Below, one piece after another: positions 1 to 34,081 of a stretch of 34,081 nt of DNA (its first letter is position 1; each line of letters opens with the position of its first letter). Source of the DNA: a virus; IMG/VR virus record IMGVR_UViG_3300031578_000194, positions 1 to 34,081 of that record; one strand, 5' to 3'. The notes beneath the pieces are model-generated. The model had not been told where the DNA came from. It worked only from the letters and a program-made list of their open reading frames with translations, and ran no database searches. The position numbers and the translations under genes are program-made.

Positions 1-197
1 ATAATCCACTTTAAACCTGTTACCTCTGCATCATCCCTAACAAGCTTATACCCGTTAGGTCCACCTGCCAATACAGCCGGAGTACCATCAGCAAGCGCAG
101 AGAGTAATGCTCCTTTGGCAATATTCACGATCTTTTCGGAAAACTCAACGCCTTCCGAAGCTACGTTTTGAATTAATAGTAAATCATACTGTGCCAT
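1..197 (-). CDS. Phage structural/appendage protein, N-terminal fragment (cut by left edge)
   Basis: The frame opens with ATG at 195-197 and stays open to the window edge, giving 65 residues that begin MAQYDLLLIQNVASEGVEF. The segment continues through ADGTPAVLAGGPNGYKLV and ends near TGLKW. This kind of module (MAQYDLL, a short Glu-rich helix, then GxLLSAxADGTP and NGYxLVxD) is one I associate with phage tail-fibre or virion-appendage proteins, but I cannot name the family. It is the last gene seen in the leftward head operon, 19 bp beyond the preceding coiled-coil gene. The leader is A/T-rich with no Shine-Dalgarno. Only the N-terminus is present, so the function is an inference from position and motif. 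Confidence 0.6.
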   Translation of the reverse strand, partial: MAQYDLLLIQNVASEGVEFSEKIVNIAKGALLSALADGTPAVLAGGPNGYKLVRDDAEVTGLKWI

Positions 198-216
198 GAT
201 ATTTTATTTTCAAAAA

Positions 217-483
217 TCAATCGTTATAATACAATCTGAATGGAATTTTAATATTTTCCTTTGTTTCCAATGCAAGTCTCAGAACATTAATTAAATCATC
301 ATGAGTAAGAATTACTCCGCAAAAGATGTTATTGTTTTTTAACAGTTCGTTAATCGTTCCTTCTGTTTCATCAAGAAGCTTTTTTTCTTCTTGTTCAGAT
401 TTCTCAAGCAATTTTTGCATTTCCAACAGTTTTTTAGCCTGTTTTTCGGTTTCTTTTTTTACCATTTTACTTTTACGCATCAT
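217..483 (-). CDS. Small coiled-coil protein in head operon
   Basis: This 88-residue protein is not recognised as a family member. Residues 1-45 are very rich in Lys and Glu with a heptad-like pattern, which suggests a coiled coil. The C-terminal half (GVILTHDDLINVLRLALETK) looks like a compact folded segment. Two consecutive ATG codons lie at the start (MM), and the upstream region has no clear ribosome-binding site. It lies 9 bp after the 82-residue gene and 19 bp before the partial appendage gene, within the same leftward operon. A role in tail or fibre assembly, such as a chaperone, is possible from position only. Confidence 0.6.
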   Translation of the reverse strand: MMRKSKMVKKETEKQAKKLLEMQKLLEKSEQEEKKLLDETEGTINELLKNNNIFCGVILTHDDLINVLRLALETKENIKIPFRLYYND

Positions 484-492
484 GATATATAT

Positions 493-741
493 TTAAGTTT
501 GAAATAATACACTTCGTTTCCATACAGCTTCTCCAACTTCGCCTGTTTTAACGCATTTATAGATATAATCATCATCAATGCTTGTTTGTCCATATACTCC
601 GGCATCTACTCCTGTTTTTTTCTCTCCTGTCATGGGAGTCCATAAATCTTTTTCATCCTGGCTTACATGCTCCGATGTCCAGAGTTTATTCATCCAATCT
701 TTAAATGCTGCCCATGTTTTTCCTAATTGTACATCATTCAT
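493..741 (-). CDS. Small virion protein with C-terminal DxxYIYKCV...VWKR motif
   Basis: This 82-residue protein has a Trp-rich N-terminus (GKTWAAFKDWMNKLW). Its C-terminal half contains YGQTSIDDDYIYKCVKTG, ending in AVWKRS. The pattern (YGxxG/T-x-IxxDDxYIYxCVxTG, then WKR) is one I recognise as a recurring end module of head-fibre and decoration proteins in Bacteroidota phages. A looser version ends the 189-residue protein at 2926-3495 (FYVKISEQVWKKV). The 1-bp gap to the preceding stop at 743 implies tight coupling in the operon. The call as a minor virion protein is an inference from motif and location; no enzymatic residues are visible. Confidence 0.65.
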   Translation of the reverse strand: MNDVQLGKTWAAFKDWMNKLWTSEHVSQDEKDLWTPMTGEKKTGVDAGVYGQTSIDDDYIYKCVKTGEVGEAVWKRSVLFQT

Positions 742-742
742 A

Positions 743-1057
743 TCAGTTGATTGTTGCTGTGTTATAACCTAAAAGATATTTATAATCAAGATCAATGGCA
801 TAAGAACCATTAGTATCAATTATTCTGCTGTTTTGTAATTGCCCGTGGATTGTTTCAACCATTCCTGATTTCGATAAATGGGAAAAATAAATAAATTTCA
901 TATTATCAATCTGATGAGATAATTCTATTTGAGAACCAATAACATGGGAAAAATTCACAAGCTTTTCCTTGTCAACCTGATGAAGTAATTCCTGTTGAGG
1001 ATTTGTTAAATGAATAAAATCTTCATGCTTTTCAATAATATGTTTTAATTCATTCAT
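743..1057 (-). CDS. Hypothetical protein of head operon (104 aa)
   Basis: I do not recognise this protein. It starts with an ATG that overlaps the stop of the upstream gene by 4 bp (ATGA at 1054-1057), which is typical of translational coupling. The sequence is rich in His, Gln and hydrophobic residues. It shows two loosely similar segments, EKLVNFSHVIGSQIELSHQID and KFIYFSHLSKSGMVE, that may be an internal repeat (xFSHxxxS). The C-terminus (IDTNGSYAIDLDYKYLLGYN) looks like beta structure. Its place between known structural genes suggests a minor virion or assembly factor. Confidence 0.6.
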   Translation of the reverse strand: MNELKHIIEKHEDFIHLTNPQQELLHQVDKEKLVNFSHVIGSQIELSHQIDNMKFIYFSHLSKSGMVETIHGQLQNSRIIDTNGSYAIDLDYKYLLGYNTATIN

Positions 1058-1428
1058 TTTCTTTCCATTGCATTATAAATAAGTGAATATCCTTCTGAAT
1101 GATCGGTGAAATAACCGTCCGGCATTTCCGGATCTTCAATAATTATTGTGGTAGCAGCGTAAATTGCTGCCTTTGTATGCGGAAGTATTTCTCCGTCCAT
1201 CGCTACTTTAATTGTATATTCATCAGCTATAACAAGATTATCGTTTGTGTATTCCTCGATATTTACACCACATTTAAGAATAACTCCTGAATTAGAAAAT
1301 ATTTTTACTCCATAACCATATAAGGCGGATAATAGAATAGGATTGCCATCTGCATCAAGAAATCTTACTGTCAGTTTTTTATCTTCAGTAATATCTCCAA
1401 ACCACCATATTCCGGATTGTGTTGCCAT
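1054..1428 (-). CDS. Hypothetical beta-rich protein of head operon (124 aa)
   Basis: This protein of 124 residues is not recognised. The sequence alternates polar and hydrophobic residues (LTVRFLDADGNPI, YGVKIFSNSGVILKCGVN), which suggests a beta-sandwich. It is followed by a segment resembling domains that describe physical quantities in phage structural proteins (DEYTIKVAMDGEILPHTKAAIYAATT). The start is ATG 11 bp after the preceding stop, without a Shine-Dalgarno sequence. Its end overlaps the next gene by 4 bp. A minor virion role is inferred only from operon membership. Confidence 0.6.
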   Translation of the reverse strand: MATQSGIWWFGDITEDKKLTVRFLDADGNPILLSALYGYGVKIFSNSGVILKCGVNIEEYTNDNLVIADEYTIKVAMDGEILPHTKAAIYAATTIIIEDPEMPDGYFTDHSEGYSLIYNAMERK

Positions 1429-1439
1429 TATTTATTGTT

Positions 1440-1772
1440 TTAAGTCCAAAAACTAATTTTAGGCGAAACTCTTGCTGTTTGCCATTTTATATCACAACTT
1501 CTCACCGCGCTAATTTTAAAACCATTAGCCGTTTTTTCTGTGATATCAAGTTCTCCTTTTACATCAATGTCATCTCCGTCCAGGGCTTCAATTATTCTTA
1601 TAGCATAATCGTCCGCATCATCGTAGGCATCTCCACTGAATGATATTGTATTCTCACCGGCAGAAGCCTCTTTTTCCCCGTATTTTATTAGGAAAATATT
1701 AATCAGCATAGCACAGACAAGGTCTTCTACTTCTTTCCTGAATGCTGCTATTAATTCTTCCTGTGTTGGCAT
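1440..1772 (-). CDS. Hypothetical head-operon protein (110 aa), possible head completion factor
   Basis: The protein begins with an amphipathic helix (EELIAAFRKEVEDLVCAMLINIFLIKYG) and continues with an acidic stretch rich in Asp (GDAYDDADDYAIRII). It then has a predicted beta segment (DIDVKGELDITEKTANGFKI). It starts 3 bp after the stop of the 357-residue connector-like gene. The position right after that gene and the small size resemble those of head-completion or tail-attachment proteins in other tailed phages, but there is no sequence signature that proves this. Confidence 0.6.
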   Translation of the reverse strand: MPTQEELIAAFRKEVEDLVCAMLINIFLIKYGEKEASAGENTISFSGDAYDDADDYAIRIIEALDGDDIDVKGELDITEKTANGFKISAVRSCDIKWQTARVSPKISFWT

Positions 1773-1775
1773 TTT

Positions 1776-2849
1776 TTATAAATTTCTGTATGATAACTGT
1801 TCCTGCTCAAAAGCTACTTTAGCCAGATCAACACGTTCCGTAATTTGCAATATCATGCCCGCTGCCACCCAGGTTAAGGCATCCACAAGGTTGGATTGAA
1901 TATCCTGAGCACTCGTCTCCGGAACGTAAAGCATTTTTTCAAGGGTATGATTTTCATTAATCGAATAATATTCAATTACTCGTATTAAAAATCCGCCAAT
2001 TGTTCTGTAATTATATACAGCAACCGGTTTAACCGTTTTACCTCTTAAATATTTGTTTCTTTGAAGTTTATAATGAGGATGATAGGTAGTTATTGCATAA
2101 CTAACTTCTCTTTCCCAGTCCTCCATTTTAAGAGCAATCAATCTGAGAAAATTAAGTGGCAATTCAATGTATCCAGTTTCCAGGATACCATCTATTCCAC
2201 CTGTTAGAGATGTTTCAATTTTTGCATTAACTACGCCGCTTCCATCGCCCTCAACTTTTACCGTGACAAGTGCCGATGCTTCCGGATCTGCGTCAACAGC
2301 AGCTTTTACCTCTTCTGCAGTTGAAGTAATTACTCCTGTTTCATCAGTGGCCAATGATACTGATATGTCTGTATCAACTACCGTTACTTCAAGAGGCTGG
2401 TTATTACCCGAAGGATCAACATGGGTAACTGTTATATTATCACCATCTACTCCGGCTTCTTTGGCTATGTAAGTAATATCAGCTTTTTCATTGGTCATGT
2501 CAATTTTAACCAATGCTCTGGCCCCATCTTCGGGAACAACAGGTTGTGAACTTGCATCGACCGGCTCAATTATATGAAGTGGTGCATTTAATAAAACTCT
2601 TTTGGCAGCTTCATCGAGAATAGCATTTATAAGCAGATTTAACGGGTCCGAAATATTTATATCATCTTCAACCGAAAACTGAACTCCTTCCCCTTCCGGA
2701 ATTATTTCATCCAGTTTTGCTTTTACGTAATTGATTAAAGTTAATCGTTCCGACAATATAGTCCCGCTTCCGGATCCTACACCGTAAGTTGCAAGCAGAT
2801 TCGCCAATGCTTGGTCAAATGATATTCTTTCTGAACTTATACTTGCCAT
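1776..2849 (-). CDS. Connector/adaptor-like structural protein with an inserted Ig-like module (357 aa)
   Basis: The protein has three parts. Residues 1-110 are mostly helical. Residues about 113-222 form a beta-rich module (from ALVKIDMTNEKADITYIAK to GVVNAKIETSLTGG). Residues about 225-357 are helical, with a segment containing FLIRVIEYYSINENHTLEKM and ALTWVAAGMILQITERVDLA. The middle module is a close relative of one in the head-fibre-type gene at 2926-3495, sharing ADITY, ITVTHVDP or ISVTHVDP, QPL-VTV, EVKAAVDA and LTGG. The C-terminal helical part resembles ring/adaptor proteins that sit between portal and tail in podoviruses, which is my inference. The terminator at 2867-2902 lies upstream, so this gene may be expressed at a lower level than the capsid genes. 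Confidence 0.65.
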   Translation of the reverse strand: MASISSERISFDQALANLLATYGVGSGSGTILSERLTLINYVKAKLDEIIPEGEGVQFSVEDDINISDPLNLLINAILDEAAKRVLLNAPLHIIEPVDASSQPVVPEDGARALVKIDMTNEKADITYIAKEAGVDGDNITVTHVDPSGNNQPLEVTVVDTDISVSLATDETGVITSTAEEVKAAVDADPEASALVTVKVEGDGSGVVNAKIETSLTGGIDGILETGYIELPLNFLRLIALKMEDWEREVSYAITTYHPHYKLQRNKYLRGKTVKPVAVYNYRTIGGFLIRVIEYYSINENHTLEKMLYVPETSAQDIQSNLVDALTWVAAGMILQITERVDLAKVAFEQEQLSYRNL

Positions 2850-2866
2850 TTTAACTTTTTTTATTT

Positions 2867-2902
2867 ACAAAAAACCCCGCCCTGAAAATACCGGGCAGGG
2901 CT
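2867..2902 (-). terminator. Intrinsic terminator/attenuator between head-fibre and adaptor genes
   Basis: On the minus strand, nine bases (2901-2893, GCCCTGCCC) pair with 2882-2874 (GGGCGGGGT). The stem includes two G-T wobbles and a 10-base loop, and it is followed directly by six T residues at 2874-2869. This is a strong rho-independent terminator in the direction of the operon. It lies between the highly expressed capsid and head-fibre genes upstream and the adaptor-like gene downstream, so it probably lowers read-through rather than ending the operon. Confidence 0.8.
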
Positions 2903-2925
2903 TTTGTTAAGGAATCACAATAAAA

Positions 2926-3495
2926 TTACAGCCCAGCATGGGCAACTTTCTTCCAAACCTGTTCAGATATTTTAACATAGAAATTGGTAGCATCAAATGC
3001 TGCGGAACCAATAATTCCTTCTGTTACATTTACTCCACCGGTAAGGGTTGCTTTTGCCAGTGCATTGACAACACCGGCCCCGCCACCTTCAACAGCGACA
3101 GTAACAAGTTCACTTGCTTCTGCATGTGCGTCAACAGCAGCCTTTACCTCTGCGGCAGTAGATTCTATAGCACCCCCAGAACCAGTTTTTAGGGATACAG
3201 TAATATCCTTGCCGCTCACGGTAACGACTAAAGGTTGATCGTTCCCAGCGGGATCAACATGGGTAACAGAAATACTGTTTCCGTCCGTTCCGTATGCTTT
3301 TGCAGTATAGGTAATATCAGCATTGGCATTGGTCATGTCAACCGTAACTGCTGCCTTTACTCCGTCAACAGGTGTTGCTTCTTTAAACATGGCATCAAAG
3401 GCCGCGCCGGCAATTTCTGCCAGCTTGTTTTCCAGCGATTTTGCATCTCCATAATGCTTACCGCTATATTTTTCAATAAATTCATCCCTTGTCAT
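2926..3495 (-). CDS. Head fibre/decoration-type structural protein with Ig-like module (189 aa)
   Basis: An N-terminal segment (MTRDEFIEKYSGKHYGDAKSLENKLAEIAGAAF) precedes a beta-rich module at about residues 48-155 (VTVDMTNANADITYTAK to KATLTGGV). The C-terminus is FDATNFYVKISEQVWKKVAHAGL. The module recurs in the neighbouring 357-residue gene, and similar ADxTYTAKxxGxxGNxIxV...ATNLxGG-type modules are known to me from phage head-fibre and tail proteins. The ending resembles the DxxYxYxCVxTxxWKR ending typical of head fibres. It follows the capsid genes closely, and a terminator lies after its stop, which fits an abundant capsid-decorating protein. Confidence 0.7.
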   Translation of the reverse strand: MTRDEFIEKYSGKHYGDAKSLENKLAEIAGAAFDAMFKEATPVDGVKAAVTVDMTNANADITYTAKAYGTDGNSISVTHVDPAGNDQPLVVTVSGKDITVSLKTGSGGAIESTAAEVKAAVDAHAEASELVTVAVEGGGAGVVNALAKATLTGGVNVTEGIIGSAAFDATNFYVKISEQVWKKVAHAGL

Positions 3496-3500
3496 GATAT

Positions 3501-3932
3501 TTAATTTTTAAAATTATTATCCGTTTCAAATAGCATATTCAAACCAAGGTCTAATGCTTCCTTAATTACCTTAGTTTTATTATTGAGTTTTGTGAATGAG
3601 ATTCCGTATTCTTTGTTTAACCAGGTTTTACCTTCCTGAACATTACGAAAACTCACTTCTTTCATCATTAGCTCTTCCATTACAGCAACTTCCTGTATTG
3701 GATCCGGAGCAGGTTGTTCAAAAACTTCTTCCAGTTTGAAAGAAACATTAAAAGAAGAATGGCTTTCCAATAATTCCTGTTCTTCGACTTTTTCAGTTGA
3801 GTATGAAGGAGGTTTAAAAACCGGATTTCTAAAGCCTCCCCGGAAATCAAAAGTACGAAGCATGTCCCCGTCCATTATGTCAATGGACAAGGGGCAGGCT
3901 CCGGTTGATATATACTTTTTACGAGTCATCAT
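3501..3932 (-). CDS. Structural-operon protein next to the capsid gene (143 aa)
   Basis: I do not recognise a family. The N-terminus (MMTRKKYISTGACPLSIDIMDGDMLRTFDFRGGF) looks like a peptide that could line a surface. A disordered acidic middle (EKVEEQELLESHSSF) and a helical C-terminus (NKTKVIKEALDLGLNMLFETDN) follow. It begins 9 bp after the major capsid protein and ends 5 bp before the head fibre gene, so it belongs to the capsid cluster. Two Met codons occur at the start (MM). A minor capsid or cement protein is plausible by position. Confidence 0.6.
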   Translation of the reverse strand: MMTRKKYISTGACPLSIDIMDGDMLRTFDFRGGFRNPVFKPPSYSTEKVEEQELLESHSSFNVSFKLEEVFEQPAPDPIQEVAVMEELMMKEVSFRNVQEGKTWLNKEYGISFTKLNNKTKVIKEALDLGLNMLFETDNNFKN

Positions 3933-3941
3933 TCTTAAATA

Positions 3942-5306
3942 TTATACCCCGATAACCCAACAGTGAGTATCAAGATTTTTAAATGCCATAGACCAGTGTT
4001 CGAGTATTCGCTTTGCATCAACCCTTTTCTGTCCAGTCTCATCCAGATTAAGAGTTTTAACTTGTGTAGGTTCGTAAATACCACGTTCAACATGTTCCAT
4101 GTCAAGGACAAGGCCGTTATCAGAATATCCATATACTTCATCAAATGCCTGGTGCCTGCGAATCAATAATTCTCCAAATCCTGTTACAATCCTGTTAAAT
4201 CTGATGCCAGCTACAACTTCAGTTGCCTTCGCTTCCATCTGTTTCTGTACGATATCGGCATTCATCATTCGCTCCAATAAGTTATTCCCGGAGAACAATA
4301 ATCTTCGGTCGGAACCATTGTTGCCAGTAAAAATGTATTTCGACCAGCTATTAAAAATTGCATTTGTAATAGCAACAATTTTAGTATATTCCTTCTTTTT
4401 AGTGATGTAATAATCGGCACCACCCAAAAGATTCACCTTCTTTCTCAGGATAGGATCATAAAATCCTTTTTTAGGATAACCAAACAGCATCGCCATTTCT
4501 GCCTGTGCTCTCATGTCTATAATTGCATCTTCCTTATAATCCATGATATTCAAATCAACTTCTTTCAGATGCGCTTTAGCAACAAGTGACTCTTCAACCT
4601 GTGCCATGAATATCTGGGCATAGTTATAAGTATCATAGGGTGCAATTTCAACGGGTTCAGTCTGTGCATCTGTTTCACCATGGGCGTTCCCGATACGGGT
4701 TATATAACTACTATTGGGCACTCCCGGCATTAAATCACCTAATACCGCCGGATTACCAACAGTTCGTCCATTTACCGGTGTAACTGTAATTTTATTTAAA
4801 GTCACATCAACAGCTGAGACTAAACTCCGAAGTTTTTTCCCATCACCCCCGGTAACCGTAGGAAAAAATACAGTATCATGCGGAGCCCATTGGTGAGCAC
4901 TATTTACAGTTAGCTGACCTGATTTAGTTCCTGCAAAAGCATATTCTGCTGTTAACTGATCCTGTAATCCACGTTCATCTTTTTGATAAAATTTCCATTC
5001 TTCGCTTTTGATAGGTTTTACTTTTCCAATTTCACGCATAATTGTATCAAGCGGATAAACATCACGCCGAATCTGAGTGATTAACTTAGATATTTCCGGC
5101 CTTAATAAGTTCGAAGCGGCATCATCAAGCGTTTCAGTTGTCGCTGGTTCTCCGGAAATCGTAGTTGCTGCGCTTGCTACTGCAAGTGTTAATCCCATAC
5201 CTCCAAGTATTCCGATTGCAGGGAAAAACATGCAAAGCATAATAAGCATCCCCATTCCTCCAAGTAGGAACTTGGCAATTTTCTGATAATTTGTTTTCTG
5301 TTTCAT
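3942..5306 (-). CDS. Major capsid protein, HK97-fold type, with an N-terminal hydrophobic segment
   Basis: The 454-residue size, the place directly after the scaffold gene and features such as PLDTIMREIGKVK, EEWKFYQKDERG, EMAMLFGYPKKGF and RIVTGFGELLIRRHQ support a major capsid protein of the HK97-fold group seen in podovirus-like Bacteroidota phages. The shell is built from many copies of it. An odd feature is residues about 13-47, a hydrophobic run ending in AVASAATT, like a signal peptide or transmembrane helix. Internal Met codons at 18, 20, 23, 26 and 37 mean a shorter start (for example Met37) is possible. The leader before ATG at 5306 is A/T-rich without Shine-Dalgarno. The capsid call is confident from context and moderate from sequence alone. 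Confidence 0.8.
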   Translation of the reverse strand: MKQKTNYQKIAKFLLGGMGMLIMLCMFFPAIGILGGMGLTLAVASAATTISGEPATTETLDDAASNLLRPEISKLITQIRRDVYPLDTIMREIGKVKPIKSEEWKFYQKDERGLQDQLTAEYAFAGTKSGQLTVNSAHQWAPHDTVFFPTVTGGDGKKLRSLVSAVDVTLNKITVTPVNGRTVGNPAVLGDLMPGVPNSSYITRIGNAHGETDAQTEPVEIAPYDTYNYAQIFMAQVEESLVAKAHLKEVDLNIMDYKEDAIIDMRAQAEMAMLFGYPKKGFYDPILRKKVNLLGGADYYITKKKEYTKIVAITNAIFNSWSKYIFTGNNGSDRRLLFSGNNLLERMMNADIVQKQMEAKATEVVAGIRFNRIVTGFGELLIRRHQAFDEVYGYSDNGLVLDMEHVERGIYEPTQVKTLNLDETGQKRVDAKRILEHWSMAFKNLDTHCWVIGV

Positions 5307-5318
5307 TTTCGTAAAATT

Positions 5319-6278
5319 TTATAGAATTGATTTTTTATTTGCAATTTTTTTAAGGCCGGTAGTGAACTGATCTTCTTTCTTTTCTGGTGTTAAACTTCCG
5401 GTACTTGCAAGTTTGGGTAGCCCGTCTCCGGATTCCTTATTTATCCTTTTTTTTTCGATCTGTTCGTTTCGTCCTTTAACAAGAGCATCTTCTACTGCTG
5501 TTTCCTTTTCTTTTTCTTTTTCAGATACAACAACTTCATGTCTTAGCCCATTGGCTAATTTTTTCCAGTTTTCAGGTTTAATCAAACCATCCTGCATGAA
5601 ATCCTGAATAATTTCACCGGCCATTTTCCCTACTTCCATAGTAGTCGCATCATCCAGTCCCAACTCATCTTTAATATTGATCAGGTTCTGAGCAGATACA
5701 ACTTTATTTTTTTCGATGTTTTCAAGTTTGGATTTTCGTTCGTTAACAGTTTTTTTTCGGGTTTCTTTTGCCTTCATTACTGCTTCCTCATCCTCTGCTC
5801 CTTCCGGTGGAGTAAGACTTTCAACATCAAAATACATGGCCATTGCTTGTTGTGGTGTATAGCCTTTTCGTAGGCCCAAGAGAAAATCGCCAAACTCCGG
5901 AAATTCTTCAACAACCTGATAAAGGTCGTCATGAAGGGAGACTGTTTTCTCAACAAGAGGGAGCAATGATTCCATTAATTTTTCGGGAGTAGAAACATCA
6001 GCATCGGGAAAGAATCTTATTATATATTCTGTAAGTTTTTCTTGTGCTCCGGTGGCTCCCGGAACTTCTTCCTGATCTGCTTCCGGAACTTCTGCTGATA
6101 TAGGGGGTTCTTCTAATGATTCAGCAACAGGTATTTCTTCAGTATCTGTTGCTTTTGGTGTTTTGTCAATTACACCAGGTGAAATTTCTGGAACTTTCTC
6201 AGTTAGAACTTCACCTTGTTCTTGGTTTTCTTTTTCTTTATCCATATCAGATACTTTTCCTAATTTTCCTAATTTCAT
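5319..6278 (-). CDS. Scaffold-like protein for procapsid assembly (319 aa)
   Basis: The sequence is highly charged and low in complexity. An acidic N-terminal half is rich in Glu and Pro (residues 14-80), a helical middle follows (TEYIIRFFPDADVSTPEKLMESLLPLVEK), and the C-terminus is Lys-rich (GLKKIANKKSIL). This acidic N-terminus with a basic C-terminal capsid-binding tail is the usual design of phage scaffolding proteins, and the gene sits immediately before the capsid gene. It is the first gene of the leftward head operon, 42 bp downstream of the conserved element at 6321-6344. No protease domain is seen in it. Confidence 0.75.
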   Translation of the reverse strand: MKLGKLGKVSDMDKEKENQEQGEVLTEKVPEISPGVIDKTPKATDTEEIPVAESLEEPPISAEVPEADQEEVPGATGAQEKLTEYIIRFFPDADVSTPEKLMESLLPLVEKTVSLHDDLYQVVEEFPEFGDFLLGLRKGYTPQQAMAMYFDVESLTPPEGAEDEEAVMKAKETRKKTVNERKSKLENIEKNKVVSAQNLINIKDELGLDDATTMEVGKMAGEIIQDFMQDGLIKPENWKKLANGLRHEVVVSEKEKEKETAVEDALVKGRNEQIEKKRINKESGDGLPKLASTGSLTPEKKEDQFTTGLKKIANKKSIL

Positions 6279-6320
6279 GTTAGGTAAAAGTACCCTGTGA
6301 CATACACTCCATTAAATAAA

Positions 6321-6344
6321 ATCAAAACAAAGATGTCCCGATTT
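6321..6344 (-). promoter_or_regulatory. Candidate late promoter/operator element, copy A
   Basis: This 24-bp sequence matches 30270-30293 at 20 positions, with shared cores AAAACAAA, TGTCC and GATTT on the plus strand. Each copy lies upstream of the first gene of a leftward operon, 42 bp (A) or 58 bp (B) from the start codon. On the minus strand both read GGACA then two bases then TTTG. The last four bases match the TTTG of the Bacteroidota -7 promoter box, but the preceding TA is CA here. It could be a promoter core or a binding site for a phage activator. Confidence 0.5.
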
Positions 6345-6365
6345 AAAAAAAAATACCAATTGTTT

Positions 6366-6397
6366 ATATGTTTACATATTAAACTATCTAAATAGTT
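6366..6397. repeat. Two adjacent inverted repeats in the divergent promoter region
   Basis: ATATG at 6366-6370 is repeated inverted as CATAT at 6375-6379. AACTAT at 6382-6387 is repeated inverted as ATAGTT at 6392-6397 with a 4-base spacer. Both lie between the late element of the leftward operon and the start codon of the rightward terminase operon, where a repressor or activator could bind. The region is so A/T-rich that short palindromes can arise by chance. Confidence 0.3.
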
Positions 6398-6440
6398 AAA
6401 TTTATAGTATATTTATGGAATTATTTTAGTTGATGAAATA

Positions 6441-6665
6441 ATGAATAATACAACAAAAAAGAAGTATTTAAAAATCATCAACACTCACAAACAAATCTGT
6501 ATCTCTTTAGGGGAGAATGCTCCTTATATTTCAAAGGGCAGAATTATTACTCTTACTCTTAATTCACTGAAAGGACAAAAAATCAAAGGCAGTCGTTCAG
6601 TGATTTATTCAGCATTAAAAAAAATCAAAAAATTAAAAAGGGAGGAACTATTTTTGAATGACTGA
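6441..6665 (+). CDS. Small basic protein upstream of terminase (74 aa)
   Basis: This protein is not recognised. It is Lys-rich (KKYLKIINTHKQIC, SALKKIKKLKREE) and has a central IISKGR-like turn (YISKGRIITLTLNSLKG) that could belong to a small nucleic acid-binding fold. Its stop overlaps the terminase start by 8 bp, and the GGGAGG sequence that would drive terminase translation lies inside it, so the two genes are translationally coupled. Its place in front of the large terminase fits a small terminase or packaging cofactor, but the helix-turn-helix protein at 30335-30856 is a competing candidate for that role. Confidence 0.55.
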   Translation: MNNTTKKKYLKIINTHKQICISLGENAPYISKGRIITLTLNSLKGQKIKGSRSVIYSALKKIKKLKREELFLND

Positions 6666-8673
6666 TGAAAGATTACTGGAAGAAAACAAGAGAAGAAATG
6701 CCTTGCTTGATGCTTACTATGATCCTGTCATAGGTTATGGAGGCCCCTTTGAAAGGCAAAAAGTTAGTTTTTCCGATATTAAAACAGTTATGTATCTTCC
6801 TGTTGAGATGCTAAATGTAAAATGGATAAATTATCTGGTTGGCTTTTCTTCTCTTGTTGATTATTCCAAAAAATTTAATACTTCAGTTGAAAAGGTTATG
6901 TCGTCCATAGCAAATGAACGATTTAAGTATGATTTTGAATTCTGGGCGGCAACAACTATAAAAATCACAGACAAGGATACTTTTAGGGATACACCCTTCA
7001 TATTACGTGGTGCACAGCTGATTTTACTTGTTGTACTTGAGGAGATGAGACTTGCCGGTGTACCTATCCGTATTGTCCTGTTAAAAGCCCGTCAGTGGGG
7101 AGGAAGTACACTGGTGCAAATTTACATGATGTGGATACAGCAAATCCACAAACAAAACTGGCATCTGGCTGTTTGCGCACAGGATGATAATGCGGCAAGA
7201 AATATGCGGAGTATGTACACAAGGGCAGCCAGATTTTATCCCAAAGAAATAGGAACAATAACATTTCAACCATTCGAAGGATCATCAAAAAACCGTGTTT
7301 GTATTGAAACCGGAGGTATTATTGGTGTTGGTTCTATTAATAATCCGGATCAATTCAGGTCCTTTAATTATGCAATGGGACATTTTACTGAAGTATCAAG
7401 CTGGAAAGATACACCTAACCGGACAGCACAACAACTTATCACTTCTCTTAAAGAAACTATACCTGATGTTCCTTATTCCTTAATTGTCGAAGAATCTACT
7501 GCTCGGGGACTGAACTATTTTTATGATTCCTGGAAAAGAGCCATTTCTGGAAATTCAAGATATAAAGCAATATTTATTCCCTGGTGGAAAATTGATCGTG
7601 ACCGCATTCCGATTGAAGAAAATATGCAGGAGTTTATAAATAATATGGGTGAATATGATTGGACACTTTGGGAATATGGAGCCACACTTGAAGGAATCAA
7701 CTGGTACAACAAACACAAAGCCGATAGATACGAAGAAGCTGACAGGGAAAACCGCATGTTTTCCGAATGGGAAATGATGCAGGAAAATCCCAGTACCGAA
7801 GAAGAGGCTTTTCAGTCTTCCGGTGAAAAAAGATTTAATCCCAAATACATTAAGGCAATGGAGCAGGATTGTATGCCACCGGCATTTATGGGTGATGTTA
7901 AAGCTGATGGCACACAAGATGAACAGGCATTTAAGAATATTGAGTTTGTTCTAAACAATAAAGGAAAACTTTCTATTTGGACAATGCCCGATACTTCAAT
8001 AAAAGTACTTCATCGATATGTGGCCTATGCAGATATTGGAGGAACATGGAAAGGTGCCGATTATTCTGTATTGAAAGTTCTTGACAGGTACTGGATGATC
8101 GAAGGAGGAGATCCTGAAACCGTCTGTTCATGGCATGGACATTGCGATAAGGACTTATTTGGCTGGATATGCGCTCAAATATGCACCGTGTATGATAATG
8201 CTTTGCTTGCATTTGAATCCAATAGTTACGATAAGGACCGGTCCCGGGACGACCATTTTCTAACAGTAGTTGAAAAAATAGCTGATTATTACCCCAACCT
8301 GTATATCCGCAATAATCCCGAAAAAGTCGGTAGTGATTTTGTGCCGATTTATGGATTTCATCTTAACAGAAAAACAAAACCTGCAATAATTGATGCCCTT
8401 TATGCTGCTTCAAGAGAGAGATATTTTAAAGATCAAAACAAACAAGGTGGATATTGCCTTATCGAAAGAGATATCAGGGCAATAAAAGAAATGAACTGGT
8501 TCGAAAGAAAAGAAGATGGAAGCCTGGGGGCAATGGAAGGACAAAAAGACGATCAGGTAGATGCAACAGCAGGTGCATTTTATATAGCTATTGAAAAAAT
8601 GCCGATGCCCCAGCTTGTTGATACGAATAAAGCTATTAAGAAACGAATTTTAAAATCAGAAGCTTCATTTTAA
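6658..8673 (+). CDS. terL: Terminase large subunit (ATPase and nuclease of DNA packaging)
   Basis: The 671-residue protein has the two TerL domains. The ATPase domain has a Walker A-like LKARQWGGST at about residues 142-151, a Walker B with Glu in HFTEVSSW at about 242-249, and the coupling motif VEESTARG at about 277-284 followed by IFIPWW. The nuclease has Asp459 in YVAYADIGG, Glu520 in LLAFESNSYD, and Asp631/632/635 in KDDQVDATAGA. It packages DNA into the prohead through the portal encoded at 10704-12698. It starts at ATG 6658 with a GGGAGG sequence about 12 bases upstream, a rare clear Shine-Dalgarno in this window. Unusually, it lies on the strand opposite to the portal and capsid genes. 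Confidence 0.95.
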   Translation: MTDERLLEENKRRNALLDAYYDPVIGYGGPFERQKVSFSDIKTVMYLPVEMLNVKWINYLVGFSSLVDYSKKFNTSVEKVMSSIANERFKYDFEFWAATTIKITDKDTFRDTPFILRGAQLILLVVLEEMRLAGVPIRIVLLKARQWGGSTLVQIYMMWIQQIHKQNWHLAVCAQDDNAARNMRSMYTRAARFYPKEIGTITFQPFEGSSKNRVCIETGGIIGVGSINNPDQFRSFNYAMGHFTEVSSWKDTPNRTAQQLITSLKETIPDVPYSLIVEESTARGLNYFYDSWKRAISGNSRYKAIFIPWWKIDRDRIPIEENMQEFINNMGEYDWTLWEYGATLEGINWYNKHKADRYEEADRENRMFSEWEMMQENPSTEEEAFQSSGEKRFNPKYIKAMEQDCMPPAFMGDVKADGTQDEQAFKNIEFVLNNKGKLSIWTMPDTSIKVLHRYVAYADIGGTWKGADYSVLKVLDRYWMIEGGDPETVCSWHGHCDKDLFGWICAQICTVYDNALLAFESNSYDKDRSRDDHFLTVVEKIADYYPNLYIRNNPEKVGSDFVPIYGFHLNRKTKPAIIDALYAASRERYFKDQNKQGGYCLIERDIRAIKEMNWFERKEDGSLGAMEGQKDDQVDATAGAFYIAIEKMPMPQLVDTNKAIKKRILKSEASF

Positions 8674-8683
8674 AAACTATAAT

Positions 8684-9109
8684 ATGAATAATCCACGTCT
8701 TATACTACTCATAAATCTAAAAACATTTGACGGGATACCCGAAAAAACGTTAAAATGTATTGAAGCCGCAATGATTGAATACGGATTACGGCAGGTTGCT
8801 GAATATAAAAACCGGGAGATAAAAGATGTATGTTTATACAGTTTTAAATACTTTCCCAGGCTTACCTGTAATAATATTATTTGGTGGCTTCGAAAATTAT
8901 CATTTAACATGGCAAAACATCAGGCTCAAATCCGGGCAAATATCGAAAACCGGAAATGCTATGTTATCCGAAAATCACTTATTGGATATGAAATACTTTC
9001 CACGCTTGATATTGACTTAAATAAACGTATCCGACTTCTTAACAAGAATATTGATGCTCAAAAATTACACGAAGTGGCTGATTTTGTAGCTTATCCTAAA
9101 ATCAATTAA
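8684..9109 (+). CDS. Hypothetical protein between terminase and glycosyltransferase (141 aa)
   Basis: I do not recognise this gene. The predicted protein is mixed helical and basic, with NKRIRLLNKNIDAQKLHEVADF near its end and aromatic clusters such as YSFKYFPRLT and IIWWLRK. It starts 10 bp after the terminase stop and ends 1 bp before the glycosyltransferase start, so it belongs to the rightward operon. The leader lacks a Shine-Dalgarno. It may be part of the accessory cassette with the sugar-related genes that follow. No catalytic or membrane signature is visible. Confidence 0.6.
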   Translation: MNNPRLILLINLKTFDGIPEKTLKCIEAAMIEYGLRQVAEYKNREIKDVCLYSFKYFPRLTCNNIIWWLRKLSFNMAKHQAQIRANIENRKCYVIRKSLIGYEILSTLDIDLNKRIRLLNKNIDAQKLHEVADFVAYPKIN

Positions 9110-9110
9110 A

Positions 9111-9488
9111 ATGAAAAATGAAAAAATATCTGTAATAATTCCCACTTATAACGGAGAAAAAACCATTCGCCGTGCAATTGAATCAATATTAAATCAAACC
9201 ATCAGTACTGATATAAAAATTCTTATATGTGATGATTGCAGCACGGACCAGACTATTGAAATTTGCAAACAATATCCTGAGTGTATTATTTTCGCAAATA
9301 TTGAACATTCCGCAGGACCAAACAAAGGAAGAAACATAGGAATAAAAAATGCTGTCGGAGATTATATAACATTTCTTGACCAGGATGATGTTTGGTTGCC
9401 AAACAAACTTGAATTACAACTTAAAGAAATTAAAAATGCAGACTTTATCTATTCACGATGTATTAAAAAAACGGTCCAAAAAAGCTAA
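9111..9488 (+). CDS. Family 2 glycosyltransferase, N-terminal part (frameshifted gene)
   Basis: The protein starts with KISVIIPTYNGEKTIRRAIES, the typical family 2 start. It continues with DDCSTD at residues 41-46 and DQDDVW at 90-95, the nucleotide-sugar and metal-binding acidic motifs of the GT-A fold. It stops early at TAA 9486-9488, shortly after the A7 run at 9465-9471. The +1 frame continues the family 2 fold up to 9900. Removing one A from that run would fuse the two halves into one protein of about 262 residues. Activity as encoded depends on whether slippage happens; otherwise this is a broken gene. Confidence 0.8.
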   Translation: MKNEKISVIIPTYNGEKTIRRAIESILNQTISTDIKILICDDCSTDQTIEICKQYPECIIFANIEHSAGPNKGRNIGIKNAVGDYITFLDQDDVWLPNKLELQLKEIKNADFIYSRCIKKTVQKS

Positions 9489-9900
9489 TTGGCCTTATAT
9501 AAGTAGTTTATTGATTAAAAACAAAGATGTTCCTTTATTCGAAGAACATTTTGGGCAACTTGATTATGACTGGTTATTAAGAGTTACTAAAAACCGTAAA
9601 TGCAAGGAAACAGATGTATCTGTTATTAGATATGTTGACGGTACTAATTTAAGCCTTGATCCTGTTTACCGTAAAAGAGATTTTTACATGGGTCTGTTAG
9701 ATGTTGACGGCGATATTCCTGTTATGAAAAAATGGTTTGCTTCCCGCGCAAGGTATCATTACTATATGAATGAAATGAAAATGGCAAGATTTTTTTTTGT
9801 CAGAGGATCAATAAACTGGAAAACTATTCTTTATTTTATTTCCTCTTATAACAAAGCATTAAGCAAATGGATAATTAAAAAATTCAATGTATTTGGATGA
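9376..9900 (+). CDS. Family 2 glycosyltransferase, C-terminal part in the +1 frame
   Basis: This frame continues the glycosyltransferase after about position 9465. It reads KKRSKKANWPYISSLLI, then PLFEEHFGQLDYDWLLR, which resembles the usual FxE-F--ExYDxLLR region of family 2 enzymes, then YVDGTNLSLDP. The ATG at 9376 lies inside the N-terminal half in a different frame and is unlikely to be a true start; residues encoded before 9465 are out-of-frame noise. The stop (TGA 9898-9900) overlaps the next start by 4 bp (ATGA), which suggests the full-length gene was once translationally coupled to the methyltransferase. Confidence 0.7.
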   Translation: MTRMMFGCQTNLNYNLKKLKMQTLSIHDVLKKRSKKANWPYISSLLIKNKDVPLFEEHFGQLDYDWLLRVTKNRKCKETDVSVIRYVDGTNLSLDPVYRKRDFYMGLLDVDGDIPVMKKWFASRARYHYYMNEMKMARFFFVRGSINWKTILYFISSYNKALSKWIIKKFNVFG

Positions 9901-10466
9901 AAACAAGATTAGAACAACAAGAGTTATGGCCAGAAAAATTACCAAATTCTCTTAAAAATCGAATTAAGAAAACTATTGATTTTCTTAAAACAGAAAATTT
10001 AAGTGGCCAAATTGCGGATTGTGGTGAAAATAACCCAATGAAAGAAGCTATTGAAAAATATTTTGATATTAAGATTTACAACCTCGATTGGGATTTTAAT
10101 GATCCGCTCCCCATGTATCCTGCAATAGGATATAAATTTGATGTGATTTTTTGTTTTGAGGTTTTAGAGCATTTATTTAATCCATTATTATTTTTAAATC
10201 ATTTAAAATATCATTTAAAACCTGAAAGTATTATTTTTTTAAGTACACCATATCAATGGCCACAAAAATTAAAATCCATTCATCATTACCATGAGATTCC
10301 AACAGATAGACTTTTATGGTTATTTGATGCTGCTAATTTAAAAATCGTAAAACAAGGAAAAATAACTATTGCCGGTAATTGGTACAATCATATTCACGGA
10401 ATCCGCCCTTTATTACGATATTTTCAAAAAACAAGAATGTTTAAATTAATTAAGTTCGAAAAGTGA
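9897..10466 (+). CDS. Class I SAM-dependent methyltransferase (189 aa)
   Basis: The motifs are those of the small Methyltransf_23/11-type enzymes. IADCGENNP is at residues 39-47 where motif I (usually GxGxG) belongs, a YNLDWDF acid loop is near 61-67, FCFEVLEHL is at 85-93, and FLSTPYQWP is at 114-122. HEIPTDRLLWLF follows around 132-143, typical of O- or sugar methyltransferases. Motif I is atypical because the usual second Gly is missing. It is coupled to the glycosyltransferase by ATGA, so the two could add and modify a sugar, perhaps on virion proteins or the host surface. The substrate cannot be told. Confidence 0.75.
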   Translation: MKTRLEQQELWPEKLPNSLKNRIKKTIDFLKTENLSGQIADCGENNPMKEAIEKYFDIKIYNLDWDFNDPLPMYPAIGYKFDVIFCFEVLEHLFNPLLFLNHLKYHLKPESIIFLSTPYQWPQKLKSIHHYHEIPTDRLLWLFDAANLKIVKQGKITIAGNWYNHIHGIRPLLRYFQKTRMFKLIKFEK

Positions 10467-10524
10467 GTTTTTCGCAATCTGTTTTTCAATTATTTATACT
10501 GTAAATAAAACTGTGATTTCCCAT

Positions 10525-10564
10525 AATCCCCACAATCCCCGGGGAATCCCCTTGCAAAATCCCC
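10525..10564. repeat. Cluster of four AATCCCC direct repeats
   Basis: AATCCCC occurs at 10525-10531, 10534-10540, 10545-10551 and 10558-10564, four copies in 40 bases with spacings of 9, 11 and 13. A palindrome TCCCCGGGGA lies at 10536-10545. It is in the spacer between two convergent operons, and the C-rich composition stands out in this A/T-rich genome. Possible roles are a protein-binding array, an origin-like or packaging site, or a decayed repeat; nothing here decides between them. Confidence 0.45.
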
Positions 10565-10590
10565 TATTTTAAAATGTATTAAAAAATGTG

Positions 10591-10619
10591 TTTTGTGTGT
10601 AGTTTTGTGTATTTTGTGT
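10591..10619. repeat. Three TTTTGTGT direct repeats
   Basis: TTTTGTGT occurs at 10591-10598, 10603-10610 and 10612-10619. They follow the AATCCCC cluster and precede the hairpin at 10635. The repeats resemble part of the Bacteroidota -7 promoter box (TTTG), but no correctly spaced partner box is visible and a terminator follows at once, so promoter activity is not supported. Confidence 0.4.
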
Positions 10620-10634
10620 ATAATTTACTAAAGA

Positions 10635-10668
10635 AAGGCCGGAAGTCAATACCTCCGGCCTTGTGTTT
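10635..10668. terminator. Bidirectional terminator hairpin between convergent operons
   Basis: AAGGCCGGA at 10635-10643 is repeated as its exact complement TCCGGCCTT at 10654-10662, a 9-bp perfect stem with a 10-base loop. The plus-strand transcript then has TTGTGTTT. On the minus strand the stem is followed by TTTCTTT. It lies between the stop codons of the rightward methyltransferase and the leftward portal gene, so it can end both operons. Confidence 0.85.
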
Positions 10669-10703
10669 AACAATAAACCTCAAATTATGAAAAAAAACTA
10701 AAC

Positions 10704-12698
10704 CTAACCTTTCCTTGGATTCATCATTTCAATAACTCTTTGCATATTTCCCTGGTCCACTCCCGCTTGTTGTGCCTGCTGATTGAAGTTTTGTGATACA
10801 CCGCTTACTGCCTGTTGAGGGGTTATTTTTTCTTGTCGTAATTGTTCTTGTTTATTGCGTAAATCCTCTAAAAGAGCATCGGCAAATGGCGCATTGGAAT
10901 GAGTTAAAAACATCTCCATATCAATTAATCCAGCCATCACAAAATCCTTTAACATTTCATCAATCCAGTTTTTATAAGTTGGTGAATCCATACTTTGACC
11001 GATAACCAAGTCAAAATCACTCGCATCTTTTATCATTGCCGGATCATACAATTGATCTTCATCTTTTCCGGATATTGCCAGATAACGTTTTGTTTTATAA
11101 AACTGAATAATGGTTTTTAGCACCTTCATATCTCTCCACTTGCGAAAACTGGCAAAACTTTCCATCAAATCCCGGTTATTCAAATTTGTTTGTTGGATTT
11201 CCATTGCATACCTGCTTGCAGGGGTTCCGGATCCTCCCGGTTGTCCTTGTGAAGCCGGCTGAACTCCTACAATATCCTGCAACCATTTCAATTGCATACC
11301 TATCAGTTCTGTAATTCCCAGGTTATTTGACATTTTGCTGCCCAATTCAAAGGGCGGTACTGCAGTTCCTTTTTTAAGATCAAGTACAATAACTCCACCA
11401 ACTTCTTTATAAGTGGCTCCTATTGCTTCAGGACTTTTCCCATCAAGTGAGTTTTTGTCAAGAACAAGAGTATTTTTTGCACTGGTACCCATAATAAAGT
11501 CCCAGAGGGTGATTAACCGGTTAATGTATTTCTGCTGATCAATAATATCTTCAAGCGGTCCCCAAACCTCACCATTGATTAAAGGATAAGGATACATGAT
11601 ATAGGGATGCATGTTGTGATCGTAGGGCGTTTCACCTTCCCTTAAAACATGGCCGTAGGGGGTGAGATATTTATAAAACCACTTAAAGGCCACGCTTGTA
11701 TCGTATTTAATCAACAACCATTCATCTTCGGGAATGTTATTTGTTTTGTACTCAATCACCCTTAAATTGTTTATTTCATTTAATTCATCCATGGTTCCCT
11801 CCCAGATTCCTTCCTCTCCTGCTGCCTGATCCCAGTACTCAATCACATCAACTGCCTTTTTCTCCCATACTTCTATTACACGACAGATATGCGTTTCATT
11901 GGGAATATAAAAATCAAGATTCTCTGCCCTTTCTGCTGAAAGTCCATATTGTGTTATTAATTCAAGTTTTGTAACATGCCTGTATAAATCTTTGAGTTTT
12001 TCTTTATCCTTTTCTGTTTTTGCGAAATGGACAAAAAGCTCATCAGTGGTAATATCATGTAACTGGCCTATCCTTCTAAGATCAGTTCCACGGATATCTT
12101 TAATGTCAGTATTAAAGAAAATGTACTGCGGATCAATGTAATCAATGACAACATCATACCTTCCGTACATGTCAATAAAATCATAACCTACTTTTTGGAT
12201 TGGTAATCCTGAAAGAATAAATAAATCAAATGTCCTGGGATCAATTTCTCTGGCTTCATTTATCTGTAAGGCATATTGGATAGCATTTGATAATATTTTT
12301 TCAAGTTTTGCTGAATCCGGTTTGCGACTTATTACTATTGATTTACCTTTTTCACTGCGGAATAATCCCCCTAATGACTTCGCCATAGGACGCATAATAT
12401 TCTGCTTTAACGGAAGCTTTCCCTGTTCCTGGATATAAGTTTCTTCAGTTATGGTCTGGCCTGCATCATTGGTTGTTTTATCACTCCATTGATTGCCTCT
12501 TTGAAATTTGCATACCCGTCGGTATCTCACCCTGAAATCTTCCAAAGAATCCCAATCCTGACGATAGGTTTCCATCAGCATTAAATTCTCAGAAATATCA
12601 TCGTATGAAGTTTCCTTAACAGTCTGACGTGAAGTTTTTACCCCCCGCCGGCTTTGGGTAAGCCTTTTTATATCATGTTGTGAAATATCTGTTATCAT
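10704..12698 (-). CDS. Portal protein
   Basis: This 664-residue protein forms the dodecameric ring through which DNA enters the capsid and to which the tail attaches. Its features match P22-like portals of Bacteroidota podovirus-type phages: an N-terminal YRRVCKFQRGNQW region, VGYDFIDMYGRYDVVIDYIDPQYIFFNTD, then MHPYIMYPYPLINGEVWGP at about residues 360-380. RLITLWDFIMGTSAKN follows, and a Gln-rich C-terminus (QNFNQQAQQAGVDQ) fits a disordered barrel tail. It overlaps the gene upstream by 4 bp (ATGA at 12695-12698) and is the last gene of the leftward ejection operon, just before the terminator at 10635. Confidence 0.9.
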   Translation of the reverse strand: MITDISQHDIKRLTQSRRGVKTSRQTVKETSYDDISENLMLMETYRQDWDSLEDFRVRYRRVCKFQRGNQWSDKTTNDAGQTITEETYIQEQGKLPLKQNIMRPMAKSLGGLFRSEKGKSIVISRKPDSAKLEKILSNAIQYALQINEAREIDPRTFDLFILSGLPIQKVGYDFIDMYGRYDVVIDYIDPQYIFFNTDIKDIRGTDLRRIGQLHDITTDELFVHFAKTEKDKEKLKDLYRHVTKLELITQYGLSAERAENLDFYIPNETHICRVIEVWEKKAVDVIEYWDQAAGEEGIWEGTMDELNEINNLRVIEYKTNNIPEDEWLLIKYDTSVAFKWFYKYLTPYGHVLREGETPYDHNMHPYIMYPYPLINGEVWGPLEDIIDQQKYINRLITLWDFIMGTSAKNTLVLDKNSLDGKSPEAIGATYKEVGGVIVLDLKKGTAVPPFELGSKMSNNLGITELIGMQLKWLQDIVGVQPASQGQPGGSGTPASRYAMEIQQTNLNNRDLMESFASFRKWRDMKVLKTIIQFYKTKRYLAISGKDEDQLYDPAMIKDASDFDLVIGQSMDSPTYKNWIDEMLKDFVMAGLIDMEMFLTHSNAPFADALLEDLRNKQEQLRQEKITPQQAVSGVSQNFNQQAQQAGVDQGNMQRVIEMMNPRKG

Positions 12699-15600
12699 GG
12701 CTTATTAATATTTAATTTATCCAATTCATTAATTGCATCCTGGCGCAATTCTATCATTAAATTACTTAATCCTTCAATGCCCTGTAATCCTTCAATATCT
12801 TCTCCGTATTTATCTTTAAGTACTTTGAAATTTGATTCATAGCCTGAAAGTATCTCTATTGCCTTTGGGTAATCCCCGGAAATATATTTTTGTATTTCTT
12901 CAAGATCACCTTCCCTTATTGCTTTATCGGCAATTATTTTTGCATTGCTGATATGTTTTTTATAATCGTAATATTTTTCCAGAACTGTCCATTTCTCATC
13001 AGGAATTTTACGGATAAAGAAGTTTATAAATGGCCAGTCATAAAATTTATATTCCTCATCACCAGTAATAAATTCTCCCATTGTTGACATGAAATCATTG
13101 GTAAATCGTCCTACACCACCCAAATAACCACTGATAAGATGCTCGATTTTTGAGGGATTCCAATCGAAAATTCCGGGAACATATTTTAGTTTTCCGTCTT
13201 TCCCGTATCTGAATTTATATTCTGTCTTTCCTCCTCCCAGTTCAAAAAGTACGTCTGTTATAAATTTTGCAGCAGGATTCACGTATTTTTTATGAAGCCC
13301 CGAGTCCGCCAAATTTTCTTCAAGTTCTTTCGTAAATGCTTCATAAGATATTTTATTCCCCATGAAATCCTTGTTTATATCAATTTCCTGAATTGGTTTG
13401 ATCGTTGTAGGAATCAACGGGGCCCAACTTAATTTCCCTTCCTGGATGAAAGATGTTACATCAATTGGAGCCATACCTGCAATCAAATTGCTGATGCTTC
13501 TTGCAATTGCGGTACCGGGAGGTATTTTACCGTTAACATAATCATAAGTTGAAACACCCATTGCATGAAATCCACGCCAAAACTGAGATATGGGTACTCT
13601 CAGATACTCTTCTTTATTCCCCCAAAATTTTCGAATCACAAGATAATTTTCACGAACATAGTTATTTATCCGATAATACTTTTCATCTTCATTTTTATCA
13701 TCATCCCAATCATTTAGCATAGCTTCAAGAAATCCCCAGGCAAGAATAGCAGTAGCATTTTTTATGAATTTTCGGGGATTTATTTTTGTAAGTTGAAAGT
13801 TTTTTTGAAGGGCACTCATGCTAACTTTGAAAAAAGCATAGATAGATTCAATTGCACGGGTTCCCTTGCCCTTCATGTTAAAATCAACACTTGCATTACG
13901 ACTTTCAAATGCAGAATCTTTTATCGAAAGCCCCTTATCTCTGGCATCCATATAAACTCCAAAACGTGTTGTATCCTCAAAAATTCGATTCCAGTACTCA
14001 ATAATCCTGAATATTCCGGTTAGTTTATCCCAGGTTTTACCTACTGCCGTATCACTTCTCAAAACTCGTTTTAATTCTTTTTTTAGTTCTTTTTCAAGTT
14101 GTTTTATTGTTTTTTCATGTGTGAAGCCTGTAAATCCTCCGGCTTCCCCGCAATTTCTGTATTCAACATCATATTTATTCCCGGGATCAAAATTAGCTCC
14201 TATATTTCTTATAATAGTACGGGCAGCAACAGGAATATTTTTAGGAATTTTAGTAATCCGGGTATTCAGCCTTATATTTTGTGTCAGGGATGCTTCTAAC
14301 TGGTCCCGGCTGAAATTGGAAAACGGGAATACAGGATTATAGCCTGTCATCATGGCCTTCATGAAGTTTGTCCATGCTCCAAGCCCTCTGAATATCCATG
14401 TTTCCCCAAGTTTCCGGGCATCAAATACATGGCCTAAAAATTCAACCATGGTATTCTGATTATTGAATGCCTGGGCAACTGATAATTGTTTTTCCGGAAA
14501 CACTATAATTGTGGGTTCACCATTATTCATTACAATAACTTCATGCTGCAATGCATTCCAGACAGTTCTTAATTTTTCATGTTCCGAATTAACTTCAGTT
14601 TTAACTTTTCCCTCTTTGAACATTTCGACAGGTGGCCGGGTAAGATTACCGTTCTCATCACGATATAGCGACCAGACGTTCTCATACATTTGTTCCTGTT
14701 CATTCCATATCTCTTTTTCTACCAGATAAGCCTTTTTAATTTGATGAAGGTCTTTAAATTCTTTACCATAGTTTTCGAAAATAATTTTTAAAGCTTCCTG
14801 TTTTACTTCATTTGCTACTTGTTCATTGATAGCTTTAAATCCGACAGCCTGAATATAAGCTATTGGATTATCTGCAAGGCTTGTTCTTCCAAATGCCCTT
14901 TTAAATGAAGCTCCAATACCATAACCCTCGTTTTTGTATCTTAAAAACTTTGCAGCTCCTTCCCGCCAGCCTCTTAGCGGAATGAAATTATCATATCTTT
15001 CTTTCAGGTAATCATAAGTTTTTTGACTTATTTGTCCTCCTTTAAGCCAGGTATTAAGAGTATAATCAGTTGCCTTACGTGTATTTTCCCAAAGTTCTTC
15101 TACAAGTACAGGGTCAACCTGGGATTCGAAACCTTTTATTATTGCCTCTGCCAGATCATCTACATTTTCAAATTTCTTTTCCAGATCAAAAGAAAGTAAT
15201 CCGGCAAAATCCATGCTTTCCAGTTTATCTTCATAATCAAAAAGCTCATCCATTGTTGCATCAGGATTTCTCTTTTGAAATTCTTCCAATTTTTCTTCTC
15301 TCATTACACGGTTACGCTCTAAACCATGTTTGCATATCATATATGGAAGAATACCTTTTGATTTCATCCCGGACTTAATAATCTTTGTGAAACTTTTTGT
15401 TATCGGTTCAATATTTTCCTGCTGAAATTCTTCATATAGTATTTCCATCCGACCAAACATATTTCGGATATCACGATATGAATCGGCTTTTGTTTTTTCT
15501 CCTTTGTGTTCAGTATCGGGAAGTTTTCCTCCATGTTCAATAACTGCTTCTTGCCACCGTCTTATTGGAAAATTATCATCAATCCAAAATTCGCGCATTT

Positions 15601-16372
15601 TATCAATGGTTTCCTTAGTCGGAGGTTTTCCTTTTTCTTTTTCAGCATAAACTTCCATCGCTGTTCTGTGAGCCTCAATATTCTCATCCAGAAAATCATT
15701 GTTATTTAAAACAGCATTTTGCGCTTTTGTTATTTTTTGTTTTATGGGAGGTTTTTCATTCGGATTATCCTTGTAAAATTTCTCCAACGCCTTTAGGTAA
15801 TCAGGCAATGAAGGGTAATTCTCTTTTTTAGGTTTTTCAGGTAGACCGTATTTGCTTTCCGGTTCGAATAATGGCATCCCCTCCCTTAATGCCGATTCTT
15901 TCATCTGTGGGGTAATGGGTAGGGATTGAACTTTTATTCCAGATTGTTTCCATTGGTCAATTTTTGATGGGTCAACATTATTCATAACCATATTACCATC
16001 AATATCTGAAATCTCATAAAAACCATTGTTTTTTAATCTGATTTTAAATTTTGGTACACCAATATCCGTTTCCTCCACTCTCGCCCCGAACTTCTTACCT
16101 AAACTGTTTGCTGCATTTCTGACTATCTGGTCATAAAAGGCTTTCATTCCTTCGCCTCCTACTTTTAGGTCAAGACCGGAAAACTTCATTCCTTCTTCAT
16201 CTTGCATTATTTTTTCAGCAAGGTCTTTCCCTACAACTTCGTCAAGATTTTTTCCTACAAGTTCAATTCCTGTACTCCCGTCAACTTCAAATATTTTCCC
16301 ATCTGCATCAACTTGTAATTGTATTTCCTGATTATTTTCCTTCATTTTGATGAATACTCGCCTACTATTCAT
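12695..16372 (-). CDS. Large polyvalent protein continuation with LPD38-type domain (1225 aa)
   Basis: I use ATG 16372 as the start, which overlaps the stop of the giant gene (ATGAATAG, 8 bp). A TTG at 16396 in the same frame would lengthen it by 8 residues, and ATG at 16345 is another choice. The first ~170 residues contain LDLKVGGEGMKAFYDQIVR (about 60-78), NSLGKKFGA and ITPQMKESALREGMPLFEPE (about 150-170). These normally follow AERYDLSKQVD in the same polyvalent protein, so this gene looks like the severed C-terminal continuation of the 4079-residue protein. The C-terminal region has GYNPVFPFSNFSRDQ (about 677) and RFGVYMDARDKGLSIKDSAF with ASVDFNMKG (about 803-838), as in the LPD38 polyvalent domain. 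A virion-borne role with the portal is inferred. Confidence 0.75.
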   Translation of the reverse strand: MNSRRVFIKMKENNQEIQLQVDADGKIFEVDGSTGIELVGKNLDEVVGKDLAEKIMQDEEGMKFSGLDLKVGGEGMKAFYDQIVRNAANSLGKKFGARVEETDIGVPKFKIRLKNNGFYEISDIDGNMVMNNVDPSKIDQWKQSGIKVQSLPITPQMKESALREGMPLFEPESKYGLPEKPKKENYPSLPDYLKALEKFYKDNPNEKPPIKQKITKAQNAVLNNNDFLDENIEAHRTAMEVYAEKEKGKPPTKETIDKMREFWIDDNFPIRRWQEAVIEHGGKLPDTEHKGEKTKADSYRDIRNMFGRMEILYEEFQQENIEPITKSFTKIIKSGMKSKGILPYMICKHGLERNRVMREEKLEEFQKRNPDATMDELFDYEDKLESMDFAGLLSFDLEKKFENVDDLAEAIIKGFESQVDPVLVEELWENTRKATDYTLNTWLKGGQISQKTYDYLKERYDNFIPLRGWREGAAKFLRYKNEGYGIGASFKRAFGRTSLADNPIAYIQAVGFKAINEQVANEVKQEALKIIFENYGKEFKDLHQIKKAYLVEKEIWNEQEQMYENVWSLYRDENGNLTRPPVEMFKEGKVKTEVNSEHEKLRTVWNALQHEVIVMNNGEPTIIVFPEKQLSVAQAFNNQNTMVEFLGHVFDARKLGETWIFRGLGAWTNFMKAMMTGYNPVFPFSNFSRDQLEASLTQNIRLNTRITKIPKNIPVAARTIIRNIGANFDPGNKYDVEYRNCGEAGGFTGFTHEKTIKQLEKELKKELKRVLRSDTAVGKTWDKLTGIFRIIEYWNRIFEDTTRFGVYMDARDKGLSIKDSAFESRNASVDFNMKGKGTRAIESIYAFFKVSMSALQKNFQLTKINPRKFIKNATAILAWGFLEAMLNDWDDDKNEDEKYYRINNYVRENYLVIRKFWGNKEEYLRVPISQFWRGFHAMGVSTYDYVNGKIPPGTAIARSISNLIAGMAPIDVTSFIQEGKLSWAPLIPTTIKPIQEIDINKDFMGNKISYEAFTKELEENLADSGLHKKYVNPAAKFITDVLFELGGGKTEYKFRYGKDGKLKYVPGIFDWNPSKIEHLISGYLGGVGRFTNDFMSTMGEFITGDEEYKFYDWPFINFFIRKIPDEKWTVLEKYYDYKKHISNAKIIADKAIREGDLEEIQKYISGDYPKAIEILSGYESNFKVLKDKYGEDIEGLQGIEGLSNLMIELRQDAINELDKLNINKP

Positions 16373-19300
16373 CAATGGTGTATTTCTTACAATCAACTTG
16401 TTTACTCAAATCATACCTTTCAGCCTGCATTTCTCCATTAGTCCATGCAACTTTATCAAATCCGTTTTCTGCTGCATAGCGGATCATCCTTCGTAATACA
16501 AGATTTACCCATTGAGAGGTTTGTTTGAAGGGCATATCGGGAACATCATCATGTTCTTTAAAATAACCTGTTTTTTTTGCTTCACGAATTGCATCATCTT
16601 TATTTTCTTTTCCTAATCCAATTTGGTTCCCATGCTCATTATAAACTTTCCATAACTTGACATCGCGCATTGAATAAAGCAAAGTTGTTTTATCATCTTG
16701 TTTTACTGTCCATCCCTCTGGTAATGTAAGTTCAGGCAATTTTTTGTCTTTAAATCCCTCCTTTCTCCCTTTCTCTGCCCAGTCAGACTGAATTTCTTCC
16801 AGGAATAATACTTTCTCTCCACTCTCTAAATTTCTTTCGTTAAAACGGACGTGTGCAAGTATGTTGGGTTCGTCGAAGTGGGAAGATTTGAAATAATTAT
16901 CTTCGCCTAATTTTTGAATTTCAGCCCATTTATCTCCCCATTCTTGTTCTGCTATTAATTCACGTTCTTGTTCTAATTTTTCAACTTTAGGTAAAATATC
17001 ATCGGTTCTTCCTTCTCCTGAATGAATTTTTTTAAGAAGTGTATTGATTTTATCAGTATAATCCCTCCATTCCTTAGTGTTTTCTGCCTGCTGTCTTATT
17101 TCTTTTTTTAATTGCTCAATTCTTACTTTTCTTTTTTCCCATGTCGGCATCGTCAACAATACCTCTTTGTAGTTCTCTCCCCCGGGAAGTTGCCATTGGG
17201 AAAATTTGGTATCGTCTGCATATTGCTTATATTCGTTTTTTGCCGCTTCTTTAGCTTCAAATACTGTTGTAAACCATGCTATTTCTTCATTGTCTTTTAA
17301 TAGTAAAACCTCTCCATTTTCGTAATCGTGAATTGTAAGCCCTGTATTAGATGTATATGATATAACACCAGTACCCTGATTTGCGTCATTCCAATAAATA
17401 CGTGTTTCTTTGGATTTAATTCCTTTTGTAACTTCCTCAATCTCAACCTTATTCTGATTAATCCAGTCCTGAATATCGGCTTTGGTAATTGATTTTTTTT
17501 TCTGGATTTGTGCTTTTTGATAATCCTTATCGATCTTATTCCATTCTCTCACTAACTCTTTTTGGTTGTTAGTCAAGAATGGCGAATCTTCTTTAACTTC
17601 TTTCCATTCACCATTGACAACTTTAGAAAGCGTATATTCTCCTGCGTGTTCTGTATCGTCACCCCATTGCATATCGTCAATTTCATGCTCTTGAAGTTTA
17701 TCGTAAACAGCATCCAGTTTAGCTTCATACTCATCCAATACACCAATATTTTCAGTAAATGCTTCATCCCATCCCATCCAGTCCAGTTCCGCTTCTTTGG
17801 CTCCGTTTTTAAGCAACATAGCTTTCATTTGGTCCGGAGTACCTTTTTCTTGTTTTATGCTCTGCAGGGCTTTCTCTGTGGGGGAATAAAATACCTGTTT
17901 TGTTACCGGACGACCGCCGTAGGTGGCTTGTGGTTCTTGTACTATTCCTTCGTTTAACTTTGAGATGATGATTTCACCTGTTTTATCAATTTCTCCAGGT
18001 CCTTCTCCTCTAATTTCTTCACCTGTTTTATCAATTTCTCCACGTCTTTCACGTCTTTCTCCGGAATATGGTCTTTCACGAATAATTCCTTCATGAATTC
18101 CAACACGGAGAGCAGAGTATCTTTGTCCATCATCTCTCTCTTTAAGAGTTCGTGATAAATTTTTTGTACTGGACTTATTGTATTCATGTTTTAATCTCCT
18201 ATAAGTTTCGAAATGTTTTTGATACAAAATTCGTAATAATGGTTGGAAATAAAAAATCTCATCAGCCATTTTTGCATATAAATCAGATATTTCGATTGCA
18301 AATCTTTCATCATGCCCTCCTGGTGATCCTTCATGGGCAAGTTCATGTAAAAAAACATGCAGGGTATTTTGTATTGCTTCATTAATAGTATTATAATCCT
18401 TACCTAATGGATTGAAAAAGATAGCATTTAAAATTTTCTGAACATGTACACCTGCGTATTCCTTGTCAATAGATATACCTGTGAAATATTTTACATTTCC
18501 TCCTCTAATTTTTTCATAACCGTATCCCATCACGTCTCCTGCCCTTTTAACAAAATCTTTTAAAACGGCTCCCAGGTCAGCAAAAAATTCAATTCCACCT
18601 TCCATACCCATAAAATCCACATTTGTATTATTATGCATTTGCGGATCATCAGGATTAAGAAATTCAACATCTACTTCGGCGCCTTCTATTTCTCTTTTGG
18701 CTTGAAATGACGTTTCATATTCTTTTTCTGTTTCTATTTTTTTATATCCCGTTCCCGAAGGAATATAAATATCTTCATACCGGATTATTATACGCGCATA
18801 TTTTGGAATTTCTTTTTCGATATTAAATTCCTTGTTTAATTCCCTGATTTTTGATGCATACTCTAATGGGGAAACTTTCGCTCCCTCGACGAGGCTTTTA
18901 TTAATATCCACTTTTGGCAATGGTCTTAAATCACTAAAAGTGGCAGCAGCTTCTTTTTCTGCTTCTCCGGATGCAAATTTTCTTATGTAATTTCCAAGTT
19001 GCTTAATATCATTTTGAACAGCAGGAGAAAATGCTTCCCTTTGATTGTTAAAAGGATAATATTCATCCGTTGGAGCTACATAAGATTTGATATTTACTAT
19101 TATATCATAGGGTATTTTATCAAATTCCCTAAATATAAATGTATGTTCAAACTGATAAATTCCGGCACTTAAAACCTCATGGGTTGGGTACTCTTTCTTT
19201 TCTTCACTCATATAAAGATCAGCCTCTCCCCAGTTAAACTCTGCGGTTGTAAACAAAGAGGGAACTTTTTCTTTTGCATTGTTACCACTGGGTAACATCT

Positions 19301-22300
19301 GCTCATGTTCCCGGCCATAAGATATTGCTTTAAAGTTTACATTAACATTTCCAAGCAGGGGCCGTTTGAGAATACTGAATGCCTCCCATTTTTGTGCAAT
19401 GTCATTCCATTTCCCGGGGAAATTTATCTCTTTATCCGCTCCGTAAAAATCCGTATAGGATCCTGGTATGGTAATACGTACCATTGTCCCGTTTGGTTTA
19501 TTGGTATGTTCTTTTTTAAGCTTAAAACTTCCGTTATATAATTCAAAATTGGTAGTATTAATTGTAGTTGTTAAACCGTCTCTTGTCGTTTCCAGTTCTA
19601 TTCTTTCACTACCCAGTAAAAATTGAACCTTAGCCAATCCAAAACCTCCGGAACTTTCCCCTACTCCCAATCCTTCCTTACTTGTTCCTCCTACTGTAAG
19701 AAATGCATTTTTTACAATATCCGGGGTCATTCCAACTCCATTGTCTCTTATTTCAATTGTTCTTTCATCATAATCCACTTTAAAATCTATTTTCCCTTCT
19801 TCTCCGGTCTTTGTCGTCATGGCTTTGACTGCATCAAAACTGTTTTGCAGTAATTCTTTTACAGCTACCTGTGCAATCGGAGCTTCATACATTTTAGAGC
19901 CTAACAGTTGAAGCATCCTTTTCTTGTCAAATGCCAGTTCTGCACTTTCTTCACCTACATCAAATGATTGAAAATTAATTTGTTTTTGACTGGGTGTTAA
20001 TTTTGATTCTCCTTCATGTACTTCATATTCCCCTTCCGGTTCATATAGCATTCCCTCATCGGCCATACTTTCGTAATTGGTAATGATATTTTCATCTTGT
20101 TTTATCGTTAATACATCTAAAAGTTGAGAATCAATTGGTTGTAAAGCATTTTTTATTTTACGTACTGTTTCTATGGTTATCATTCCATTAGAGGCCAGAA
20201 TTATATTATTCCCATGCCTGCCAACATCTACATATAATTGTTTTATGAATTGACTGACAGGAGTGGTTTCATCAATAAGATAGTAACGATTAATATTATT
20301 ACCACGGTCAAGAATTAACACGTGAGTTTTATTTGTGGTACCTCTTTTTTGCTTACTTAAAAACAAGGCGACATCATGGGAACTTCTGATTTGTGTTCTG
20401 TCTTCTGAATTTACATAAAATTTCTGCTTTTCGAACTGGTAAACTCTGATAGGTTGAATCTTCCCCCTAACCTCTCTTTTTTCGTAAATATCACCATAAG
20501 CAGAAAGAATATCAATAATAGCATATTTTCCTTTATCTATATCAATAATAACAGATGGTAAATATTCAATACTCATTAAAGTACATGCTTCTTTAAGTTT
20601 TTTGCTAATATTTATATCTGCAGCAGATGCCATTAAAGTTCCGCTGGGATGATTGTGTACAAAACTAACTTTTACTGCATTAAATTCTGCCGCTGCTGCC
20701 ATTATAAGTTTATGATCGATTACAGTACCCGCTGTTCCTCCTGTGGATAAATATTGTACCCGGTAATTCCATTTTTTATCAATCAATACAGCAAAGGCAT
20801 GTTCATTGGTTGCTGATTCCAGGTTTTTGAAAAGAAAAGCAATATCATTTGGAGATTCTATTTTTGCCGAGCCGGTTAACTGTTCTCCCATGAACGTTAG
20901 ATATCCTTTATCGGATAACTGACGTTCCATTGCTGTCAATCTGTTGTCGATATCGGGGATATAATTTCTTTTCCGTTGTATATCACGGGTGGCGGGGTCA
21001 GAACCGAAGGCGGGATCTCGTTTTGCTGATACAGTTTTATCTTCCCAGTCGAGTTGGGTTTGGATCGCCTCTTCTTTGTATAGAATTTCTTCATTTTTTG
21101 TTTTTTTCTGCAATTTACTACTTTTTTCCGGTGTTTCCAATACATCAGCAAGAGCAACTTTATACCCTGCACGTGTCAATTTAGGAAGATAGTTATCAAG
21201 ATTAAAAACTGGAAATCCGGCTCTGGGATTCCCGTTTGGACTTTTTGTCAATACTGTTCCTAAATTTTTTGAAACTTTAATCGCATCATCCCCAAAGGTT
21301 TCATAAAAATCACCACTACGCACTAAAACTATACTATCCGGATGCTTCTGTTTAATTTTTGTATATGTTTGTTCAGCATCAGAATAACTTGTGAAAGGTT
21401 CATATAAAATTGTCTGGCCATCTTCCTGTTTTTCCTGTATGGTGTCAAAAAATTGCTGGAATGCTTCGTTTATTGCCGGTGTTTCTTCTTTTGTCGGATA
21501 TGGATAATTATTCGTGTCAAGTCCTGATTTTATCCATTCTTCTGTTTCTTTAAAGTTTGCCAGATAATCATTTTGCTCATTTGTTGCTCCTAATTTTTCG
21601 ATAATAAAATTTTCGAATGAACGTGCCGACATTTCTTCTATCGTTGACCAGTATAAATCACTTCTTGTACTGTCCAGTTTCTTACTCCTGTTTGGTAATT
21701 CGGATTTTCTGATAGTTTCAACTACGTTCTTAAATGCGTCAATCAATTCCGTTCTTAATGATTCATCTGGGGCAACCTCCCTGCCAACAACATTCATTTT
21801 TTGTCTTGGAGATTGTGTTAAAAATCCTGATTTATCACCTCGTTTTCGTGAAAAATAACTATCTAAGGCGTGCCACCACTCATGCGCCAAACTTCCTGCA
21901 CCCCTTGTTTTTGTAAGATTAATAACTACCTGTCCTGATTCATAATGTGCTGAATATTTTCCCGATCCTCTGGCCCCAAATGCTATTCCCAATTCACCAC
22001 CTAAAGACAATGCCCGCGAAGATACATTTAACGCTGTGGACAAATCCATTAAAGCATCACAAGCCTGGTTCAGGTCATTCTGTCTTTTGTCGTTCTCTAC
22101 CCAATTACCAAACTGTACACCCCTAAACCCAAATGTATTTCCAAATTCTTCTGGTGTTATATTTTTTCCATTACGGTAATCTGTTCCTATTCTTTTACGG
22201 TTTGTTTCCCTACGTTCTTCCGGCTTTATATTTACAGAATTCCAAAGTTCCTGTAATTGTGCCATTTCGTTTTTAACCTTATTTCTTGCTTCCTGTACTG

Positions 22301-25300
22301 TTTCAATGCCATCAATTAACCTGAATACCCCGGTTGCTGTTTTCTTTCCAATAAAATACTTGCCTGTTTTCCGGTCTTGATAAATACTAAGTTTTACATC
22401 TTTCGATTTTTCTTTGTTTGCAGCAAACATCTTTTTTAATGCGTCTGCTGCTTCTTGTGCTGTTTTATGATCTGATATTATATAAGGACTTTTTACAATA
22501 GAATACGTTGTCCCCAACACATTTTCTGCTTTTTCTCCCCTATGAAATTTTTTAATTTCATAAACTCCCATATTAATATCTTCATTCGGGAAACCTAACG
22601 CTTTTTGTACTTCTTCAAATAGATTGAACTTATTGTTTAAATTGGTCATTAATGGCTCGCGTAACTTGTCAGCTATCTTTTTACCGTTCTCTTTATTATC
22701 AAGTAAATCAGTGAATATATCAATATCCTGCTGTACTGTTTTCGCCCAACCTTGCAATCTATATTGCTTTCTTGGTTTTGGAGGAATATTATCATAGAGA
22801 AACTTTAAAACAAGTGCGCCGTCTTCTGATAATGTGCCGTCCTTTACCAATTGGACAAAGTCAGGACGTGGAAATGTTTTTGAAAGTGGCTGGTTTATAA
22901 TATCCGTTTCGGTAACATCGTTAAGCCTTTTGTAAATCATTTTTTTGGCTCCTTCGATTTTCTCTCCAAAATCTTCAATCTTCTTTGGTTGTTTACTTAT
23001 TTCATCCAGTTTCATTTCAAGCGGTAAGACTGGAGTTTCAGGTTCAATAGGTTTCTTTTCAAGTTGTAATTTGTCAAATTCTGAAGCATAGTCACGGCCT
23101 CTTTTGCTGACGGCTGAAAATTTATTGAAATCGGCACCAAAGAGAATATAATTCTTGTCACTGAGTTTTTCAATAACATCACTGCCATATTTTTGACTTA
23201 AATTACTTCTTGTTAATCTCGATGGAGCCGTAACCTTGTTGATCTCATTTAAAGCAATGGCCTCTTTTTCGGTTAATCTGGTTCTTTTATAAAATTCACT
23301 GAGGCCGTGTTCTTCCAGTTTCTTCTCAATAGGTAATTTAGTGGGAGTTTCTTCAATCTTTTCAACAACATTTAGAGGAAATGATTTTTGTAATTTTTGT
23401 CCGGATAGATTTTTCCCAAAGTAAAGTGTAACCCAGTTATTTTCATTCGGATCAATCCAGCTTTTTACAACTTCTCCTTCTGTACCAACCGGGATGTTAG
23501 CATAAAAGTGTGTAACACGGTATTTTTCTCCTTTTTGTGGAAGAGTTGGTTTTTCTGCTGGTGTAAATTCTTTATACTGAGTAAAAGGTTTCAGTTTTCT
23601 TGTTCCGCTATCCAGCCATTCTTTGAATTTTTCTTTCGATACCTCGGTAATATCCCTTAATCCCTTCCATCCGGGTTCATAATTGGAAAAGTATGCCTGT
23701 CTTGCATCATCTTCGGTATCAAATCCTAACATGACTTTGTGTTCGTCAAACTCAGCGGAGTTTTCCGGATTAACCTGGTCAATGATAAATACATTATCCG
23801 AATCGGGATTATCTCCTAAGAATACATCAATCTGATCCCCGTCCTTTCCTTTTGTCCTTTTGAAATAGCCGTAGGTGTTATTTAATTTCCGTGTCCACTC
23901 TTTCCCGGTTTTGTCGGTTCCCGATCTTTCGCTGCCCCGTGGGTTTTCTATGGTAATATCAAACCCTGCAAAATTCACATGCCCTTTCTTGTAGTTGCCG
24001 GCTTCCTTCTGTGCATCTGAAGGGAAAAGTTCTACTTCGGATTCAGCTTGTTGGAGTTCTAACTCCGGTTTCCCTTCATCCTTCGGCTGTGCAAACATGT
24101 CCCCCTGGGCCTGCGCTGCATTTTTAGAATCATCAACGGCCTTCTCCTGTTGTTTGATTAAATCAAAGTATTCTTTCTGACTGGCTGTAATTTTGTCTTT
24201 TAGTGGTTGGAGTACTCTGTCCATATTTTCCTTGGACAAATCTGCCGGAATATCAAAGATTATTCCCCCGTGTTTTACACTTTCCCTGTCATCGGGACTT
24301 TTATTAAATTCTCTTATGATGTGATGCTTGGCCTTCTCCAAGTCCCTTACGGATTCATCCGTTCTGTATTTTGCCTGATTGATTTTCTTTTCATATTCAT
24401 CGATGGCCTTTTTTGCTAAATCTTGTTGTGCCGGGGTTAATCCGGCAAGTTTTTCCTGTAGTTTTTTCTGTCGGGTTTGGTCGGCTGTTTCTATTTCACC
24501 GAATAAAGGTTGTTGTGTAGGTTTTACCAGTTCGGTTGGCACTGTTGGAGGTACTGGGGATACTGGAGTTATCTCCAATGGAACAGGTTTGATCGGTTCT
24601 ACTGGCGTTATTAATTTGAATTCCTGCTTTGGTTGTTCTTCTGGTTCTTGGTCAGAGGTTTCTTTTTTCTCGTCTGCCCTCCTCTTTGCTATCTGTTCCG
24701 GGGTTAATTTTATTAATTCCCCTGCCTGCATACGATAATCGGAATTGTTAATAATACCCTGTGCTTTGAGGTATTCCTGGCGGTCTGCTTCTACTGCGTC
24801 AAAAGATGATGGACCTATGGCATTTATGATTTCTGCTGCCCATAATACCTCCTGTGGCGTTTCCTGTTCGGGTTTTACTTCTGTTTGTTCAACCTCTCCT
24901 GGTGGAGTCTGTTCATCAATTCCACTTTCATCAGTCTCATCTTCTCCTCCAACTTCTTGTTCGGATTCATCGGTGAACCATTCTTGTTCTGCTCCTCTTG
25001 CTCTTGCGATTTCATCATTCAAATAATTTGTTATTACAATATAATCATTTTCGCTTAATCTGTCAATATACTTATCAACAACTTCTAAAGCTTGTTCTAA
25101 TGTGAAATATTCATTTATGAGATTATTTTCATTAATGAACTGGTTAAATAGTGTTTTCCCTTCTTCCTGCTCTACGGGTTTCTCGTATTTGTCTATTGTT
25201 TCTCCAAACACTTCCCGGTATCTCCTTCTCAATTCCCATTGTGTCCCTGTGGTTTTTCTTATGTTCTTGTCCGGGTTGGCCAGCATGAAATCAATAATAT

Positions 25301-28300
25301 CTTTCACGGTGAATGGTTCCATGCCTCCCCCTGATTGCTCTATCTGATCATTCCATTCAGAAACGAATGTATCAATAGGCTTTCCGTCCTTTTGTAACCA
25401 TGCCCTGGCAAATGTCCGGCTGTCAACTAAATTTCGGTCTGCCAGTCTGTTGAAACTGTCTGTTGAGAATATTTCATTAATAGCGACCTTCTGCCACTCA
25501 TCCATTTTGTTTATTGGTGCACTGGCTTCCTCGTCTTTATATGCATTAAATATCTCATCCTTATCCTCGGAATAGAGACTTATGTATTCGTTATCGGTTC
25601 CCGTCCATTCTTCTACGGGTATCGGAGGCTGTTTTTTAAATTCTTCGAGTTCTGCCTTGCGCCTTAACTCAGTGAGTTTTTCCCTTTGTTTTTTGAATAC
25701 ACTATTGTAAGTGATTAAATTATCCCTTTGTTGTTCAAATGGTAATTTACCGAATCCCTTTCGTGCCTGTTCAAGTTCTTCCTCGGTCTTGGCTTTCTTA
25801 ATGTTAATAAATACTTGGTTAACAAGTGACATTTCTTGGGAACTTTCAGCCTCTGGCATTTTTCCAACAGGTTCTATTTTAGGTATTTCCAGTTTTATTT
25901 CGGGTAACTTTTTGTCCTGTTTTTGAAAAATCTTTGCAGGTTTAGGTGCTTCCGGCAATATTCTGATGGCTTTGATGATCTTTTCAGTAACCGGTTTTTG
26001 CCAGGGAAATTCCGGAGTTTTTTCTATTTGTTCGGTAATCAGTTGAATTCTGTTTTCTTCTCCTGGCAGAGTACTTTTTATTTCTTTTTCGACTCTCCGG
26101 GGATCCATTCCATCTGGTATCTGAAATTCAAATACTCCTTTCTCATCCGCTGTATATTGATAATCAGTTTTCCCTATCCGGGCGGTGTTTATAACTTGTT
26201 CTTTAGGTTGTATTTTTTGTGGTTCTCCTTCTGGCTGTCCGGTTACTGGTGGCTGGGCTTCCGCTTGTATTTTTTGTTGTTCTAAAAGTTGTATTGATTC
26301 CTGTTCTTTTTGAATTAACTCCTGTTTAGGAACTTCAATAGGTGTTGATTGCCCATCCCAGAGTATGTAATATTCTCCTAAATCATCTGTAATTTGATAT
26401 TCCTTATCCTGATAAGTTATACGTTCTCCGACCTGGGGTTGAAGAACATTCTGTTCTATTCCTGTATCAAAACCTTGAATCAATTCCTGAATAACAGCAT
26501 CGGGTTCTTTCGTCTCCCAGTTTCTTACTGTTTTAGTGGATACCGGTTTGGGCTCTCCTGTCTCATCATAAACTATTATCACTCCGGAAGGATTATTCAG
26601 ATCGCCGTCTTTGACATTGAAAAGTTTCCCCTCCTCATTCTGTACCGTGATAAATTTCCCGCTCGTGTGTAGTTTGTTTTTAACAGTATTTTCTGCCCTG
26701 TTTTGTATAATACCTCGATAAAACTCGATCTGTTCTGCTGGTGTTTTTGGTGCCGGTGGAGGTGGTGTTCCTTCCGGTGTTCCTTCAATTGCTTTTGGAC
26801 CAGGTGTTACCTTTTTTGTAAATAGATTATCATAACCGGCCATCATTGCCCGGTAAAATTCATCCGTAGTAACCTGGTGAGGATTTTTAAGTGTTGATTC
26901 CTGAATATTTGGAATTATTTCACCGGCTTTATTGATGATATTAACAGTTCCCGGTCTGTCGCCTTTTCCTGCTATATATCCTATTTGCCCTTCATCAGAT
27001 TCAATTGTTCTGATAATTCCGGTTTTATCAGCTATTCGGCTACCATAATTTACTACCCTTTGTGAATAGGCATCCCGTTCCAGTGTTTGAGGTGCCTTTC
27101 CTGTTTCCTTATAAATTTGAGTTGCTTGGTTAAAAACTTTTGTAGGAATTGTAAAGGATTTTTCAACCATTTCGGAGGTAACATCTATAATTTTGCCATC
27201 CGGTGTTAATCCTCTTTGTTTTCCGCCTTTTGTGGTTGGAATAATTTCAACCGGATTACCTTTAGCATCCATAGTAAGAACAACATCACCTTGTGCGTTT
27301 CTTCTCTGTGTGTTTGTCTCGTTCTGAGAATGAATAGCAAATGGACCGGTCATCAGACCAAAAAGTATTCCTGATCCTGTTGAATGCACAACTGTATTCC
27401 ACCATTCTTGAGGTTTAACATCACGACCAATCAGAAAATCATCAACTGCCAGCTTACTTAACTGGATACTGTTCATTGTTAATGCACCTTGGCCAGCTGA
27501 TTTTGCAAGTTGTATTGCCAGTTGAGGTTGTTTTTTCATGAATTCCTCAAAGACTGCCTTGCCAAATTTTCCAGTCAGTTCCGGACTTGTTGTCAGACCT
27601 TTTGCAACTGCCTTGTTAACAACTCCCTTCGGTATCATTTTCCCCAGATATCCACCAAACGGAACAGCATAAGCAGCGGCATACAATACGCCTGCCCCGG
27701 TTCTTGTTGCTTCATCAACCGGTTTTCCTGTTTCCTTTGCATGATTATCAACTGCTTCAACTCCTTCACCATATCCCATTTCGGCAAACATTCCGGTCAT
27801 GGCCGTCGCCATTGCCGGACTTTTTGTTAATGCCGTGGCTATTGCCATTCCTGCAAAGGGTAATAATCCTCCAACAAACTCCCCGGGACCTCCGGAAAGT
27901 TCAGGAACATTCTTCGTCCAGTTTTTTATATCCTCAACATTTCCTTTTATCCGTTCATCCTGAGAAAGAAGATAATTCTGCCATTTATCATTTTCTGATA
28001 CCTCTTTAAGAAGATTATTCAGTTTCAGGGACTGATCTTCAACTGCCAGCGCCATGGAACCTAAAGCTGATTTCCCTGCTGCCAGAAATCCATGTCCTAA
28101 TCCTTTTACTTGTTCTATTGTTCCTTTTGGTCCGGCTGTTTTCCAGTACCAGGATTCTTTTTCAGGTTCTATTGATTGTGAAGTTTCCTGCTCTGTTAAT
28201 TGTTCATCCTTCCATTTTGCTTCTTCCGGTTTGATTTGTGGCTTAATCGTATCGGATGGTAGTAACGGGGTAATTCCGGGGGTGACTGATTTATCTTGTT

Positions 28301-28604
28301 GTGTTTCAGGAATTTTTGTTTCTGTTTGTAACGGGGTGACGTCACGGGGTAACTCTTGTGTTCCTCCGGCAAAATCAAAATTATATTTTTGGGCTATATT
28401 TTTAAAAACACTTTCATTCAGTCTTTTTGCCTTTTCGGGATTTTCTTTTTCATAAATTCCACGGACAATATCTTCATAATTAGCCTGATAGGAATTGATA
28501 ATTTTATCATAAACCTCTGGCTTTAACCGTTTGGCTTTTTCAGGATTTTCATGTAGGTATAAATCTTGAATCATTGATATTAAACTATCTCTATTGTCTG
28601 TCAT
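16365..28604 (-). CDS. Giant polyvalent protein (4079 aa): pyrophosphatase, LPD1/metallopeptidase, MutS-I, RadC pair, GHKL ATPase
   Basis: One open frame of 12.2 kb. Domains in order (approximate residues): a 35-residue tandem repeat at 15-74; hydrophobic Ala/Gly-rich segments at about 240-420; Pro/Glu-rich linkers; an inorganic pyrophosphatase-like domain at 1535-1665 (GHVNFAGFDITIENPRG, DGDQIDVFLGDN). Next come an LPD1 region at about 2155-2255 with HEWWH at 2241-2245, a MutS domain I-like segment at 2400-2490 (VRSGDFYETFGDDA), and a RadC/JAB domain at 2555-2710 with HNHPSG at 2650-2655. A degenerate RadC copy follows to about 2855, then a GHKL ATPase (KELLQNSFDA, DNGVGM, SGGFGLAK at about 2916-2990), HELAH at 3420-3424 and a FSQWQLPGGENY/QAERYDLSKQVD domain at 3800-4072. 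Such multi-domain proteins are thought to be injected with phage DNA to counter host systems. The gene ends in a stop inside its last domain. Confidence 0.85.
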   Translation of the reverse strand: MTDNRDSLISMIQDLYLHENPEKAKRLKPEVYDKIINSYQANYEDIVRGIYEKENPEKAKRLNESVFKNIAQKYNFDFAGGTQELPRDVTPLQTETKIPETQQDKSVTPGITPLLPSDTIKPQIKPEEAKWKDEQLTEQETSQSIEPEKESWYWKTAGPKGTIEQVKGLGHGFLAAGKSALGSMALAVEDQSLKLNNLLKEVSENDKWQNYLLSQDERIKGNVEDIKNWTKNVPELSGGPGEFVGGLLPFAGMAIATALTKSPAMATAMTGMFAEMGYGEGVEAVDNHAKETGKPVDEATRTGAGVLYAAAYAVPFGGYLGKMIPKGVVNKAVAKGLTTSPELTGKFGKAVFEEFMKKQPQLAIQLAKSAGQGALTMNSIQLSKLAVDDFLIGRDVKPQEWWNTVVHSTGSGILFGLMTGPFAIHSQNETNTQRRNAQGDVVLTMDAKGNPVEIIPTTKGGKQRGLTPDGKIIDVTSEMVEKSFTIPTKVFNQATQIYKETGKAPQTLERDAYSQRVVNYGSRIADKTGIIRTIESDEGQIGYIAGKGDRPGTVNIINKAGEIIPNIQESTLKNPHQVTTDEFYRAMMAGYDNLFTKKVTPGPKAIEGTPEGTPPPPAPKTPAEQIEFYRGIIQNRAENTVKNKLHTSGKFITVQNEEGKLFNVKDGDLNNPSGVIIVYDETGEPKPVSTKTVRNWETKEPDAVIQELIQGFDTGIEQNVLQPQVGERITYQDKEYQITDDLGEYYILWDGQSTPIEVPKQELIQKEQESIQLLEQQKIQAEAQPPVTGQPEGEPQKIQPKEQVINTARIGKTDYQYTADEKGVFEFQIPDGMDPRRVEKEIKSTLPGEENRIQLITEQIEKTPEFPWQKPVTEKIIKAIRILPEAPKPAKIFQKQDKKLPEIKLEIPKIEPVGKMPEAESSQEMSLVNQVFINIKKAKTEEELEQARKGFGKLPFEQQRDNLITYNSVFKKQREKLTELRRKAELEEFKKQPPIPVEEWTGTDNEYISLYSEDKDEIFNAYKDEEASAPINKMDEWQKVAINEIFSTDSFNRLADRNLVDSRTFARAWLQKDGKPIDTFVSEWNDQIEQSGGGMEPFTVKDIIDFMLANPDKNIRKTTGTQWELRRRYREVFGETIDKYEKPVEQEEGKTLFNQFINENNLINEYFTLEQALEVVDKYIDRLSENDYIVITNYLNDEIARARGAEQEWFTDESEQEVGGEDETDESGIDEQTPPGEVEQTEVKPEQETPQEVLWAAEIINAIGPSSFDAVEADRQEYLKAQGIINNSDYRMQAGELIKLTPEQIAKRRADEKKETSDQEPEEQPKQEFKLITPVEPIKPVPLEITPVSPVPPTVPTELVKPTQQPLFGEIETADQTRQKKLQEKLAGLTPAQQDLAKKAIDEYEKKINQAKYRTDESVRDLEKAKHHIIREFNKSPDDRESVKHGGIIFDIPADLSKENMDRVLQPLKDKITASQKEYFDLIKQQEKAVDDSKNAAQAQGDMFAQPKDEGKPELELQQAESEVELFPSDAQKEAGNYKKGHVNFAGFDITIENPRGSERSGTDKTGKEWTRKLNNTYGYFKRTKGKDGDQIDVFLGDNPDSDNVFIIDQVNPENSAEFDEHKVMLGFDTEDDARQAYFSNYEPGWKGLRDITEVSKEKFKEWLDSGTRKLKPFTQYKEFTPAEKPTLPQKGEKYRVTHFYANIPVGTEGEVVKSWIDPNENNWVTLYFGKNLSGQKLQKSFPLNVVEKIEETPTKLPIEKKLEEHGLSEFYKRTRLTEKEAIALNEINKVTAPSRLTRSNLSQKYGSDVIEKLSDKNYILFGADFNKFSAVSKRGRDYASEFDKLQLEKKPIEPETPVLPLEMKLDEISKQPKKIEDFGEKIEGAKKMIYKRLNDVTETDIINQPLSKTFPRPDFVQLVKDGTLSEDGALVLKFLYDNIPPKPRKQYRLQGWAKTVQQDIDIFTDLLDNKENGKKIADKLREPLMTNLNNKFNLFEEVQKALGFPNEDINMGVYEIKKFHRGEKAENVLGTTYSIVKSPYIISDHKTAQEAADALKKMFAANKEKSKDVKLSIYQDRKTGKYFIGKKTATGVFRLIDGIETVQEARNKVKNEMAQLQELWNSVNIKPEERRETNRKRIGTDYRNGKNITPEEFGNTFGFRGVQFGNWVENDKRQNDLNQACDALMDLSTALNVSSRALSLGGELGIAFGARGSGKYSAHYESGQVVINLTKTRGAGSLAHEWWHALDSYFSRKRGDKSGFLTQSPRQKMNVVGREVAPDESLRTELIDAFKNVVETIRKSELPNRSKKLDSTRSDLYWSTIEEMSARSFENFIIEKLGATNEQNDYLANFKETEEWIKSGLDTNNYPYPTKEETPAINEAFQQFFDTIQEKQEDGQTILYEPFTSYSDAEQTYTKIKQKHPDSIVLVRSGDFYETFGDDAIKVSKNLGTVLTKSPNGNPRAGFPVFNLDNYLPKLTRAGYKVALADVLETPEKSSKLQKKTKNEEILYKEEAIQTQLDWEDKTVSAKRDPAFGSDPATRDIQRKRNYIPDIDNRLTAMERQLSDKGYLTFMGEQLTGSAKIESPNDIAFLFKNLESATNEHAFAVLIDKKWNYRVQYLSTGGTAGTVIDHKLIMAAAAEFNAVKVSFVHNHPSGTLMASAADINISKKLKEACTLMSIEYLPSVIIDIDKGKYAIIDILSAYGDIYEKREVRGKIQPIRVYQFEKQKFYVNSEDRTQIRSSHDVALFLSKQKRGTTNKTHVLILDRGNNINRYYLIDETTPVSQFIKQLYVDVGRHGNNIILASNGMITIETVRKIKNALQPIDSQLLDVLTIKQDENIITNYESMADEGMLYEPEGEYEVHEGESKLTPSQKQINFQSFDVGEESAELAFDKKRMLQLLGSKMYEAPIAQVAVKELLQNSFDAVKAMTTKTGEEGKIDFKVDYDERTIEIRDNGVGMTPDIVKNAFLTVGGTSKEGLGVGESSGGFGLAKVQFLLGSERIELETTRDGLTTTINTTNFELYNGSFKLKKEHTNKPNGTMVRITIPGSYTDFYGADKEINFPGKWNDIAQKWEAFSILKRPLLGNVNVNFKAISYGREHEQMLPSGNNAKEKVPSLFTTAEFNWGEADLYMSEEKKEYPTHEVLSAGIYQFEHTFIFREFDKIPYDIIVNIKSYVAPTDEYYPFNNQREAFSPAVQNDIKQLGNYIRKFASGEAEKEAAATFSDLRPLPKVDINKSLVEGAKVSPLEYASKIRELNKEFNIEKEIPKYARIIIRYEDIYIPSGTGYKKIETEKEYETSFQAKREIEGAEVDVEFLNPDDPQMHNNTNVDFMGMEGGIEFFADLGAVLKDFVKRAGDVMGYGYEKIRGGNVKYFTGISIDKEYAGVHVQKILNAIFFNPLGKDYNTINEAIQNTLHVFLHELAHEGSPGGHDERFAIEISDLYAKMADEIFYFQPLLRILYQKHFETYRRLKHEYNKSSTKNLSRTLKERDDGQRYSALRVGIHEGIIRERPYSGERRERRGEIDKTGEEIRGEGPGEIDKTGEIIISKLNEGIVQEPQATYGGRPVTKQVFYSPTEKALQSIKQEKGTPDQMKAMLLKNGAKEAELDWMGWDEAFTENIGVLDEYEAKLDAVYDKLQEHEIDDMQWGDDTEHAGEYTLSKVVNGEWKEVKEDSPFLTNNQKELVREWNKIDKDYQKAQIQKKKSITKADIQDWINQNKVEIEEVTKGIKSKETRIYWNDANQGTGVISYTSNTGLTIHDYENGEVLLLKDNEEIAWFTTVFEAKEAAKNEYKQYADDTKFSQWQLPGGENYKEVLLTMPTWEKRKVRIEQLKKEIRQQAENTKEWRDYTDKINTLLKKIHSGEGRTDDILPKVEKLEQERELIAEQEWGDKWAEIQKLGEDNYFKSSHFDEPNILAHVRFNERNLESGEKVLFLEEIQSDWAEKGRKEGFKDKKLPELTLPEGWTVKQDDKTTLLYSMRDVKLWKVYNEHGNQIGLGKENKDDAIREAKKTGYFKEHDDVPDMPFKQTSQWVNLVLRRMIRYAAENGFDKVAWTNGEMQAERYDLSKQVDCKKYTIDE
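17973..18042. repeat. In-frame 45-bp repeat in a linker of the giant gene
   Basis: An identical 25-bp stretch occurs at 17973-17997 and 18018-18042. The 45-bp offset is 15 codons, so the repeat keeps the frame and encodes GEIDKTGE twice. It lies in a Glu/Arg-rich linker between the HELAH domain and the C-terminal domain, and probably arose by a recent duplication. Further short CGTCTTTC repeats follow at 18043-18058. Confidence 0.8.
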
Positions 28605-28607
28605 ATT

Positions 28608-29615
28608 TTAAAAATCAAATGGATCGTTTTCTGATTCTTCTTTTGCTGGTTTTCTCTGCCCGGAATCTCCGTATTTGTTCAAAATATAGTCATAACTTGA
28701 AGGTGTTTTTTCCCAGTATTTTTGTATTAATGTATTGATTGTATTGGTAGAAAGAGGTGTTCCGAATTTAGCTTTCAGAAGATCCATTTCTTCTGCAGTT
28801 ATTTTGGACAACGGGTCCTCTAAGATAAGAGCTATAATTTTCCCTCTTTCATCATCAGGAATTGAAACAGAATTACCTTCACTGTCATAAAGTGAATATG
28901 TTTTAGTGCTTTCAGCCGGGTATTGCGCTCTTAATGCCTGCGCCTGTGCCCTTAACATCCCTGCAATTTCCATCTGTTTATTATGTCGTTCCCTTTCGGT
29001 TGCAGTCATATCTTTATATGCTATATCAACTTCGAATTTTTTCATAGCCAGATCCTGATCTGTTTCAGCTTTTTTAGCTTGCCATTCCCTCCATACCTGT
29101 TCTGACATAAAACCCAGTTCTTTCCATTTTTCCTGGCTTTCAAACATTTTTTCCCGTAATTTCCGTTCTTCTTCCAGGTTCGCTTGCGACAATGCCAGAT
29201 CACCCATCTTCAATTTATTCACATAATCCTGCCAGTTCCATTCATCTTGCCTGCGATTAACTTCATCTACATACTGATACATTGATTGTAAATAACTCAG
29301 TTCCCGATCATCCTTTTGCCGGGGCCGGACGTTTGCTCCTAATCCTAATCCAATAACATCACCCACAAGATTTAATCCTTTGCCTATCACTGAAGCCTTT
29401 GCAAGTCTTTTGAGTTCTTCTGGTCGGTTCGGATCATACGTAGGTTTAGGCGGACTATAAGAGAAAATATTATCAATAATTTTCTGTGTTGGCGTCTTGG
29501 GAGTATCAATATTTTGATTTGCTTCTGCGAAACGATGCTGCGGAAGAATACCTTCATAGTCAAAGAATGATTCTTCCGGAGACTTTCTATTCACTTTTTG
29601 CGGTTCTGCTATCAT
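28608..29615 (-). CDS. Internal virion (ejection-type) protein with coiled coil (335 aa)
   Basis: Residues about 73-96 (ASVIGKGLNLVGDVIGLGLGA) form a hydrophobic Gly-rich segment. Residues about 105-230 are highly charged and helical with heptad-like spacing (QANLEEERKLREKMFESQEKWK), suggesting a long coiled coil. The rest is low in complexity, ending ESENDPFDF. It begins 2 bp after the preceding gene and ends 3 bp before the giant polyvalent gene. A hydrophobic element next to a long coiled coil beside the ejection-type 197-residue gene fits internal virion proteins of podoviruses that leave the capsid with DNA. There is no family-level sequence proof. Confidence 0.65.
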   Translation of the reverse strand: MIAEPQKVNRKSPEESFFDYEGILPQHRFAEANQNIDTPKTPTQKIIDNIFSYSPPKPTYDPNRPEELKRLAKASVIGKGLNLVGDVIGLGLGANVRPRQKDDRELSYLQSMYQYVDEVNRRQDEWNWQDYVNKLKMGDLALSQANLEEERKLREKMFESQEKWKELGFMSEQVWREWQAKKAETDQDLAMKKFEVDIAYKDMTATERERHNKQMEIAGMLRAQAQALRAQYPAESTKTYSLYDSEGNSVSIPDDERGKIIALILEDPLSKITAEEMDLLKAKFGTPLSTNTINTLIQKYWEKTPSSYDYILNKYGDSGQRKPAKEESENDPFDF

Positions 29616-29617
29616 GA

Positions 29618-30211
29618 TTAATTTCCTAATAAAATTCCACGATAAGGCTCAATATTTTTCAAATTCTGCATGTTCCCGGGAGAAAGTATTGGTATCTTAT
29701 TTGCAACATCTTCAAAACCTGTTAATGTTGTTGCACTTTCCATCACATTACCGGCATTGCCAGCCAGGTTAGCCGCTTGTTCCGCTTTTTGTTGATTTAA
29801 AAACATCTGTTGCTCTGTCAACCTGCCCTTTTCTCCCCGATAGATAGCTTCCTGGCCTTGTTGATATCGTGTTGCTCCCTGAGCTAACCCGGAAACAGCT
29901 TCATTATATTTTTCCTGCACTTTTGTTTTTTCAGCTATTTCAGCTTCCGGAGTGGCACCAGTCACGGCTGCAGTACTCGTAATATTCTTATTCGCTTCTT
30001 GTATCTGTTTCCGCAACTGCTCAAACATCCCTTTTGCAGCATTCGTTTCAAGGAAATCCCTGTTTACATTCAAGTTATAAAATGCTTCGTTTTCCTCTAA
30101 CTGCTTATTGAGTAAGTTTTGATTCGCCTGGTTTGCCTTTCCTCCCTGTATTCCTGCAAATATCTGTCCGGCCAGAGATGCGGCTCCTAATCCTGCTGCT
30201 ATTAATCCCAT
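29618..30211 (-). CDS. Internal virion/DNA-ejection protein with N-terminal hydrophobic helix (197 aa)
   Basis: The protein begins with a Gly/Ala-rich hydrophobic helix, GLIAAGLGAASLAGQIFAGI, followed by a Gln/Asn-rich helical region (ANQANQNLLNKQLEENEAFYN) and an Ala-rich second half. This shape (short membrane-active N-terminus, long Gln-rich helices) is typical of internal virion proteins such as T7 gp14 that form an ejection channel, and I infer that role. It is the first gene of the leftward ejection operon, with the late element copy B 58 bp upstream. The start is ATG 30211 with an A/T-rich leader and no Shine-Dalgarno. Confidence 0.7.
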   Translation of the reverse strand: MGLIAAGLGAASLAGQIFAGIQGGKANQANQNLLNKQLEENEAFYNLNVNRDFLETNAAKGMFEQLRKQIQEANKNITSTAAVTGATPEAEIAEKTKVQEKYNEAVSGLAQGATRYQQGQEAIYRGEKGRLTEQQMFLNQQKAEQAANLAGNAGNVMESATTLTGFEDVANKIPILSPGNMQNLKNIEPYRGILLGN

Positions 30212-30236
30212 TTTAGTATTTTATTAATTCAGATAA

Positions 30237-30320
30237 ATGTAATACTGCTAATTTTGATGTTAATGAAGGATTAAAACAAAATTGTCCTGATTTGTGAAAA
30301 GGAATCATTATGTAATACTG
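30237..30320. repeat. ATGTAATACTG direct repeat pair in a divergent control region
   Basis: ATGTAATACTG occurs exactly at 30237-30247 and 30310-30320 in the spacer between the leftward ejection operon and the rightward HTH gene. Both copies are followed within one or two bases by AATTT. The first copy lies 25 bp upstream of the leftward start codon and the second ends 14 bp before the rightward start codon, with late element B between them. An operator pair acting on both promoters is one reading. Confidence 0.5.
30270..30293 (-). promoter_or_regulatory. Candidate late promoter/operator element, copy B
   Basis: This sequence matches copy A at 6321-6344 in 20 of 24 positions, in the same orientation relative to the downstream operon. 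It lies 58 bp upstream of the first start codon of the ejection/portal operon and is flanked by two ATGTAATACTG repeats. Only these two copies were seen in the intergenic spacers, and both precede leftward operons, which argues for a shared promoter or activator site. No experimental start site is known. Confidence 0.5.
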
Positions 30321-30334
30321 AAATTTGAAACACT

Positions 30335-30856
30335 ATGAAAAATATTAAAACAACACGGAAATTTAATAAAGCTATAATTTCACGATATCTTAATTTGTTG
30401 GAAGCAAATGAGATGAATATTTCTAAAACGGCAAAAGAAATCGGAATAGACAGAGGAACATTATTCCGTTGGAAATCAAAATACTGGAATACATATCTTA
30501 ATGAAAAGAATGAAGTTAAAGAACAGATGCAGGATATTACTGCAGTAAAACTATACACTGTCAAAGAATTCGATAATCTAAAAGAAATATTCACGAAAGG
30601 ACTAAAACTTACTCTCAGTAAAATAATTGACATTCTTTCAGATGAGGAGGCTTTGAAAAAATTGAAACCTTCCGACCTGGCAGAGTTTATTAAAGTAATG
30701 GCTCCTTATGCTGCGGAGAAAATTGGCTTGGCAGGTACCAATCCATCTCAAACGCCATTGCAGCAACACAATACTTTCGTGCAAAATATCATAGAACAGA
30801 TGAATGTTAATAAACTTAAAGACATAGAAGATGCTGCAAAACAAAATCAAGTATAA
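30335..30856 (+). CDS. Helix-turn-helix protein, candidate terminase small subunit (173 aa)
   Basis: Residues about 24-50 (ANEMNISKTAKEIGIDRGTLFRWKSKYW) form a homeodomain/resolvase-like helix-turn-helix that recognises DNA. A charged helical middle follows (LKLTLSKIIDILSDEEALKKLKPSDLAEFIKVMAPYAAEKIG), and the tail is Gln/Asn-rich. A DNA-binding N-terminus with an oligomerising helical core fits small terminase subunits, which choose the packaging site. It is far from the large subunit at 6658. A transcription regulator of the rightward operon is the main alternative. The gene overlaps the next by 26 bp. Confidence 0.6.
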   Translation: MKNIKTTRKFNKAIISRYLNLLEANEMNISKTAKEIGIDRGTLFRWKSKYWNTYLNEKNEVKEQMQDITAVKLYTVKEFDNLKEIFTKGLKLTLSKIIDILSDEEALKKLKPSDLAEFIKVMAPYAAEKIGLAGTNPSQTPLQQHNTFVQNIIEQMNVNKLKDIEDAAKQNQV

Positions 30857-33488
30857 AGGCATTGTCCGGGCCGGATCACATCAGGAAATTCAGGATGGAT
30901 GGATGGATGAACTAATTAATCTTCGATATCGGGATGAAAAACTTTGTCCGGTTGGGCATCCGACAAAACTGTATGGATTACCTAATCAGGACGATCCCCC
31001 CAATACGTTTCTGGACATCTGGAAGCACGAACAGGATAACATTGATAACTACATAGGACTGACTGATGAATATGCGCTTGGATTGATTGATATGGAAGTT
31101 GGAACTTCTAAACCAATCAAACAATATTCCGGGCTGGTCCAGGTTGTTTTTCTAAAGCGGTTCATGATCGTAATTCATGATGATGGGATGGATAGATTTT
31201 TGTATAAAAACGAAGAATATAATTTGATTACTATCACCCAGGAACCAGTTTTTTTGTTATCGGTATTAGAGGAAGAATATACCTGGACAGATTGGGCAGC
31301 AACAGCAGAAGCTATTTTAGGAAAATATTTTGCTCGCTTAAACACTATTTCAAATGAAAATAAATTCACAGGAGGATTTATGGTCCGGGCCGCTTATAAA
31401 CTGTTTGATGGAAGTTATATATTTCATACCCTGCCTTATTTTATTTCGATCGAGAATCATAAAATCGTTTTAAATTGGCATGGAACTTATAATACATTCA
31501 GAACAGAATTTTATGCAGCTAAAGCTAAGATTATATTTTCTTCAATTGATTATACTGACATGGAAAGTAATCGAGATGTTATACAATCAATTGTCCTGTT
31601 TGCTACAAAAGCGGAATCTTTACTTGAAATATCAGAAAATACTATTACCGAAGATAATCTTGAAGAATGGAAAACACAAGATGATGAATGTTTGAATAAT
31701 AAACTCGAAGTTTCAGCTGATTTTAAGGATATGCCCGATTCTGCAAGTTGGTACAAAGTGGGAGAATATTCTTTCTCAGGGATCCTTGACGGTGATATAA
31801 CAGAGGAAGAATTAGATCTTAAAAATTTCTATCAGGATTATGCTACCCGGGAAACATTACCAGTGGACCAGTTTTCTCATCATATCCTGGCTGGAAGTAT
31901 TGCGATGAATTATAATTCCCGGCTTGTGTTAGAAGATACAAAACAAACACTTGCGTTAAAAGCGATTTACGAACATAAAGCAGACGAATTGCCCTTTACT
32001 TCGGGAGGTGTAGAGTATAAATATATTAAATATTCTGACAAATATATTGATCTGGCTGTGAAATTCATAATTGATACAGATGCAGGAGAAAAAACTGTCT
32101 GGATATTGCAAACAGTTAATGAATGGTATGTAAACACACTTACGACCTGGGAACATTATATTGTGTTAAATGGTGTAATAGGATACCCTGATGTGCGAGC
32201 AAAAGAATGCATGTTATATGTTAAAGATGATGAAATCTATAAATATCTGATTACATTAAAACTGACTGCAAGTAAATCTATGAATTTTGCTTACTATCAT
32301 TCAAATCAGTTTTTATCCGGAGAGTATGATGGCATACTTGGAACTTTGATATTAGGGGGTAAATATTGGAATTTTAACATGATTTCGTTATATTTCAATA
32401 GAATAAATACTCCGAAACTTCCAACCGACAATACACTTAACACAGAAATTCCTCCGGACAATGAAATAACTGATAAAAACCGAATACAAATATCGGAAGT
32501 AAATAACCCTTTCTATTTCGCTGCAGAAAACAGTTACCAAGTCGGCACCGGAACTATTATCGCCTGTGCAACAAATACAGAGCCGCTGAGCACGGGACAG
32601 TTCGGAGAGTATCCTTTGATTGTTTTCACGTCTAAAGGCATCTGGACGCTGTTTCAGGGACAGGGAGACGTTCTGTTCTCATCCGTGAAACCTCTGAACG
32701 GAGAAGTTGCAATAAGTCCTGAACATATCATTAGCACCGGGACCGGAGTAACCTACTCAACAGAGAGAGGATTGTATCTGATTGAGGGGCGTAATGTCGT
32801 ACATTTGTCACAACTGTTGCATGGCCTACCAAACCTTGATATTCAGGAAGTTGATAACTATATTTTGAGGTTAAATCATCTTAGTTTAGTACAAATTGAT
32901 GCATCACTGTCAATTATTGATGCAAAAAGTTACATTTTGGGAGCAAAAGTGGGTTTTGATAAGAAAAATAACGAATTACTGGTAACTAACAACACTTATG
33001 ATTATTCCTATGTATTCTCTTTTGAATCAAAACTTTGGCACAAAATAAATGAATCATTTCGCGTTTTGATAAATTCCTATCCTGAACTATTGGTGTTGCG
33101 CGAAAACAGTAGTGATGATGGGGTTTTCAGCGTTTCACAGGGCAGTTATGCAACACCTGTTGCAACAATGCTTACAACGCGTCCCTGCAAGCTGGATAAT
33201 GAAGTTGATTTTACCCTCCTCCACCGGGCCATCCAGAGGTGTGAAATTGAAACGGCAGAAAGTACTTACGCCGGCCTGTATGTCTTTGGCAGCAACGATT
33301 TGAGAACCTGGCAGCTATTGTCAGGAAACGACCGGAAGACCGGAAAAATAACAGATATTCTCACTACCAGGGTGCATCATAAAGTCAAATATTTTGTCTT
33401 TGTATTTGCTGCAATCTTGACAGAATACAGCAGTATAAATAACCTTGATATACAGTTTTACAGTAAGATAACCAATAAGTTACGGTAG
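30831..33488 (+). CDS. Tail nozzle/tubular-type protein (885 aa)
   Basis: This long, beta-rich protein has a diagnostic part around residues 589-663: GQFGEYPLIVFTSKGIWTLF, then LFSSVKPLNGEVAISPEHIISTGTGVTYSTERGLYLIEGRNVVHLS. This pattern (GxYPLxVFTxxGxW, ...ISTGxGVxxxxxRGLxLxxGxxV) recurs in large phage structural proteins of the P22 gp10/T7 gp12-type tail nozzle role in podoviruses, as I infer from length, fold and partners. The N-terminal ~100 residues (RAGSHQEIQDGWMDELINLRYRDEKLCPVG) fit the same group. The ATG start lies 26 bp inside the HTH gene. The last third uses noticeably more G/C-ending codons than the first. Confidence 0.7.
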   Translation: MLQNKIKYKGIVRAGSHQEIQDGWMDELINLRYRDEKLCPVGHPTKLYGLPNQDDPPNTFLDIWKHEQDNIDNYIGLTDEYALGLIDMEVGTSKPIKQYSGLVQVVFLKRFMIVIHDDGMDRFLYKNEEYNLITITQEPVFLLSVLEEEYTWTDWAATAEAILGKYFARLNTISNENKFTGGFMVRAAYKLFDGSYIFHTLPYFISIENHKIVLNWHGTYNTFRTEFYAAKAKIIFSSIDYTDMESNRDVIQSIVLFATKAESLLEISENTITEDNLEEWKTQDDECLNNKLEVSADFKDMPDSASWYKVGEYSFSGILDGDITEEELDLKNFYQDYATRETLPVDQFSHHILAGSIAMNYNSRLVLEDTKQTLALKAIYEHKADELPFTSGGVEYKYIKYSDKYIDLAVKFIIDTDAGEKTVWILQTVNEWYVNTLTTWEHYIVLNGVIGYPDVRAKECMLYVKDDEIYKYLITLKLTASKSMNFAYYHSNQFLSGEYDGILGTLILGGKYWNFNMISLYFNRINTPKLPTDNTLNTEIPPDNEITDKNRIQISEVNNPFYFAAENSYQVGTGTIIACATNTEPLSTGQFGEYPLIVFTSKGIWTLFQGQGDVLFSSVKPLNGEVAISPEHIISTGTGVTYSTERGLYLIEGRNVVHLSQLLHGLPNLDIQEVDNYILRLNHLSLVQIDASLSIIDAKSYILGAKVGFDKKNNELLVTNNTYDYSYVFSFESKLWHKINESFRVLINSYPELLVLRENSSDDGVFSVSQGSYATPVATMLTTRPCKLDNEVDFTLLHRAIQRCEIETAESTYAGLYVFGSNDLRTWQLLSGNDRKTGKITDILTTRVHHKVKYFVFVFAAILTEYSSINNLDIQFYSKITNKLR

Positions 33489-33491
33489 ATT

Positions 33492-33545
33492 GTTGTAAAA
33501 ACACGAAAAAGTGTTGCATTAAATTTTCCTGAGAGGAAAAACAAC
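33492..33545 (+). other. Structured spacer after the tail gene (possible terminator or folded RNA)
   Basis: Three complementary pairs nest here. AACAC (33500-33504) pairs with GTGTT (33511-33515). TTTTCCT (33524-33530) pairs with AGGAAAA (33534-33540) around a GAG loop. An outer pair is GTTGT (33492-33496) with ACAAC (33541-33545). This gives a three-way-junction-like fold just 4 bp after the stop of the 885-residue gene. No clear T tract follows, so it is not a classic terminator. The A/T-rich stems make chance pairing possible. Confidence 0.35.
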
Positions 33546-33587
33546 TGAAAAAACAGAATGGATATGTAATTATCTATATATTTATAT

Positions 33588-33722
33588 TTGTTAATTCTTA
33601 CCGCCTGGAAAGAAAAAGGCCATCCAGGGGGCGCAAAATGGACGGAGAAGGAAGATCAGCAGTTAGAGTACTATGAAAGATGCTTTGAGATTTTGATGAA
33701 CAGCCCGTTCAATGAAAGTTGA
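33588..33722 (+). pseudogene. ORF remnant with coding-like composition
   Basis: A frame without an ATG reads LLILTAWKEKGHPGGAKW from TTG 33588-33590 and continues TEKEDQQLEYYERCFEILMN to TGA at 33720-33722. Its codons look like real coding sequence (GGC, CAG, AAG, GAG), richer in G/C than the spacer before it. The WKEKGHPGG and WTEKEDQQLEYYE pieces could be the end of a DNA-binding or Myb-like segment, but this is a guess. It overlaps the XRE gene's 3' end on the other strand. It may be the tail of a gene lost by deletion or recombination. Confidence 0.3.
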
Positions 33723-33941
33723 TCTAATTAAAAATAAATTCATTTCCATTCCACAACTCATAGCCATATAATCCAATAATTCAAAATCAGGTTGAATTTT
33801 ACCTGTCAAAATTCTGCTCAACTTCGATTCTGAAATCTGGTGCAAATGACAGAATTCTTTTCGATTTATTCGCTTATTTATTTTTTGCAAAATCTGCAAA
33901 TACTGTTCTGTTAAAGGTATTCTTTCTTGCATAATCTGCAA
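33663..33941 (-). CDS. XRE-type helix-turn-helix regulator (92 aa)
   Basis: Residues about 26-60 (NRKEFCHLHQISESKLSRIL then TGKIQPDFELLDYMA) form a lambda-repressor-like helix-turn-helix, with the usual pattern of a recognition helix followed by a Gly-containing turn and an FELLD helix. There is no peptidase or dimerisation domain, so it is a small regulator of the Cro or orphan XRE kind. It has its own leader (33942-33991), which shows no clear promoter by eye. It lies beside the partial gene at the right edge in the same direction, and its 3' end overlaps an ORF remnant. It may control the neighbouring genes or lysogeny. Confidence 0.65.
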   Translation of the reverse strand: MQIMQERIPLTEQYLQILQKINKRINRKEFCHLHQISESKLSRILTGKIQPDFELLDYMAMSCGMEMNLFLIRSTFIERAVHQNLKASFIVL

Positions 33942-33991
33942 TTTTCGGGTTATAAACTATTGATAATCAGTGTGGGTTACTATATAAGTAG

Positions 33992-34081
33992 TTAGGTACA
34001 ATTTAAAATTTTATCAATGTGCTTCATCAGCATTTTTTCAACCCACGCCATTTCTTTTGCCAAATCAACATCTGATATTTT
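33992..34081 (-). CDS. Partial gene at right edge (C-terminal 29 residues)
   Basis: On the minus strand the frame is open from the right edge to TAA at 33992-33994. It reads KISDVDLAKEMAWVEKMLMK then HIDKILNCT. The peptide is helical and polar with a Lys-rich end; nothing identifies its family. It ends about 50 bp upstream of the XRE gene start, so the two could form one operon. Only the C-terminus is in the window, so its function is unknown. Confidence 0.4.
   Translation of the reverse strand, partial: KISDVDLAKEMAWVEKMLMKHIDKILNCT

Follow-up and report, generated by a model that had tools for sequence, protein, structure and literature searches.

A conserved GHKL ATPase–zincin cassette in giant polyvalent proteins of uncultured phages

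Introduction

Is the pairing of a GHKL ATPase with a HELAH-type peptidase in one giant phage protein a peculiarity of a single chain, or a unit in its own right, and what might such a unit do? The question is raised by an IMG/VR record of an uncultured bacterial virus, all 34,081 bases of which were analysed and are here called the window. The original prediction, made from the letters alone, described a 4079-residue polyvalent protein with an unusual domain set, singled out the GHKL–HELAH pairing and suggested a DNA-repair or defence-countering toolkit delivered with phage DNA. Phage-type polyvalent proteins are characterized by LPD, InPase and MPTase families (Iyer et al. 2017, PMC5512222), and we asked where the GHKL–HELAH pairing stands among them.

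Results

A truncated reading of a polyvalent protein

The giant reading frame, P0001, is real, opens with ATG and runs for 4079 codons (Table 1). The predicted polyvalent nature stood but the predicted length did not, as the 4079 residues are only part of a chain of about 5,303 residues with an LPD38-bearing tail. Another record, IMGVR_UViG_3300031673_000386 (L002, L003 and L014), matches the window over 21,992 bp, identical bar one mismatch and one 2-base gap, and in L002 and L003 the regions of P0001 and P0002 form a single stop-free frame up to the portal gene. Counted from P0001 residue 1082 to its end this chain has 4222 residues, which gives the intact length. Relative to these copies, the window carries a 2-bp deletion within 16365–16410 that splits the giant frame into two overlapping ones. 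The frameshift may have arisen in assembly, or the copy may truly be broken; an intact copy exists in L002 and L003. At the other end of the protein, two short repeats (ENPEKAKRL...) open the chain within residues 1–70 (window 28396–28604).

Pfam places InPase, LPD5, LPD1, MutS_I, RadC and HATPase_c in this order along P0001, all exceeding curated cut-offs and with match strengths far above chance. The InPase metal-site segment DGDQIDVFLG lies at residue 1588, MutS domain I keeps its Phe-X-Glu pair (FYE at 2433–2435) and the GHKL region is matched by HATPase_c and HATPase_c_3 (residues 2912–3021, 2e-7). RadC had been called active, in agreement with an intact predicted metal (JAMM) motif, HNHPSGx4SxxD. 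Pfam and motif matches thus uphold most of the predicted domain set (InPase, LPD1, MutS-I, RadC, GHKL and two HExxH motifs), except that HEWWH falls outside LPD1; Pfam also found LPD5 and LPD38, which that set lacked. A block spanning P0001 3572–4079 and P0002 30–220 (window ~15740–17891) contains KVLFLEEIQSDW and GGEGMKAFYDQI and matches no Pfam family; it is common to L084, and a small part also occurs in L004.

Table 1 Features of the polyvalent locus in the window
Feature	Position	Strand	Remarks
P22-like portal gene	10704..12698	(-)	directly downstream; PF16510 E=3e-31; phrog_156
ORF P0002	12695..16396	(-)	1233 aa as read; C-terminal continuation of P0001 protein
LPD38 (PF18857)	13055..13687	(-)	near C-terminus of continued chain; Pfam E=2e-21; also in uninterrupted L002 ORF
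ORF P0001	16365..28604	(-)	4079 aa; N-terminal and central part of polyvalent protein; end truncated by frameshift
Zincin domain of cassette	18102..18722	(-)	residues 3295-3501; HExxHx5-6H
HELAH zinc-binding motif (predicted)	18333..18347	(-)	residues 3420-3424; third ligand position H3431
Transducer-like domain of cassette	18822..19376	(-)	residues 3077-3261; Foldseek HSP90, GyrB-43K and MutL alignments extend through region
GHKL ATPase domain of cassette	19380..19961	(-)	residues 2882-3075; Pfam, 60/60 invariance, model, Foldseek
RadC / JAB (PF04002)	20541..20858	(-)	residues 2583-2688; Pfam E=5e-19
MutS domain I (PF01624)	21111..21374	(-)	residues 2411-2498; Pfam E=2e-20
LPD1 (PF18796)	21429..21677	(-)	residues 2310-2392; Pfam E=2.6e-20
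First zincin-like motif HEWWH	21870..21884	(-)	residues 2241-2245; between LPD5 and LPD1
LPD5 (PF18799)	22134..22484	(-)	residues 2041-2157; Pfam E=3.6e-26
InPase (PF18823)	23613..24017	(-)	residues 1530-1664; Pfam E=1.2e-56
335-aa protein	28608..29615	(-)	immediate upstream neighbour (3-bp gap); resembles internal virion proteins in position only
197-aa protein	29618..30211	(-)	second gene upstream; no confident family

Judged by its sequence, the window protein belongs to a known kind, the phage-type polyvalent proteins, because it combines InPase, LPD1, LPD5, LPD38, MutS-I and PHROG matches to giant phage proteins with a P22-like portal. InPase, LPD5, LPD1, MutS_I, RadC, HATPase and LPD38 share one frame in L002, the portal gene lies directly downstream and a terminase is encoded within the window. 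The giant multidomain architecture, the InPase, LPD1, LPD5, LPD38 and MutS-I domains, the zincin motif and the adjoining portal are likenesses to the polyvalent proteins of Iyer et al. In contrast, the main text of that paper (PMC5512222) makes no mention of GHKL, histidine kinase, HSP90 or gyrase, and the window chain has a GHKL domain.

One close relative, L004 (45–10000), has a portal 77% identical to that of the window and shares the N-terminal ~1,250 residues of the polyvalent protein (44–47% identity). No InPase, MutS-I or GHKL match was found in it, and the central block is missing except for a RadC domain. Since the two proteins share an N-terminus but differ in the centre, we conclude that the polyvalent centre is swapped between related phages.

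The GHKL domain and the zincin are inherited together

A DNA pattern built from the peptidase alone, HE[LF]AHx4GHDxxF, hit four viral contigs, and in all four a GHKL domain lay upstream in the same giant frame. Over more than 600 residues, the window segment aligned with L011 and L013 at 28% identity (E=1e-53 and 5e-58). A five-copy alignment together with a pattern from the GHKL N-box only then retrieved 135 IMG/VR relatives; the 80 contigs with the best whole-module scores were kept, and 60 non-redundant copies (<85% identity) were aligned. HExxH was present in 60/60 of these modules, although the GHKL N-box was the sole pattern in their retrieval. Each scan baited one domain and recovered the other, which means that selection does not account for the linkage, even though the 80 retained contigs were the top scorers for the whole module. 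Single-sequence queries with the window against viral and genome contigs gave only the same phage or nothing, and portal-based scans gave only three relatives.

The pairing is thus not unique to the window protein: the cassette is a homologous unit of ~640 residues, comprising a GHKL ATPase, a transducer and a WLM/YgjP-like zincin, on at least 135 IMG/VR contigs. Invariant in 60/60 copies are the N-box E, Q, N and D, the G1 D and G, the following K, the G2 glycines, A and K, and the transducer Y, P and R, as well as the H-E-H of HExxH in the zincin; at the third zinc-ligand position 55 copies have H and five have E. In the window these correspond to E2917/Q2920/N2921/D2924 (N-box), D2954/G2958 (G1), K2976, G2986/G2989/A2991/K2992 (G2) and, in the transducer, Y3183, P3184 and R3189 (YPFxxxRE). 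The attention drawn to the GHKL–HELAH pairing was therefore warranted, with predicted ATP and zinc sites kept throughout.

The order from GHKL to zincin is fixed and their spacing is 454–534 residues (five divergent copies). Across the 60 copies, pairwise distances correlate strongly between ATPase and zincin (r=0.88) and between transducer and zincin (0.94), against 0.44 and 0.41 when the ejection protein from these phages is the partner (34 phages with both). GHKL ATPase and zincin are thus one inherited unit, as their aligned sequences indicate. As this co-inheritance occurs amid otherwise unrelated carriers, we conclude that the unit moves as a cassette among giant virion-linked proteins.

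Predicted fold and affinities of the cassette

Modelling of residues 2850–3500 had been proposed, and AlphaFold2 on the 60-row alignment gave a confident model of the whole cassette (pLDDT 83.6, pTM 0.78). Foldseek against the PDB matched it to the ATPase and transducer domains of HSP90, GyrB, ParE and MutL. The N-box (ExxxN), G1 (DxGxG) and G2 glycines are present in a modelled Bergerat fold, so the GHKL domain is predicted to bind ATP. HSP90, GyrB and MutL resemble the cassette in the ATPase and transducer fold and in the N-box, G1 and G2 motifs, but have no attached zinc peptidase.

Modelled alone, the zincin reached pLDDT 87.9, with HExxH in a helix; HExxH and an H or E at position 3431 occur in 60/60 copies, consistent with a zincin metallopeptidase. 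Its best PDB fold match was selecase (probability 0.96, E=0.08), followed by weaker matches to other zinc peptidases; none reached E<0.001. By sequence, Pfam WLM matched 23/60 members (best 5.9e-6) and YgjP-like 19/60, and profile matches included proabylysin and Wss1. We did not assign the window protein to the WLM (Wss1-like) family: its WLM score of 12.6 bits (E 0.14) lies below the curated cut-off of 26 bits, as does that of L077 (24.1 bits), and no Wss1 was among the fold matches listed. MPTase-PolyVal (PF18818) matched 1/60 members (E 0.088), which does not support membership. The zincin family thus appears weakly resolved, with WLM scores mostly below the Pfam cut-off. WLM/Wss1, YgjP-like proteins and the minigluzincins selecase and proabylysin share the HExxHx5H(xxxF) motif with the cassette zincin, which differs from them in its weak scores, its fusion to GHKL and an extra conserved N-terminal part (HNNTNVD, FFAELG).

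Among viral structure models, the sole fold match to the full cassette was A0A516L4L2 (UniProt, viral, a 1404-aa piece), with E=1.3e-42 over 704 columns at 24% identity. Other viral models, chiefly rIIA, topoisomerases and HSP90, matched mainly the GHKL part, with E from 3e-13 upwards.

Searches of deposited phages, plasmids and the literature

The full module was found in none of 50,697 deposited phage records queried with five copies and in none of 72,556 plasmids queried with two, and a zincin-only tblastn search against the deposited phages gave no match. Plasmid matches annotated as "ATP-binding protein" (L006–L009) covered the GHKL part only, with HExxH in none, and were set aside.

Matches in tblastn prompted us to consider rIIA. 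T4-like rIIA proteins have an N-terminal GHKL ATPase (PMC7824862), and rIIA, like the cassette, is a phage GHKL ATPase; it gave the best GHKL-only match both in deposited phages and in viral structures. We reject this identity, as the zincin replaces the rIIA C-terminus and the three rIIA proteins checked have neither HExxH nor the YPFxxxR element. Additionally, the rIIA gene is followed by rIIB outside a virion-protein cluster, whereas cassette carriers sit in a virion-gene context, and among viral models the lone full-module match (1e-42) stands against 1e-11 for rIIA.

In the open-access literature, no paper was found with both "GHKL" and "zincin", although an earlier unlabelled listing in the domain archive of Iyer et al. 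is possible. The terms "GHKL ATPase", "metallopeptidase" and "phage" together returned only a jumbo-phage survey with two GHKL passages, on topoisomerase and rIIA. The polyvalent protein is of an already known kind; the GHKL–zincin cassette is its new part, unnamed so far.

Carriers and their genomic context

Complete carrier frames are mostly 2,300–4,400 residues long, and carriers include LPD38, LPD39 and ART-PolyVal domains. Across 86 cassette loci, MutS-I, InPase and LPD5 were found in none and RadC in one (L079); the EEIQSDW block occurs in one other carrier (L084) and an LPD38-type tail in about eleven. A second HExxH lies elsewhere in 33/60 carriers (35 seen against 0.96 expected from composition), mostly in the usual polyvalent style; the remaining 27 have none, some of their contigs being cut.

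Genes for a DNA-ejection protein (phrog_4287, E=3e-18) and for a virion structural protein (phrog_3287) precede the carrier gene at L075. A profile made from this ejection protein found one homologue each in 54/86 loci; in 53 of these it sits upstream, no more than 3 kb from the module gene. The counts are not fully independent because some loci are overlapping or redundant records. The homologue adjoins the module gene (~45 bp or less) in 14 loci and lies 1.3–2.8 kb away, a gap of about one gene, in 39. This placement suggests that the carrier belongs to the internal proteins that leave the capsid along with the DNA, and the same may by analogy hold for the window. The 335- and 197-aa proteins upstream of the window gene were considered as ejection proteins and rejected, as neither matched the profile; the sole PHROG match of the 335-aa protein is unnamed (3.8e-4). 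The case for packaging in the window therefore rests on domain class, portal linkage and the related loci, by analogy with which the polyvalent protein is probably packaged in the virion and injected into the host. The original prediction of delivery with phage DNA is thus likely, as related loci place the gene at the end of a cluster holding the ejection-protein family.

Some carriers are arranged unusually. L084 encodes a 5,219-aa polyvalent protein (8636–21289) with the cassette, three ART-PolyVal stretches and LPD38. In L015, L016 and L017 a 3.2-kaa upstream frame abuts the module gene; that of L017 (3–9749) gave no Pfam match. In L052 the cassette occupies a 901-aa frame (9542–12244) flanked by slightly overlapping frames of 903 and 980 residues, possibly a split polyvalent gene. 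An alignment-based genome scan found two cassette fragments, both in metagenome-assembled genomes (MAGs): one on a Neisseriaceae MAG contig in two overlapping frames (L094), the other on a Woesearchaeota MAG contig, cut at the contig end (L095). These may be phage contigs binned with the MAGs, and no cassette beyond the source MAG was found in 398 Pseudomonadota genomes.

Discussion

GHKL proteins with a transducer domain, such as HSP90, GyrB and MutL, act as ATP-closed dimeric clamps. From homology, conserved sites, co-inheritance and the observed position of related loci we infer packaging and injection, ATP gating and a substrate, and we give roughly even odds to the cassette being an injected, ATP-gated metallopeptidase, part of a ~5.3-kaa capsid-packaged polyvalent protein. 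Such a protein would travel inside the capsid and leave it together with the DNA; its GHKL and transducer domains would bind ATP, dimerise and close as a clamp, as in HSP90, GyrB and MutL; and the attached WLM/YgjP-like zinc peptidase would then cleave a protein held or admitted by the clamp. By this analogy the GHKL clamp may gate the peptidase through ATP, the clamp, and hence ATP, setting its access to substrate. The capsid, unlike the host cytoplasm, is not expected to contain free ATP, so the ATPase would silence the peptidase until arrival. More tentatively, the cassette could be an "arrival" protease, with a clamp that is open in the ATP-free capsid and closes in the host, switching the zinc peptidase on by a GHKL-driven rather than an AAA+ mechanism. 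The substrate might be a host protein or the polyvalent chain itself, the former being slightly favoured.

Cleavage of the chain itself deserves consideration, as zincin peptidases of polyvalent proteins have been proposed to process the chain (PMC5512222). The cassette zincin might cut its own polyprotein after injection, once GHKL meets ATP, and so free InPase, MutS-I, RadC and other domains. Other domains flank the cassette on both sides within the chain, and a trigger at arrival is what an ATPase that senses ATP could well provide. However, a further HExxH zincin, of the type usual in polyvalent proteins, is already present in 33/60 carriers, and routine processing is therefore probably not the whole role of the cassette zincin; the 27/60 carriers without one leave room for self-processing. 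No shared cleavage site was seen, though none would be expected as neighbouring domains differ completely between carriers, and the 901-aa frame of L052 also fits poorly. Self-processing thus seems possible but doubtful. We consider it unlikely that the cassette is an ordinary mosaic, in which recombination joined the domains and GHKL and zincin act independently, without ATP gating. Polyvalent proteins typically combine unrelated enzymes (PMC5512222), and L004 lacks the whole central block, RadC excepted. Against this stand the fixed order and similar spacing, the conservation of both sites in 60/60 copies and the co-inheritance at r=0.88 while the remaining carrier sequence is unrelated.

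The repair or counter-defence toolkit of the original prediction would have a MutL-like clamp load near lesions recognised by MutS-I and a Wss1-like peptidase strip proteins stuck to DNA (host defence, crosslinks), with RadC assisting. The kept FxE pair of MutS-I and metal motif of RadC fit such a role, the nearest named Pfam family of the zincin is WLM, that of Wss1, GHKL and transducer also match MutL, and RadC precedes the cassette in the unrelated carrier L079 too. Yet the similarity to WLM and YgjP is weak and confined to the metal motif, and the matches to HSP90 and GyrB are no poorer than that to MutL. It also tells against the toolkit that MutS-I accompanies the cassette in the window's phage only: among the 86 cassette loci, RadC lies upstream once and MutS-I never, and the function of the cassette is therefore independent of them. 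We regard the toolkit as improbable, and return to the injected, ATP-gated metallopeptidase as our preferred reading.

In the general view, ATP-dependent proteolysis relies on a peptidase that works with an AAA+ ring. The cassette, in which a GHKL clamp carries a zinc peptidase and both sites are invariant, would be a coupling other than AAA+; that it is widespread among the virion-linked giant proteins of uncultured phages suggests an important step early in infection. If the arrival-protease reading is true, uncultured phages of a large group would carry a GHKL-driven zinc peptidase in their virions. There is also an annotation gap: no Pfam family matches the window peptidase above cut-off, and the queries used did not find the unit in the deposited phages or plasmids.

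The window chain also departs from the known polyvalent repertoire. Published lists confine InPase and LPD38 to phage polyvalent proteins and RadC to those of conjugative elements (PMC5512222), in contrast to the window, where InPase and RadC share one phage chain. The restriction of RadC to conjugative elements no longer holds, because RadC is also found in the polyvalent proteins of L004 and L079. The exact domain order of the window protein was seen only in the window's phage, and comparison of this phage with L004 indicates rapid swapping of the protein's middle.
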